Source of the DNA: Prevotella sp. | GTDB taxonomy: Bacteria > Bacteroidota > Bacteroidia > Bacteroidales > Bacteroidaceae | Direction: 5' to 3' | Assembly: GCA_017556145.1 (NCBI GenBank) | Contig: JAFZCU010000180.1 | Coordinates: 1-54,547 of the forward strand | Length of the DNA: 54,547 nucleotides | In this document: positions 1-54,547 of the stretch, in pieces | Numbering within the stretch: the first letter of the stretch is position 1 | Layout of the letters: every line of letters begins with the position of its first letter | Made by a program: the position numbers and the translations under genes | The notes under the pieces: model-generated | Database searches by the model: none | Seen by the model: only the letters and a program-made list of their open reading frames with translations | What the model was told of the DNA's origin: nothing

Positions 1-452
1 TCCTTGAAAGAAACGATGTCATGGATAACAGGCTTCCAGGCCTTGTGGCTCTGCTTCATGGCAGAGATGGCAATCTTTTCCAAGCGTGCTGTCTTCAGCA
101 GTTTCCGCTCAGAGAATTTGCTGTGAAAGAATGAAATCTCATCGACACCTACCTCCGTAGCCTTCTCCACCATCCACTCGATACGGTCGAGCATTTTCGT
201 GGGTGCGATGGCCAAATGGACATGTCCCTGCCACTGAGGCGCCTGGGGCAGACGCTCGACAATGTCGTAGTAGCAGTTATGCGTAGCGGCAATCGTCACG
301 ACGGCACGGTAATAGTTGCCAACCCCATCCATCAGGAACATCTCGTCGCCGCTCTTCAGACGAAGCACCCGCATGGCATGCATGGCCTCAGCAGCAGGCA
401 GTTCTTGTTGCTGATCAGCATCGGGAACATAGAAGAATCTTGTTTCTTTCAT
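1..452 (-). CDS. rsmE: 16S rRNA m3U1498 methyltransferase RsmE, C-terminus cut by window edge
   Basis: About 150 N-terminal residues are present, starting at the ATG complementary to 450-452; the rest lies beyond base 1. The protein opens with KETRFFYVPDA and has the PUA-like segment HAMRVLRLKSGDEMFLMDG. It then enters the SPOUT methyltransferase domain with HLAIAPTK, a stretch reading MVEKATEVGVDEI and SERKLLKTARLEKI, all typical of RsmE. The family methylates N3 of U1498 in 16S rRNA in the small ribosomal subunit. The catalytic knot is not visible because it falls outside the window. The gene follows the MFS permease by 19 bp on the same strand and is probably the last visible member of the ileS-to-rsmE run. 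No terminator or promoter is seen in the short gap. Confidence 0.93.
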   Translation of the reverse strand, partial: MKETRFFYVPDADQQQELPAAEAMHAMRVLRLKSGDEMFLMDGVGNYYRAVVTIAATHNCYYDIVERLPQAPQWQGHVHLAIAPTKMLDRIEWMVEKATEVGVDEISFFHSKFSERKLLKTARLEKIAISAMKQSHKAWKPVIHDIVSFK

Positions 453-471
453 TAACTATCAACAACCCGTT

Positions 472-1800
472 TTAATGGGTAACGTTCTCTATCGGTTTCT
501 TCTCAGGTTTGAAAACAATGGCGAAGGTAATACCAACCACCAAGGCGAAAGCAGCGAAGGTAAACCAGCAGGACTGCCAGTCACCAACCAGGTAGCCACC
601 TTCCCAACCGCAATATGCATTCACAATCTCTCCTGCAGCCAAGGTTCCGATGGTAGCACCCAGTCCGTTGGTCATCATCATAAACAAGCCCTGAGCCGAA
701 GCTTTGATACTGGGTTCGCATTCCTGATCGACAAAGATACCTCCCGACACATTGAAGAAGTCGAAGGCCACACCGTAGACGATGCACGACAGTACGAAGA
801 ACAGCACACCCGGCATAGCAGGATCGCCAATACCGAAAAAGCCAAAGCGGAAGACCCATGCAAAGAGTGACATCATCATCACCACCTTGATACCAAAACG
901 CTTCAGGAAGAAAGGAATCATCAATATACACAATGCCTCGCTAATCTGGGAAATAGAAGTCAGCATGGTGGCATTATTGGCAGCGAAAGTGTCAGCAAAC
1001 TCAGGCGTACCTTTGAAACTGGTCAGGAAAGGACCGGCAAAGCCGTTGGTGACCTGCAGACACATACCCAGCAATGCCGAGAAAATGAAGAACAGCGCCA
1101 TCTGGCGACGCTTGAACAGCTTGAAGGCATTGAGGCCAAGTGTTTCGGCCAGCGATACCTTGCCTTCCTTTTTCTCCAACTTACACTCTGGCAAAGTAAA
1201 GCAATAGGCAAAGAGCACAAGGCTCAGAATACCAGATACCATGAACTGCAAGTAGGTATATTGGAACTTATGAGCATTTTCGCCCAACGTAAAGCCAAAG
1301 CCGCTATCGTCGATGAACGCGCAGTTGACGAACCACATGGTGGCAATGAAACCGACGGTTCCCAGCACACGGATGGGCGGGAAGTCCTTCACCGTATCCA
1401 TACCATTGTTCTTAAGAATGGTAAATGCCGCAGTATTGGTCAGCGCGATGGTAGGCATATAGAATGCCACACTCAACGTATAGAGGGCAATGAACAGCGA
1501 CTTGTCAGACAACTCCTGTCCGAAGCCAGCCTCACTGCCCAGCCACCAGCAGCCAAGCATAAAGGCACCTGCCACCAGATGGCAGAGCCCCAGCAGACGT
1601 TGTGGCTGGATGTACTTGTCGGCTACAATACCCATCAGTGTGGGCATAAAGATACTGACGATGCCCTGGATGGCATAGAACCAGGAAATCTTGTCGCCAA
1701 GACCGGCAATGCCAAGATAATTACCCATACACGTGAGGTAGGCACCCCACACCGCGAACTCCAGGAAGTTCATTAATGATAAACGGAATTTCAAATTCAT
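472..1800 (-). CDS. MFS permease of the nucleoside:H+ symporter type
   Basis: A 442-residue polytopic inner-membrane protein with about twelve hydrophobic helices. The N-terminal segment (FRLSLMNFLEFAVWGAYL) and the following GIVADKYIQPQR loop match Bacteroidetes permeases assigned to the NupG/Nuc_H_symport group of the major facilitator superfamily. The family imports nucleosides with protons; the actual substrate cannot be read from sequence. The start lies four bases after the stop of the DUF4296 lipoprotein gene, so the two are probably co-transcribed and perhaps translationally coupled. A polar loop near residues 205-225 (LPECKLEKKEGK) fits the central cytoplasmic loop between the two six-helix halves. 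The length is normal for the family. Confidence 0.82.
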   Translation of the reverse strand: MNLKFRLSLMNFLEFAVWGAYLTCMGNYLGIAGLGDKISWFYAIQGIVSIFMPTLMGIVADKYIQPQRLLGLCHLVAGAFMLGCWWLGSEAGFGQELSDKSLFIALYTLSVAFYMPTIALTNTAAFTILKNNGMDTVKDFPPIRVLGTVGFIATMWFVNCAFIDDSGFGFTLGENAHKFQYTYLQFMVSGILSLVLFAYCFTLPECKLEKKEGKVSLAETLGLNAFKLFKRRQMALFFIFSALLGMCLQVTNGFAGPFLTSFKGTPEFADTFAANNATMLTSISQISEALCILMIPFFLKRFGIKVVMMMSLFAWVFRFGFFGIGDPAMPGVLFFVLSCIVYGVAFDFFNVSGGIFVDQECEPSIKASAQGLFMMMTNGLGATIGTLAAGEIVNAYCGWEGGYLVGDWQSCWFTFAAFALVVGITFAIVFKPEKKPIENVTH

Positions 1801-1804
1801 AGCG

Positions 1805-2755
1805 CTATCGAGTTATTGGTTTACTAATAATTGATTTCATTGATTCCTCACCAAGGGGAGAAGGTTGGGGCCGTTCACCAAGGCGATGATGACGAGGACG
1901 CAAAGAGTCTGGCAACACAGAGAGTGAATCAGACCTCGATCTCTGAGGCTCCGGCTCCGTTTCATTTTGTTCGTTCTTATGGAAACGTATCAATTGGATA
2001 TTGCTGACAATAAGCATCCTCATGTTTGAAGTGGACTCGTATCCCTGACCCAGATAGATAAAGCCTTTGATTTCCTTCACAGGCTCATCACAGCCATCAA
2101 TACGCAGCTGAGAGCGACCATTGACAGAGAAATGGGTTATGGAGGAAACGATACTATCGTTTTTATACCTCACAGCCATATAGGCAACGGCATCCTTTGA
2201 GCCACTCTGGTAAAGGAAATCGCTGTTCCAGGTCAGCATGAAGCTGTCGCCTTTGCGGAAAGCCGTATCGGCCAACATCTGATACTGCAAACGATTATAA
2301 GGTGCATAGGGAACGAGTACCTGCGAAATGACACCGTTCCATATATTGGCCGTATCGCCCGTCAGCGTACTGGCCGTAAAAGTTTCCACCTCACCAGCCG
2401 AAGCACCATACTCGATGGCAGCCTCGCCCAAGCGCTCCTGGACATTCTTCCAGATCTTGACGAAACGGTCAGAACGCGTGTAGTAATAGACAAGTGACGA
2501 ATCGAACTCAGCCCGTGTCAGACCATACTTCTTCAGGACGGCCTCGAAATAGAGCTCGCGCCTGTAGTCCATTAGGCGTGAAGAACCCTCCGTGCTTGTT
2601 CTGTCCTCTTGCTTGGCAATGCCCTCCGACACGAAATAGTCATAGAGAATGTCTTCCATATCGTCAGGCTGTATATACTCCTTAGGAACTTTTGGCGTAC
2701 ATGCATACAAAAGTACCAGAAAAAGCAACACAATATGACTACGGTGCAGGTTCAT
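1805..2755 (-). CDS. DUF4296 lipoprotein
   Basis: A 316-residue protein with a lipoprotein signal peptide (VLLFLVLLYAC; Cys19 is the expected lipidated residue). Then comes a helical domain beginning VPKEYIQPDDMEDILYDYF, characteristic of DUF4296. That family is Bacteroidetes-restricted and normally found next to lspA; its function is unknown. Residues after about 145 look like a beta-rich domain (DSFMLTWNSDFLY, VAYMAVRYKND). The C-terminal 50 residues are charged and low-complexity (NEQNETEPEPQRSRSDS), so probably disordered. The start codon overlaps the end of lspA by four bases (ATGA), suggesting coupling. The neighbour LspA would process this very protein. Confidence 0.8.
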   Translation of the reverse strand: MNLHRSHIVLLFLVLLYACTPKVPKEYIQPDDMEDILYDYFVSEGIAKQEDRTSTEGSSRLMDYRRELYFEAVLKKYGLTRAEFDSSLVYYYTRSDRFVKIWKNVQERLGEAAIEYGASAGEVETFTASTLTGDTANIWNGVISQVLVPYAPYNRLQYQMLADTAFRKGDSFMLTWNSDFLYQSGSKDAVAYMAVRYKNDSIVSSITHFSVNGRSQLRIDGCDEPVKEIKGFIYLGQGYESTSNMRMLIVSNIQLIRFHKNEQNETEPEPQRSRSDSLSVLPDSLRPRHHRLGERPQPSPLGEESMKSIISKPITR

Positions 2756-3414
2756 TCTTCTGAAATGGGCTCTTCTACAGGGGCTTTCTTCTTTAAAGTA
2801 ATCTGACTGACTTCCTTACGATAGAACAACAAGAGTAACACAACACCCACACTGATGGAGGAATCGGCAAAATTGAACACCGGACTAAAGAAAACGAAAT
2901 GGTCTCCACCCACGAGAGGCATCCATAAAGGCCATTCCGTTTCAATCAACGGGAAATAGAACATATCCACCACCTTTCCCATCAGGAAGGGAGCATAACC
3001 CGTACCGAAAGGTACAAAGTAAGACTGGTAGAACTCTGACGAATTATTGAAGATGAGCCCGTAGAACATACAATCAATAAGATTGCCCGCAGCACCTGCG
3101 AGGATCATCGCCAGACAGACCAAATAGCCTATCTTCGCCTTTTTGCCCACCTCAAGCCAGATATAATAGCCCAGCACCGCAATGGCACCAACGCGGAAAA
3201 GCGATAGTACAATCTTGCTACCCAGCTGCATACCGAAGGCCATACCGTTGTTCTCAATAAACGTGATATAGAACCAGTCGGTAATATGGATGCTCTCATG
3301 GAGAGTCATCGAAGTCTTCACCCAGATCTTGATGGCTTGGTCGATCAGGAGAATGGCGACGATGATCAGTGTCGCCAGTCTCCCGTTGGTGAATATCTTT
3401 CTGAAAGCGTTCAC
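2752..3414 (-). CDS. lspA: Lipoprotein signal peptidase LspA (signal peptidase II)
   Basis: A 220-residue inner-membrane aspartyl protease that removes signal peptides from prolipoproteins after lipidation. The two catalytic aspartates sit in GNLIDCMFYG (Asp114) and FNFADSSISVG (Asp184). The conserved ENNGMAFG segment is at residues 54-61. Four hydrophobic helices are visible (about 13-30, 67-86, 94-112, 183-200). It is longer than the roughly 165 residues of E. coli LspA because of an insert between the catalytic segments (about 121-178), which is usual in Bacteroidetes. The start overlaps the dksA-like stop by four bases and the stop overlaps the DUF4296 start. Several genes in this window encode lipoprotein substrates. 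Confidence 0.96.
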   Translation of the reverse strand: MNAFRKIFTNGRLATLIIVAILLIDQAIKIWVKTSMTLHESIHITDWFYITFIENNGMAFGMQLGSKIVLSLFRVGAIAVLGYYIWLEVGKKAKIGYLVCLAMILAGAAGNLIDCMFYGLIFNNSSEFYQSYFVPFGTGYAPFLMGKVVDMFYFPLIETEWPLWMPLVGGDHFVFFSPVFNFADSSISVGVVLLLLFYRKEVSQITLKKKAPVEEPISEE

Positions 3415-3797
3415 TTCACTTTCTTTTGGTTCATCTTCGACTGAACACTCAACGTGGCGTGAGGAACGGCACGAAGGCGCTCCTTAGGTATCAGTTCGCC
3501 AGTGATACGGTCAATACCATAGGTTTTATTCTCAATGCGTACCAAAGCGGCCTTCAAGCCTTGTATGAACTTCTGCTGACGGGCAGCCATCGAGATGAGC
3601 TCTTCCTTCGACTGCGTAACACTACCCTCCTCCAAAGCCTTATAGGTAGGAGATGTATCGTCGACATCGTTGGAGTCCTCATTCATGAGCACTTTCATCA
3701 TCTGGTCATAGTCGCGCTTGGCCAAAGCCATTTTCTCATTGATAATCTGACGGAACTCCTCGAGTTCTTCGTCACTGTAACGTGTCTTTTCTGTCAT
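3411..3797 (-). CDS. TraR/DksA-family transcriptional regulator without zinc-binding cysteines
   Basis: A 128-residue DksA/TraR-type protein: an N-terminal coiled coil (about 8-88) and a C-terminal globular segment that in the family binds zinc. The C-terminal segment keeps the family shape (NKTYGIDRITGELIPKERL, then AVPHATLS), but the zinc positions are lost. The usual Cys after Tyr-Gly is replaced (YGID) and the distal CxxC is absent. The protein contains no cysteine at all. DksA relatives bind in the RNA polymerase secondary channel and modulate initiation; a metal-free globular domain would have to fold without zinc. The acidic coiled-coil tip region (NEDSNDVDDTSP) is present. The gene lies 26 bp after ileS and overlaps lspA by 4 bp, a conserved Bacteroidetes arrangement. 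Confidence 0.88.
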   Translation of the reverse strand: MTEKTRYSDEELEEFRQIINEKMALAKRDYDQMMKVLMNEDSNDVDDTSPTYKALEEGSVTQSKEELISMAARQQKFIQGLKAALVRIENKTYGIDRITGELIPKERLRAVPHATLSVQSKMNQKKVK

Positions 3798-3823
3798 ATT
3801 TCTACAGATTTTTTCTATTAATA

Positions 3824-6800
3824 TTATCTTTTTCCTACTTTAATATTCAGTTTAAAATCATCGAAATCCACTTCCTGTCCATCGTTGGCGGCAACCTGGA
3901 TATCGTCGGCAAGCACCTGAGTCTTAATATAGTCTGCGAAACTCACAAGACTCTTTTCCACCTCAGCATTCGGGGACAATGTCACCATAATGCGGTCGGT
4001 AATCTCAAAACCGCTCTCCTTACGGATGTTCTGTATACGATTGATGAGTTCGCGGGCCATTCCCTCGTTTTTCAACTCGTCGGTAAGTTCCACCTCGAGG
4101 GCTACAGTGAGGTTACCCTCGTTGGCTACCAACCAGCCAGGAATATCCTCGCTGATGATATCCACGTCCTCTGCGAGGACTTCTAGCCCATCTAGCCCTT
4201 CTAGTCCGGCTAGTTTAATACAGCCATTCTTCTCGAGCTCAGCAATCTGCTCCTGCGAGAGGGCATCCATAGCGGCAGCCACACTCTTCATGAGCTTTCC
4301 GAACTTCTTACCCATTGTGCGGAAGTTGCACTTCACTTTCTTCACGAGCACGCCAGCACCCTCAACGAAACGGAGTTCCTTGACGTTCACCTCGTTCATG
4401 ATCAAATCCTTCACAGCCTCGATATGCTTCTTCTGTGTCTCGTCGACAGCAGGGATCATAATGGCCTGCAGTGGCTGACGCACCTTGATATTCACCTTGC
4501 GACGCAGGGCGAGTACCATCGAGGTAATCTTCTGCGCCATCTGCATACGGGCCTCGAGATCCTTATTGATCTGGGCATCATCAGCCACAGGGAATTGGTC
4601 GAGGTGTACGCTGTCGAGCGCACCGCCGAGGTCCTTGTACAGCTGATCGGCATAGAACGGAGCGAACGGAGCCAGGAGTTTGGCCACTGTCATCAGACAG
4701 GTATAGAGTGTCTGATAGGCACTCAGTTTGTCAGCAGACATTTCCTTGCCCCAGAAGCGCTTGCGATTCAGACGAACATACCAATTGGAGAGGTCGTCGT
4801 TCACAAAAGCATCGATAAGACGGCCTGCACGAGTAGGATCGTAATTGTCAAGCTCAGCCTCAACGCCCTTGATGAGGGTATTCAGACAAGAGAGAATCCA
4901 ACGGTCAATCTCAGGACGTTCTGTTTGTTGCTGTGGCACAGCAACAGACTGAACCGAGGGATCAAAGCCGTCGACATTCGCATACAACGCAAAGAAACTG
5001 TATGTATTATATAAAGTGCCAAAGAACTTACGCCGTATTTCGTCAACACCCTCAGGGTCGAACTTCAGGTTGTCCCAAGGCTCGGAGTTGGTCATCATAT
5101 ACAGACGTACAGCATCAGAGCCATACTTCTCAATCATTTCGAAGGGGTTCACCACATTACCCACGTGCTTCGACATCTTGTTACCCTTTGCATCAAGCAC
5201 AAGGCCTGAAGAAATAACATTCTTGAAGGCTACTGAGTCGAAGATCATCGTTGCGATGGCATGCAACGTGAAGAACCAACCGCGGGTCTGGTCAACACCC
5301 TCGTTAATAAAGTCGCAAGGGAAGGCGATGCCCTTGTCAATCAGATCCTTATTCTCAAACGGATAGTGAACCTGAGCATAAGGCATAGAACCTGAATCGA
5401 ACCAAACATCGATGAGGTCACTCTCACGTTTCATAGGCTTACCGCTCTCAGAAACCAATACGATGTTGTCTACATACGGACGATGAAGGTCGATCTTATC
5501 GTAGTTCTCTTTCGACATATCACCAGGCACGAAACCATTGTCCTTCAGAGGATTCGAAACCATAAATCCGGCTTTGACAGCCTTCTCTATCTCGTTGTAG
5601 AGCTCCTCCACCGAACCAATACAGATTTCTTTGCCATCCTCATCGCGCCAGATGGGAAGCGGTGTTCCCCAGAAACGAGAACGGGAAAGGTTCCAGTCGT
5701 TCAAATTCTCCAGCCAGTTACCGAATCGGCCTGTACCCGTAGATTCCGGCTGCCAGTTGATGGTCTTATTCAGTTCGAACATACGGTCCTTCTTGGCAGT
5801 GCTGCGAATAAACCATGAATCCAGTGGATAGTAAAGCACGGGTTTATCTGTACGCCAGCAGTGGGGATAGTTGTGTACGTGCTTCTCTATCTTCAGCGCA
5901 GTACCCTCCTGCTTCATCTCCATACAGATCACGATGTTCAGGTCTTCAGCCTTGGCAGCAGCCTGCTCGTCGTACTTACCATCCTTATTGAACTCAGGGG
6001 CATAGGCATTCTTCACGTAATCACCAGCGTGGCGGCCATAACCTTCTTTGTTCACACATTTCGCGATGAAGTTTTCATCGAGTTCGTCCATCACATAGTA
6101 CTTACCCTGAAGGTCGACCATCGGACGGGTTTCACCTTTCTTATTTATAAGGAAGAGACTTGGGATGTGGGCATCCTTGGCCACCTTGGCATCATCGGCA
6201 CCGAAAGTAGGCGCAATATGCACGATACCAGCACCATCCTCAGTAGTCACATAGTCACCAGGGATGACGCGGAAAGCTTCGCTCTCCATCTCTACGAACT
6301 GATCCTTGCCATTCTCGCCTGTAAAGACTTTCTCAGGATGAGCGGTAGCATATGCCTTAACATAGTCAGCAGCATTCTGATCGAGTTTGGCAGATGGCTT
6401 AACCCAAGGCATCAACTGCTGATATTTCAGACCAACGAGCTGCTCGCCAGTATAACGACCAACGATACGATAAGGAACAAACTTTTCACCCTTATTGTAT
6501 TCAGGCATCTCGTCGCCATCGGTAATGTTACCCTCAGGAGCAAGATAAGCGTTCAAGCGACTCTCTGCCAGAATGATGGTGATTTTCTCACCATTATAAG
6601 CATTATAGGTCTCGACAGCTACATAATCGATCTTCGGTCCTACACAAAGGGCTGTGTTTGAAGGCAGTGTCCAAGGAGTGGTCGTCCAAGCCACAAAATA
6701 CAAGGGGCCCCATTTCTCTGAGAACTCCGAGAACTCAGAGAACTCTGATTTCTCCGATAAATCAGCCTTGAACAGCGCTGTCACGGTGGTATCCTTCACA

Positions 6801-7426
6801 TCACGATAGCAACCAGGCTGATTCAGCTCATGAGAGCTAAGTCCAGTACCTGCGGCTGGCGAATACGGCTGAATGGTGTAGCCCTTATAAAGCAGCCCCT
6901 TCTTATAGAACTGCTGCAGCAACCACCACAGCGTTTCAATATACTTGTTTTCGTAAGTGATATACGGATTGTCGAGGTCTACGAAATAACCCATCTTCTC
7001 CGTCAAATCACGCCACTCCTGCGTGAACATCATCACATTCTCACGACATTTTTTGTTGTAATCCTCTGTTGAGATGTATTTCTCTGAGTCCTTGTTGTCG
7101 ATGTCAGCTTTGGTGATGCCCAGTTCCTTCTCCACGCCCAACTCTACAGGCAGACCGTGGGTATCCCATCCTGCCTTACGCTTCACCTGATAACCCTTCA
7201 TGGTCTTATAGCGGTTGAAGGTATCTTTGATGGTACGTGCCAGCACGTGGTGAATACCAGGATGACCATTGGCAGAGGGAGGTCCCTCGAAAAACACAAA
7301 TTGCGGACAACCCTCGCGCTCGTCTACCGAGCGCCAAAACACATTCTTCTCACGCCACATCTCAAGGATGTCATCGTTTACCTGAGTTAAGTTCAAGCCG
7401 TTATGTTCGGCGAATCTCTTAGTCAT
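3824..7426 (-). CDS. ileS: Isoleucyl-tRNA synthetase
   Basis: A 1200-residue class I aminoacyl-tRNA synthetase that charges tRNA-Ile in the cytosol. The HIGH-type motif is in PPSANGHPGIHHV (about 50-62) and the KMSKS-type motif in GNKMSKHVGNVV. The editing domain contains WTTTPWTLPSN. The C-terminal anticodon-binding region is of the long (IleS2-like) type, which explains the length. Two short repeat-derived inserts are visible: a SEF tripeptide repeat ahead of the editing domain (bases 6711-6755) and a leucine/glycine-rich repeat near the C-terminus (bases 4181-4216). The gene is first in the run ileS-dksA-lspA-DUF4296-MFS-rsmE and is preceded by a consensus promoter at 7463-7493. Confidence 0.98.
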   Translation of the reverse strand: MTKRFAEHNGLNLTQVNDDILEMWREKNVFWRSVDEREGCPQFVFFEGPPSANGHPGIHHVLARTIKDTFNRYKTMKGYQVKRKAGWDTHGLPVELGVEKELGITKADIDNKDSEKYISTEDYNKKCRENVMMFTQEWRDLTEKMGYFVDLDNPYITYENKYIETLWWLLQQFYKKGLLYKGYTIQPYSPAAGTGLSSHELNQPGCYRDVKDTTVTALFKADLSEKSEFSEFSEFSEKWGPLYFVAWTTTPWTLPSNTALCVGPKIDYVAVETYNAYNGEKITIILAESRLNAYLAPEGNITDGDEMPEYNKGEKFVPYRIVGRYTGEQLVGLKYQQLMPWVKPSAKLDQNAADYVKAYATAHPEKVFTGENGKDQFVEMESEAFRVIPGDYVTTEDGAGIVHIAPTFGADDAKVAKDAHIPSLFLINKKGETRPMVDLQGKYYVMDELDENFIAKCVNKEGYGRHAGDYVKNAYAPEFNKDGKYDEQAAAKAEDLNIVICMEMKQEGTALKIEKHVHNYPHCWRTDKPVLYYPLDSWFIRSTAKKDRMFELNKTINWQPESTGTGRFGNWLENLNDWNLSRSRFWGTPLPIWRDEDGKEICIGSVEELYNEIEKAVKAGFMVSNPLKDNGFVPGDMSKENYDKIDLHRPYVDNIVLVSESGKPMKRESDLIDVWFDSGSMPYAQVHYPFENKDLIDKGIAFPCDFINEGVDQTRGWFFTLHAIATMIFDSVAFKNVISSGLVLDAKGNKMSKHVGNVVNPFEMIEKYGSDAVRLYMMTNSEPWDNLKFDPEGVDEIRRKFFGTLYNTYSFFALYANVDGFDPSVQSVAVPQQQTERPEIDRWILSCLNTLIKGVEAELDNYDPTRAGRLIDAFVNDDLSNWYVRLNRKRFWGKEMSADKLSAYQTLYTCLMTVAKLLAPFAPFYADQLYKDLGGALDSVHLDQFPVADDAQINKDLEARMQMAQKITSMVLALRRKVNIKVRQPLQAIMIPAVDETQKKHIEAVKDLIMNEVNVKELRFVEGAGVLVKKVKCNFRTMGKKFGKLMKSVAAAMDALSQEQIAELEKNGCIKLAGLEGLDGLEVLAEDVDIISEDIPGWLVANEGNLTVALEVELTDELKNEGMARELINRIQNIRKESGFEITDRIMVTLSPNAEVEKSLVSFADYIKTQVLADDIQVAANDGQEVDFDDFKLNIKVGKR
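4181..4216. repeat. Period-9 tandem repeat inside ileS (CTAG-centred)
   Basis: Four consecutive 9-bp units: TTCTAGCCC, ATCTAGCCC, TTCTAGTCC and GGCTAGTTT. The period is a multiple of three, so the ileS frame is kept and the segment encodes LAGLEGLDGLEV near the C-terminus. It belongs to the same style of short array found elsewhere in this window. Confidence 0.75.
6711..6755. repeat. Period-9 tandem repeat inside ileS (GAGAACTCN)
   Basis: Three near-identical units (GAGAACTCC, GAGAACTCA, GAGAACTCT at 6720-6746) are flanked on each side by a related degenerate 9-mer (CATTTCTCT and GATTTCTCC). On the minus strand this gives SEKSEFSEFSEFSEKW just before the conserved WTTTPWTLPSN segment of IleS. 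It is therefore a small in-frame loop expansion. Confidence 0.8.
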
Positions 7427-7462
7427 ATCTTATAAAACTCTAAACTTTTCTTATTTAGGGCG

Positions 7463-7493
7463 CAAAGGTACTAAAAATATTCGAGTCGACAAA
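7463..7493 (-). promoter_or_regulatory. Bacteroidetes-type promoter for the ileS operon
   Basis: Read on the minus strand, TTTG (7493-7490) is followed after 19 bp by TACCTTTG (7470-7463), matching the TTTG-N19/20-TAnnTTTG consensus. The -7 box lies 36 bp upstream of the ileS start. Confidence 0.75.
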
Positions 7494-7552
7494 GGAAATA
7501 AATAATTTTAAGATTTCTACCCAAAAATGTGCTTTATTTCAGAAAAAATTCT

Positions 7553-7560
7553 TATCTTTG
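7553..7560 (+). promoter_or_regulatory. Probable -7 box for the dcu-GH106 unit
   Basis: TATCTTTG fits TAnnTTTG and lies 43 bp upstream of the transporter start at 7604. No good TTTG is seen at the -33 position; the region there is AT-rich. It is divergent from the ileS promoter in the same intergenic space. Confidence 0.6.
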
Positions 7561-7603
7561 CAAACAAATAAATCAAAAACAATAATTAAAAACAGTTTTT
7601 AGT

Positions 7604-8932
7604 ATGGTATTAATGATTATTCAACTCCTCATTGTCTTAGGAGCGTTGTGGGTAGGTTCACGTTATGGATCACTTGCCCTGGGTGCTATTTCCGGCATCG
7701 GTCTCGCTATTCTCGTGTTTTGCTTCAGCCTCAAACCGGGAACTCCTCCGACAGATGTGATTTACATCATCATCGCAGCTGTAACCTGTGCAGGTATCAT
7801 GCAGGCCTCAGGTGGTATGGACTGGTTGATCCAGATTGCCGAAAAGATGCTGCGCAAGCATCCTGATCGCATTACGTTCCTCGCACCATTAACCACTTTC
7901 TTCCTGACCGTATTGGTTGGAACTGGGCATGTGGTATATACCTTAATGCCAATTATTTGCGACATTGCGTTAAAGAAAGGCATTCGCCCTGAGCGCCCCT
8001 GTGGCGTGGCCTCTATTGCCTCTCAGGTTGGTATCACCTGTTCACCCATCGCAGCTGCCGTCGTGGCCTTCGTTACCATCTCCAACGAGAACGGTTTCGA
8101 CATCTCGATTCCTGGTGTGCTCATGGTATCCATTCCAGCTTGTCTGTGTGGTCTGATGGCAGCAGCAGCAGCCTCATATCACCGCGGTCTTGACCTCGAC
8201 AAAGATCCGGAATTCCAGAAGAAGATTGCCGACCCCGTGCAGCGTGATTATATCTATGGTTCTGGTGCAACCACACTCGACAAAGAGATTCCGCAATCGG
8301 CAAAGAATGCCGTATTTGTATTCCTCGGAGCCCTTGCAATCATTGTGATGTTCGCTATCTTCCCCAATCTCCTTCCCTCGTGGGACGGTAAGGCCCTGAA
8401 GATGAACCTCGTCATCCAGATCGTGATGATTGCCGCTGCCGCCCTGATGATTCTCTTCTGCAAGGCACAGCCGAAGAAAGCCGTTTCCGGACCTGTGTGG
8501 CAGTCGGGTATGGTGGCTGTCGTTGCCATCTACGGCATCGCCTGGATGGCCGACACCTATTTCTCCAACTACATGCCGGAGATTCAGGCCATGCTTGAGG
8601 GCATTGTAAAAGACTATCCATGGAGCATCGCACTCGTATTCTTCCTGGTATCTGTGCTGATCAATTCTCAGGGCGCCGTAGTCGTCTCGATGTTGCCATT
8701 GGCCTATTCGCTGGGCATCGCAGGTCCCGTGCTACTCGGTGTGCTGCCTTCGGTCTACGGTTATTTCTTCATCCCGAACTATCCTTCTGATATCGCCACC
8801 GTGAACTTCGACCGCTCAGGCACGACGGTCATCGGCAAATACCTGCTGAACCACTCGTTCATGATGCCGGGCCTCATTTGTGTCTTCACATCGACCATCG
8901 TGGCCTATATTCTCTCTTCAATATTCTATTGA
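7604..8932 (+). CDS. Anaerobic C4-dicarboxylate transporter, DcuA/DcuB family
   Basis: A 442-residue inner-membrane carrier with about eleven hydrophobic segments. Family hallmarks include the ITCSPIAAAVVAF segment, GTGHVVYTLMPII, the ASQVGI stretch and the C-terminal FIPNYPSDIATVNFDRSGTT. Dcu carriers exchange fumarate, malate, aspartate and succinate under anaerobic conditions, which fits the fumarate-respiring, succinate-producing metabolism of Prevotella. Subtype A or B cannot be fixed from the sequence alone. The start ATG follows an AT-rich leader with no strong Shine-Dalgarno, as is usual in Bacteroidetes. The secreted GH106 gene begins only four bases after the stop, so the two are probably one transcript. 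Confidence 0.93.
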   Translation: MVLMIIQLLIVLGALWVGSRYGSLALGAISGIGLAILVFCFSLKPGTPPTDVIYIIIAAVTCAGIMQASGGMDWLIQIAEKMLRKHPDRITFLAPLTTFFLTVLVGTGHVVYTLMPIICDIALKKGIRPERPCGVASIASQVGITCSPIAAAVVAFVTISNENGFDISIPGVLMVSIPACLCGLMAAAAASYHRGLDLDKDPEFQKKIADPVQRDYIYGSGATTLDKEIPQSAKNAVFVFLGALAIIVMFAIFPNLLPSWDGKALKMNLVIQIVMIAAAALMILFCKAQPKKAVSGPVWQSGMVAVVAIYGIAWMADTYFSNYMPEIQAMLEGIVKDYPWSIALVFFLVSVLINSQGAVVVSMLPLAYSLGIAGPVLLGVLPSVYGYFFIPNYPSDIATVNFDRSGTTVIGKYLLNHSFMMPGLICVFTSTIVAYILSSIFY

Positions 8933-8936
8933 TTCA

Positions 8937-11609
8937 ATGATAAAAAGGATTCTATCACTTACCATTCTGGCCACTCTGACTGCGGGAGCCGCAGCTCAGC
9001 AGTGGCCAGAAATCCATCAGGAAGCCAAAGCTGGAGCTCGCTGGTGGTGGCTCGGATCTGCTGTCGACAAAGAGAACCTGCGTTGGGCCATGCAGGAATA
9101 CGCCAATCATGGTATCGGAGCCCTGGAAATCACCCCTATCTATGGTGTTCAGGGTAACGAGGTGAATAATATCCCCTACCTCAGCGATGAGTGGATGTCG
9201 ATGCTGCGCGAGGTAGAAAAGAATGGCCAGCAGATGGGCATCGAGGTGGATATGGCCACCGGTACTGGTTGGCCATTCGGAGGCCCTTGGGTTCCATTGG
9301 AGGAGAGCGCCAACAAGGCAATCTTTGTAAATACCAGTTTTGTAGGCAAGAACGTAACAGACTTGCCTCTGAAAGTAGCATCCAAAGATCAACCCTACAG
9401 CAAACTCAACAAGGTCATGGCCTATTGGAAGGGACATCCCTACGATATCACCCAATACGTCAAAGACGGTTTGCTCACATGGTCTCCTGAGGATATTCTG
9501 ACATCGCAGATAAAGTCAGCAGAAAATAAGACCTTGAAAAAAGTCCTGAAACTCAAACTGAAAGAACTCGAGAGCGCCCAATGGCAAGTCGTTGCCCTCT
9601 ATGTCCGCTATGGTGTGATGAAGGTGAAGCGCGCTGCTCCTGGCGGTGAAGGTCTAGTGATTGACCACTTCGATCGTCATGCCGTCAAGAACTATCTGGC
9701 ACATATCGAGGCTGCCTTCGAACGGACGCATACCCCCTACCCTCACACCTTCTTTAACGACTCCTACGAGGTAGCCGACGCAACCTGGACACCGACATTA
9801 TTAGAAGAGTTTGAAAAACGGCGCGGTTATAAACTGCAGGACTATTTCCTGCTGTTGCAAGAGGGTGATCCCAAAATTGTCAGTGACTATCGGGTGACAC
9901 TCGGTGACCTGCTCCTAGAAAACTTCACCAATCAGTGGACAGACTGGGCTCATAAGCACGGTGCCATCACCCGTAATCAGGCACATGGTTCACCTGCCAA
10001 CCTGATTGACTGTTATGCCGCTGTAGATATCCCTGAGATTGAGGGTTTCGGTCTATCTGATCTAGGTATAAAAGGTCTACGCACTGATCCTGGCAAGACA
10101 CGCAAGAACGACTCGGACTTCTCGATGCTGAAGTATGCCCCATCAGCAGCCCACATCTGCGGTAAACCTTATACCTCAAGCGAAACCTTCACCTGGCTGA
10201 CGGAACATTTCCGCACCTCGCTCTCGCAGCTCAAGCCCGACATCGACCTTATGTTCTGCGCAGGTGTCAACCACATGTTTTTCCACGGCACCTGTTATTC
10301 GCCAAAAGACGACCCATGGCCCGGGTGGAAGTTCTATGCCTCGATCGATATGTCACCCACTAACAGCATCTGGCGCGATGCTCCCTACTTCATGCAGTAT
10401 GTCGAGCGCTGTCAGAGTTTCCTGCAGTGGGGAGAGCCCGATAACGACTTCCTCGTCTATCTGCCCGTCCACGATATGTGGCAGAAGAACACCAAGAAAT
10501 TGCTCATGCAGTTCAGTATCCACGCCATGGGCAGTCTTGCACCGGAGTTTATCAAGAGCATCTTAGCTATCGATGGCGCAGGCTTCGACAGCGACTACAT
10601 CTCCGATCGTCTACTGCTCTCGACGACCTACAAAGACGGCATGCTACAGACAGCCGCTGGCACACGCTACAAAGGACTTGTCATTCCTGAATGCAAGATG
10701 ATACCAGATAATGTTCGGCGGCACATTGAACAGATGAAAGCTCAGGGAGCCTATATAATATATGGTACGCGAGCCTCTGACCTTGCCGCTGCCGCAAAAC
10801 CCGAGGCCATGAAGCTGGAGTGCGGGCTGAAGGCCATCCGACGGAAGAACCCAACAGGTTATCATTATTTCATCGCCAACCTTTCGCCCAACGATATCGA
10901 CGACCGTCTGCCGCTGGCTATCAGCTTCAAGGATGCCATCTGGTTCAATCCTCTCAACGGCGACATCATTCCCGCCAGCATCAGCGGTGACAGCATAGAT
11001 ATAAGCCTGCGCAGTGGCGAGTCAATGATTCTGCAGACCTTCGACAAGCGCATCGATAAAATTCCTAACCTTTCTGGCCGGACTAACTATACCAGTAAGG
11101 CTAGCAACATTCCCCTACACGGTCCTTGGACACTCAGCTTTACAGAAGAGAGTCCCAAAGTTGGAAAGACCTTCACTCTCGATAAGCTCCAGACTTGGGA
11201 ATCCTTAAACGATGACAGTGTGAAGATAACGATGGGAACAGGCATCTACACCACTAAGTTCAAGTTAACGAAGAAGGATGACCCGAAGGGAGCCTGGGCG
11301 ATTGACCTCGGCGATGTACGCGAGTCAGCCCGCGTGTATATCAACGATCAGTTTATCGGCTGTGCCTGGAGTGTGCCGTTTGTTCTCGATTGTAAGCAGG
11401 CGCTGAAAGTTGGCATGAACGAACTCCGTATTGAAGTAACTAACCTCCCCGCCAACCGCATAGCCGATTATGACCGCCGTGGTGTCCCCTGGCGCAAGAT
11501 GGAGGAGATCAACGTGGTCGACATCAACTATAAGAAGACGACATACGACGGATGGGAGCCGATGCCCAGCGGTTTGAACTCCGGAGTCAAGCTGATGAAA
11601 TCCGAGTAA
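8937..11609 (+). CDS. Secreted glycoside hydrolase family 106 (alpha-L-rhamnosidase-like)
   Basis: I place the start at the ATG at 8937, giving 890 residues with a signal peptide (MIKRILSLTILATLTAGAAA, cleavage before QQW). An earlier in-frame start would lie inside the transporter gene. The N-terminal region carries GH106-like motifs: ARWWWLGSAVDKENLRWAM, HGIGALEITPIYGV and GIEVDMATGTGWPFGGPW. The central region includes HTFFNDSYEVAD and NHMFFHGTCYSP. The last 160 residues form a galactose-binding-like beta-sandwich (GTGIYTTKFKL, AWAIDLGDVRESARVYIND). GH106 enzymes remove alpha-L-rhamnose from plant polysaccharides such as rhamnogalacturonan. No SusC/SusD pair is nearby. The stop codon lies inside a period-9 repeat. 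Confidence 0.88.
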   Translation: MIKRILSLTILATLTAGAAAQQWPEIHQEAKAGARWWWLGSAVDKENLRWAMQEYANHGIGALEITPIYGVQGNEVNNIPYLSDEWMSMLREVEKNGQQMGIEVDMATGTGWPFGGPWVPLEESANKAIFVNTSFVGKNVTDLPLKVASKDQPYSKLNKVMAYWKGHPYDITQYVKDGLLTWSPEDILTSQIKSAENKTLKKVLKLKLKELESAQWQVVALYVRYGVMKVKRAAPGGEGLVIDHFDRHAVKNYLAHIEAAFERTHTPYPHTFFNDSYEVADATWTPTLLEEFEKRRGYKLQDYFLLLQEGDPKIVSDYRVTLGDLLLENFTNQWTDWAHKHGAITRNQAHGSPANLIDCYAAVDIPEIEGFGLSDLGIKGLRTDPGKTRKNDSDFSMLKYAPSAAHICGKPYTSSETFTWLTEHFRTSLSQLKPDIDLMFCAGVNHMFFHGTCYSPKDDPWPGWKFYASIDMSPTNSIWRDAPYFMQYVERCQSFLQWGEPDNDFLVYLPVHDMWQKNTKKLLMQFSIHAMGSLAPEFIKSILAIDGAGFDSDYISDRLLLSTTYKDGMLQTAAGTRYKGLVIPECKMIPDNVRRHIEQMKAQGAYIIYGTRASDLAAAAKPEAMKLECGLKAIRRKNPTGYHYFIANLSPNDIDDRLPLAISFKDAIWFNPLNGDIIPASISGDSIDISLRSGESMILQTFDKRIDKIPNLSGRTNYTSKASNIPLHGPWTLSFTEESPKVGKTFTLDKLQTWESLNDDSVKITMGTGIYTTKFKLTKKDDPKGAWAIDLGDVRESARVYINDQFIGCAWSVPFVLDCKQALKVGMNELRIEVTNLPANRIADYDRRGVPWRKMEEINVVDINYKKTTYDGWEPMPSGLNSGVKLMKSE

Positions 11610-11637
11610 TCCGAATACTCAGAATAATCCGAAAAAA
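11602..11637. repeat. Period-9 repeat spanning the GH106 stop codon
   Basis: Units CCGAGTAAT, CCGAATACT, CAGAATAAT and CCGAAAAAA follow one another. The TAA of the GH106 gene (11607-11609) is inside the first unit, so the repeat forms the end of the coding region and the start of the 3' untranslated region. Confidence 0.75.
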
Positions 11638-11640
11638 AAA

Positions 11641-11672
11641 GAAGGCCCCGCAATCGCGGAGCCTTCGTTTTT
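11641..11672. terminator. Bidirectional intrinsic terminator between GH106 and EF-G2 genes
   Basis: An 11-bp stem with one mismatch (GAAGGCCCCGC / GCGGAGCCTTC) and an AATC loop is followed by GTTTTT on the plus strand. An A-run precedes it, so the minus strand also has a T-run. It sits between convergent genes ending at 11609 and 11691. Confidence 0.88.
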
Positions 11673-11690
11673 ATGATGATCAGAAAGAAT

Positions 11691-13850
11691 TTACTCTTCT
11701 TCTTTCATCTCCTCCTCATGCTGCTTGATCAGAGCCTGCTGGATATCGTTCGGGACGAGTTCGTAGCTCGAGAAACTGGTGGTGAACGAAGCACGGCCAC
11801 CTGTCAGAGAACTCAAGGCGATAGAATAGCTGGCCAGCTCCTTGAGAGGGATCTTAGCTGACAACTTCTGATAGCCAGCCTCAGAGTCCATACCCATGAT
11901 GATGGCACGACGACCCTGAAGGTCGCTCATCACATCACCCATATAGTCGGCGGGAACCAGCACCTCGAGGTCATAGATAGGCTCGAGCACCTTAGGACCG
12001 GCCTCTTTGAAGGCTGCAGAGAAGGCATTACGTGCGGCGAGCATGAATGACAACTCGTTAGAATCAACCGGGTGCATCTTACCATCGTAAACAATCACAC
12101 GCACGTCACGGGCATAGGAACCTGTCAACGGACCCTGCTCCATACGCTCCATCACACCCTTCAGGATAGCAGGCATGAAACGCATATCGATAGCGCCACC
12201 AACAACACTGTTGATGAATACGAGCTTTCCACCCCACTCCAGATCCTTCTCTTCCTTTGACTTGATGTTCATCTTGAACTCCTGACCATTGATGGTGAAC
12301 GAAGTAGGATCGGGCATGCCATCAGTGTAAGGCTCCACGATCAGGTGAACCTCACCGAACTGTCCGGCACCACCCGACTGCTTCTTATGACGATAGTCGG
12401 CACGTGCCATCTTGGTAATCGTCTCACGATACGGAATCTTCGGCTCGATATACTCAATCTGGATCTTCTCATTGTTCTCCATACGCCACTTCAAAGTACG
12501 TAGGTGGAACTCACCCTGACCATGAACGATAATCTGGCGCAACTCCTTCGACTGCTCAACCACCCATGTGGGATCTTCCTGACGCATCTTGGCCAAGGCA
12601 GCCATCATCTTCTCAGTCTCTGACTCATTGACGGCCTTGATGGCACGAGAGAACTTGGAGTTAGGATACTTGATAAAGTCGAACTTATTGTCAACATCCT
12701 TGCCATTCAGCGTGTTACCTGTCTTCACGTCCTTCAGCTTCACGGTACAGCCGATATCGCCGGCATTAAGTTGATCAACCTGAATACGGTTGGCACCAGC
12801 ACAGGCATACAGCGTTCCAATGCGCTCCTTTGAGCCACGGTCGGCATTATTGAGGTCGTCACTGCTTTTCACACTTCCGCTCATCACTTTGAAATAGCTC
12901 ACCTCACCGATATGTGGCTCCACACCAGTCTTAAAGAAATAGAGTGATGCGGGGGCATTGGAGTCAGCAGGTACTTCCTTGCCGGCAGCATTCTTGATGA
13001 CGGGCATATCACTGACGAAAGGCACCACGTTGCCGAGGAACTCCATCAGACGACGTACGCCCATGTCGCGGCCTGCGCAGACGCAGAATACAGGGAAAAT
13101 CGAGCGGGTGACGAGACCTTTGCGGATACCCTCGCGCATCTCGTCCTCGCTGAGATCTTCAGTCTCGAAGAACTTCTCCATCAGCGAGTCATCGCCAGCA
13201 GCAGCAGCTTCTACGAGCGCAGCCTTCATCTCCTTGGCCTTGTCGAGCTGGTCGGCAGGAATATCCTCGATGATGGGAGCACCCCCCTCGGGCTTCCAGG
13301 AATACTTTTTCATCAACAGCACGTCGATCACACTGTTGAAACCAGGGCCTGTAGCAATAGGATACTGCACGGGCACACAATTCGGGCCATAGACATCCTT
13401 CAACTGCGAGAGAATCTGATCGAAGTCGCAATTCTCGCGATCCAACTGGTTCACCAGGAAAATCACAGGTTTCTTCAGTTTCTCCGTGTTGCGGAAGGCA
13501 TTCATCGTGCCAACCTCAGGACCATATTGACCATTGATGAGGATGACAGCCTGGTCAGTGACGTTCATAGCGGTGATAGAACCACCTACGAAGTCGTCAG
13601 AACCCGGACAGTCGATGATGTTGAGCTTCTTATTATTCCACTCCACATGAAAAACAGTTGAGAACACCGAGTAGCCGTATTCCTGTTCTACAGGGAAATA
13701 GTCGCTCATAGTGTTCTTACCCTCTACGGTACCGCGGCGCTTAATGATGCCGGCTTCGTAGACCATACTTTCGGCAAGAGTGGTCTTGCCGCTACCCGCA
13801 CTGCCAATGAGTGCAATGTTCTTGATTTCGTTTGTCTGATAAATCTTCAT
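11691..13850 (-). CDS. Elongation factor G paralogue EF-G2, catalytic histidine missing
   Basis: A 719-residue EF-G homologue with the usual five-domain layout. The P-loop is GSAGSGKT (16-23) instead of the GHIDAGKT type. Switch II reads DCPGS (80-84), so the histidine of the canonical DTPGH motif needed for GTP hydrolysis is Ser84. The G4 motif is NQLD (134-137). Switch I lacks the canonical RGIT (EQEYGYSVFS). The C-terminal domains IV-V are intact (PYRETITKMARADYRHKKQSGG; PLKELASYS). These features match the Bacteroides EF-G2 paralogue, reported to support translation under carbon limitation without GTPase activity. The gene is alone on its strand, convergent with GH106 and divergent from hemW. 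No consensus -7 box was seen in its leader. Confidence 0.88.
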   Translation of the reverse strand: MKIYQTNEIKNIALIGSAGSGKTTLAESMVYEAGIIKRRGTVEGKNTMSDYFPVEQEYGYSVFSTVFHVEWNNKKLNIIDCPGSDDFVGGSITAMNVTDQAVILINGQYGPEVGTMNAFRNTEKLKKPVIFLVNQLDRENCDFDQILSQLKDVYGPNCVPVQYPIATGPGFNSVIDVLLMKKYSWKPEGGAPIIEDIPADQLDKAKEMKAALVEAAAAGDDSLMEKFFETEDLSEDEMREGIRKGLVTRSIFPVFCVCAGRDMGVRRLMEFLGNVVPFVSDMPVIKNAAGKEVPADSNAPASLYFFKTGVEPHIGEVSYFKVMSGSVKSSDDLNNADRGSKERIGTLYACAGANRIQVDQLNAGDIGCTVKLKDVKTGNTLNGKDVDNKFDFIKYPNSKFSRAIKAVNESETEKMMAALAKMRQEDPTWVVEQSKELRQIIVHGQGEFHLRTLKWRMENNEKIQIEYIEPKIPYRETITKMARADYRHKKQSGGAGQFGEVHLIVEPYTDGMPDPTSFTINGQEFKMNIKSKEEKDLEWGGKLVFINSVVGGAIDMRFMPAILKGVMERMEQGPLTGSYARDVRVIVYDGKMHPVDSNELSFMLAARNAFSAAFKEAGPKVLEPIYDLEVLVPADYMGDVMSDLQGRRAIIMGMDSEAGYQKLSAKIPLKELASYSIALSSLTGGRASFTTSFSSYELVPNDIQQALIKQHEEEMKEEE

Positions 13851-13950
13851 TATCGTTCGGTTTTAAGTTTAAATATCAAATTCGGTCGGCTAAATTAGAT
13901 ATTTTTTCAGAAATCACCAAAGAAATCTGCCATTAATTAAAAAATATTAG

Positions 13951-13958
13951 TACTTTTG
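13951..13958 (+). promoter_or_regulatory. -7 box very close to the hemW start
   Basis: TACTTTTG fits TAnnTTTG and ends nine bases before the hemW ATG at 13968. Transcription would begin within a few bases of the start codon, giving a leaderless or near-leaderless mRNA. No clear TTTG is present at -33. Confidence 0.5.
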
Positions 13959-13967
13959 CATTTAAAA

Positions 13968-15080
13968 ATGGCAGGAATCTACATACATATTCCATTTTGT
14001 GCGAGCAGATGCATCTATTGTGCATTCTATTCGACGACGTCGTTGAACCTTCGCCAACGGTATATAGATGCCCTTTGTCGAGAGATGGAATCAAGGCGCT
14101 CTGAGGAAACGATCTCCACCATCTACCTCGGCGGCGGCACGCCCTCGCAGCTATCGACAGCTCAGCTCCGTCAGCTATTCGATGCCCTTTATATATTTAA
14201 TAATGTGACGGCAGATGCCGAAGTCACGATCGAGGTGAATCCTGACGACATGACGACCGAGTTCGCCGAGGAACTAAGCGGACTACCTTTGAATCGTGTG
14301 AGCATGGGAGTCCAGACCTTTGATGACGAGCGACTGAAATTTCTTCATCGTCGACATACGGCAGCACAGGTCTATGAAGCAGTACAAAGACTAAGGGCTG
14401 TAGGTATCCATAACATCAGCATTGACCTGATGTACGGTTTCCCAGGCGAAACCCTCACCGATTGGGAACACGATATCGATGCTGCATTAGCGCTCGGCGT
14501 GGAACATCTCTCTGCCTACTGCCTCTCCATTGAAGAAGGAACCCCTTTATGGAAATGGACAATAGATAATGAACAATGGATAATGGATGAAGAACTGGAG
14601 CGTCGGATGTACTATACACTCATCGACAAATTGGAGGCTGTCGGCTTTGAGCATTACGAGATCTCCAACTTCGCCCAGAAAGGTTTCCGTTCCCACCACA
14701 ACAGCAGCTACTGGACAGGCATTCCCTATCTGGGCCTTGGAGCTGCAGCCCACTCCTTCAACGGCCATACGCGTTCGTGGAACGTGGCCGACATCCATCA
14801 GTACATCGAGGGTATAGAGCAAGGCAAACGTCTTTTCGACGTAGAGGCTATCGAGGGCAACACGCGCTATAATGACTTGCTGACCACCGCTCTACGTACC
14901 CGCGAAGGCCTCGACCTCAGCCTTCTCTCTGAGCCCCAACGCGACTATTGTCTTTGCAGTGCACGCCGTTTTATCAACGACGACCTGCTAACAAATAACG
15001 GCGAGCATCTGGTCCTCACCCGCCGCGGGCTCTTCGTGAGCGACATGGTGATCAGCGGCCTGATGCTCGTCAACGATTGA
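13968..15080 (+). CDS. hemW: Radical SAM heme chaperone HemW (HemN-like)
   Basis: A 370-residue radical SAM protein starting at ATG 13968 (an upstream in-frame TTG at 13956 overlaps the promoter box and is less likely). The 4Fe-4S motif is CASRCIYC (Cys11, Cys15, Cys18), followed by the SAM-binding YLGGGTPS. The middle part has RVSMGVQTFDDERLKFLHR and ISIDLMYGFPGET, and the HemN-type C-terminal domain includes HHNSSYW and GLGAAAHSF. Proteins of this length with this CxxxCxxC are usually HemW, which inserts heme into respiratory proteins, rather than coproporphyrinogen dehydrogenase HemN. A heptamer array (14556-14590) adds a Trp/Asp/Asn-rich stretch. Confidence 0.92.
   Translation: MAGIYIHIPFCASRCIYCAFYSTTSLNLRQRYIDALCREMESRRSEETISTIYLGGGTPSQLSTAQLRQLFDALYIFNNVTADAEVTIEVNPDDMTTEFAEELSGLPLNRVSMGVQTFDDERLKFLHRRHTAAQVYEAVQRLRAVGIHNISIDLMYGFPGETLTDWEHDIDAALALGVEHLSAYCLSIEEGTPLWKWTIDNEQWIMDEELERRMYYTLIDKLEAVGFEHYEISNFAQKGFRSHHNSSYWTGIPYLGLGAAAHSFNGHTRSWNVADIHQYIEGIEQGKRLFDVEAIEGNTRYNDLLTTALRTREGLDLSLLSEPQRDYCLCSARRFINDDLLTNNGEHLVLTRRGLFVSDMVISGLMLVND
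14556..14590. repeat. Period-7 repeat inside hemW
   Basis: Five heptamers in a row: TGGACAA, TAGATAA, TGAACAA, TGGATAA and TGGATGA. They encode WTIDNEQWIMDE between two conserved parts of HemW. Seven is not a multiple of three, so a change in copy number would usually break the frame. Confidence 0.75.
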
Positions 15081-15123
15081 TAACGGCAGTCTATAATAAG
15101 ATCCCTTCGAATATCCTTCTCAA

Positions 15124-16821
15124 TTACTCTTCCATCAGTTTGCGATAACGGGCACGCTTAGGCTCTTCAAGACCCAGACGTTGTGCTTTATTGCTCTCGT
15201 ATTCGCTGTAGTTGCCCTCGAAGTAGAACACCTTTCCCTCCCCCTCGAAGGCCAGAATATGCGTGCAGATACGATCAAGGAACCAGCGGTCGTGGCTGAT
15301 GATCACCGCACAGCCGGCAAAGGCTTCAAGACCTTCCTCCAGCGCGCGGAGCGTGTTCACGTCGATATCATTGGTCGGCTCGTCGAGGAGCAGCACATTG
15401 CCTTCCTGCTTCAGGGCGATAGCCAGATGCAGACGATTGCGCTCACCTCCGGAAAGCACCGCACATTTCTTTTCCTGATCGGCACCGCTGAAATTAAATC
15501 GCGACAGATAAGCCCGCACATTGACATCCTTGCCGCCCATACGGATGGTCTCGTTGCCCTGTGAGACTACCTCGTAGACAGATTTCGCGGGGTCGATATC
15601 CCGATGCTGCTGGTCGACATACGATAGCTTCACAGTCTCGCCCACTGCGAACGAACCCGCGTCGGCCTGTTCCAGACCCATAATCAGGCGGAACAACGTT
15701 GTCTTGCCCGCACCATTAGGTCCGATTACGCCCACGATACCATTCGGCGGCAATATGAAATTCAGATCCGTAAACAGCGTCTTCTCAGGATATGACTTCG
15801 CCACATGCTCGGCCTCGATGACTTTGTTTCCTAAACGAGGACCATTGGGAATGAAAATCTCGAGTTTCTCCTCCTTCTGTTTCTGCTCCTCATTGAGCAT
15901 CATCTCGTATGAATTCAGACGGGCTTTACCCTTAGCATGACGCGCCTTGGGCGCCATACGCACCCATTCAAGTTCGCGCTCCAGAGTCTTCCTTCGCTTC
16001 GAGGCCGTTTTTTCCTCCTGTGCCAATCGCTGGCTCTTCTGCTCAAGCCATGACGAATAGTTGCCTTTCCAGGGAATGCCTTCGCCGCGGTCAAGCTCAA
16101 GAATCCACTCCGCCACATCATCAAGGAAATAGCGGTCGTGTGTCACGGCGATTACCGTACCTTCGTATTGCTGCAGATGCTGCTCCAGCCAGTCAATCGA
16201 CTCGGCATCGAGGTGGTTGGTAGGCTCATCAAGCAAAAGCACATCTGGCTTCTGAAGTAACAGTCTGCAGAGCGCTACCCGACGACGCTCACCACCACTC
16301 AGCGTCTTCACGCTCCAATCGCCTGGCGGACAGTTCAGAGCCGCCATCGCGCGGTCGAGCTTCGAATCCATGTTCCAGGCATCTGTCGAGTCAATGATAT
16401 CCTGCAGTTCAGCTTGGCGCTGCATCAGCTTGTCCATCTTGTCTGCATCTTCATAATACTCTGGCAGTCCGAACTTCAAGTTTATCGCATCGTATTCGGC
16501 CAGTGCATCGTATACGTGCTGCACGCCCTCCATCACGTTTTCCTTCACAGTTTTCTCCTCATTGAGCGGCGGGTCCTGAGGCAAATAGCCCACGCTATAG
16601 CCTGGGCTCCATACCACGTTACCCTGATACTGCTGGTCGAGCCCCGCAATGATCTTCATGAGCGTAGACTTACCAGCACCATTCAGACCGATGATGCCAA
16701 TCTTCGCCCCATAGAAGAAGCTGAGATAGATGTTCTTGAGCACCTGCTTCTGGTTCTGCTGGATGGTCTTGCTCACCCCAACCATCGAGAAGATAATCTT
16801 TTTGTCGTCAACTGTAGCCAT
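15124..16821 (-). CDS. ettA: ABC-F translation factor EttA (energy-dependent translational throttle)
   Basis: A 565-residue soluble protein with two ABC ATPase cassettes. Cassette 1 has GLNGAGKST (Walker A), LSGGERRRVAL (signature) and LLLDEPTNHLD. Cassette 2 has GPNGAGKTT, LSGGERNRLHL and LLLDEPTNDID. Between them is the linker ending in RARLNSYEMML-type sequence (GKARLNSYEMMLNEE), and an arm insert lies in cassette 1. The length and the KIIFSMVGVSKTI opening match EttA, which binds the ribosomal E site and gates the first elongation cycles according to ATP/ADP. The gene is monocistronic, convergent with hemW, and preceded by a consensus promoter at 16842-16873. Confidence 0.95.
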   Translation of the reverse strand: MATVDDKKIIFSMVGVSKTIQQNQKQVLKNIYLSFFYGAKIGIIGLNGAGKSTLMKIIAGLDQQYQGNVVWSPGYSVGYLPQDPPLNEEKTVKENVMEGVQHVYDALAEYDAINLKFGLPEYYEDADKMDKLMQRQAELQDIIDSTDAWNMDSKLDRAMAALNCPPGDWSVKTLSGGERRRVALCRLLLQKPDVLLLDEPTNHLDAESIDWLEQHLQQYEGTVIAVTHDRYFLDDVAEWILELDRGEGIPWKGNYSSWLEQKSQRLAQEEKTASKRRKTLERELEWVRMAPKARHAKGKARLNSYEMMLNEEQKQKEEKLEIFIPNGPRLGNKVIEAEHVAKSYPEKTLFTDLNFILPPNGIVGVIGPNGAGKTTLFRLIMGLEQADAGSFAVGETVKLSYVDQQHRDIDPAKSVYEVVSQGNETIRMGGKDVNVRAYLSRFNFSGADQEKKCAVLSGGERNRLHLAIALKQEGNVLLLDEPTNDIDVNTLRALEEGLEAFAGCAVIISHDRWFLDRICTHILAFEGEGKVFYFEGNYSEYESNKAQRLGLEEPKRARYRKLMEE

Positions 16822-16841
16822 AAGTTTTGGTTTTTATGCTG

Positions 16842-16873
16842 CAAAATTAAATAAAAAATTTCGATTTTCCAAA
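16842..16873 (-). promoter_or_regulatory. Promoter for ettA
   Basis: On the minus strand, TTTG (16873-16870), a 20-bp spacer and TAATTTTG (16849-16842) match the Bacteroidetes consensus. The -7 box is 20 bp upstream of the ettA start. Confidence 0.75.
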
Positions 16874-16981
16874 TAATCCCGATTTAATTCCGGAAAAAAA
16901 GGAATAGGGAGTGGTATAAAAGAGAAAAGAAATCGTCGAAAAAAGAGAAATGTCAAAGTATTAACATTTCTTATTTTTTTT

Positions 16982-17013
16982 TTTGAATATTAGCAGAATT
17001 CATAGTATCTTTG
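16982..17013 (+). promoter_or_regulatory. Promoter of the 50-aa peptide/fimbrillin-like unit
   Basis: TTTG (16982-16985), a 20-bp spacer and TATCTTTG (17006-17013) form a full consensus promoter. It follows a long T-run and lies 40 bp upstream of the small gene at 17054. Bases 16874-16981 between the two divergent promoters hold only AT-rich sequence. Confidence 0.8.
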
Positions 17014-17053
17014 CGAGCAGAATAATTAATCACCTTAACAAAGGAAAAAGCTT

Positions 17054-17206
17054 ATGAAGGGAAAGAAGCTGTATGAAACGCCCGCGATACAGATATTACA
17101 ACTTGATCAGCAGACAGGGCTGTTGACAGCCAGCAGCACCGACATTGAGTTGGATGACGTAAGTCGTGAGAGTTATGGTGAGCCGATAATAGAAACTTGG
17201 AATTAA
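17054..17206 (+). CDS. Small 50-residue protein sharing a C-terminal motif with the next gene
   Basis: ATG at 17054 is preceded by an A/G-rich leader (AAAGGAAAAAG). The 50-residue product begins MKGKKLYETPAIQILQL, continues with GLLTASSTDIELDD and ends SRESYGEPIIETWN. There is no signal peptide or hydrophobic helix. The final 14 residues resemble the end of the fimbrillin-like protein encoded just downstream (SRKTYGDPIVQVWE): seven are identical and several others are conservative. The gene is first after a consensus promoter and lies 28 bp before the fimbrillin-like gene. Short proteins with a Y-x-x-P opening are frequent in Bacteroidales genomes, but I know of no established function. A regulatory peptide or a secreted peptide precursor are both possible. 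Confidence 0.72.
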   Translation: MKGKKLYETPAIQILQLDQQTGLLTASSTDIELDDVSRESYGEPIIETWN

Positions 17207-17234
17207 ACAATAACCCTTTTAAACAAACAACATT

Positions 17235-18158
17235 ATGAAAAAGATCCAGAAAAGCATTATGATGCTGGCCGCCGTGCTGATGGCAGGTGTCGCTATGACC
17301 TCGTGCAGTAGCGAGGAGGAAATGAATGTTCAGGAGCAGCCTGTACAGGGCAAGTAAGTCATGAAAATCGATGCCAAAAGGAGCAATAACGCCACCCGCG
17401 CCGTCGGATTAGTCGATGGAGAACTCATAGCCAGATGGCTTACTACTGATGTCATAACAGTATTAGACTATCACACAAATGAGACTCTCGGCACACTTAC
17501 GCCACAGAGCGAAGGCGTAGAGAGCGCACTGGTTGGAACCCTCACCGCTCCGGCATCAGAAAACACATACCTCCTTATTGCCAGATCGGCAAGTGCTACT
17601 GCCATTCCTGGTTTTGATTATACCGGGCAGGTCGGAACAATGGCAAGCTTATCAAAGTGCGACTATTCGACTGCTATTATCGAGGCTGAAGAAGATGATT
17701 ATATAATTACAGCCAATAACAGCGTTCAGTTTAATAACGAGCAAGCCATGGTGGAATTCTCGCTGTGGAACGAATACACAAATGCGGTTAATGTTAAAAA
17801 ACTGACCATCGATTGCTATAGTGGCGATAAAATCAAAGACGGCGTTATTGACGGAGCTGATTCGGACATGATATTATGCGTAAATTATGATTCGACAGTA
17901 ACAAAGAAATACACATTCGGTCCACTGGAAATCAATCTCGCAATAGCCAATTACGTTGTTAAGGCAGCGATTAAGATGGGTAACACTAATGAAACGGTCA
18001 AGATCACGGCAGAAACAGAAGATGGTATTTATTCCTTTTCAAAGGATAACGTGACGTTTGAAGAAGGTAAATACTACTCTGTCACGATAGAAGATATGAG
18101 CAAGATGGCTAGCAGCCGCAAGACCTACGGCGATCCGATAGTTCAAGTATGGGAGTAA
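17235..18158 (+). pseudogene. Fimbrillin-like lipoprotein gene interrupted by an in-frame stop
   Basis: The reading frame opens at ATG 17235 with a lipoprotein signal peptide (MKKIQKSIMMLAAVLMAGVA, then MTSC with the lipidated Cys). After 40 residues it meets TAA at 17355-17357. The same frame continues at once as a 265-residue ORF from ATG 17361 to 18158. Joined, the product would be about 306 residues, normal for Bacteroidales fimbrillin-like (Mfa/FimA-type) surface lipoproteins. The downstream part has the usual post-signal KRSNNATRA segment, a beta-sandwich pattern and the late motif FEEGKYYSVTIEDM. It ends in SRKTYGDPIVQVWE. A single substitution explains the break. Sequencing error, a true pseudogene or suppression are open. 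The downstream ORF alone would lack a signal peptide. Confidence 0.72.
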
Positions 18159-18250
18159 CAATCTGAAATAACGCAAAGAAATAAGCAAGTTGAAGAGAAA
18201 ATCACCCTGAATTGAGATATTAATCGTTAAATAAAAATAAAAGTATAAAT

Positions 18251-18287
18251 AAAATCCAGTCCGCCTGAAAAACGGATTGGATTTTTT
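18251..18287 (+). terminator. Intrinsic terminator after the fimbrillin-like gene
   Basis: AATCCAGTCCG and CGGATTGGATT pair (11 bp with one G-T wobble) around a short A-rich loop, then TTTTTT follows. It lies about 95 bp after the stop at 18158. Confidence 0.85.
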
Positions 18288-18289
18288 CG

Positions 18290-18297
18290 TATATTTG
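18290..18297 (+). promoter_or_regulatory. Possible -7 box ahead of the 41-bp repeat
   Basis: TATATTTG fits TAnnTTTG directly after the terminator. No TTTG is found at the right distance upstream. If used, the transcript would run through the 41-bp hairpin repeats into the DUF6261 gene with a leader of about 245 bases. Confidence 0.35.
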
Positions 18298-18351
18298 TAA
18301 ACGATAAATGACAAATAAGATTGATGCATGAAATTTATGTTGCAGAATGGC

Positions 18352-18496
18352 GCCGTAGGACAACAACAGCGCTTTCCCGAGCGGAAATCGTCGCTGTAGG
18401 GTAGCAACAGCATTTTCCCGAAAGGGAATCGTCGAAGCAGGGCTACAATAGCATTTTCCACAAAGGAAAACATTGCAGTAGGGCTACAATAGCAAT
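18352..18496. repeat. 41-bp tandem repeat with conserved hairpins, about 3.5 copies
   Basis: Units start at 18352, 18393, 18434 and 18475 (the last is partial). Each full unit carries a short inverted repeat whose sequence differs while pairing is kept: TTTCC/GGAAA in unit 1, TTCCC-GAAA-GGGAA in unit 2 and TTTTCC/GGAAAA in unit 3. A second small stem lies around CAACAGC or GGCTACAATAGC. The 41-bp period is not a multiple of three, which argues against coding. It fills the gap between the terminator at 18251-18287 and the DUF6261 gene. Function unknown; a structured 5' leader or a recombination substrate are possible. Confidence 0.8.
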
Positions 18497-18548
18497 TCAA
18501 AATATAGAGAACAGATTATTAGTATTCATCTTTTAAAAACAAGAGCTT

Positions 18549-19514
18549 ATGATTCAACTTGCGATTCAAACCAAGGATCTGCCGCTGACGCGGCTTTCGA
18601 ATTCTGTGCTGGTAGGCACGATGAAATTCACTCTCGACCAGTTCAACCTCGCCTTCCCCGTAGCCGCGCCGGCGCCGGACCGTCTGGGCGAACAGTTCAG
18701 CGAATTCTCGGCGAGCTACAGCCGCCTGAACTCAGCCTATGCCCTCACCCGCGAGAGCCTGATAACACAGGATATCGCTAGCCTCGATGAAGAGGGCGAC
18801 CAGCTATGGATAGGAACGAAGGAGACCGTGGAAGGAGCGCGCCGCATGACGGCAGTGCCGACGAGAAAACAAGCGGGCGACAGGCTGAACGTGTTTCTTA
18901 AGAAATACAAGGTCGACGTGAAGGAAAACATGATATCCGAATGGTCGAAAATCCAGCAGGCCTGCGAAGAAGCAAACGGTTCGGAGCAGCTGACGGCCGA
19001 TCTGGCGACACTCGGACTGACGGAGATATGGGCGCGGCTGACTGAAATCGCAGGACTGCTGCGTGACAAGATCACCGAGCGCTCGGCCGAACTACCTGCC
19101 CAAAAGGCCATGAAGCAGGCCCGCGAGGCCATCTATCCCGAGTATCGTGCGCTCATCCGGCTGTTGAACAGCTACGCAGATACCGATGTAGACCTGCATC
19201 GTTTTGACGCGCTCATCCAGGGGCTTAACAACAACATCGACTACGTGAAGATCCACGCTATCACAAAGGAGAGCCCGGGATCGGGCGACAATCAGAACAA
19301 TCCGTCAAATCCGATCAATCCAGGAGAGTCCGGAGGCGATGAAGAGCCAAGCGGTGGCAACGGCAACGGGGGCGATGAACACGGAGGCCAAGACACGCCA
19401 GGTGGTGGGGAAACGCCAGGTGGAGATACGCCGAGCGGAGGCGACAATGGTGGTGGCGATGACAATGGCGGCGGGGACGGCGGCACCGACTCCGACGGCT
19501 TCGATAAGGATTAA
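18549..19514 (+). CDS. DUF6261-like protein with Gly/Asp-rich tail
   Basis: A 321-residue protein with no signal peptide. Residues 1 to about 245 are mostly helical, with segments such as YALTRESLITQDIASLDEEGD and YPEYRALIRLLNSYADTD, resembling Bacteroidetes proteins grouped as DUF6261. No biochemical function is known for the group. Residues 250-321 are a low-complexity tail of Gly, Asp, Asn, Pro and Ser (runs such as GGGETPGGDTPSGG), likely disordered and prone to slippage. Codons here are richer in G and C than in the fimbrillin-like gene upstream. The leader contains the 41-bp hairpin repeats, and a terminator lies 44 bp downstream. The family assignment is from memory of sequence pattern and is moderate. 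Confidence 0.72.
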   Translation: MIQLAIQTKDLPLTRLSNSVLVGTMKFTLDQFNLAFPVAAPAPDRLGEQFSEFSASYSRLNSAYALTRESLITQDIASLDEEGDQLWIGTKETVEGARRMTAVPTRKQAGDRLNVFLKKYKVDVKENMISEWSKIQQACEEANGSEQLTADLATLGLTEIWARLTEIAGLLRDKITERSAELPAQKAMKQAREAIYPEYRALIRLLNSYADTDVDLHRFDALIQGLNNNIDYVKIHAITKESPGSGDNQNNPSNPINPGESGGDEEPSGGNGNGGDEHGGQDTPGGGETPGGDTPSGGDNGGGDDNGGGDGGTDSDGFDKD

Positions 19515-19520
19515 GCATCA

Positions 19521-19543
19521 CCTCCGCCGCAATCCGGCGAAGG
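19521..19543. other. Short GC-rich hairpin without T-run
   Basis: CCTCCGCCG and CGGCGAAGG pair with one mismatch around CAATC, seven bases after the DUF6261 stop. No T-run follows; it may help protect the 3' end or simply precede the real terminator. Confidence 0.4.
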
Positions 19544-19557
19544 ATTCAAAAGAAATT

Positions 19558-19588
19558 GGGCTGGCACCCTCACGGGGCCAGCCCTTTT
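19558..19588. terminator. Intrinsic terminator between DUF6261 and TonB receptor genes
   Basis: A perfect 8-bp stem GGGCTGGC/GCCAGCCC is followed by TTTT on the plus strand. It lies between the convergent genes ending at 19514 and 19619 and probably serves the plus-strand gene mainly. Confidence 0.85.
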
Positions 19589-19618
19589 AAAATGATTATG
19601 GGCAATATGTGTAAGGTA

Positions 19619-22120
19619 TTAGAAATGGAAGTTGACATCGAGGCCGAACTGCAGGGGGGTGGCGCGTTGAGCGAAGTTGCGGGTGCCCCCGGCAGCGGAA
19701 GATTGCACAGCGAAGGTGTTATACTTCGTATCCGTGAGGTTGCGGGCCCAGAGAGAAAGCGTAATCAGGCTTCCTTGCCCGTTCGCACCGCCCTTGTGCG
19801 CAAAGGGGATAGCGTAGTCGGCATGTGCGCCAAGCGTAGCGTAGAGCTTCTGGGCGTAGGTGTTGGCTTCATCCCACCAGGTCTTTCCCTGCCCCGCTAT
19901 GTTGGCACCGAGTGTGAAGCGGCCCACGTGCCAGTCGGCCATCGCCGAGAACGTATGCAGCGGCACGAAGGGCACGTAGTTGTCCTTGTAGTCAAGGCGG
20001 CCAGTTGAGGTCTCCGTCCCCTGCGAGGTATTGGATTTGTTGTTCCTCTCCTCGGTATATTCGTCGAATTTAGCATTCGTGAAAGCGTAGGTCACGCCCC
20101 AGTCGAGCGCGTTGTCGAATGCACGGCCGCGGAACGTTGTCTCCAGACCGCAGGAGTGACTTTTACCGGCATTCACCATCATACGGCCGTAATTGCTATT
20201 GGGCTCCATGATGGACAGCTGCTGGTTGCGGATCTGCATGTAATAGAGGGCGATATCGAAGTGCGCCATACCGCCGAAGAGATTCAGGTGGGCACCTGCC
20301 TCGTAGTTCCACGATTCCTCGGGTTTGTAGGCGATGGTTTCTTCAATCACGTCGTAGTCCTGTGCCGTATGCTCCACGTCGTAATCGCCGCGCATGGCAT
20401 CCTGCTGATGGGCGTTGAGCTCGGTCTGGAGCACATCGGAGAACATCTGTATGTTGAATCCTCCGGCGCGATAGCCCTTAGAGGCGAGGACATAGACGTT
20501 GCCGAGGTTCTCGTCGAAGCTGTAGGTGAGTCCGAGCTTCGGCAGCAGCTGCGTGTAGGTTTTCTCACGGCTATCGGCGACGTGCGAGGTCAGATGATAG
20601 GTGGCCTGCCGCTCGGCTGTACCGCCCGTCATATTCATGTAGGCGAGGGCGTCGTATTCGATCTTCACCTTGTCGACGTTGAATCGCAGGCCGAGGGTAA
20701 GCTTGAGGCAGTCACCCAGGAGGATGTTCGACTCGTGGAAGGCGGCGAAGTTCATCGATGGCGTCTTGAACGACTCGGGGACGGCCATCTCTGCCGACAT
20801 GGTCACGCCGCCGATGGCAGCCTCTAAAGCCTTCTCCGCGGCAGCCTCGGCCGATTTCGCGGCAGCGATCTTCGCAGCAGCCTCGGGCATGCCCTGGGAA
20901 ACCATCTGCTCAAGCATCTGGTCGTACATCTGCTGATACATCCGGGGGTACATCGACTGCCGCATGGCGCCCTTCATGGCATTGGTGATGGCATTGCCGA
21001 TGGGGCCGGTGATGGCGTCGCCGAAACTGACGGGGGCATCGGTACGCAGCCACTGATAGGAGCCGAAGAGTCCGCTGGTGTGCTGCCAGATGCTCTTGTC
21101 GTGGGAGCGGAGCACAAACTCCTGGGTCAGAGCGTTCATCTTCTGACGCTGTTCCAGAAGCAGGTAGTCAGGAGCCATGTAGTCCTGATCCATCTGCATG
21201 CGGTCCTGCAGGAACTGGTAGCTGGTAGTCGAGGTGAAGAGCAGCTTGTCTGTGTTATAGCTGATGTTCAAGCCCGTGTTCAGCATATTGCGCTTGTAGC
21301 CGTTCATGATGGTCGTGGCGGGATCATGCCCTTCCTCGCCATAGCCAAAGCCATTCTGATTTACCCACTGATAATCAGCCGTCCAGTCGAACTTCAGCTG
21401 CTGTGAGGGCAGGAAGATGAGGCGCACCTTACCGCCAGCCTCGAGACTGCGGTCGTTTTTCTCGTCGAAGTTCTGATTGTTGATAAAGCCCTTCAGACCG
21501 TTGTAGAAGCCCGCCACCGTAAAGGCGAGTTTCTCGCTCGGACGATGATAGTGAGCCACCTCGACATTTCGATACAGACCGTTGCCGATACCAAGACGGA
21601 TATCGGTTCCCTGATAACGCATGGGATCCTTGGAGTAGACACGCACTAATCCGCCCTCGGTGTTCTGGCCATAGAGCGAGCCTTGCGGGCCTCGCAGGAT
21701 ATCCACGCGGTCGAGCATATAGAAATGGTTGTTGAAAGCGGCCTTCGACATCAGCGGGATATTGTCGTAATAGAGACCGACGGCAGGACTGTTGACGCGT
21801 GAGCCAATGCCACGAACGTACATCGATGAGGTGAGGCGCGAGCCATAAGCTGGCATTACGAACGAGGGCACATACTGCGATAGCTGTGAGAGATCGCGGA
21901 CATTCAACTGTTGGAGCTGTTCGCTGCCAAAGACATTACTGCTCACAGGCTGCAGGCGCAGGCGTACCTGTTCCTTGGGCTGAGCCACGATGGTTACTTC
22001 GTCGAGGTCGATCACCTTGCTGGTATCAGAAAGAGCCTCATCAAATGGATTCACGAGAGTAGAGCCTACAGCAGAGAGCTGACAGGCCAATGCTATCAAA
22101 ACGCAAAAATATTTATTCAT
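19619..22120 (-). CDS. TonB-dependent outer-membrane receptor
   Basis: An 833-residue outer-membrane receptor with a signal peptide (YFCVLIALACQLSAVGS). A TonB-box-like segment is at IDLDEVTIVAQ (37-47). The plug domain (about 50-165) includes SMYVRGIGSRVNSPAVGLY and RVDILRGPQGSLYGQNTEGG. The rest is a 22-strand-type barrel ending PLQFGLDVNFHF with the terminal aromatic residue. There is no SusC-type carboxypeptidase-regulatory extension and no SusD neighbour, so it looks like a siderophore, cobalamin or metal receptor; the substrate is unknown. An unusual Met/Ala-rich helical insert (about 369-448, including AKIAAAKSAEAAAEKALEAA) lies where an extracellular loop is expected. The gene is monocistronic with a probable promoter at 22147. 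Confidence 0.92.
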   Translation of the reverse strand: MNKYFCVLIALACQLSAVGSTLVNPFDEALSDTSKVIDLDEVTIVAQPKEQVRLRLQPVSSNVFGSEQLQQLNVRDLSQLSQYVPSFVMPAYGSRLTSSMYVRGIGSRVNSPAVGLYYDNIPLMSKAAFNNHFYMLDRVDILRGPQGSLYGQNTEGGLVRVYSKDPMRYQGTDIRLGIGNGLYRNVEVAHYHRPSEKLAFTVAGFYNGLKGFINNQNFDEKNDRSLEAGGKVRLIFLPSQQLKFDWTADYQWVNQNGFGYGEEGHDPATTIMNGYKRNMLNTGLNISYNTDKLLFTSTTSYQFLQDRMQMDQDYMAPDYLLLEQRQKMNALTQEFVLRSHDKSIWQHTSGLFGSYQWLRTDAPVSFGDAITGPIGNAITNAMKGAMRQSMYPRMYQQMYDQMLEQMVSQGMPEAAAKIAAAKSAEAAAEKALEAAIGGVTMSAEMAVPESFKTPSMNFAAFHESNILLGDCLKLTLGLRFNVDKVKIEYDALAYMNMTGGTAERQATYHLTSHVADSREKTYTQLLPKLGLTYSFDENLGNVYVLASKGYRAGGFNIQMFSDVLQTELNAHQQDAMRGDYDVEHTAQDYDVIEETIAYKPEESWNYEAGAHLNLFGGMAHFDIALYYMQIRNQQLSIMEPNSNYGRMMVNAGKSHSCGLETTFRGRAFDNALDWGVTYAFTNAKFDEYTEERNNKSNTSQGTETSTGRLDYKDNYVPFVPLHTFSAMADWHVGRFTLGANIAGQGKTWWDEANTYAQKLYATLGAHADYAIPFAHKGGANGQGSLITLSLWARNLTDTKYNTFAVQSSAAGGTRNFAQRATPLQFGLDVNFHF

Positions 22121-22146
22121 TATTTATCTTTTTACCTTTTCGGCTG

Positions 22147-22177
22147 CAAAGGTACAACTATTTTCCGACATCTGCAA
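22147..22177 (-). promoter_or_regulatory. Promoter for the TonB-dependent receptor
   Basis: On the minus strand TACCTTTG (22154-22147) fits the -7 box. A degenerate ATTG sits 20 bp upstream of it. The -7 box is 26 bp before the start codon. Confidence 0.6.
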
Positions 22178-22190
22178 TACCTATTTATAT

Positions 22191-23159
22191 TTATTTTTGC
22201 AGCAAAAGGCGATAAATGGCAAAAACAATGTAGGCAATCAGCAGCGGATAGCCTATATAATATAAGGTGGTGACGCTGAAAACCACATAGTCGACGGCAC
22301 ATACCGCTGCCAGACCGCCAAGATAAAGAATCGTCTCGCCCAGCGGCAGATGGTGGTAGACATCGTCGACCGTTGCAATGGCCACGATGAGCAGTCCCCA
22401 GACAAAGATGACAAACAAACCGAGATGCCACGGCAGCGCATAGGGATTAAGCGATGGATGATAATAGAAATGGCGCCACATCTCCGGCGCAAAGAGCTGG
22501 ATGGAGCTGTAGAGCACTGCCGATGCCGCCACGAGCAGGCAGAGCAATGTGGGATAAAACGAGGGGATATCGTTGAAATGTACAATCTTTGCGCCCTTGC
22601 GCAGCAAGCGTCGCACACCGTAGGCCCCACCGACAAGTGCGCAGAAGGCAAGGAAAATCAACAGATGGGAATCGGAGAAGAAGTCGATGAACTGACTGAT
22701 GGGATCATCGGGCGATACCGCTAACAAGAGATCTGACTCACGCACCCAACCGAAGGTGAGCTGATCGCGCGCCACCTTCACCCAAACGCTGTCGATGGAG
22801 TCCGTCGGTACAGTGCGGATATCGGCCACCACAAGATGATCGTGTCGACGGAGCGTAATGGAATCCACCAGCGAGAGCATCGGCATGGTTTCCTCACCGG
22901 CCGTGATCTCCGCCGTGAGGATGTCGGGCACGGGCATCATTTCGTTCTGCTGCTCAAGGATTTTAAGCGAGTCGCGTTTGACGACGAAGTTGTAGCCTTG
23001 CGTGTAGTGATGGGTGGTATAGAAAGAGATGGAATCGAGCTGCTGCTCGGTAAGATTCCAGGCATCAGACGTAATCGGACCCTGATTGTAGCAACTGCAG
23101 AGCAGTTGATATAAGATGAAAGATGTAAGAAATATGAGAAGGCTACGGCGCATAGACAT
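22191..23159 (-). CDS. Membrane lipoprotein with SH3-like segment and five helices
   Basis: A 322-residue protein. The N-terminus is a signal sequence with a lipobox-like LCSC near residues 20-23. A soluble segment (about 25-160) follows, ending in WVKVARDQLTFGWVRESDLL, which resembles a bacterial SH3-like fold. The second half has about five hydrophobic helices (roughly 167-185, 203-222, 245-268, 276-296, 299-318). I do not recognise a named family. The start overlaps the end of the U32 gene by 17 bases; an alternative Met two codons later would still overlap. The overlap suggests co-transcription with metA and U32. If the Cys is lipidated, the protein would be anchored at the periplasmic face with a polytopic tail, an uncommon combination. 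Confidence 0.7.
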   Translation of the reverse strand: MSMRRSLLIFLTSFILYQLLCSCYNQGPITSDAWNLTEQQLDSISFYTTHHYTQGYNFVVKRDSLKILEQQNEMMPVPDILTAEITAGEETMPMLSLVDSITLRRHDHLVVADIRTVPTDSIDSVWVKVARDQLTFGWVRESDLLLAVSPDDPISQFIDFFSDSHLLIFLAFCALVGGAYGVRRLLRKGAKIVHFNDIPSFYPTLLCLLVAASAVLYSSIQLFAPEMWRHFYYHPSLNPYALPWHLGLFVIFVWGLLIVAIATVDDVYHHLPLGETILYLGGLAAVCAVDYVVFSVTTLYYIGYPLLIAYIVFAIYRLLLQK

Positions 23160-25074
23160 TCATTTGGCAATGTTGGCAATCGAACTCAAGACGGAAACGG
23201 CGACCATCGCCTAAAACGAGAGAGAGCGGCTCCTGCCATTGAGGCCGCTGACCGCCATATCTGACACAATAGCCGAGGGAATAACGGATGCAATGACGAC
23301 ACTGCATGATGGGCCCCTTGCCGCCTTTCAGTTCATAGGCAGTCAGTTCCTTCACACCGTAGAAATCGCACGCCTCATGGTTTGAAATGTTGTAGAGGTA
23401 GGGATGGTTTAGAGGTGAAAGGTGAGAAAGGCTACGGGTAGGCGAGCTTTGCTCGGGAATGGCAAGAGGTGAGAGATTAGATCTGTCCTCTGAGTCTGCA
23501 GAAGAAGTATTCGGAGAACTCGGAATATTCGGAGTAATCGGAGTATTCGGAGTAATCGGAGTATTCTGAGTAATCGGCGCGGTCTTAAGGCGCTCCACCA
23601 ACTGACGTCGCATGTCGGAGAGCAGGCTATTGGGGATGAAGTAGTTGAAATCGGCAGGGATGTCCACCTCATCACATGAGTAGATGGTATCACCGAGTTT
23701 CGTCAGCTGTCGGATGATGTTTTCGCGCTGCGGAAGCTGCGCAATCTGGTGTTCTGCGGGGACATGAATCAGGCTATCCTCGGCGCTAAGCTCAAAGCCA
23801 TCAGGGACAGCGCGAAGTGCCATGCGGATCGGAATGCGACGTTCAGCACTCGTCTTCGACATCAGACGGTCGAACTCCTGGTCATTGTTGCGGTAGAGTC
23901 GCATGCCAGGCTTGAGTCCCTGCGGCATACGATAAGGATAGATACGGTTGCCTTCGACCTTATTGGCCCGGAAGCCTACCAGCTGACGCGCTTCATTGAG
24001 GAAACAGAGCCCGTCGCCATTAGTGAAGCTCGCCACACCCGCCACATTGAATGAAAGACCACGAATCTCCTTCACAATACCGACATAGGCACCCATTGCC
24101 TTGGGTGTATCCATCGAGGCGATGTCCGGCATTTCCGAACTGCATTCACCTACCCGCAGCCTTTGCCGACCATGCAGGAAATAAGTGGTATAGCCGCGAT
24201 TGAAGGTCTTGTCAAGATCGGGGGTGAAAATGTATTTGCATTCGCCGTGCGAGCTGCGACAATATTGGTCGGGATGACGCTTCACGATTGCATTGAGCCG
24301 CTGACTATAAGCTGCCGTGACGTTCTTCACATAGGAGAGATCCTTCAAACGGCCTTCGATCTTGAACGACGTCGCACCAGCCTCGATGAGTTCCTCAAGA
24401 AGGTCGATGCGGTTCATATCTTTCAGCGAGAGCAGATAGCGGTCGGATACTACCTCCCTACCCTTTGCGTCCTCAAGCGAAAACTGCATACGACAGAACT
24501 GCGCACATTCGCCACGATTGGCACTGCGCCCGAAACAATATTGCGAGGCATAGCAATGTCCGGAATAGCTCACACAAAGGGCGCCATGCACAAACACTTC
24601 AAGCTCTACGTCGGGCACTTGCCTGTGGATTTCCTTCATCTCGTCGAGTGAAAGTTCACGAGCCAGCACCACTCTGGAGAAGCCGACATCACGCAGCCAC
24701 TGTACTTTCTCTACCGTACGATTGTCGGTCTGCGTGGAAGCATGTGCCGCCATCGGCAAGTCATGCATCATCTGGAGTACTGCCATATCCTGAACCAGGA
24801 TGGCATCAACACCGGCTTCCTGCAAGTCATGAAGTAGCTGACGCGTTGCCTCCAGTTCTTCGTCGTAGATGATGGTATTCACCGTGACATAGACGTTCGC
24901 ACCAAAGGGATGCGCATAGTTGCAGAGCTTCCGGATATCGTCGACACTATTGCCTGCAGCAACACGGGCACCGAAACGAGGGGCTCCGATATAAACGGCA
25001 TCGGCACCGTGGTCGATGGCAGCAATGCCATATTCCAGATTCTTGGCGGGGGCAAGTAGTTCTAAGGCTCTCAA
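23143..25074 (-). CDS. U32 family protein, RlhA-type (23S rRNA hydroxylation)
   Basis: A 643-residue U32 protein. Residues 1-270 carry LLAPAKNLEYGIAAIDHGAD, GADAVYIGAPRFGAR, the Cys-containing VHGALCVSYSGHCY and a stretch with GECAQFCR, then SLKDMNRIDLLEELIEAG. A C-terminal half of the DUF3656 kind follows. This layout and length match E. coli RlhA, which hydroxylates C2501 of 23S rRNA. Cysteines at the far C-terminus (CRHC, DCQHCQ) may bind metal. The start is a TTG directly after the metA stop; the two genes are in the same frame separated by just that TAA. A long insert (about 500-545) comes from a period-9 repeat and flanking heptamer-like sequence. Confidence 0.85.
   Translation of the reverse strand: MRALELLAPAKNLEYGIAAIDHGADAVYIGAPRFGARVAAGNSVDDIRKLCNYAHPFGANVYVTVNTIIYDEELEATRQLLHDLQEAGVDAILVQDMAVLQMMHDLPMAAHASTQTDNRTVEKVQWLRDVGFSRVVLARELSLDEMKEIHRQVPDVELEVFVHGALCVSYSGHCYASQYCFGRSANRGECAQFCRMQFSLEDAKGREVVSDRYLLSLKDMNRIDLLEELIEAGATSFKIEGRLKDLSYVKNVTAAYSQRLNAIVKRHPDQYCRSSHGECKYIFTPDLDKTFNRGYTTYFLHGRQRLRVGECSSEMPDIASMDTPKAMGAYVGIVKEIRGLSFNVAGVASFTNGDGLCFLNEARQLVGFRANKVEGNRIYPYRMPQGLKPGMRLYRNNDQEFDRLMSKTSAERRIPIRMALRAVPDGFELSAEDSLIHVPAEHQIAQLPQRENIIRQLTKLGDTIYSCDEVDIPADFNYFIPNSLLSDMRRQLVERLKTAPITQNTPITPNTPITPNIPSSPNTSSADSEDRSNLSPLAIPEQSSPTRSLSHLSPLNHPYLYNISNHEACDFYGVKELTAYELKGGKGPIMQCRHCIRYSLGYCVRYGGQRPQWQEPLSLVLGDGRRFRLEFDCQHCQMNVYAP
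23512..23574. repeat. Longest period-9 array, inside the U32 gene
   Basis: Seven 9-bp units: CGGAGAACT, CGGAATATT, CGGAGTAAT, CGGAGTATT, CGGAGTAAT, CGGAGTATT and CTGAGTAAT. On the minus strand they encode an alternating TPITPN pattern with Gln and Ile variants. Nearby heptamer-like sequence (GAGGTGA, AAGGTGA near 23410; GAGGTGAGAGATTA near 23466) and a CGAGC-TTT-GCTCG hairpin belong to the same insert. Confidence 0.85.
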
Positions 25075-25992
25075 TTACTTAATATCATCGATGTTATACG
25101 GTGTCTCCTGATAAACATAATAGTTGACCCAGTTGGTATAGAAGAGATTGGCGTGAGAGCGCCATGTGACCAGCGGAGGATTGGCCGGATTATTATTCCG
25201 GTAGTAATTCTGCGGAGGAGCCACATCCTTACGGATATCCTTATCACGTTTATACTCATTATCAAGCGTGTTGGGCGCATACTCCAGATGGCCGGTGATA
25301 AAGAATTCGCGTCCTTCGCGAGCCATGACGACGCTGACACCACATTCCTCCGACTCAGCAATCAAACTCAAGGCCGGATTAGCCAGGATATCCTCCCGAT
25401 GAATCTCCGTATGACGGCTATGGGGCATCATAAACTCATCATCGAAGCCACGGAAAATGGGAAGCCTGGGATCAAGCGGCTTCTGCGAAAAGATGCCGAA
25501 CATCTTCATCGGCAACGGATACTTGGGGATGCCGTAATGATAATAGAGCCCTGCTTGAGCGGCCCAACAGATAAACAAGGTACTCGTGACATGGGTACGG
25601 GCCCAAGCAAAAATATCCGTAATCTCGTCCCAATAGCTCACATCCTCAAACTCCAACTGCTCCACGGGAGCACCCGTGATAATCATACCGTCGAATTTCT
25701 CCTGTCGCATCTCTGCAAAGTCACGGTAGAACATCATCATGTGTTCAATCGGTGTATTCTTAGGCGTATGGCTCTTCAACTTCATGAAACTGATCTCCAA
25801 CTGCAAAGGCGTATTGGAAAGAAGACGAATCAAATCTGTTTCCGTTGTAATCTTCAACGGCATCAGATTCAGAATCACAATCCGCAACGGACGGATATCC
25901 TGCGAATGGGCTCGGGTATCGTCCATAACAAATATGTTTTCCTGCTTCAATAAATCAATAGCAGGTAATCTGTCAGGTAATCTTAAAGGCAT
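25075..25992 (-). CDS. metA: Homoserine O-acyltransferase MetA, predicted acetyl-CoA type
   Basis: A 305-residue cytosolic enzyme that acylates L-homoserine in methionine synthesis. The catalytic cysteine is Cys142 (FICWAAQAG), the histidine His235 and the glutamate Glu237 (ITGHLEY). At position 111 (TGAPVEQL) there is glutamate. In the MetA family glutamate at this position goes with acetyl-CoA use, while glycine goes with succinyl-CoA, so this is likely a homoserine O-acetyltransferase despite the usual succinyltransferase label. The gene starts 16 bases after the PP2C gene and is followed immediately by the U32 gene. No promoter was seen in the short gap, so it may be read from the kinase operon. 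Confidence 0.95.
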   Translation of the reverse strand: MPLRLPDRLPAIDLLKQENIFVMDDTRAHSQDIRPLRIVILNLMPLKITTETDLIRLLSNTPLQLEISFMKLKSHTPKNTPIEHMMMFYRDFAEMRQEKFDGMIITGAPVEQLEFEDVSYWDEITDIFAWARTHVTSTLFICWAAQAGLYYHYGIPKYPLPMKMFGIFSQKPLDPRLPIFRGFDDEFMMPHSRHTEIHREDILANPALSLIAESEECGVSVVMAREGREFFITGHLEYAPNTLDNEYKRDKDIRKDVAPPQNYYRNNNPANPPLVTWRSHANLFYTNWVNYYVYQETPYNIDDIK

Positions 25993-26008
25993 GGCGCTGT
26001 TTATTTAT

Positions 26009-26755
26009 TCATTTTACTTCAATCACGCAGGCTGAGACATTATCGAAGCCACCAGCCTTAATAGCGGCCTCACAGAGGGCATCGGCATCCCCACCCGACT
26101 TAAGCATTATCTCTATCTGCTGGTCATTCAGCATATCACTCAATCCGTCACTGCAAAGCAGATAGATATCCGATGGCAGGAAATCATCCGTCATCCTGAC
26201 AATATCCATAAAGGAATTCTTGCAGCCTCCTCCGATACAATTCGTAATGATACTACAATGCTTGGAATAACCCAATATATTGTTAAGAGAATGATCTTTT
26301 GTCAGTTGCAGCAAGGAACCGTTACGCAGACGATACAGACGGCTGTCGCCACAATTCATAGAGAAGAAATCTCCCTCATAGCAGGCTATTCCTACCAATG
26401 TGGTTCCCATGCCCTTATGCTGTTCATCGACATGCCCTTTGGAGTCGATAATCATATTTATGGACTCCAGCCAAACCATCAGCATCTCATTAAGTTCTCC
26501 AGCATTCAATCCGGAAGGAATATCATTGAAAAAAAATTGAAGATTGTGCAAGACGTCGCTACTGGCCACCTCGCCACTCTTATGGCCTCCCATTCCATCT
26601 GCCACAGCAAGGATAGTGCGCTTTACTGAATCTAATTCAATCTTGGTGCTAAAATTGTCATTCCGAATAAAAGAACTGCCAACCAGCACCATATCTTCAT
26701 TATTTTTTCTTACACAGCCGATTCTGCTCGCAGCTGTCACATACAAATTCATCAT
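26009..26755 (-). CDS. PP2C-family protein phosphatase of the kinase/FHA operon
   Basis: A 248-residue soluble PPM/PP2C Ser/Thr phosphatase. The metal and catalytic motifs are complete: KNNED (16-20), VADGMGGHKSGE (Asp52), GMGTTLV (114-120), NCGDSRLYRLR (133-143), LTKDHS, CSDGLSDML (Asp202) and GGFDNVSA (Asp237). It should remove phosphate from Ser/Thr residues placed by the kinase encoded three genes upstream. It is the last of five closely packed genes, eight bases after the FHA gene's stop-side boundary. It lacks extra domains and membrane segments. Its expected partner is the cytosolic face of the membrane kinase or the FHA protein. Confidence 0.95.
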   Translation of the reverse strand: MMNLYVTAASRIGCVRKNNEDMVLVGSSFIRNDNFSTKIELDSVKRTILAVADGMGGHKSGEVASSDVLHNLQFFFNDIPSGLNAGELNEMLMVWLESINMIIDSKGHVDEQHKGMGTTLVGIACYEGDFFSMNCGDSRLYRLRNGSLLQLTKDHSLNNILGYSKHCSIITNCIGGGCKNSFMDIVRMTDDFLPSDIYLLCSDGLSDMLNDQQIEIMLKSGGDADALCEAAIKAGGFDNVSACVIEVK

Positions 26756-26762
26756 TACCAGA

Positions 26763-27323
26763 TTATCTTACAATCACTTGTAAATTAATATTAGCAATAG
26801 TCAGTACATCACCGTTGCTAAGCGACATATCAACATCGGGCTGAAGCGTACGCTGATTCAACTTGGTGCCGTTAGAAGAGTGCTTGTCCGCTATACACCA
26901 ACCTGTATTGACAGCATACTTCAACTGAGCATGCGTACCCGACACGTACGGATACTTCTCAAAGAAATGAGAATACGGACCCGTACGGCGACCAATAATC
27001 GCACCATTGATACCAACGATACGGATATTAAGACTGTCGTTTGCTAACGTCAGAACCGGAATTCCATTACCATTCTGTTGCTGATTTCCTCTTGAGCTTA
27101 CAGAAGTAGCCATATCCATCTTCAGGCTTTCCGACATTCCCGGAAGACCATCGGAGGCTTTCTTGTTAGCGTCAGGAGCAACCATCAAACCGCCACATTG
27201 CGTGCAACGACGCCCAATACCGACACTTCCACAACGGTCACAGAACAATAAAGCCTGTCCACATTGATCACAGAAATGGGAATCGTTGTCTATCTCTTCT
27301 TTGCAAGTCGGGCAAATAATCAT
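26763..27323 (-). CDS. Double zinc-ribbon protein with C-terminal FHA domain
   Basis: A 186-residue protein. Two zinc ribbons occupy the N-terminus (Cys4, 7, 18, 21 and Cys28, 31, 40, 43). A Ser/Gln/Asn-rich linker spans about 50-88. An FHA domain follows (about 88-186) with the phosphothreonine-binding elements GRRTG (111-115), SGTHAQL (128-134) and SSNGTKL (149-155). FHA domains bind phosphothreonine peptides, so this is the likely reader of the operon's kinase. Gaps to neighbours are about ten bases on each side, indicating one transcript. The ribbons resemble those at the N-terminus of the AAA+ protein and in the first gene, which suggests a shared way of assembling. Confidence 0.93.
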   Translation of the reverse strand: MIICPTCKEEIDNDSHFCDQCGQALLFCDRCGSVGIGRRCTQCGGLMVAPDANKKASDGLPGMSESLKMDMATSVSSRGNQQQNGNGIPVLTLANDSLNIRIVGINGAIIGRRTGPYSHFFEKYPYVSGTHAQLKYAVNTGWCIADKHSSNGTKLNQRTLQPDVDMSLSNGDVLTIANINLQVIVR

Positions 27324-27333
27324 AATCGTCGAA

Positions 27334-30300
27334 TTATAAATCTTCTGGTAATATTAACTGATAAGTTTCTTTTGTCACCTCTTCTGGTGGCATCTGTGAA
27401 ACACGAAGCGAGAGTTTCTGAACCGTCGCATCAAGCAAATTACGCATCTCACGGGCATTGCCCCACGACTCATCCTTATTAAGCACCATCTTGTAGATGG
27501 TATCCAAAGCCTTGAACTCTGCGGTAGGTGACAGATTATATTGTTCTTTCTGAGCCATGTGCTTGAAGATGGCCAACAACTCGTCTTCGTTGTAATCATC
27601 AATATGAAGTTTGTGGGTAAAGCGACTGGCTAAGCCTGGATTCATCATCAGAAATTCCTCCATCTTATCCTTATAGCCGGCTGCTATCACAACAAACTTG
27701 CCACGATCATCCTCCATACGTTTCATCAGGGTATCAATGGCCTCCTTGCCATACTGGTCACCACCATCACTGAGCGTATAAGCCTCATCGATAAAGAGGA
27801 TGCCCCCCATGGCCTTGTCACACATATTGTTCACAATCTTCGGGGTTTCACCCATATACTTACCAACCAAAGTAGCACGACTAGCCTCTATTACACGAGC
27901 CGTAGGAAGGATTTCCATAGACTGAAGCACCTCACCCATCTTACGGGCAATTGAGGTCTTACCTGTTCCGGGATTACCAGTCAGAATAAAGTTCATGGCC
28001 ATCTGTTGTACCCTACCGGCACCCATCGCAGCACGCTGCTTCATAAACATGCTCTGCACAGCCAGACGACGGATAGAATTCTTTACGGAACGCATGCCGA
28101 TGAACTCATCCAGTTCGTTCAGCACCTCCTCCAGCGGACGGGCAGCCTCACTCTGGGCTGCAGGAAGATCTTCCTTCGTCAGTTTATACATATCCGATTC
28201 CTGGAATCCAGGATCGCTCATCAGCTTAACCAGTCGTTGACTCTGACGCTCTACAGCACCATCAAAGATGCGACGGGCCTCACGGGCATTGCCAAAATTC
28301 TTGTCGCGACGCAGATAGAGCTGTTCGAATTCACGATGGATAGCAGCCTCAGTGTCCTCATCAATTGTAAAGTTCTTGCTTTTGGACAGGTTGATGAATA
28401 TCTGAGTCAACTCATCAGGCGTATAGTCATCAAAATGAATGGTCTGTGTGAAACGACTCTTCAACCCAGGGTTGGAGTCGATGAAATCATGCATCTGATC
28501 CGTATAACCTGCCACGATACAGATAAACTTTCCACGGTCATCTTCCAATCGTTTCAACAATGTGTCGATGGCTTCCGCACCGAATGAATCACCATCGTTC
28601 GACTTGAGCGTATAGGCCTCATCGATGAACAACACACCACCTAATGCCTGATCTACAAGTTGATTGGTCTTGATGGCAGTCTGTCCGGAATAGCCTGCAA
28701 CCAATTTTGCACGATCAGCCTCCACCAACTGGCCACGTGAGACAATACCCAATGTCTTAAACACATCAGCCATGATACGTGCCACCGTCGTTTTACCTGT
28801 ACCAGGATTACCGGTAAAAACATAATGTTTGCCCTGGAAAGTATTGGTTTCGCCACGTTTGATTTGCAGATTGAGGAAAGCGGCAAGGTTGGATATTTCT
28901 TTCTTCACACCACCTAAACCCACAAGACCATCGAGTTTCTTCAGACACTCTGTATAGTCTACTGCTTGAGGAGCCTCATACGGAATGTCCTGATCCTCAA
29001 TCGTCATCAGCTCCTCATTACTCATCGTTGAGATATTCTCACCTTGCAAACGCTGAGCCTGTTTCTTGCAAATCTGGTCAAACAGTGAGCGCATTGTACG
29101 ACCATTGGCAAAGTCCTTGTCACGAGATTTGTACATCTCTGTGATCATCTTCTTCGTCAAAGCTTCTGCCTGCTCAGAAAACAAATATTTCTTCTCCTTC
29201 GCAAAGACAAGCATGATCTCATAAAGTTGTTCAGGCGTGTAATCTTCAATATTCAGGAAATAATTGAAGCGACTGCGGAAACCAGGATTGATCCGGAAGA
29301 GATTGTCCATCTCCATCCGATAGCCGGCAGCAATAACGACAAACTTTCCGCGATCGTCCTCCATGCGCTTCATCAGTTTCTCCAAAGCCTGCGCACCCTG
29401 ATTATCGCGGTCACCGGCCTGACTGACTGGCGCCAATGTATAGGCTTCATCCACAAAGAGGATACCACCCATCGCCTTGTCACACAAACGGTCTACCACC
29501 TTTGGTGTCTCACCTTGATACGGACTAACCATCTTGGCACGGTCTACTTCAACCACATGTCCACTATCGAGATAACCAATAGCAGCTAATATCTCGCCCA
29601 ATTTACGGGCAATGGTCGTCTTACCTGTTCCAGGATTTCCTGTCAGGATGATATGCATCGACATCTTCTCCTGCTCGCCCAAGCCACGTTCGGCACGCTC
29701 TACACTATTCTTTACAGCATAGGCAATCTCACGGACAGCGTCTTTCACCTCGTCCATGCCAATATACTTATCAAGGTCTTTCAGGATGTCCTCAACAGAA
29801 CGCTCCTCAGGTACGTAGCCCTTGATATCACTCTTCTCTACAACCGTAGCCTGAGCACCACGGCTGATAAACTGTGTGAAGATATCCTCGGCCGTTTTCA
29901 TGGCAAGGTGTGCATTGCCAAAGGTTTCGTCCTTTATCTTGATCTGATACTTGAAATAACGCTTCAGTTGGTCATCGGCCTCCGGGGTGAAATCAAAAAT
30001 GCCATAACGCATCTTAAGGTTCAGTTTGCAGATATCCGTCAGTTCGTTATAGTTTGGTGTCGGCAAACGGAACGTGTACTTGAAACGATTTGCCACTGCC
30101 GGATTACTCTCAAGGAAGTCGTCCAGTCCTTTAGGAAGTCCAGAAATGATGACCACAGGATTGTCATCCCATTTGTCCATCTCAACAAAGAGTTTATCCA
30201 AAGGATTAACCTGATTGGAATACTTGTCAGGCAGTAGTTTTTGGACATTGTCAAAGAACAGGATACCATTCTTTGCCTTTTTGATGTTCTCATCCCACTT

Positions 30301-30639
30301 GTCGACAAAGCGCTGATAGTCGACAGCATCCACCATCGTCAACTTTGGCTTGTCGATAATCTTGTTCTGATAGAAATAGTCGCGGAGAATCTCTGCCAAT
30401 GCAGTCTTACCTGTTCCTGTCTCACCAACAATGATGGCATTAACGGAAATACGCACTTGAACGATATCCTTCCGTGAACGCAGGAAAGCATAGGTGTCGA
30501 CAATGGTTTTCAACTGTTGCTTGATTTGATCAAGACCAACCAACTTGTCAAGCAGGTTCTGGCTTACCATGGGCTGTCCGCACCACTTACAGAACCTGGC
30601 TACGCTCCTGTTTTCTTTATGACAATGCTCACATATCAT
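27334..30639 (-). CDS. Zinc-ribbon protein with four AAA+ modules (CbxX/CfqX-like)
   Basis: A 1101-residue protein. A zinc ribbon (Cys3, 6, 17, 20) is followed by four AAA+ modules. Walker A motifs are at 72-79 (GETGTGKT), 334-341, 610-617 and 888-895 (each GNPGTGKT). Walker B segments are ILFFDN (126-131), ILFVDE (393-398), VLFIDE (669-674) and ILFIDE (947-952). Modules 2-4 are CbxX/CfqX/SpoVK-like, with the Gly-Asn-Pro P-loop and DEAYTL. Module 1 is divergent and lacks the Walker B glutamate, so it may bind but not hydrolyse ATP. CbxX-type ATPases remodel partner proteins (Rubisco activation, type VII secretion). Single polypeptides with four such modules are unusual. The start codon overlaps the kinase stop by one base (TAATG). 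Confidence 0.93.
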   Translation of the reverse strand: MICEHCHKENRSVARFCKWCGQPMVSQNLLDKLVGLDQIKQQLKTIVDTYAFLRSRKDIVQVRISVNAIIVGETGTGKTALAEILRDYFYQNKIIDKPKLTMVDAVDYQRFVDKWDENIKKAKNGILFFDNVQKLLPDKYSNQVNPLDKLFVEMDKWDDNPVVIISGLPKGLDDFLESNPAVANRFKYTFRLPTPNYNELTDICKLNLKMRYGIFDFTPEADDQLKRYFKYQIKIKDETFGNAHLAMKTAEDIFTQFISRGAQATVVEKSDIKGYVPEERSVEDILKDLDKYIGMDEVKDAVREIAYAVKNSVERAERGLGEQEKMSMHIILTGNPGTGKTTIARKLGEILAAIGYLDSGHVVEVDRAKMVSPYQGETPKVVDRLCDKAMGGILFVDEAYTLAPVSQAGDRDNQGAQALEKLMKRMEDDRGKFVVIAAGYRMEMDNLFRINPGFRSRFNYFLNIEDYTPEQLYEIMLVFAKEKKYLFSEQAEALTKKMITEMYKSRDKDFANGRTMRSLFDQICKKQAQRLQGENISTMSNEELMTIEDQDIPYEAPQAVDYTECLKKLDGLVGLGGVKKEISNLAAFLNLQIKRGETNTFQGKHYVFTGNPGTGKTTVARIMADVFKTLGIVSRGQLVEADRAKLVAGYSGQTAIKTNQLVDQALGGVLFIDEAYTLKSNDGDSFGAEAIDTLLKRLEDDRGKFICIVAGYTDQMHDFIDSNPGLKSRFTQTIHFDDYTPDELTQIFINLSKSKNFTIDEDTEAAIHREFEQLYLRRDKNFGNAREARRIFDGAVERQSQRLVKLMSDPGFQESDMYKLTKEDLPAAQSEAARPLEEVLNELDEFIGMRSVKNSIRRLAVQSMFMKQRAAMGAGRVQQMAMNFILTGNPGTGKTSIARKMGEVLQSMEILPTARVIEASRATLVGKYMGETPKIVNNMCDKAMGGILFIDEAYTLSDGGDQYGKEAIDTLMKRMEDDRGKFVVIAAGYKDKMEEFLMMNPGLASRFTHKLHIDDYNEDELLAIFKHMAQKEQYNLSPTAEFKALDTIYKMVLNKDESWGNAREMRNLLDATVQKLSLRVSQMPPEEVTKETYQLILPEDL

Positions 30640-33600
30640 TATTCTACGTCTTTTTCGATTTTCTGCATCAATTCCGAAGGCTTGAAACTGAAATTATCAA
30701 CATTAGGATTGCTGACATTCATCAGACTTGGACTAAAAATAATAAAGTCAAGTACGAAGATGAGCGCCAGAATGCTCCATAGCACATAATGAAGCACACT
30801 CTCACCGCTGATGGAACGCACCTGATCGGTCACATCATCAAGCAAGCCGAACTTCGAACCCTTAAACTTATATGACTTTGTCTTGAAAGTATAATATAGA
30901 GGTTCGAGCAAGGTTGACTTAATATCATTATCAAGCACCTCCGAAATCAGTTTGTTATCGGCTTTCTGGTCACCACGGAAGTCCGTCAGATGACATATGA
31001 GCATATAGACCAATGTAATGGCAATAACCGTTATATTAAACAGGCTCGGATGCGACTGGTCCATATATTTTAAAATTATAATAGGTATAAATGCCGAGAA
31101 AGCACCCGCTAATCCCCATAAGAAGGAGAAGAAAAAGTCATATCCCCTGAAGTAAGCTCTAGTGGCTATAATAATACCCGTCATACCACCCAAAGGCAGA
31201 CCGATGGAAATAAAGGAGTGCCCCAAGAGGAATGTACGGTCTTTGACACCGATGAACAACATCAACAGGATCCATAATGCTGAAAGACCATAGAAGACCA
31301 TGCGCCATACCTTCTCTTTACCTTTTGCACGTTCCCAGCCACTTCTGACATTCTGAATTCTGTTTGAAGTTTCCTCGCGAGCATCAACAAAACGCTTATA
31401 ATAAGTCTGGTGACTGTCTATCCTACCCAACTCATTCAACCAATCCTCCAAGGAATGCTCGTAAGCATATTCCTCCGTAAAGTCGGCAAAGGGGTCTTCA
31501 TGATAGAAAACAGAGAGCCATTGCGTAAACGAGCCATTGCGCATCTCATTCCTGATCTGAGCATAATCGTGTGAATGAATATTACGACCATCTGTCAGTT
31601 CTGTGCCATCAGGCAGGACGTATGCCGGCGTCACGCCTAAAATCCTGCAGAATCGATAAACAGCCGTTTTCGCATCATAGGCACCCAGGCGCTCCCGATT
31701 CTCTTCGCTATTGAAATCAAAACAACGATTGGCTTCATTCTGGACCTCCGCCCATCCATGCATTTGGGCAAAATAAGAGAAACGGTCATCCAGATTGATA
31801 ATGTCAGACATTTGTCTGGCAAACTCATCTTCATCGGCATGTTCAAGATTCTTCATCCGCTCATTCAGCAATTCTCCTACCTTTTGCGGCGTATTAGCAC
31901 TACGAAGGTCATAAGCAGCATTACGATCCAGATTATAGAGGACCTTATAAGCCAAGGTTTCTGAGTAAGGCTGGTTCCTTGTCAGAATACGCAAACTCTC
32001 ACAGGCCATCTTATCCTCATGGCTATACATCCACGACAAAAGTCTGCCATCCGTCAGGCTATGCCACTCATCTTCGTTCAGTTGTTCCTTACCAAATGTC
32101 CTGACGATGTCTTTTAATGATGAAGAGGGATAGCGTGAGAGCAAGGGGATTTCCGGATCTATTTCAAAAACGAGGCGCATCACGGCCACTTTCGCATCAA
32201 AATGCTCCGTCTGGTTGAAATAAGAGCGTAGACGATCAATATTGCATTTGGTGTGGGATTCCAGATATTGATACAAAGTATCGTTCGGATTGACAAGTAA
32301 TAGGCCGTATTCCTTAATATAACTCAGCAAGGAGATGGCCACGCTATGCACGTCGTCACACAAGTTCCCCTTAATGTCCCTATAAGGATAAGTCGGCTCC
32401 ATCATATAAACAGCAGCCATCAGTCCGGCATGTTGGTCAACAGGATATTTGTTCACAACGATATCCTTGACAATCGTACTCAATTTGTCATTGCCACATT
32501 GTTCCAACCATGAACTGATACGACCATTGTATAGATACCCGATAGCCAGTTTTTCGTTTTCCAGCAACATCGGCACCAACTCGTGGATATTATCAGCCAC
32601 CAGATTTCTGTCGGGATCAACAATGAAACTCTTATACTTTAAGAACGGTGAACTCAAATCCACTTTCGGACTTTCCCCTTCAAACCATTTCTCCACCTGG
32701 TCATATCCCCAGCGGTTCAATGGATTAACGACCGTCATACCTTGAACAATCATTTTGACCCGTTCTGGCAATTCGTTCATGCGGGGCAGACGTCCTTCGC
32801 TTTTCTGGCGCATCATCACACGCTCATTGCTGCTCATCGGATTCTCACCGAGCCAGACATACATCAGGGTAACACCCAACGAGTAGAAGTCTGCCGCCGG
32901 CGTCACCTCCACAACGCCATCGATCACATCCGAATACATCTCCGGAGCTGCATAGATGGGTGTCCTGGCCTGAGTCGTCTGATGCAACTTTCCGTCATTC
33001 TCCAACATACTCGAGATGCCGAAATCACCTAGAACCAATTCTGTATGTTCCTTGTCACGGAAGAAAAGGTTACTCGGTTTAACGTCCTTATGAAGAATAT
33101 TGTTGCTATGACAATAGGCCAGGGCAGCCGCTGCCTGCAGAGCAATACGACGGAACTTGTTAATGTCACCATTCAAGTGATAATCGGTCAGTGTTCCGCC
33201 TCGGAGATATTCCATCAGTTCGTAATTCCGGCTCTTGCCATCAACATAAACTTTTCCATAATCAAGGAGAGACACTACCATTTCAAACTTGAAGTTATAA
33301 ATGGTCTTCAGCATCTTCTTGTTAACGTTGAACGTAGGATAATAGATCTTCAAAACATATTCCTCGCCATCTCGCTCTACAAGATAGACCTGAGCCTCAC
33401 CGGAATTCTCGCTGAGACATTGCTTGTTTTTGTATTTGACGCCTTTCAAGACAAAAAATTCCCCTGAAACGTCTTGCGTATCAGGTTCATCATGCCCCAT
33501 AGTACGCATGGTCATATCCATTGCAGCAGAATGATCTGTTGAATCCAATGCCGGGCGCAAAGTCGTATCGTCGCCAGCAGGCTCTATATGGAAAGTATTC

Positions 33601-33656
33601 TCAACATTAGGACTGCCATCCGCAGGAGATGCATTCGAGGTTCTCAAAGTACTCAT
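30639..33656 (-). CDS. Membrane Ser/Thr protein kinase
   Basis: A 1005-residue Hanks-type kinase. Residues 1-65 are disordered and rich in Thr, Ser and Asp (TTLRPAL, MTMRTMG), possible phosphothreonine sites for the FHA partner. The kinase domain (about 68-335) has the Gly loop ENSGEAQVYLV (83-93), the ATP lysine in VLK (Lys103), HKDVKPSN (189-196, catalytic Asp191), DFG (211-213) and APE (238-240), so it should be active. Residues 340-790 are helical with no domain I recognise. Four to six transmembrane helices lie at about 800-985 (for example VFYGLSALWILLMLFIGV and IIILKYM). Both ends of the gene show one-base TAATG overlaps with neighbours, so translation is coupled. Confidence 0.94.
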   Translation of the reverse strand: MSTLRTSNASPADGSPNVENTFHIEPAGDDTTLRPALDSTDHSAAMDMTMRTMGHDEPDTQDVSGEFFVLKGVKYKNKQCLSENSGEAQVYLVERDGEEYVLKIYYPTFNVNKKMLKTIYNFKFEMVVSLLDYGKVYVDGKSRNYELMEYLRGGTLTDYHLNGDINKFRRIALQAAAALAYCHSNNILHKDVKPSNLFFRDKEHTELVLGDFGISSMLENDGKLHQTTQARTPIYAAPEMYSDVIDGVVEVTPAADFYSLGVTLMYVWLGENPMSSNERVMMRQKSEGRLPRMNELPERVKMIVQGMTVVNPLNRWGYDQVEKWFEGESPKVDLSSPFLKYKSFIVDPDRNLVADNIHELVPMLLENEKLAIGYLYNGRISSWLEQCGNDKLSTIVKDIVVNKYPVDQHAGLMAAVYMMEPTYPYRDIKGNLCDDVHSVAISLLSYIKEYGLLLVNPNDTLYQYLESHTKCNIDRLRSYFNQTEHFDAKVAVMRLVFEIDPEIPLLSRYPSSSLKDIVRTFGKEQLNEDEWHSLTDGRLLSWMYSHEDKMACESLRILTRNQPYSETLAYKVLYNLDRNAAYDLRSANTPQKVGELLNERMKNLEHADEDEFARQMSDIINLDDRFSYFAQMHGWAEVQNEANRCFDFNSEENRERLGAYDAKTAVYRFCRILGVTPAYVLPDGTELTDGRNIHSHDYAQIRNEMRNGSFTQWLSVFYHEDPFADFTEEYAYEHSLEDWLNELGRIDSHQTYYKRFVDAREETSNRIQNVRSGWERAKGKEKVWRMVFYGLSALWILLMLFIGVKDRTFLLGHSFISIGLPLGGMTGIIIATRAYFRGYDFFFSFLWGLAGAFSAFIPIIILKYMDQSHPSLFNITVIAITLVYMLICHLTDFRGDQKADNKLISEVLDNDIKSTLLEPLYYTFKTKSYKFKGSKFGLLDDVTDQVRSISGESVLHYVLWSILALIFVLDFIIFSPSLMNVSNPNVDNFSFKPSELMQKIEKDVE

Positions 33657-34594
33657 TATAAATCGTCTTTAATTTCTTTTCGTGTATTCTTTCCCAAAAT
33701 AATCCATTTTCCACCCAATTGCGGCTTGGCGCAACCACATGGGCTGGAATGCAAGGCATGTTTGAAGTTGCATTCCCATGCAAGGCGGACTCCCTGAGGC
33801 TTGCAGGCCATCGCGTAATTGCGAACTTTGGCAGGTTGAGGCTGTGGTTGCTGTGCCATCTGCTCCAGAATTTCATTCAGACGCTTCAAACGTGCTTCTT
33901 TCCGAGATTCCAGATCATTTTTATCAACTGAAGCTTCTTTTTCTTCTATCACCGGCTGGGCGATGCCCTGATCACGCGCCAACAATGTCAGCACACGTTC
34001 GCGCAACTTCCTGCTCAGCTGATCACGCACCTTGTCACGCTCTGAAGACAAGGGAATAACCATTTCCATCTTCTGGATTTCTTTGGTCAAGGCCTCCATC
34101 TCCTTGTATTCCGGCGTTAGTTGCAATTCAGCCAGCAACTGGTGAGCTTCATCAGTCAAAGGAGTACCACACTGCTTGCAGAAAGAAAAGTCGTTGAGTG
34201 TATGGCAAGTGGGACATACTATACCGCCACGGGGATTACCGCACTCAGGACAAAAAGCTTCCTTTCCAGTAAGATGTGCTCCGCAGAAAGAGCATACGTC
34301 CTTACGGATATAGTGATGGCAAATCTCGCAGAAATCAGCATCAGGGTCAATCTCCGCTCCACAATTCGGACAACTTGTCATACCTATTGGTTTTCCACAG
34401 GAAGCACAGAACATGGCTTCAGGTTCATTCACTGTACCACAATATGGACATTCGATGCCTTGCGCTGCATGAGCACGCATCTGCTGCAGGGAATCTACTG
34501 ATGATACTTTTTCCCTAGTCAGTTCTTCATGCCGCAACTCTTGCATACCACTGGCATCTTGGACTGGGTTTTGGGTAATATCTTCGTTCATCAT
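33656..34594 (-). CDS. Multi-zinc-ribbon protein, first gene of the kinase operon
   Basis: A 312-residue soluble protein. Four tandem zinc ribbons span residues 49-142, with paired CxxC motifs at 49/52, 63/66, 75/78, 89/92, 101/104, 115/118, 127/130 and 139/142. A charged helical region follows (about 150-248; coiled-coil-like, SRKEARLKRLNEILEQM). The C-terminal segment has four more cysteines (264, 275, 286, 288) in a pattern reading MACKPQGVRLAWECNF and PCGCAKPQLGGKW; I do not recognise it, but it looks like a metal site. The start is one of two adjacent ATGs. It is directly behind a consensus promoter and coupled to the kinase by TAATG. A scaffold or client-recognition role is an inference. 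Confidence 0.9.
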   Translation of the reverse strand: MMNEDITQNPVQDASGMQELRHEELTREKVSSVDSLQQMRAHAAQGIECPYCGTVNEPEAMFCASCGKPIGMTSCPNCGAEIDPDADFCEICHHYIRKDVCSFCGAHLTGKEAFCPECGNPRGGIVCPTCHTLNDFSFCKQCGTPLTDEAHQLLAELQLTPEYKEMEALTKEIQKMEMVIPLSSERDKVRDQLSRKLRERVLTLLARDQGIAQPVIEEKEASVDKNDLESRKEARLKRLNEILEQMAQQPQPQPAKVRNYAMACKPQGVRLAWECNFKHALHSSPCGCAKPQLGGKWIILGKNTRKEIKDDL

Positions 34595-34620
34595 AACATG
34601 TTATTTTCACAACTTAGGCG

Positions 34621-34652
34621 CAAAGTTAACAATTATTTTGAAAAAAAACAAA
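34621..34652 (-). promoter_or_regulatory. Promoter of the five-gene kinase operon
   Basis: On the minus strand TTTG (34652-34649), a 20-bp spacer and TAACTTTG (34628-34621) give a full consensus match. The -7 box lies 26 bp before the first start codon. The -33 box sits inside the T-run of the terminator of the gene upstream. Confidence 0.82.
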
Positions 34653-34678
34653 AAAAGCGCCGTAAATTTACATTTACG
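34641..34678 (-). terminator. Terminator of the ABC-F gene
   Basis: Read on the minus strand, CGTAAAT and ATTTACG pair perfectly (34678-34672 with 34667-34661) around GTAA, then GCGC and a T-rich tract follow. The stem is AT-rich, so strength is uncertain. Its T-run overlaps the -33 box of the kinase operon promoter. Confidence 0.6.
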
Positions 34679-34714
34679 ACGACATTTTTATTCAATTATG
34701 GTCTTTGGCCACCT

Positions 34715-36700
34715 TTAAACGGCCAATTCTTCGCTTAATTTCTCCCAACGATCCATTTCTTCATCAAGACATTTCTTCGTTGAAGTATACTCCATCACGA
34801 GCGTCATATCCGAAGCATTCTCCGGCAACATCAGCAAATCGTCAAGCTCTTTCAAGCGAGCCTCCATCTTCTCTATCTTCGATTCAGATTCCTTTACAGC
34901 CTTTTCAATCCTCCTGATGCGTTTCTGTTGTTCTTTACGCTCCGCATATTCAAGGGCCTTTGACAACGTTTCAGAACCTACAGCAGCCTTATTATCAGCT
35001 ATTTCCACCCTATATGAAGGAGACATGTCACCCAATGGAATACGATTGGTTTTTTGAGAACCGGCATCTACTTTCCCTAATTCATTCAACTCTGATATTT
35101 TCTTACTTCTAAGGAAGTCATAGATACCACCAAGATGCTCCCTTACCCTACCGCCACCAAACTCATAAACCTTCGTCACTAATCCATCGAGGAATTCTCG
35201 GTCATGACTTACGATGATAGCCGTACCATCGAAAGCCTTAATAGCCTCCTTCAGAATATCCTTCGAGGGCATATCGAGGTGGTTTGTAGGCTCGTCCAGA
35301 ATCAACAGATTGACAGGTTCCAGCAGCAGACGGATCATCGCCAGACGACTCCTTTCGCCACCACTGAGCACCTTGACCTTCTTATCACTCTCCTCACCGC
35401 CAAACATAAAGGCGCCAAGGATATCGTTAATGCGAAGACGGATATCACCCTTTGCCACATTGTCGATGGTCTGGAAGACAGTCAGACTCTCGTCAAGCAA
35501 CTGTGCTTGATTCTGAGCGAAATAGCCAATCTGGATATTATGTCCGATTTTCAATTCTCCCGTATAAGGAATCTCATCCATGATACACTTTACCAGCGTC
35601 GACTTTCCCTCACCGTTCTTACCCACGAAAGCCACCTTTTCTCCTCGCTTGATGGTCAACGTTACATGATCAAACACGGTATGGGCGCCATAATCCTTGC
35701 GGACCTCATCGCAGATAACCGGATAGTCTCCGCTGCGCAGACAGGGCGGGAACTTCAGATGCATCGCAGAATTGTCTACCTCATCAATCTCGATGGGCAC
35801 GATCTTCTCCAGTTGCTTGATCTTCTGCTGCACCTGAACAGCCTTCGTAGCCTTATATCGGAAGCGCTCTATAAAATCCTTCATATCAGCCACTTCCTTC
35901 TGCTGGTTCTCGTAAGCCCTCAACTGTTGTTCACGACGTTCCTTTCGCAATACAACATACTCGTTATACTTCACCTTATAGTCGATCACCCGTCCACAGG
36001 AAATCTCCAACGTACGGTTCGACACATTATTGATAAAGGCTCTATCATGGCTCACTAATACAACGGCACTCGACGATTGAGCCAAGAACTGCTCAAGCCA
36101 TTGGATACTCTCGATATCCAAATGGTTTGTGGGCTCGTCGAGCAACAACACATCAGGTTTCTGGAGCAGAATCTTCGCCAATTCGATACGCATACGCCAA
36201 CCACCGGAGAACTCAGAAGTAGGGCGTTCAAAGTCTGTACGCAGGAATCCGAGTCCCATCAACGTCCGTTCTATCTCCGCCTCATAGTTCTCAGCCCCCA
36301 ACATCATATAGTGTTCATGCTCGGTGGTATATTTTTCGATAAGTGCCAGATAACTCTCGCTCTCGTAATCAGTACGCTCCGACAGTTCCTGATTCATCTT
36401 ATCGATGCGTATTTTCATGTGTGTGATATCGGCAAAGGCTTTCTGTGCCTCCTCGCGAACCGTTGTGTCGTCTTGCAGGATCATCACCTGTGGCAGATAG
36501 CCGATACGACAGTCCGTAGGCACACTGACATTGCCTGCTGTGGGTTTCTGCTGTCCACAGAGAATCTTCAGCAACGTCGACTTACCAGCTCCGTTCTTGC
36601 CCACCAAGGCGATGCGGTCGCGGTCGTTGATAACGAAACTGGCATCTGCGAACAGGGGTTTCACCCCAAACTCCACTTTCAATCCTTCTACTGATATCAT
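34715..36700 (-). CDS. ABC-F family ATPase (Uup/YheS-like)
   Basis: A 661-residue soluble protein with two ABC cassettes and no membrane part. Cassette 1 has GKNGAGKST, FSGGWRMRIELA and LLLDEPTNHLD. An inter-cassette linker of about 80 residues is rich in charged helices (ERREQQLRAYENQQKEVADM). Cassette 2 has GKNGEGKST, LSGGERSRLAM and LILDEPTNHLD. A C-terminal coiled coil (about 590-660) resembles Uup or YheS rather than EttA. ABC-F proteins act on ribosomes to rescue or regulate elongation; some give antibiotic protection. This one is in a housekeeping setting. The start codon overlaps the stop region of the LolA-like gene by four bases, and a hairpin terminator follows. Confidence 0.92.
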   Translation of the reverse strand: MISVEGLKVEFGVKPLFADASFVINDRDRIALVGKNGAGKSTLLKILCGQQKPTAGNVSVPTDCRIGYLPQVMILQDDTTVREEAQKAFADITHMKIRIDKMNQELSERTDYESESYLALIEKYTTEHEHYMMLGAENYEAEIERTLMGLGFLRTDFERPTSEFSGGWRMRIELAKILLQKPDVLLLDEPTNHLDIESIQWLEQFLAQSSSAVVLVSHDRAFINNVSNRTLEISCGRVIDYKVKYNEYVVLRKERREQQLRAYENQQKEVADMKDFIERFRYKATKAVQVQQKIKQLEKIVPIEIDEVDNSAMHLKFPPCLRSGDYPVICDEVRKDYGAHTVFDHVTLTIKRGEKVAFVGKNGEGKSTLVKCIMDEIPYTGELKIGHNIQIGYFAQNQAQLLDESLTVFQTIDNVAKGDIRLRINDILGAFMFGGEESDKKVKVLSGGERSRLAMIRLLLEPVNLLILDEPTNHLDMPSKDILKEAIKAFDGTAIIVSHDREFLDGLVTKVYEFGGGRVREHLGGIYDFLRSKKISELNELGKVDAGSQKTNRIPLGDMSPSYRVEIADNKAAVGSETLSKALEYAERKEQQKRIRRIEKAVKESESKIEKMEARLKELDDLLMLPENASDMTLVMEYTSTKKCLDEEMDRWEKLSEELAV

Positions 36701-37317
36701 CGTTTGTCTATATACTTATAATTCTTGTATTTTTCGGCTGGAAAACGCAACATTTCGTCAGTAATCCCACCAGACTTGAAATTAGAGATGGTAATAGTAG
36801 TCCAAATAAAGGCTATCTTAATACGAACACTGATAGGCTCGTAGGTCTGGCGTTTCACCAGAGCATGTACCTCCTTGATACCCTTTGCACCCTTTTTAGC
36901 CTTCAACGTAATCATAAGTCCCTGATCATGACTCGCAATGCTATAGTCAAAATTATCCGGCTCGAACTTGAATTTACTTGAATATTTATCCGACTTATTG
37001 TTGTTCGCATCATGTATTTCGATCTCATTCTTTTTTTTCTTCTTGATGGTATACACGGTCACACCGTCGTTCCACGAGTTCATCTTAGCATCCACAAACT
37101 TACTCTTCTTGCCTTTATACCAAATGGTACCATAAGTCTTATAGATGCCGGTAATGTTCACGTCGTAACGTAGCGTGGCACCTTGTTCTCCAAAAACCTG
37201 CTGATAAGCCTGGTTGAAAATTCGTCTCGCCTGTCGTGCATTAGGATTATCCTCAGCCTGTATAGAGGTCAGTACCGACAACAGCAATGCCACGGTTAAT
37301 AATATCTTATTTCTCAT
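36697..37317 (-). CDS. LolA-like outer-membrane lipoprotein carrier homologue
   Basis: I choose the start at 37317 (MRNKILLTVALLLS), giving 206 residues with a signal peptide ending near SIQA; an upstream in-frame start adds 13 residues that overlap the promoter box. The mature part is beta-rich with KGKKSKFVDAKMNSWNDGVTVYTI-like spacing (KGKKS, FVDAKM, WNDGVTVYTI), resembling Bacteroidetes LolA-like proteins. These chaperones carry lipoproteins through the periplasm. A lysine run (KKKKKNE, near residue 100) and the segment SVRIKIAFIWTTITISNF are visible. It overlaps the ABC-F start by four bases. The function is inferred from fold-like pattern, so confidence is moderate. Confidence 0.75.
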   Translation of the reverse strand: MRNKILLTVALLLSVLTSIQAEDNPNARQARRIFNQAYQQVFGEQGATLRYDVNITGIYKTYGTIWYKGKKSKFVDAKMNSWNDGVTVYTIKKKKKNEIEIHDANNNKSDKYSSKFKFEPDNFDYSIASHDQGLMITLKAKKGAKGIKEVHALVKRQTYEPISVRIKIAFIWTTITISNFKSGGITDEMLRFPAEKYKNYKYIDKR

Positions 37318-37336
37318 TTTTTTCAATTTCAAGGTG

Positions 37337-37344
37337 CAAAAGTA
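37337..37344 (-). promoter_or_regulatory. -7 box for the LolA-like/ABC-F unit
   Basis: TACTTTTG on the minus strand fits TAnnTTTG and lies 19 bp upstream of the chosen start at 37317, supporting that start. No clear -33 TTTG is visible. Confidence 0.6.
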
Positions 37345-37366
37345 CACAATTCTCACGGATTATTCG

Positions 37367-37374
37367 TATTTTTG
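37367..37374 (+). promoter_or_regulatory. -7 box for the tex unit
   Basis: TATTTTTG fits TAnnTTTG, 21 bp upstream of the tex ATG at 37396. No -33 TTTG is evident. It is divergent from the LolA-like promoter, with only 22 bp between the two -7 boxes. Confidence 0.6.
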
Positions 37375-37395
37375 CAGCATAAATTAACGAATTGT

Positions 37396-39582
37396 ATGGA
37401 AAAGAATAGCTTCGCACGACTGATTGCCCAACAACTCAACCTTCAGGAAAAGGCTGTCGATAATACTCTGGCCCTGCTCGATGAGGGCTGCACCATCCCG
37501 TTTATCTCCCGCTATCGCAAGGAACGGACGGGAGGACTCGACGAAGTGCAGATTGCAGCCATCAGTACCCAATACGAACGGTTCAAGGAGATTCAGAAGC
37601 GTAAGGAGACGGTGCTCAAAACCATCACAGACCTTGGCAAATTAACGCCGGAGCTGGAGAAGCGCATCACCGACTGTTGGGATGCCACCGAACTCGAGGA
37701 TATCTATCTGCCTTACAAGCCCAAGCGGCGCACAAGGGCTCAGGTAGCCCGCGAACAAGGTCTCGAACCCCTTGCCAGGATTCTCCTCATGCAACGGGAG
37801 CGTGACCCCATACATGCAGCAGAGAAATACATCAAGGGCGATGTGAAAGATGCAGAGACAGCCCTCAAGGGTGCCCAGGACATCATCGCCGAAATGGTGA
37901 GCGAGGATGAGCGCAGCCGTCAGCAACTCCGTGGAGCCTTCCGTCGTCAGGCCATGATTACCTCGAAAGTGGTCAAATCCAAGGCCGACAGCGAAGAGGC
38001 TGCGAAATACAGTGATTATTTCGATTGGGAGGAGCCCCTCAAACGTTGTTCTTCCCATCGTCTTCTGGCCATGCGCCGAGGGGAGAGCGAAGGCATCCTC
38101 CGCATCAGCATATCACCCGACGATGACGAATGCATCGAGCGCCTCCAGCGCCATTATGTCTATGGCAACACGCCCTGCGGCAGATTGGTGGCCGAAGCTG
38201 TTGAGGATGGTTACAAGCGCCTGCTCAAACCCTCCATAGAGACAGAGTTTGCAGCCCTCAGCAAGGAGAAGGCTGATGAAGAGGCCATCCGCGTCTTCGC
38301 AGAAAACCTCCGCCAACTGTTGCTTGGTGCCCCCTTAGGTCAGAAACGGGTGATGGGTATCGACCCAGGTTTCCGTACGGGCTGCAAGGTGGTATGCCTC
38401 GATGCCCAAGGCAACCTGCTCCACCACGAAGCCATCTTCCCCCATCCGCCCATCAACAAGCGTATGGAGTCGGCAATGGCTGTTCAGAAGATGCTGAAGA
38501 AATACCAGATCGAAGCCATCTCTATAGGCAATGGAACTGCCAGTCGCGAGACCAACGATTTCATCCGCGATGTCCTTGCCGGCCGCTACGACGTTATCAC
38601 CTCGAAACACGAGAAAGCAATGCCCCAGGTCTTCACCGTCAGCGAAGATGGCGCTTCCGTCTATTCTGCCTCGAAGATTGCCCGCGATGAGTTCCCCGAT
38701 GAAGACGTCACCGTCCGAGGAGCTGTTTCCATAGGCCGTCGACTCATGGATCCCCTCGCAGAACTCGTCAAGATCGATCCCAAGAGCATTGGCGTAGGAC
38801 AATATCAGCACGACGTTGATCAGACGAAACTCAAGAATGCCCTCGATCTGACCGTCGAGAGTTGCGTCAACAACGTAGGCGTCAATCTCAATACTGCTTC
38901 CCAACATCTGCTCATGTACGTCAGCGGCCTTGGTCCCACCCTCGCCAAGAATATTTTGGATTATCGCAAGGAAAATGGTGCCTTCACTTCCCGTGCCCAA
39001 TTGAAAAAGGTACCTCGTCTCGGCCCCGCAGCCTTCCAGCAGTGTGCAGGTTTCCTCCGCATCCCAGGAGCCAAGAATCCGCTCGACAACTCCGCCGTCC
39101 ATCCTGAGCGCTACGACATCGTAGAGCAGATGGCCAAGGATCAGGGTTGTGCCGTCATCGACCTTATTAATAATAAGGAGAAGCGCGAGGCCATCGACAT
39201 CAAACGCTACGTGACCGATGAGGTGGGCATCCCTACCCTCACTGATATCCTCAAGGAACTGGAGAAACCTGGCCGTGACCCTCGCCAGCAGATTGAGGAG
39301 TTTGAATTCGACTCACGCGTCAATACCGTCGATGACCTTATCGAGGGAATGGAATTGCCAGGCATCGTCACCAACATCACCAACTTCGGTGCCTTTGTCG
39401 ACATTGGTGTCCATCAGGATGGTCTGGTACATATCTCCCAGATGGCCAATCGTCGCATCGACCATCCCACCGATGTCGTCAAGCTCCATCAGCACATCCT
39501 TGTCCGCGTCATCGAGGTAGACCGCCGTCGTAATCGTATATCGCTCAGTATGAAAGGGCTCAGCAACCACGATGGACGATAA
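37396..39582 (+). CDS. tex: Tex-family RNA-binding transcription accessory protein
   Basis: The start at ATG 37396 (MEKNSFARLIAQQLNL) gives 728 residues; an earlier in-frame TTG overlaps the promoter. The domain order is typical of Tex: an N-terminal helical region with PFISRYRKERTGGLDE, a YqgF/RNase-H-like domain (GIDPGFRTGCKVV), paired helix-hairpin-helix motifs (NLNTASQHLLMYVSGLGPTLA, then RLGPAAFQQCAGFLRI) and a C-terminal S1 domain (TNFGAFVDIGVHQDGLVHIS). Tex binds nucleic acid and affects transcription and stress tolerance. The AlbA_2 gene starts inside its last codons (11-base overlap), so the two are co-transcribed. GC-rich third codon positions are noticeable. Confidence 0.95.
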   Translation: MEKNSFARLIAQQLNLQEKAVDNTLALLDEGCTIPFISRYRKERTGGLDEVQIAAISTQYERFKEIQKRKETVLKTITDLGKLTPELEKRITDCWDATELEDIYLPYKPKRRTRAQVAREQGLEPLARILLMQRERDPIHAAEKYIKGDVKDAETALKGAQDIIAEMVSEDERSRQQLRGAFRRQAMITSKVVKSKADSEEAAKYSDYFDWEEPLKRCSSHRLLAMRRGESEGILRISISPDDDECIERLQRHYVYGNTPCGRLVAEAVEDGYKRLLKPSIETEFAALSKEKADEEAIRVFAENLRQLLLGAPLGQKRVMGIDPGFRTGCKVVCLDAQGNLLHHEAIFPHPPINKRMESAMAVQKMLKKYQIEAISIGNGTASRETNDFIRDVLAGRYDVITSKHEKAMPQVFTVSEDGASVYSASKIARDEFPDEDVTVRGAVSIGRRLMDPLAELVKIDPKSIGVGQYQHDVDQTKLKNALDLTVESCVNNVGVNLNTASQHLLMYVSGLGPTLAKNILDYRKENGAFTSRAQLKKVPRLGPAAFQQCAGFLRIPGAKNPLDNSAVHPERYDIVEQMAKDQGCAVIDLINNKEKREAIDIKRYVTDEVGIPTLTDILKELEKPGRDPRQQIEEFEFDSRVNTVDDLIEGMELPGIVTNITNFGAFVDIGVHQDGLVHISQMANRRIDHPTDVVKLHQHILVRVIEVDRRRNRISLSMKGLSNHDGR

Positions 39583-40198
39583 ACGATATCTTCTTAGTCT
39601 CATCCGCGAGGGCGAACATCAGCAGCAGGACTTCAAATACCGGGTGACTGATGCACGCAAACTGGCCAAATCGGTGTCGGCCTTTGCAAATACCGATGGA
39701 GGGCGCCTGCTGATAGGTGTCCGTGATGACGGTCATCTCTCTGGTGTCCGTTCAGAGGAGGAAATCTATATGATGCACCAAGCCGCTTACAAGTACTGCA
39801 AGCCTGAGCCGAGCATCAAATTCGAGACCTGTCATGCCGATGGACGAACGATTGTCATCTCAACGATTCCCCCCTCTGAGAAACGACCGATCTTTGCCCG
39901 TGATGAAGAGGGGAAGCTACGGGCCTATATCCGCATTGCCGATGAGAACATCGTGGCATCACCCGTTATTCTGGCCCTTTGGCATGAAGCCCAGAAGCCT
40001 AGAGGCACCGTCATGACCTACAACGACACGGTTCGCCTGCTCCTCGACGTGATGACAGGGCAACAGACGCAGAATCAGATTGTCCGTCGCTCCAGGCTCC
40101 CACGTCCCAAGGTCATTTCCATGCTTGCCCGTCTCATCCGTTTCGGAACAGCCCAGTGGGAATACATTGACAAGCAATTTCTCTTCAGTCAGACTTAA
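39572..40198 (+). CDS. AlbA_2 (Schlafen-like) putative DNA-binding protein
   Basis: A 208-residue protein. The first 120 residues are an AlbA_2 domain: GEHQQQDFKYRVTD, SAFANTDGGRLLIGVRDDG and the later DGRTIVISTIPPSEKRP. The segment FANTDGGRLLIGV is the family hallmark. The C-terminal 60 residues look like a winged-helix (QTQNQIVRRSRLPRPKVISML). Such proteins are usually treated as transcription regulators; some AlbA_2 proteins bind or hydrolyse nucleotides. It overlaps the tex coding region by 11 bases, an arrangement that suggests a shared regulation with tex. It converges with the small membrane peptide gene immediately downstream, with no spacer. Confidence 0.88.
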   Translation: MDDKRYLLSLIREGEHQQQDFKYRVTDARKLAKSVSAFANTDGGRLLIGVRDDGHLSGVRSEEEIYMMHQAAYKYCKPEPSIKFETCHADGRTIVISTIPPSEKRPIFARDEEGKLRAYIRIADENIVASPVILALWHEAQKPRGTVMTYNDTVRLLLDVMTGQQTQNQIVRRSRLPRPKVISMLARLIRFGTAQWEYIDKQFLFSQT

Positions 40199-40279
40199 CT
40201 AAACCTGTTTCTTCTTGATGAAAATCACGACACCGATGATAATCAGTGCCACAACTGCAATAATGTGTAACAAATCCAT
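40199..40279 (-). CDS. Candidate 26-residue single-helix membrane peptide
   Basis: ATG at 40279 opens a 26-codon frame ending at TAG 40199-40201: MDLLHIIAVVALIII, then GVVIFIKKKQV. It has one hydrophobic helix and a positively charged C-terminus (KKK), so it would insert with the C-terminus inside. It is read from a consensus promoter on the same strand (40343-40373) with a leader of about 57 bases. There is no strong Shine-Dalgarno, but few genes here have one. It abuts the AlbA_2 stop. Function unknown; small membrane regulators and type I toxins share this shape, but I saw no antisense partner. Confidence 0.5.
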   Translation of the reverse strand: MDLLHIIAVVALIIIGVVIFIKKKQV

Positions 40280-40342
40280 AAGCTAATAATGATGCGATTT
40301 CTTGAAATTGCACATACCCCTTTTATTTACCGTTTGACGCTC

Positions 40343-40373
40343 CAAAAATAGCAATTATATCCCAAACTGCAAA
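40343..40373 (-). promoter_or_regulatory. Promoter reading toward the 26-aa peptide
   Basis: On the minus strand TTTG (40373-40370), a 19-bp spacer and TATTTTTG (40350-40343) match the consensus. Nothing else lies downstream on that strand before the AlbA_2 gene, which supports a real small gene or RNA. Confidence 0.65.
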
Positions 40374-40416
40374 GGAAAATGGGTTCAAAAACAATTGTCT
40401 TCAATATTTTTTAACA

Positions 40417-40458
40417 AATGAGAGTTGAAAGCCCTAACCGGGACAATCAGCTCTCATT
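40417..40458. other. Long intergenic hairpin 1 upstream of uxaB
   Basis: AATGAGAG pairs with CTCTCATT, continued by TTGA with TCAG (one wobble), and an inner CCC/GGG pair, giving a 42-base stem-loop. It lies in the 430-bp gap ahead of uxaB and just upstream of the minus-strand small-peptide promoter. No T-run follows it on the plus strand. Confidence 0.55.
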
Positions 40459-40537
40459 CCTTAAACGTTCAAGTTGGCATACTCATACAACAAATGCATC
40501 AAAAATCTCCTAAATATCATGTATCTCGCATAGGCAC

Positions 40538-40565
40538 AATAAAGCACTGACACCTGTGCTTTATT
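40538..40565. other. Intergenic hairpin 2 upstream of uxaB
   Basis: A perfect 10-bp stem AATAAAGCAC/GTGCTTTATT surrounds the loop TGACACCT. It lies 73 bp before the uxaB -33 box. It could be a weak terminator or part of a regulatory RNA; the rest of 40459-40638 shows no open frame. Confidence 0.55.
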
Positions 40566-40638
40566 TGAATGTTCAACATCGCATCCAATATTGACGCAAA
40601 GGTTTGCGTGGATTTTCAGCGTTTTACGACGTTAAAGA

Positions 40639-40670
40639 TTTGGAAGTGTCGCAGATTATTCTTATCTTTG
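40639..40670 (+). promoter_or_regulatory. Promoter for uxaB
   Basis: TTTG (40639-40642), a 20-bp spacer and TATCTTTG (40663-40670) are a full consensus match, 40 bp upstream of the uxaB ATG. Confidence 0.82.
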
Positions 40671-40710
40671 CAGTCGCAATAAAAAAGTCACATTAAAACA
40701 ACGTTTAAAA

Positions 40711-42150
40711 ATGAAACCGCTAAACAAACAATTCGCTCCCAAGAGCGTGATGCCTGAAAAGGTGATTCAGTTCGGAGAGGGTAACTTCCTCCGCGCATTC
40801 GTAGATTGGATTATCTGGAACATGGACCAGAAGACCGACTTCAACGGCTCCGTCGTTGTGGTGCAGCCTATCGAGAAGGGCATGGTGGAATGGTTGAACG
40901 GTCAGGACTGCCTGTACCACGTGAATCTGCAGGGCCGCGAGAACGGCAAGCCCGTGAACACACTGGAGCGCATCGACGTAATCAGCCGCGCGCTGAACCC
41001 CTATAGCCAGAATGCCGCCTTCATGGCCCTGGCCGACCAGCCCGAGATCCGTTTCGTGATCTCGAACACCACCGAGGCCGGCATCGCCTTCGATCCTACC
41101 TGCAAGCTCGACGATGCTCCTGCCAGCTCATATCCCGGCAAGCTGGTGCAGCTGCTCTATCGCCGCTACAAGACGTTCAACGGCGACAAGTCGAAGGGCC
41201 TAATTATCTTCCCCTGCGAGCTGATCTTCCTCAACGGCCACGTGCTGAAGGAGTGCATCTATAAGTATATCGACCTGTGGAACCTGGGCGCCGACTTCAA
41301 GAAGTGGTTCGAAGAGGCCTGTGGCGTGTATGCCACTCTCGTGGACCGTATCGTACCGGGCTTCCCCCGCAAGGAGATTGCAGAGATTCAGGAGAAGATC
41401 TCGTATCGCGACAACCTCGTGGTACAGGCCGAGAACTTCCACCTCTGGGTGATCGAGGCCCCGAAGGAAGTGGCCAAGGAGTTCCCCGCCGACAAGGCCG
41501 GTCTTCACGTGCTGTTCGTGCCCAGCGAGGAGCCTTACCACAAGCGTAAGGTGACGCTGCTCAACGGCCCGCACACGGTTTTGAGTCCTGTGGCATTCCT
41601 CAGCGGTGTGAACATCGTTCGCGATGCCTGCAACCATGAGGTGATCGGCAAGTATATCCACAAAGTGCAGTTCGACGAGCTGATGCAGACGCTCGACCTG
41701 CCAATGGACGAGTTGGAGAAGTTTGCCGGCGACGTGCTGGAGCGCTTCGACAATCCCTATGTCGACCATCAGGTGACATCAATCATGCTCAACTCGTTCC
41801 CGAAGTTCCAGGCCCGCGACCTGCCCGGCGTGAAGACCTATCTGGAGCGCAAGGGTGAGCTGCCCAAGGGGCTTGTCTTCGGTCTGGCTGCTATTATTAC
41901 CTATTATAAAGGTGGCAAACGTGCCGACGGTGTGGACATCATCCCCAACGACGACCCGAAGATCATGCAATTGCTTGCTGACCTCTGGGGTACCGGCGAC
42001 ACGCAGAAAGTGGCCGATGGCGTGCTCAGCGCTGAATTCATCTGGCAGGAGAACTTGAACAAGATTCCTGGTCTGAACCTGATGGTGAAGCAGGATCTCG
42101 ACCTCATCCAGAGCGTCGGCATGCTTGAAGCAGTGAAAAGTATACTCTGA
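40711..42150 (+). CDS. uxaB: Tagaturonate reductase (altronate oxidoreductase) UxaB
   Basis: A 479-residue NAD-dependent long-chain mannitol-dehydrogenase-family enzyme that reduces D-tagaturonate to D-altronate in galacturonate breakdown. The N-terminal Rossmann region has QFGEGNFLRAFVDWII. The catalytic lysine motif is in RKVTLLNGPHTVLSP (K-x5-N-x2-H spacing), and the C-terminal domain has DNPYVDHQVTSIMLNSFPKFQ. Length and motifs fit UxaB better than UxuB. Codons end strongly in C or G through most of the gene, unlike the AT-rich intergenic sequence, which suggests high expression. The other galacturonate genes are not in this window. It has its own promoter, and a heptamer inverted repeat follows the stop. 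Confidence 0.92.
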   Translation: MKPLNKQFAPKSVMPEKVIQFGEGNFLRAFVDWIIWNMDQKTDFNGSVVVVQPIEKGMVEWLNGQDCLYHVNLQGRENGKPVNTLERIDVISRALNPYSQNAAFMALADQPEIRFVISNTTEAGIAFDPTCKLDDAPASSYPGKLVQLLYRRYKTFNGDKSKGLIIFPCELIFLNGHVLKECIYKYIDLWNLGADFKKWFEEACGVYATLVDRIVPGFPRKEIAEIQEKISYRDNLVVQAENFHLWVIEAPKEVAKEFPADKAGLHVLFVPSEEPYHKRKVTLLNGPHTVLSPVAFLSGVNIVRDACNHEVIGKYIHKVQFDELMQTLDLPMDELEKFAGDVLERFDNPYVDHQVTSIMLNSFPKFQARDLPGVKTYLERKGELPKGLVFGLAAIITYYKGGKRADGVDIIPNDDPKIMQLLADLWGTGDTQKVADGVLSAEFIWQENLNKIPGLNLMVKQDLDLIQSVGMLEAVKSIL

Positions 42151-42151
42151 A

Positions 42152-42256
42152 GTTTAGAGTTTAAAGTTTAAAGTTTAGAGTTTAGAGTTGATTACCCTGC
42201 AAGCAAATCCGCCTATAGAAGTAATCATCTATAAACTATAAACTTTAAACTATAAA
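42152..42256. repeat. Inverted pair of heptamer arrays between uxaB and uvrA
   Basis: Five units of GTTTAGA/GTTTAAA run from 42152 to 42186. Four units of CTATAAA/CTTTAAA run from 42229 to 42256 and are roughly the reverse complement. The arms can pair imperfectly over about 28 bp with a loop of about 42 bases. The second arm ends eight bases before the uvrA start codon, so it may act as a terminator for uxaB or influence uvrA translation. Confidence 0.8.
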
Positions 42257-42264
42257 CCAAAAAT

Positions 42265-45090
42265 ATGAGCGAAGCGATTGAAATAAAGGGGGCGAGGGTC
42301 AACAATCTGAAGAACGTTGACGTCAAGATACCCCGAAACCAATTCACAGTGATTGCCGGAGTCAGTGGCTCCGGTAAATCATCTCTGGCCTTCGACACCT
42401 TGTATGCCGAAGGTCAGCGGCGTTATGTGGAGAGCCTGTCGAGTTATGCCCGACAGTTCCTCGGTCGCATGAACAAGCCCGATTGCGATTTCATCCGCGG
42501 CATCCCCCCGGCCATCGCCATCGAACAGAAAGTCATCGCCCGCAATCCGCGCAGCACCGTGGGCACGACGACCGAGATCTACGACTATCTGCGCATGCTC
42601 TTTGCCCGTATCGGTCACACTTTCTCGCCCGTCAGCGGCCAGGAGGTGAAGAAACATTCCACCGAGGACGTTGTGCAGAAGGTGCTGGAATACTCCAAGG
42701 GCACGCGATTTGTGATCATGGCGCCCATCCACGTGCCGGAAGGCAGGACGCTCGAGCAGCAGCTGAAAGCGTTTATCCTTGAGGGCTATGCGAGGATATA
42801 TGTTGAGGGGGATTTCGTAAGAATCGATGACTGGCTGGCCGAAAACAGTCATCAGAGTAATCAGACTACTCAGAATAATCAGAATGATCTCTACCTTGTC
42901 ATCGACCGCCTATCGGTTGATGATTCGAAGGACGCTATCGCCCGACTGACAGACTCGGCGGAAACGGCCTTCTTCGAGGGCAACGGCGAACTACGACTGC
43001 TATTCCCGCCATCAAACTTATACTATGACTTCTCGCAGCGCTTCGAGGCAGACGGCATCACCTTCGAGGAACCGACCGATATTCTCTTTTCATTTAATTC
43101 GCCTGCGGGGGCCTGTCCTGAGTGCCAGGGATTCGGCAGTGTGATCGGTATCGACGAACGGCTGGTCATCCCCAATACTACCCTCAGTGTCTATGACGGC
43201 TGCGTGGTGTGCTGGCACGGCGATAAGATGAAGGAGTGGAAGGACTGGTTCTGCAGACATGCCGCTAAAGACGACTTCCCCATCTTCGAGCCGTACATGG
43301 ACCTGACCCGTCAGCAGAAAGACTGGCTCTGGCACGGGTTGCCATCAGACAAAGGCAAGAAAGAGAGACCCTGCATCGACCAGTTCTTCGAGATGGTGAA
43401 GGACAACCAGTATAAGATACAATATCGTGTGATGATGGCCCGGTATCGGGGAAAGACAACCTGTCCGAAATGCCACGGAACCCGTCTGAAGCCTGAGGCA
43501 GAATGCGTGAAGATCGACGGGCATAGCATCACTGACTTGGTACAGATGCCTGTGAACAGACTCAAGGAATGGTTCGACAATCTGCAACTCAGCGACCATG
43601 ATGCGGAGATCGGCAAACGTCTGCTGACAGAGATAAAATCACGTATCCAGTTCCTGTTAAATGTGGGCTTGGGCTATCTGACACTCAACCGCCTCTCAAA
43701 TTCGCTCAGCGGCGGCGAGAGCCAACGCATCAACCTATGTACTTCGTTAGGCAGCAGCCTTGTGGGTTCGCTATATATCCTCGATGAACCGTCAATAGGT
43801 CTGCATTCGAGAGACACCAACCGGCTGATACATGTACTGAAAGAGTTGCAGATGTTGGGAAATACGGTTGTGGTGGTGGAGCATGACGAGGAAATCATGC
43901 GGGCTGCAGATTATCTGATAGATGTGGGTCCCGATGCGGGTAGGCTCGGGGGAGAGATCGTGTTTGAGGGGAGTGCGGAGCGTATTTCTAGCCAAGCTAA
44001 CCAGACTAGTCTTTCGAGAAGCCATACCGTCAGATATCTGCTTCATCAGGAAGAGATTCCTGTACCTAAGAGCCGGAGACCATGGAACCTGCATATCGAC
44101 ATCAAGGGTGCTAGAATGAATAACCTCAGAGGCATTGACGTGATGATTCCACTCAATGTAATGACCGTCGTAACGGGTGTCTCTGGCAGTGGCAAGTCGA
44201 GTCTGATCAAAGGTATCCTCTACCCTGCCCTGAAGCGCCATTTGGGCGACGTCTGCGATGCACCTGGCGAATATCTGGGCTTAGGTGGCGACATCAATGC
44301 CATCAAACGCATCGAGTTTGTGGATCAGAGTCCGATAGGCAAAAGTTCACGCTCCAATCCTGCCACCTATGTAAAGGCTTACGATGCCATCCGTGAACTG
44401 TTCGCAGAGCAGCCGTTGTCGAAACAGATGGGCTATACAGCGCAATATTTCTCCTTCAATGCTGACGGCGGACGGTGCGAGGAATGTAAAGGTGCCGGTG
44501 TCATCACCGTAGAAATGCAGTTTATGGCCGACCTCGTGCTGGAATGCGAAGCCTGTCACGGTCACCGTTTCAAGCACGACATCCTCGATGTAAGATTCGA
44601 GGGACTGAACATCGACGACGTGCTGAACCTGACCATCTCAGAGGCATTGGAGTTTTTTGCTGAGCATCATGAAGATACGATCGTTAAGCGCCTGAAATCC
44701 TTGAATGACGTCGGCCTTGGCTATATCAAACTCGGTCAAAGTTCCTCCACCCTTTCCGGTGGCGAAAACCAGCGTGTGAAACTAGCCTATTACATCAATC
44801 AGGAGAAGCAGGAGCCAACCCTCTTTATTTTCGACGAGCCGACAACCGGTCTGCACTTTCATGATATAAAAAGACTGTTAGACTCTTTTGAGGCATTAAT
44901 CTCACGAGGACATAGTATTCTTATCATCGAACACAATATGGAGGTGATTAAATGTGCAGACTACGTGATTGACCTGGGACCAGACGGTGGTGACCGTGGT
45001 GGAAATCTCGTCGTGGCAGGAACACCCGAAGAGGTGGCCGAATGTGGTGATAGCATCACAGGACAATACCTGAAAGAAAAATTAAAATAA
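42265..45090 (+). CDS. uvrA: Excinuclease ABC subunit A
   Basis: A 941-residue DNA-damage recognition ATPase of nucleotide excision repair. ATPase half 1 has GVSGSGKSSLAFDTLYAEGQ, the zinc-finger cysteines in CPECQGFG and CPKCHGTR, then LSGGESQRINL and ILDEPSIGLH. Half 2 has GVSGSGKSSLIKGILYPAL, CEECKGAG with CEACHGHRF, LSGGENQRVKL and IFDEPTTGLHF. The family normally has 930-950 residues. Two period-9 repeat segments are in frame: QSNQTTQNNQND after the first ATPase part (42853-42888) and SSQANQTSLS between the halves (43986-44012). No promoter of consensus type is seen just upstream; the heptamer inverted repeat fills that region. It is followed by rpoD with its own promoter. Confidence 0.97.
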   Translation: MSEAIEIKGARVNNLKNVDVKIPRNQFTVIAGVSGSGKSSLAFDTLYAEGQRRYVESLSSYARQFLGRMNKPDCDFIRGIPPAIAIEQKVIARNPRSTVGTTTEIYDYLRMLFARIGHTFSPVSGQEVKKHSTEDVVQKVLEYSKGTRFVIMAPIHVPEGRTLEQQLKAFILEGYARIYVEGDFVRIDDWLAENSHQSNQTTQNNQNDLYLVIDRLSVDDSKDAIARLTDSAETAFFEGNGELRLLFPPSNLYYDFSQRFEADGITFEEPTDILFSFNSPAGACPECQGFGSVIGIDERLVIPNTTLSVYDGCVVCWHGDKMKEWKDWFCRHAAKDDFPIFEPYMDLTRQQKDWLWHGLPSDKGKKERPCIDQFFEMVKDNQYKIQYRVMMARYRGKTTCPKCHGTRLKPEAECVKIDGHSITDLVQMPVNRLKEWFDNLQLSDHDAEIGKRLLTEIKSRIQFLLNVGLGYLTLNRLSNSLSGGESQRINLCTSLGSSLVGSLYILDEPSIGLHSRDTNRLIHVLKELQMLGNTVVVVEHDEEIMRAADYLIDVGPDAGRLGGEIVFEGSAERISSQANQTSLSRSHTVRYLLHQEEIPVPKSRRPWNLHIDIKGARMNNLRGIDVMIPLNVMTVVTGVSGSGKSSLIKGILYPALKRHLGDVCDAPGEYLGLGGDINAIKRIEFVDQSPIGKSSRSNPATYVKAYDAIRELFAEQPLSKQMGYTAQYFSFNADGGRCEECKGAGVITVEMQFMADLVLECEACHGHRFKHDILDVRFEGLNIDDVLNLTISEALEFFAEHHEDTIVKRLKSLNDVGLGYIKLGQSSSTLSGGENQRVKLAYYINQEKQEPTLFIFDEPTTGLHFHDIKRLLDSFEALISRGHSILIIEHNMEVIKCADYVIDLGPDGGDRGGNLVVAGTPEEVAECGDSITGQYLKEKLK
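42853..42888. repeat. Period-9 repeat inside uvrA, first copy
   Basis: Units CAGAGTAAT, CAGACTACT, CAGAATAAT and CAGAATGAT keep the reading frame and encode QSNQTTQNNQND. The consensus is the same as that of the arrays at 11602 and 23512. Confidence 0.8.
43986..44012. repeat. Period-9 repeat inside uvrA, second copy (CTAG type)
   Basis: Three units centred on CTAG or CTAA (TTCTAGCCA, AGCTAACCA, GACTAGTCT) encode SSQANQTSL between the two ATPase halves. It is weaker than the other arrays but has the same period, and shares the CTA core with the array in ileS. Confidence 0.55.
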
Positions 45091-45125
45091 TTGTTAAAAA
45101 GAGAACAACTTATCGATATTTTTCG

Positions 45126-45133
45126 TAACTTTG
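45126..45133 (+). promoter_or_regulatory. -7 box for rpoD
   Basis: TAACTTTG fits TAnnTTTG, 72 bp upstream of the rpoD start. No TTTG is seen at -33. Confidence 0.55.
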
Positions 45134-45205
45134 CACCGCTTTAGAAGAAAGATATAGGATATTAGTTTGAGAATCAGTTAGTTAGAAAGAATTGAAGGTA
45201 AAAAG

Positions 45206-46078
45206 ATGAGGCAATTAAAAATTCAGAAAAGTATCACAAACCGTTCGAGTGAGGCACTCGACAAATACCTTGTAGAAATTGGTCGTGCACCATTGATTTC
45301 CATTGATGAGGAAATCGAGCTTGCTCAGAAGATCCGCAAGGGAGGTCCAGAGGGAGAACGTGCAAAAGAGAAGTTGGTGACCGCCAACCTGCGTTTTGTC
45401 GTTTCCGTTGCCAAGCAGTATCAGCATCAGGGTCTGACCCTGACAGACCTGATTGATGAAGGTAACATCGGACTTATCAAGGCCGCTCAGAAGTTTGATG
45501 AGACACGTGGATTTAAGTTTATCTCCTATGCTGTGTGGTGGATTCGTCAGAGTATTCTTCAGGCCATTGCAGAGCAGAGCCGTATCGTTCGTCTTCCTCT
45601 GAACCAGGTTGGTTCTCTAAACAAGATCAATCATGAGATCAACAAATTCGAGCAAGAGCATCAGCGCCATCCCTCTGTATCGGAACTGGCAGAGGCGACT
45701 TCCATCGACGAGGATAAGATTGGCCAGTCCATGCAGGCTGACAGTCACCACGTGAGTATTGATGCCCCGTTCCAGGATGGTGAAGACAATTGTATGCTCG
45801 ATGTGATGGCCAGTGGTGATGACAGCCGTACCGACCGTCAGGTAGATCACGAGTCGATGGCCCTCGAATTGAATAATGTTCTGAACAAGGTGCTGAAGGA
45901 GCGTGAGATCACCATCATCCGTGAGTGCTTCGGTATTGGGTGTCACGAGAAAGGGCTTGAGGAGATTGGCGACCAACTCGGTCTGACCCGTGAGCGCGTA
46001 CGTCAGATCCGTGAGAAAAGCATCGCCAAGCTACGTGACTCAGGCAATGCTAAAATTTTAATGAAATATTTAGGCTAA
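45206..46078 (+). CDS. rpoD: Primary RNA polymerase sigma factor, Bacteroidetes type
   Basis: A 290-residue sigma-70 protein lacking the long N-terminal region 1.1 of E. coli RpoD, as is usual in Bacteroidetes. Region 1.2 has LDKYLVEIGRAPLIS. Regions 2.1-2.4 span NLRFVVSVAKQYQHQGLTLTDL, EGNIGLIKAAQKFDETRGF and YAVWWIRQSILQAIAEQSR. Region 3 starts RLPLNQVGSLNKI. Region 4.2 is the helix-turn-helix EEIGDQLGLTRERVRQIREK. It directs RNA polymerase to TTTG/TAnnTTTG promoters of the kind seen throughout this window. It has its own -7 box and is followed after 39 bp by a GTG-started gene; I saw no terminator in that gap. Confidence 0.97.
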   Translation: MRQLKIQKSITNRSSEALDKYLVEIGRAPLISIDEEIELAQKIRKGGPEGERAKEKLVTANLRFVVSVAKQYQHQGLTLTDLIDEGNIGLIKAAQKFDETRGFKFISYAVWWIRQSILQAIAEQSRIVRLPLNQVGSLNKINHEINKFEQEHQRHPSVSELAEATSIDEDKIGQSMQADSHHVSIDAPFQDGEDNCMLDVMASGDDSRTDRQVDHESMALELNNVLNKVLKEREITIIRECFGIGCHEKGLEEIGDQLGLTRERVRQIREKSIAKLRDSGNAKILMKYLG

Positions 46079-46104
46079 AATTTTTGCAGCTCCAAAATTA
46101 TTCG

Positions 46105-46112
46105 TACCTTTG
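46105..46112 (+). promoter_or_regulatory. -7 box six bases before the DUF5686 start
   Basis: TACCTTTG fits TAnnTTTG and is followed by five bases and then the GTG start at 46118. Initiation about seven bases downstream would place the first base at or near the start codon, i.e. a leaderless mRNA. Confidence 0.55.
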
Positions 46113-46117
46113 GGGCT

Positions 46118-48142
46118 GTGAAATGCAAAAAGCTGATATATACGATAGTGCTGGGCATACTCACAAGTATGCCCAGCAGCGTTTTTGCCAAGGAGAAAAA
46201 AGACTCCCTGATCCTGCCACGTATCTATGCCTATCCGAAATACCATCAGCCATACACCGATAGCATCACAGACAATGTTTACATGAAACTCCGCTTAAAC
46301 GTGGAACGTCGCAATCCAACCATCTGGCTTATCCCGACCCTATACGTATTAGCAAAGGACGACCGGAAATATATACGGGAAACATACAATAAGATATTAT
46401 ACACGAATGATCACAACTATGATATTATCGGTCAGGTGAAAGCAGGTACCATCAGACGTAATCGTAATGCGATGCCTACTTTAGTCGATCTGATTACACC
46501 AAAGATATACGATGTGGCGCTATATGACGGACATATTCTCTCACCGTTTAATCATACAAACAAGAAATATTACAAATTCCACCAGGAAACCAACAATGAT
46601 GGTACAACACGCATTGATTTTAAGCCTAAACTCTACAATACCCAGTTACTGAACGGCTATGCCATAATTGAAACAGAGACAGGGCGAATCCTCAAGTCAG
46701 TGCTCAACGGAGAATTTGACATGATCAACTTCCGCACAGAAATCAACTACAGCAATCTGGGTGGACGATTTATCATCCCATGGCGTTCGTCGACTGCTGC
46801 TACATTCAATTTTGTAGGCAACCGTATCTCCGCCAATCTCACATCCATACATAACTGTAAAGCGGAAATGCCCGACACCATTCCCTGGGCAGAAGGCAAG
46901 GCAACGATGGACACCCTACGACCTATTCCGTTGACTGTGGAGGAAGAAGAACTCTATGAGAAAACCGAGGACTACTTCCCCAAGCCACCAGCGCCAGAAG
47001 ATACTATCACCAAAAAGCCCAACTTATTCAAGAAGATCTTCTGGGACACTATTGGCGAGACCCTCGTCACCCCAATCAGAGCAGAATCGGAACAGACCTA
47101 TTTCAAGCTTTCACCCATCATCGACCCGCTCGCCATCAGGTATAGCGACAGCAGGGGTTTCTCCTATAAGATGAAACTGCGTTTCCAGTACAGCTTCTCC
47201 AAGCACCGCTACCTGACTTTCAATCCATACTTCGGTTATAATTTCAAAATCAAGCAGGTCTTCTTCGATGCACCTTTGCGTATGATCTATAACCCAAAGC
47301 GCAACGGATATGCCGAGATAAAAGCAGGTAACGGCAATCGCATTAGCAATTCGACGGTTGAGGAACAGATCAAGGAGGAGTTTGGCGATACGCTCGACTT
47401 TACGAATATGGAGATGAATAAGTTTAAGAACACGTATATCCGAGCCTTCAACAATATTATGCTCTTCGACTGGTTGGACATAGAGTCTGGCCTCGTCTTT
47501 CACAGGCGCAGTGCAGTCAATAAGAATATGATGAGTAGATACAATATGCCGACGGTCTACACCAGTTTTGCACCGATGATGGGCATCAAGATTCTGCCTT
47601 GGGAAAAAGGGCCGTTGCTCGCCATCGATTGGGAACGAGGCATCAAAGGCATCGGATCGTCGAACATCAGCTATGAACGCTGGGAAACTGATATACAATG
47701 GAAAAAACGTATTCCAGGACTCAGAGTCTTGAATCTAAGGGCAGGCTATGGTACCTATTCCCATCGGGAGCAAAACTATTTCGTAGACTTTGACAACTTC
47801 CAAGAGACAAATTTGCCTGATGGCTGGGATGATGACTGGAGCGGTGACTTCCAACTATTAAACGGAAGTGAGTTCAACCGTTCCAACTACTATATCCGTG
47901 CGAATGTCTCTTACGAGTCGCCACTGCTGTTTGCTACTTGGCTACCATACGTGGGGAAATACATCGAAAAGGAAAGATTCTATATCAATTCCGTTCTACT
48001 GGAACGTTCACGCCCCTATTACGAAATAGGCTATGGTTTCACTAACAGATACATCTCCGTAGCGGCCTTTGCCAGTTTCAAGAACAGCCACTTTCAGCGT
48101 GTGGGCTTTAAGTTCGATTTTGAGATCTTCAGACGTTGGTAG
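46118..48142 (+). CDS. DUF5686-like outer-membrane protein
   Basis: A 674-residue protein beginning at GTG 46118; no in-frame ATG precedes a usable signal peptide. The signal peptide is (M)KCKKLIYTIVLGILTSM with cleavage after SSVFA. The N-terminal third is probably periplasmic. A central acidic linker (VEEEELYEKTEDYFP) leads to a C-terminal half of alternating beta strands ending in FKFDFEIFRRW, typical of an outer-membrane barrel. This layout fits the Bacteroidetes DUF5686 family, but the usual carboxypeptidase-regulatory-like N-terminal domain is not clear here. Function unknown. A perfect 12-bp hairpin with a T-run lies inside the signal-peptide codons. The gene sits between rpoD and addA. 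Confidence 0.82.
   Translation: MKCKKLIYTIVLGILTSMPSSVFAKEKKDSLILPRIYAYPKYHQPYTDSITDNVYMKLRLNVERRNPTIWLIPTLYVLAKDDRKYIRETYNKILYTNDHNYDIIGQVKAGTIRRNRNAMPTLVDLITPKIYDVALYDGHILSPFNHTNKKYYKFHQETNNDGTTRIDFKPKLYNTQLLNGYAIIETETGRILKSVLNGEFDMINFRTEINYSNLGGRFIIPWRSSTAATFNFVGNRISANLTSIHNCKAEMPDTIPWAEGKATMDTLRPIPLTVEEEELYEKTEDYFPKPPAPEDTITKKPNLFKKIFWDTIGETLVTPIRAESEQTYFKLSPIIDPLAIRYSDSRGFSYKMKLRFQYSFSKHRYLTFNPYFGYNFKIKQVFFDAPLRMIYNPKRNGYAEIKAGNGNRISNSTVEEQIKEEFGDTLDFTNMEMNKFKNTYIRAFNNIMLFDWLDIESGLVFHRRSAVNKNMMSRYNMPTVYTSFAPMMGIKILPWEKGPLLAIDWERGIKGIGSSNISYERWETDIQWKKRIPGLRVLNLRAGYGTYSHREQNYFVDFDNFQETNLPDGWDDDWSGDFQLLNGSEFNRSNYYIRANVSYESPLLFATWLPYVGKYIEKERFYINSVLLERSRPYYEIGYGFTNRYISVAAFASFKNSHFQRVGFKFDFEIFRRW
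46150..46186 (+). promoter_or_regulatory. Terminator-like hairpin inside the DUF5686 signal-peptide codons
   Basis: GCTGGGCATACT and AGTATGCCCAGC pair over 12 bp without mismatch around CACA; AGCG and TTTTT follow. The structure has the form of an intrinsic terminator but lies in codons 11-23 of the gene. It may terminate read-through from rpoD or attenuate the gene itself. Confidence 0.7.
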
Positions 48143-48152
48143 TGAGTTGGAA

Positions 48153-48187
48153 GAGATGAGATATAAGAGGTAAGAGTTATGAGTAAG
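48153..48187. repeat. Heptamer array running into the addA start codon
   Basis: Five units GAGATGA, GATATAA, GAGGTAA, GAGTTAT and GAGTAAG follow without gap. The addA ATG (48179-48181) falls across the fourth and fifth units. Purine-rich units could double as ribosome-binding sequence. Confidence 0.65.
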
Positions 48188-51100
48188 CCGTTAACAGTTT
48201 ATAAGGCCAGTGCAGGAAGCGGAAAAACCTTCACGCTTGCCACAAATTATATTAAGTTGGTGGTTGAGAATCCGCTATCCTACCGTAACATCCTGGCCGT
48301 GACTTTTACCAACAAGGCCACGGAAGAGATGAAGATGCGTATTCTCAGCCAGTTATACGGCATTTGGAAACAACTGCCAGACTCTGCCAATTACATGAGG
48401 GCTATCTGCGAGAAAACGGGGTTGTCGGAAGCCTTAGTCAGCGAGCGTGCCGGTATCGCTCTCAGCAATCTGCTCCATAACTATAATTACTTTCGTGTGG
48501 AGACCATCGACACTTTCTTCCAAGGGGTGCTTCGTAACCTTGCACGAGAACTGGACCTCACTGCGAATCTGCGCATCGGACTTAATGACAGCCAAGTAGA
48601 AGAACTCGCCGTCGACAAGCTGATAGAAGACCTCAACACAACGGACGTTATACTCCAATGGCTATTGAGATACATTATGGAGAATATCTCCGATGATAAG
48701 TCGTGGAATGTGATTGGACAGATCAAGACCTTCGGCAAGACAATCTTCCATGATGAATACAAAAATGTCAGCAACATGCTTCGACAGAAGATGGAGGAGC
48801 CTGGGTTCTTTGACAACTATACTACCCGGCTTAAAGAATTGCGCGCCGCTGCAGAGGAACGGATGAAAGGGTTGGCCCATGATTTCTTTGAGACGATTGA
48901 CAGTGAAGGTCTTAGCATCGATGATTTTTCTTATGGGAAATCCGGTGTCTGCAGCATCTTCCTGAAACTACAGGAGGGGCTGTTCGATGAGAGTATCGTC
49001 AGTAAACGAGTGACAGAGAGCGTGGGCGATTCCGGGAAATGGTGCAAGAAAAACCATCCCCGCAGGGAACAGATCCAAAGCCTTGTGGACACTTCGCTTG
49101 ACAATATACTCAGAACGGTTATCGAAGAGCGTCCCCGTCAATGGAAACGCTATAAGACAGCTGAACTCACCCTACGTCACCTCAATCAGTTAAGGCTATT
49201 GGGCTGCATAGAGAAGACAGTGCGAGAACTGAACGAAAGTGCAAATCGTTTCCTGTTATGCGACACCCAACAATTGCTCCATGCCTTAATCGATGGCAGC
49301 GACACGCCCTTCATTTTTGAGAAGATCGGCACCCAACTGCAACATATCATGATTGACGAGTTCCAGGACACGTCGACCGTACAGTGGCAGAACTTCAAGG
49401 TATTACTCTCTGAAGCCATGAGTCAGGAAGGATCAGAGAGCCTGATTGTCGGCGATGTGAAGCAAAGTATCTATCGCTGGCGTTCGGGTGACTGGCGACT
49501 CCTGAATGATATCCAGACACAATTCCCTTCGTCTGAGGCGCAACTCGACATCCGCACCCTCGACACCAATTATCGCTCGCAGCGCAACATCATTGAATTC
49601 AACAACGCCTTCTTCCGTTCAGCCGCGCAACTCGAATATCTGGCCTTACAAGACAATCCGGAAGCCACAGCCCTTCAACGTGCCTATGCCGATGTGAAGC
49701 AAACCGTGCCCGACAAACTGGGTAACAACGGAATGATCAACATTCAGTTGCTGCCACCAGATGATTATCAGGAAAAGACCTTCGCGAGAATAGCCGACAT
49801 CGTATGTGAGCTAACCGAAAAAGGCGTGAAACCCTCAAGGATGGCCATCCTTGTAAGGGCAAATGCCTATATCCCACAAATTGCCGACTATTTCACCAAA
49901 CAACTGCCCGATATACGCATTGTTTCCGATGAAGCTTTCCGCTTGGATGCCTCTATAGCCGTCAATCTGCTCGTCGGATCCCTACATCTCATCACCCACC
50001 CCGACGACATCCTTGCCAAAGCCAATGTTGCCAAATTTTATCAACGCTATGTGCTGGGAACAAAGATGCCTGATAACGAACTGCTGCTCAGTACCAATCC
50101 TCTCAACGAGCTATTGCCTGAGGCCTATATCAACCACTTCGAAGAACTGACGAACCTGTCATTATACGAACTGACAGAACGCCTCTACACCATCTTTGAA
50201 CTCCATCGTTTAGAGGGGCAGAGTGCCTATCTGTGTGCTTTTTATGACCAACTTCTCAACTTCACCAGCGAAAATGCGACAGGCATTGATGCCTTTGTTT
50301 CCGAATGGGAAGAGAACCTCTGTTCAAAAACCATTCAAAGTGACGAAATCAATGGTATACGCCTGATATCCATCCACAAATCAAAAGGACTGGAGTTCGA
50401 TCATGTCATCATTCCCTTCTGCGACTGGCAACTTGAAAAATCGCAAGGCAACATTCTCTGGTGCAGACCTGACGAAGCGCCATTTAATGACTTGCCTATC
50501 GTGCCCATTGACTATAGCCCTAAGCAGATGAGGGGCACCATCTATGAAGATGACTATCAGCATGAACACTTGCAGAATACTGTCGACAATCTCAACCTGC
50601 TCTATGTCGCCTTCACACGTGCCGTTCAGAGTCTGTTCGTCATCGGCAAGCGTAATGCCAAGAACAGCCGATCCATGCTCATCGAACAGGTGCTGCCACT
50701 TATTGTACAAGAGATACCAGATGCCAACCTCTCAGGTATCGACAACGAAAGTGACCCTGTTGAATTCACCTGTGGCACTCTGGTACTAGAAGAAGACGCC
50801 CCACACAAAGAATCGACCAATCCTTTCCTACAAGAGGCGGAAACCGTCAGTTTCAAAATCAAGACGTTCGACAATCCCGTATCTTTCCGTCAGAGTAATC
50901 GCAGCAAGGATTTCATCTCTGCACAAGACGATGATAACGAGGAACAACAGCAGCGGCAATACATCCAGACGGGCAGTATCCTCCATCTGATTTTCTCAAC
51001 CATCCGCACCTCTGCCGATATTGACAGTGCTTTAAAGCGTCTTCAGCTTGAAGGCATCCTCTATGATGAAGAGGTGACGGCCGAGAAGATATCATCCATG

Positions 51101-51409
51101 CTTCGCAAACGGTTACAGAACGCTCGAGTGGCCGATTGGTTTTCTGACCGATGGACGCTCTTCAACGAATGTACTATCCTTTCAGTTGAAAATGGCGAAG
51201 TCATCGAGAGACGTCCAGACCGTGTGATGACCAACGGCAAGGAATGGGTGGTGGTCGACTTTAAGTTCGGAAGCCCGAAGGATGAATACCACAATCAGGT
51301 ACGCGAATATATGCAATTACTGGTCAACATGGGCCATACCAATATCAAGGGCTACCTCTGGTTCGTTTATTCGAATATAATTGAAGAAGTAATACTAAAC
51401 CAACTATAA
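48179..51409 (+). CDS. addA: AddA-type helicase-nuclease subunit (UvrD-like)
   Basis: A 1076-residue UvrD/Rep superfamily helicase with a C-terminal nuclease. Walker A is ASAGSGKT (10-17), motif Ia AVTFTNKATEEMK, motif II MIDEFQDTS, motif III GDVKQSIYRWRSGD, motif IV TNYRS, motif V ISIHKSKGLEF and motif VI NLLYVAFTRA. The C-terminal 100 residues carry a PD-(D/E)XK nuclease pattern (RRPDRV, VVVDFKFGSP, QVREYMQLL). With AddB it resects double-strand breaks for recombination in the cytosol. The gene lies 10 bases before addB. The start overlaps a heptamer repeat. It is shorter than B. subtilis AddA, as is common in Bacteroidetes. Confidence 0.93.
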   Translation: MSKPLTVYKASAGSGKTFTLATNYIKLVVENPLSYRNILAVTFTNKATEEMKMRILSQLYGIWKQLPDSANYMRAICEKTGLSEALVSERAGIALSNLLHNYNYFRVETIDTFFQGVLRNLARELDLTANLRIGLNDSQVEELAVDKLIEDLNTTDVILQWLLRYIMENISDDKSWNVIGQIKTFGKTIFHDEYKNVSNMLRQKMEEPGFFDNYTTRLKELRAAAEERMKGLAHDFFETIDSEGLSIDDFSYGKSGVCSIFLKLQEGLFDESIVSKRVTESVGDSGKWCKKNHPRREQIQSLVDTSLDNILRTVIEERPRQWKRYKTAELTLRHLNQLRLLGCIEKTVRELNESANRFLLCDTQQLLHALIDGSDTPFIFEKIGTQLQHIMIDEFQDTSTVQWQNFKVLLSEAMSQEGSESLIVGDVKQSIYRWRSGDWRLLNDIQTQFPSSEAQLDIRTLDTNYRSQRNIIEFNNAFFRSAAQLEYLALQDNPEATALQRAYADVKQTVPDKLGNNGMINIQLLPPDDYQEKTFARIADIVCELTEKGVKPSRMAILVRANAYIPQIADYFTKQLPDIRIVSDEAFRLDASIAVNLLVGSLHLITHPDDILAKANVAKFYQRYVLGTKMPDNELLLSTNPLNELLPEAYINHFEELTNLSLYELTERLYTIFELHRLEGQSAYLCAFYDQLLNFTSENATGIDAFVSEWEENLCSKTIQSDEINGIRLISIHKSKGLEFDHVIIPFCDWQLEKSQGNILWCRPDEAPFNDLPIVPIDYSPKQMRGTIYEDDYQHEHLQNTVDNLNLLYVAFTRAVQSLFVIGKRNAKNSRSMLIEQVLPLIVQEIPDANLSGIDNESDPVEFTCGTLVLEEDAPHKESTNPFLQEAETVSFKIKTFDNPVSFRQSNRSKDFISAQDDDNEEQQQRQYIQTGSILHLIFSTIRTSADIDSALKRLQLEGILYDEEVTAEKISSMLRKRLQNARVADWFSDRWTLFNECTILSVENGEVIERRPDRVMTNGKEWVVVDFKFGSPKDEYHNQVREYMQLLVNMGHTNIKGYLWFVYSNIIEEVILNQL

Positions 51410-51419
51410 AACCCACGCT

Positions 51420-54293
51420 ATGAAATCCTTTCTCGAATACGTCGCTGCCGACCTGCTACAAAAATACGGCACCAACCTGTCAAGAATCGCAGTGGTCTTC
51501 CCAAACAAACGGGCAGCCCTTTTCCTCAACGAACATCTGGCACGTCTGGCAGGTAAACCGCTCTGGAGTCCGGCCTATATCACCATCAGCGACCTTTTCC
51601 GTAATCATAGCCAGCGACAGGTGGCAGACCCCATCCAACTGATCTGCGATCTGCATCAGTGTTTCACGCAGTGTACTGGCATCGATGAAACTCTTGAGCA
51701 TTTCTATGGCTGGGGACAGCTGTTGCTTTCCGATTTCGATGATATCGACAAGAACATGGCCTCAGCTGAACATGTTTTCGCCAACCTACGCGACATCCAC
51801 GAATACGACGACACCTCATACTTGACTGAAGAACAGAGAATTACACTTCAAAGGTTTTTTAGCAACTTTAACGAGGAACATAATAGTGAACTGAAACAGC
51901 GCTTCCTCCAACTTTGGAGTCATATCCTCGACATCTATCTATCGTTTAATGACAGATTAGCAAAGCAAGGATTGGCTTATGAAGGGGCGCTCTACCGTGA
52001 AGTGGCAGAACGTGAGGACATTGAATTCGAATACGATACCTATCTCTTCATCGGCTTCAATATGCTACAGCAGGTCGAACAGACACTCTTCCGTCGTATG
52101 AAGCAACAAGGGAAGGCCCGTTTCTATTGGGACTACGACCACTATTACCTCAACACCAATGAGGCAGGATACTATATTGCCCAATATCTCAACGACTTTC
52201 CAAACGAATTTGACAATCGAAATGATGAAATATACAGCAACTTCACCAAACAGAAGACCATCACCTATATCTCTGCTCCGACAGAGAATATCCAGGCACG
52301 CTATATTTATACCTGGCTACGACAGCAGAACCGCATCGCCGACAACAGGCGAACAGCCGTTGTGCTCTGTAATGAGAACTTGCTGCAGACAGCGATTCAT
52401 TGCATCCCTTCCAAAGCGAAAAAAGTGAATATCACAACAGGTTATCCGCTTTCGCAAACCCCAATTACCTCGTTCGTCAATCTGCTTGTCAACCTACAAA
52501 CGAACGGCTATGTTGCTGAAACAGGCCACTATCGTCTCCGACACGTCAACCTTGTGCTGCGACATCCCTATTCCCACCATGTTTCTACGGCCAGCAACAG
52601 TCTATATGATGAGTTGAACGCACAGAAGATCTACTATCCTGACTCAACTCTGCTCTCAAAAGACAAAGGTCTTCAGTTACTCTTCTCTATGGAGCATGCC
52701 AGCACAGACCGATTTAACAGCACTCTCCTTCTCTGGCTGATGTCTGTCATCCGTCAAATAGCCAAAACCGTCAGTAAAGATGAAGCAGAACCCTCTCCCC
52801 TGACTCAGGAAAGTCTGTTCCGGATGTATACCTTGCTGAATCGTTTGAGCGACCTCGTTGAAAAAGGTAGTCTTCAAGTCGACACCATTACTTTGCAACG
52901 ACTCATCACGCAGATAGTCTCTGCCACCAGCATCCCCTTCCACGGAGAACCCGTTGAAGGTATTCAGATAATGGGTGTACTGGAAACGCGAAACATCGAC
53001 TTCGAACATGTGCTGCTGCTCTCCTGCAATGAGGGCAACCTGCCCAAAGGGCTGAGCGACACATCATTCATCCCTTACAGCATCCGAAAGGCCTACGGAC
53101 TCACCACCATCGACCATAAGGTGGCCATCTATGCCTATTATTTCCATCGGCTGCTGCAACGTGCCAGCGATATCACATTGGTCTATAACAATTCCACCAA
53201 CGATGGTCAGACTGGTGAGATGTCGCGCTTTATGCTGCAGATGATGGTTGAGAGTGGGCACAAGGTTAATATACAGGCTCTGATGGCAGGTCAGGTACCC
53301 ATACCGCGGACGCTCCAGCCTATAGAAAAGAGCGATGCCGTTATGCAAATCCTACGGAAGCATTTTGAAGCTAACATGCTTACCCCAACGGCCATCAACC
53401 GCTACATGCGCTGCCAATTGCAGTTCTTCTATCGCTACGTGAGCGGCATCATCGAACCCGACAATGATGATGAAGACGCCATCGACAACCGCGTCTTTGG
53501 AAATATCTTCCACCTCGCTGCCCACATCCTCTACAAGAAACTCATGCAAAAGAGCCGAAAGATCATGGCGGCTGACATTGAGTACTTACTCCAAACGGAA
53601 GTAGACATTCACCGGGCAGTTGATGAAGCCATCAAACAGGAGTTGTTCCACATAAAGGATGCTACCCGGCCATTGCCACCACTCGACGGACTGCAGATCA
53701 TCAATCGAGAGGTCATCATCAAATATATCCGGCAACTACTTGAGATCGACCGTCGCCTGACACCATTTTCTATTCTTAAACTCGAAAAACCAGAGATGAT
53801 GGACTATGAGATCTCTATTGGCAAGGACACATTCTCGACGACGCTTGGAGGAACAATTGACCGTCTTGACAGTATCACAACCCCAGATGGTACAGAGCAG
53901 ATTCGTGTGATTGACTACAAGACAGGAAGCCGCCGGCTCAAGGCACTTGCCGATGTGGATGCCATCTTTGCACAGGAGAGCTTAAAAGATCATAGCGATT
54001 ATTACCTACAGGCTTTTCTCTACAGCCATATTGTCAGGCTCAAGTCAAAGAACGTTCCTGTGGCACCAGCCCTACTTTTCATCCAGCATGCCGGTAGCGA
54101 AGATTACGACCCCACCCTCTGCCTGGGCCGTGAACCTGTCAACGACATCGCAAATTATTCAGAAACGTATATGAAGCAGCTTGATAGTGTCATCAGCAAC
54201 ATCTTTAATCCTGCTATCAGTTTTACGCCTACCGATGACAGGAAACGATGCCAACACTGTCCGTATGCAAACCTCTGCGGGATATTATCCTAA
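51420..54293 (+). CDS. addB: AddB-type PD-(D/E)XK nuclease subunit with iron-sulfur cysteines
   Basis: A 957-residue protein. The N-terminus (about 1-100, RIAVVFPNKRAALFLNEHLA) is a degenerate helicase-like domain with no Walker A, so ATP hydrolysis by this subunit is unlikely. The C-terminal nuclease has LGGTIDRLDS and RVIDYKTGSR (catalytic Asp, Asp and Lys). A cysteine in YMRCQLQFFYRYV and three in RCQHCPYANLC match the 4Fe-4S staple seen in AddB nucleases. Together with AddA it should form the break-resection complex. The stop overlaps by four bases with the end of a convergent MFS gene. No terminator is seen. Confidence 0.92.
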   Translation: MKSFLEYVAADLLQKYGTNLSRIAVVFPNKRAALFLNEHLARLAGKPLWSPAYITISDLFRNHSQRQVADPIQLICDLHQCFTQCTGIDETLEHFYGWGQLLLSDFDDIDKNMASAEHVFANLRDIHEYDDTSYLTEEQRITLQRFFSNFNEEHNSELKQRFLQLWSHILDIYLSFNDRLAKQGLAYEGALYREVAEREDIEFEYDTYLFIGFNMLQQVEQTLFRRMKQQGKARFYWDYDHYYLNTNEAGYYIAQYLNDFPNEFDNRNDEIYSNFTKQKTITYISAPTENIQARYIYTWLRQQNRIADNRRTAVVLCNENLLQTAIHCIPSKAKKVNITTGYPLSQTPITSFVNLLVNLQTNGYVAETGHYRLRHVNLVLRHPYSHHVSTASNSLYDELNAQKIYYPDSTLLSKDKGLQLLFSMEHASTDRFNSTLLLWLMSVIRQIAKTVSKDEAEPSPLTQESLFRMYTLLNRLSDLVEKGSLQVDTITLQRLITQIVSATSIPFHGEPVEGIQIMGVLETRNIDFEHVLLLSCNEGNLPKGLSDTSFIPYSIRKAYGLTTIDHKVAIYAYYFHRLLQRASDITLVYNNSTNDGQTGEMSRFMLQMMVESGHKVNIQALMAGQVPIPRTLQPIEKSDAVMQILRKHFEANMLTPTAINRYMRCQLQFFYRYVSGIIEPDNDDEDAIDNRVFGNIFHLAAHILYKKLMQKSRKIMAADIEYLLQTEVDIHRAVDEAIKQELFHIKDATRPLPPLDGLQIINREVIIKYIRQLLEIDRRLTPFSILKLEKPEMMDYEISIGKDTFSTTLGGTIDRLDSITTPDGTEQIRVIDYKTGSRRLKALADVDAIFAQESLKDHSDYYLQAFLYSHIVRLKSKNVPVAPALLFIQHAGSEDYDPTLCLGREPVNDIANYSETYMKQLDSVISNIFNPAISFTPTDDRKRCQHCPYANLCGILS

Positions 54294-54547
54294 CGGTTCT
54301 TGTGCCTGAGATACCAGCCGTGAGTAAAGAAATGATATAACAGAAGTGCAACCACTGTTATACAGAGAGCCACATGCAGTGCAACTTCCGTCTGCAGTTC
54401 CAGTAGGCCATAGCCCATACCAATGCCGAGTGCCAATCCAAACTCCCAAGCCAGGAAAAAAGTGCTCTGTGCCGTCCCACGCTGGCAATGACGGCTCAAC
54501 TTAATATAAAACAACAAGAAGCGTGAGCCTATAATACCCAGTCCAAA
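54290..54547 (-). CDS. MFS-type transporter, C-terminal part, cut by window edge
   Basis: Eighty-six codons are present up to TAG at 54290-54292; the rest lies beyond the window. The fragment shows a basic loop (KLSRHCQRGTAQS), a helix with FFLAWEFGLALGIGMGYGLL and a last helix VALHVALCITVVALLLYHF before a basic tail (HKNR). The loop-helix pattern (GTAQS-FFLAWEFGLALG) is like the late helices of major facilitator transporters. The substrate is unknown. It converges with addB, overlapping its stop by four bases. Confidence 0.75.
   Translation of the reverse strand, partial: FGLGIIGSRFLLFYIKLSRHCQRGTAQSTFFLAWEFGLALGIGMGYGLLELQTEVALHVALCITVVALLLYHFFTHGWYLRHKNR

Follow-up and report, generated by a model that had tools for sequence, protein, structure and literature searches.

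It is difficult to identify what bacterial Ser/Thr kinases phosphorylate. In the TerY-phosphatase-kinase triad a kinase and a PP2C phosphatase occur with zinc ribbons and the vWA protein TerY, with TerD-family genes in tellurite resistance. CbbX, which reactivates Rubisco, has a single AAA+ module and is encoded beside the Rubisco genes. SUKH proteins are immunity proteins. According to the passages cited here, a kinase-FHA-phosphatase pathway regulates the T6SS, and in Agrobacterium FHA binds an N-terminal phosphothreonine peptide of TssL, DLPpTVVEI, with the modified residue at Thr14 (PMC3953482); GarA, OdhI and DgcB form a class of self-binding FHA proteins (PMC6733907); and a GAP1-N2 theme restricted to Actinobacteria combines kinase, zinc ribbon, PP2C and vWA in GTPase systems (PMC7159879). 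In this study, we analyzed a cassette of five genes that is apparently undescribed in the open-access literature, as none of the matches listed describes the set.

A five-gene cassette from a gut bacterium

The cassette comes from a Prevotella-like gut bacterium and lies on the minus strand of the window, by which we mean the whole analyzed stretch of 54,547 nucleotides. All five open reading frames are intact. In transcription order they encode a zinc-ribbon protein (ZnR, 33656..34594) with eight CxxC pairs, equivalent to some four zinc ribbons, and the invariant signature W-x-C-N...H..P..C..P..GG.W in its C-terminal domain; a Hanks-type Ser/Thr kinase (STK, 30639..33656) with its catalytic domain at about residues 95-321; an AAA+ protein (AAA4, 27334..30639) with an N-terminal zinc ribbon and four modules of the CbbX/SpoVK type; a protein with a double zinc ribbon and an FHA domain (FHA, 26763..27323); and a PP2C-type Ser/Thr phosphatase (PP2C, 26009..26755) that has the Asp motifs of its family. 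Two TAATG overlaps of one base each, at 33656 and 30639, join the first three genes, and the remaining gaps are 10 and 7 bases. Within the nine genes scanned (the five of the cassette and four neighbours, 23143-37356), Pfam detected DZR zinc ribbons, Pkinase, four AAA stretches, FHA plus DZR, and PP2C above the curated cut-offs. The four neighbours, ABC-F, LolA-like, MetA and U32, are all ordinary genes.

An earlier note had read this locus as a writer, a reader and an eraser next to an AAA+ protein, with a membrane kinase, zinc ribbons common to several of the proteins, two TAATG couplings, two short gaps and housekeeping flanks. ORFs and Pfam domains agree on the genes, their positions and their order, the couplings, gaps and flanks are as described, and the ribbons recur as Pfam DZR in ZnR and FHA and at the N-terminus of AAA4. 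Also in agreement, the kinase has five hydrophobic stretches near its C-terminus (Kyte-Doolittle, residues ~783-983; 30708..31310, minus strand), four of them clustered and followed by a conserved loop of ~55 residues and then the fifth. The signature motifs are present: the FHA domain of the window has the phosphothreonine-pocket residues R112, S128, H131 and N151, and across relatives the kinase, phosphatase and FHA pocket motifs are generally kept, with a few members failing single motifs. Among kinases longer than 900 aa (5 of 95 are shorter and were left out), DFG is found in 90/90 and HxD..N in 89/90; the pocket is present in most FHA members, with the Asn lost in that of locus L114. The long tail of the kinase was rejected as a known domain because all Pfam matches were below cut-offs, with E values of 0.019 or worse. 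By eye, the tail contains repeated 'G(R/S)...W(L/M)' units.

The consensus promoter reported ahead of the operon was located as a pattern match, TTTG-N20-TAACTTTG, at 34621..34652 (minus strand); the underlying consensus we take to be of the Bacteroidota type, and the window contains 8 such patterns compared to 0.60 expected. A weak terminator-like hairpin lies between ABC-F and the cassette (34658..34681, minus strand), and such hairpins are not enriched in the region (7 versus 9.2 expected in shuffles). No RNA family reached the gathering score in the window.

Conservation of the cassette and comparison with known systems

The earlier note had raised the questions of whether the gene order is kept in relatives and whether the neighbourhood extends beyond this strain. 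Joint comparison of the five genes showed that the order is kept across a phylum. Of 80 Prevotellaceae loci, 77 have all five, as do 12 of 15 further cassettes; a third of the latter (5/15) come from outside the class, and kinase identity goes down to 25%. PP2C is missing at locus L051; at L108, the ~416 bases preceding the kinase give no ZnR match and the cassette contains an additional gene; at L113, FHA and PP2C are both present by tblastn. An extra, unrelated gene lies between ABC-F and ZnR in three relatives; in L013 Pfam identifies it as an M13 peptidase. The distribution is patchy: the cassette was seen in 60/150 genomes within the genus, 14/201 in the family and 3/198 in the order. Among the 80 Prevotellaceae loci, those listed have the cassette at a single fixed site between housekeeping genes. 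Eight cassette-less genomes picked from 90 were searched; MetA was found in seven, and in five of these PepO and MetA are adjacent. The distance matrices of the cassette proteins correlate at 0.84-0.97 (16 cassettes). The cassette is a portable signalling unit that is kept together. Origin from a mobile element or phage was rejected, as the kinase tail has no relative among the viral, phage and plasmid sequences searched: none of 16 pattern stretches in viral contigs was confirmed, and phages and plasmids yielded no relative. For ZnR, plasmids gave five partial ribbon matches covering at most 29% of the query.

Like the T6SS PpkA-PppA-Fha pathway, the cassette has a kinase, a phosphatase and an FHA reader (described in a passage of PMC3953482), but it pairs them with zinc-ribbon proteins and an AAA+ protein of the CbbX type. 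The T6SS sheath (PF05943, TssC/VipB) was matched in 0/13 chosen carrier genomes and in one of 14 controls, E. coli. The TerY triad likewise combines a kinase and PP2C with zinc ribbons, whereas no vWA domain was found by Pfam in the five cassette proteins (for the AAA+ protein, among the best 25 of 75 families) and TerD (PF02342) occurs in one of 13 carriers, G493, on contig C18 and not on C2 with the cassette. The nine scanned genes include no ESX gene besides the EccA-model match, no Rubisco or spore gene is present among the four neighbours, and no secretion gene was recognized among the neighbours scanned or read. With no sheath match in the 13 carriers, no vWA domain, TerD on another contig and no further ESX gene among those scanned, membership of the cassette in T6SS, TerY or ESX loci is not supported. 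The earlier note's view that the set contains neither TerY nor a secretion gene and matches no known setting thus held for the T6SS and TerY comparisons; the cassette is not always part of a secretion or tellurite-resistance locus. In the GAP1-N2 theme, too, a kinase neighbours a zinc ribbon and PP2C, but the passage describing it names neither FHA nor a CbbX-type AAA+ protein (PMC7159879). The kinase resembles MAD6 of the MADS system in its Ser/Thr kinase domain (PADLOC, 2.2e-36) but does not reach the cut-off of the MAD6 NCBIfam equivalog (77.2 versus 460 bits), and the only other MADS match among the five proteins is a weak AAA one (mad8). We rejected a known defence system, the PADLOC matches of the five proteins being generic kinase or AAA.

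Threonine tags in the cassette proteins

The N-terminal tail of the window kinase (residues 1-61; 33474..33656, minus strand) contains three Thr tags: T3 in MSTLRT, T32 in DTTLRP and T49 in DMTMRT. The motif T[ILVMF][RK] occurs 254 times in the 86 kinase N-terminal tails analyzed (9 of 95 kinases have no recognizable tail), compared to a mean of 16.1 and a maximum of 27 in 200 shuffles, a pooled test that ignores relatedness among the kinases. At least one tag is present in 79 of the 86 tails, and tag density is 37.6 per 1000 residues there versus 2.0 in the remaining kinase. When kinases were tested singly, none of 2000 shuffles matched the tag count of L107, L109, L110, L111, L112 or L114, and four tags are present in the tail of L142, which was obtained after the motif had been defined. 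The L118 tail has one tag, a count reached by 142 of 2000 shuffles, and this form of tag is absent from the tails of L024, L108, L115, L116, L117, L119 and L120. The repetition of a Thr-[Ile/Leu/Val]-Arg tag in kinase N-terminal tails is new here and had been overlooked in the earlier note.

Outside the class, FHA ends in a C-terminal tag in 4/4 cassettes with an FHA gene in reach (L109 EKTIRV, L110 DATVRV, L112 EKTVRI and L142 DKTVRI). Such a Thr-containing tail may be the protein's own ligand, which would recall the self-binding FHA switches GarA, OdhI and DgcB (passage in PMC6733907); in the cassette, however, the FHA tag is C-terminal and seen in four lineages only, and the kinase holds repeated copies. 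The TssL peptide, as given in the T6SS source, lacks the Arg of the cassette tag (PMC3953482). Neither FHA nor ZnR of the window has the exact tag, and ZnR carries DITQNP. Near the ZnR N-terminus, T[ILVMF]RP is found in 28/90 sequences versus 0.2 expected, all 28 being among 78 close relatives, with none in the ZnR of 13 further cassettes. The AAA+ protein has a low tag density.

In genomes G313, G267 and G803, a DNA pattern for [D/E]-K-T-[I/V]-[R/S], which left out GAG and GTG codons, clusters exclusively at the cassette, and its genome totals roughly match those of the reversed-pattern control (17/18, 23/22 and 19/18, respectively). A genome-wide set of tagged clients was rejected in these three genomes: 35 of the 47 non-cassette matches have no in-frame [DE]KT[IV]R (ORFs of at least 60 codons), and no tandem tags were seen among the 47. 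One of the 12 in-frame matches is at an ORF start and one is 18 residues from the C-terminus; none is tandem.

The AAA+ protein and models for the cassette

The Walker A motifs of AAA4 are at residues 72, 334, 610 and 888, and Walker B is Asp-Asn in module 1 and Asp-Glu in modules 2-4. In 92 of 93 AAA+ proteins, another residue takes the place of the Walker B Glu in module 1 (Asn in 88, Asp in three, Ser in one), the exception being L108, which keeps Asp-Glu. From its Walker B, module 1 therefore looks unable to hydrolyse ATP. That it is always Asp-Asn was ruled out by L108 and by Glu-Asn in L107, Ser-Asp in L113, Asp-Ser in L114 and Asp-Asp in L115 and L116. The quadruple AAA+ protein of the earlier note stands for the window; across relatives a chain has three to five modules, the degenerate first and two to four canonical ones. 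An aromatic pore-loop-like motif is present in 47 of 57 non-first modules from 20 AAA+ proteins. The closest solved structures are CbbX (3syk, 3zuh) and EccA1 (9lur), each with one module; the cassette protein shares the AAA+ core of CbbX, SpoVK and EccA1, but differs in its N-terminal zinc ribbon and in having three to five modules per chain, the first of them degenerate.

We see even chances that the cassette is a phosphorylation circuit with its own parts as main substrates; phosphorylation, the signal and the AAA+ substrate are what we infer. A signal would be sensed through the long tail or membrane part of the kinase or through ZnR, and the kinase would then phosphorylate the tags of its own tail and those of its partner proteins. 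FHA may bind these phosphothreonine tags, giving a multivalent complex at the membrane, which the zinc ribbons of three proteins could hold together or use to recruit the AAA+ protein. The latter, with one regulatory and two to four threading modules, might pull the complex or a client apart, and PP2C would erase the tags and reset the circuit. Of the self-contained, phosphorylation-controlled remodeller suggested earlier, the self-contained part is supported because tags cluster inside the cassette in three genomes. Control of the AAA+ protein did not gain such support, and, given its low tag density, the connection more likely involves the kinase, FHA and zinc-ribbon proteins. A single unit of five genes seems to bring together probable substrates, a reader, an eraser and a probable effector motor.

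An extended version of this circuit, which we consider unlikely, is a private phospho-tag code: kinase tags and the end tag of the reader would build a switchable multivalent assembly, dismantled by a multi-tier AAA+ machine of two module types plus one non-hydrolysing sensor module, and in some lineages SUKH or DUF1963 would tie the assembly to toxin or envelope stress. If true, this would be a bacterial machine for phosphorylation-gated disassembly that differs from the known secretion, tellurite and defence systems. The same SUKH and DUF1963 genes could instead be the sensor or neutraliser of a conflict or envelope-stress module, which would detect toxin or envelope damage and have its target disassembled by the AAA+ protein. 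The sole PF09346 (SUKH) gene (E <= 0.001) of G267 and that of G313 are in or beside the cassette, the G263 cassette has a weaker match below cut-offs, DUF1963 follows PP2C in L107 and, by eye, in L113, and the distribution is patchy. However, the three SUKH cassettes all belong to one family (f135), and PF09346 was unmatched in the window genome (82.7% complete) and in G594, G021, G263, G413 and G803. Ten scanned neighbours included no recognized toxin gene, the PADLOC matches are generic, and the fixed site among the listed Prevotellaceae loci is unlike a defence island. We regard this module as quite improbable.

Similarly low is the probability we assign to a metabolic or growth regulator like GarA or OdhI, in which unphosphorylated FHA would inhibit a housekeeping enzyme, kinase and phosphatase would act as a toggle and the AAA+ protein would reactivate the enzyme. 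The C-terminal FHA tag of four lineages resembles self-binding FHA proteins (as presented in part of PMC6733907) and the modules are closest to EccA1 and CbbX among solved structures, but the window FHA has no such tag, the cassette is membrane-bound with an additional zinc-ribbon partner, and its absence from the majority of the genomes sampled in the order and phylum would be odd for a core switch. Regulation of an unrecognized secretion or surface-assembly system, comparable to the T6SS threonine phosphorylation pathway (passage in PMC3953482) or to ESX with EccA, seems to us very unlikely. AAA4 scores above the NCBIfam EccA cut-off (700.8 versus 466.65 bits), but the SpoVK and CbbX models pass too, probably because four modules add up, the neighbours show no recognized secretion gene, and the sheath is unmatched in all 13 carriers, with E. 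coli, from outside Bacteroidota, as the positive control. Finally, the domains all come from large general families, as would be the case for ordinary co-located signalling genes with no joint function; the order conserved across the phylum, the correlated divergence of the genes and their being jointly present or jointly missing at one site strongly disfavour this explanation, to which we give almost no weight. As for the circuit acting on its own parts, its tag is simple and testable with peptides, and the AAA+ chains, whose module number is three, four or five, form a natural series for studying tandem AAA+ function. All five genes are present in the rumen strains Xylanibacter ruminicola D31d (L048) and Prevotella ruminicola KHT3 (L036).

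Gene content and linkage of the cassette

The cassette occupies positions 26009-34594 on the minus strand and comprises, in transcription order, ZnR (312 amino acids, with a conserved C-terminal Cys/His domain and eight CxxC pairs, hence about four zinc ribbons), STK (1005 amino acids, a Hanks kinase), AAA4 (1101 amino acids, a zinc ribbon followed by four AAA+ modules), FHA (186 amino acids, a double zinc ribbon and an FHA domain) and PP2C (248 amino acids). Since two gene junctions are TAATG overlaps and the other two are gaps of 10 and 7 bases, the five genes likely form one operon. A Bacteroidota-type promoter pattern, found 8 times in the window versus 0.60 expected, lies directly upstream. 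The domains of all five proteins exceed Pfam cut-offs, and together with the open reading frames, overlaps and short gaps they bear out the five genes and the order that an earlier note had read from the sequence. One flank encodes ABC-F; the opposite flank carries the genes for MetA and a U32 peptidase. MetA (25075-25992) scores above the NCBIfam cut-off for homoserine O-acetyltransferase and below that for O-succinyltransferase.

A genome scan with AAA4 gave 199 relatives, of which the best 80 were kept (titles all Prevotella, Prevotellaceae or Xylanibacter). Among these best 80 of 199, the kinase and FHA were present in 80/80, PP2C in 79/80, ZnR in 77/80 and all five in 77/80. The contig ends inside the kinase at three fetched loci (L018, L025 and L051); at L051, MetA directly follows the FHA gene (about 5278-5299) and PP2C is absent. 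Within the window's phylum, a profile of the kinase tail located the cassette in 60/150 genomes of a genus sample (18/69 high-quality ones), 14/201 of a family sample, 3/198 of an order sample and 5/247 of a phylum sample, and a wider profile in 3/295 of a class sample and 8/395 of a phylum sample (one marginal, genome G379, E 6.5e-4); these samples overlap and each counts the window genome.

We collected 15 further cassettes, from the genus (L120), the family (seven, L113-L119), the order (L107 and L108) and outside the class (five, L109-L112 and L142). Gene order across Bacteroidota, which the earlier note had proposed as a check on its reading, was kept with all five genes in 12 of the 15, including cassettes outside the class and counting L119, whose ZnR is cut by the contig end. 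The cassettes of L111 and L118 are incomplete where their contigs stop, and L108 shows the kinase and AAA+ protein alone with an extra gene between them, ZnR having no match in roughly 416 bases upstream. This extra gene (L108:4177-4746) looks nucleotidyltransferase-like by eye and has no Pfam match. Kinase identities among the further cassettes fall to about 25%, and the distance matrices of the five proteins correlate at 0.84-0.97 (16 cassettes). The five genes thus behave as a single unit.

Threonine tags in the cassette proteins

The N-terminal tail of the kinase repeats a Thr-hydrophobic-Arg/Lys tag, T[ILVMF][RK]. The 86 recognised tails (33 to 292 residues; 9 of 95 kinases without a recognisable tail were left out) contain 254 tags versus 16.1 in shuffles (largest 27, 200 shuffles), a pooled comparison that is inflated by relatedness, and we therefore tested seven kinases singly. 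The tag count was reached by 0/2000 shuffles in each of L107, L109, L110, L111, L112 and L114, and was not significant in L118 (142/2000). Tag density is 37.6 per 1000 residues in tails versus 2.0 elsewhere in the kinase. As a control, the first 90 residues of 121 other proteins from these loci held 18 such motifs, never two in one protein. Around 56 tags in 15 chosen kinases, Asp/Glu occurs at -2 in 40, Lys at -1 in 24 and Pro at +3 in 21. Seven of the 86 tails (L024, L108, L115, L116, L117, L119 and L120) have no tag of this form; those of L115 and L116 carry tandem Thr-containing units like HATGKAVRG / DDVHATGKAVRGN in its place.

The FHA protein ends in a tag in all four outside-class cassettes with an FHA gene in reach (EKTIRV, DATVRV, EKTVRI and DKTVRI), the last of these being from L142, which was fetched when the motif definition was already fixed. 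T[ILVMF]RP precedes the first ribbon in 28/90 ZnR proteins versus 0.2 expected; in a recount of 91, all 28 belong to close relatives (n=78) and none to the 13 further ZnR. The window's own FHA and ZnR lack the exact tag form. Three whole genomes were searched with a [D/E]-K-T-[I/V]-[R/S] DNA pattern that left out GAG and GTG codons. Totals were about the same as with the reversed pattern used as a control. Hits clustered in the kinase tails and nowhere else (4, 3 and 3 there); one more match lies at the FHA C-terminus in each of the genomes G267 and G313. Of 47 non-cassette hits, 12 were in frame in an ORF of at least 60 codons and none was in tandem.

Enzyme motifs and AAA+ architecture

In the 90 kinases over 900 amino acids (5 of 95 are shorter), DFG is present in 90/90, HxD..N in 89/90 and the Lys motif as written in 87/90. 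L058, L062 and L065 have kinase ORFs below 650 amino acids in longest-ORF calls, which may reflect frame interruptions or errors of assembly. The kinase domain leads into a region of about 450 residues without an assigned fold, possibly helical repeats; beyond it lie four hydrophobic stretches and, past a conserved loop, a fifth one. A kinase domain inside the cell would put the C-terminus on the outer side; the chain beyond the fifth stretch is about 22 residues long in the window and about 317 in L109.

Module 1 of the AAA+ protein has Asp-Asn as its Walker B pair in 87/93 proteins. The other six pairs are, by alignment, Glu-Asn in L107, Ser-Asp in L113, Asp-Ser in L114, Asp-Asp in L115 and L116 and Asp-Glu in L108, so that L108 alone retains the catalytic Glu. 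Module 1 forms a separate clade in a tree of 20 AAA+ proteins (the module was missed in L113 and L108), and the remaining modules are of two classes, A and B, ordered A-B-A in the window and L117, A-B-A-B in L109 and L142, A-B-B in L110, A-B-B-B in L112, B-A-B in L107, L113 and L114, and B-A in L116 and L119. The varying number of modules favours stacked rings over a single ring closed within one chain. The protein exceeds the NCBIfam SpoVK, EccA and CbbX models simultaneously, probably through summing of four modules, and its solved relatives align to one module. In L107, a free-standing 174-residue AAA+ fragment (L107:15127-15651) with a degenerate Walker A and an intact Walker B follows the four-module gene.

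The best-supported reading is a private circuit that would act on tags carried by the cassette's own proteins, marked by STK, read by FHA and erased by PP2C; the AAA+ protein would be its effector and dismantle the tagged complex. The earlier note's interpretation is borne out in part. The sequences show the tag pattern, the intact motifs and the gene linkage; phosphorylation, FHA binding, the AAA+ substrate and the signal we infer. Alternatively, the cassette could be a conflict or stress module, a GarA-like metabolic switch or an unrecognised regulator of secretion. The T6SS sheath family PF05943 had no match in 13 chosen carrier genomes, E. coli being the sole control to match, and TerD occurred in 1/13, on a contig other than that of the cassette, which gives no support for placing the cassette in the T6SS or tellurite settings with which the earlier note had suggested comparing it. 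The kinase scores far below the cut-off for MAD6 of the MADS system, and searches of viral contigs, phages and plasmids gave no relative of its tail. The individual parts are known already; put together, with repeated tags and an AAA+ chain that varies, they did not appear among the matches listed in the literature searches.

Site of the cassette and companion genes

PepO is the gene preceding the cassette in the relatives read. Eight of 90 cassette-less genus genomes were searched; MetA is present in seven, and since PepO directly precedes it in five of these, presence or absence of the cassette at the PepO-MetA site looks clean. In L013, L048 and L074, an M13 peptidase (PepO-like) gene separates ABC-F from the cassette, and similar spacing at many other loci suggests one there too; it is absent from the window (34594-34715), L006-L008 and L019.

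Companion genes of SUKH, DUF1963 or Sel1 type, none seen in the window, accompany some cassettes. SUKH (PF09346, E <= 0.001) is encoded by a single gene each in G267 and G313, at the cassette both times, and by none in six other genomes searched; the cassette of G263 has a weaker match below cut-offs. As all three genomes share one family, this may be one event. SUKH proteins lie within or adjoin the cassette at L109:6789-7583, L111:4665-5198 (a weak match) and L112:10445-10966. A DUF1963 gene directly follows PP2C in L107 (L107:17431-18075) and, read by eye, in L113. In L115, the protein that follows has a Sel1 match below the cut-off, and L116 has a similar gene.
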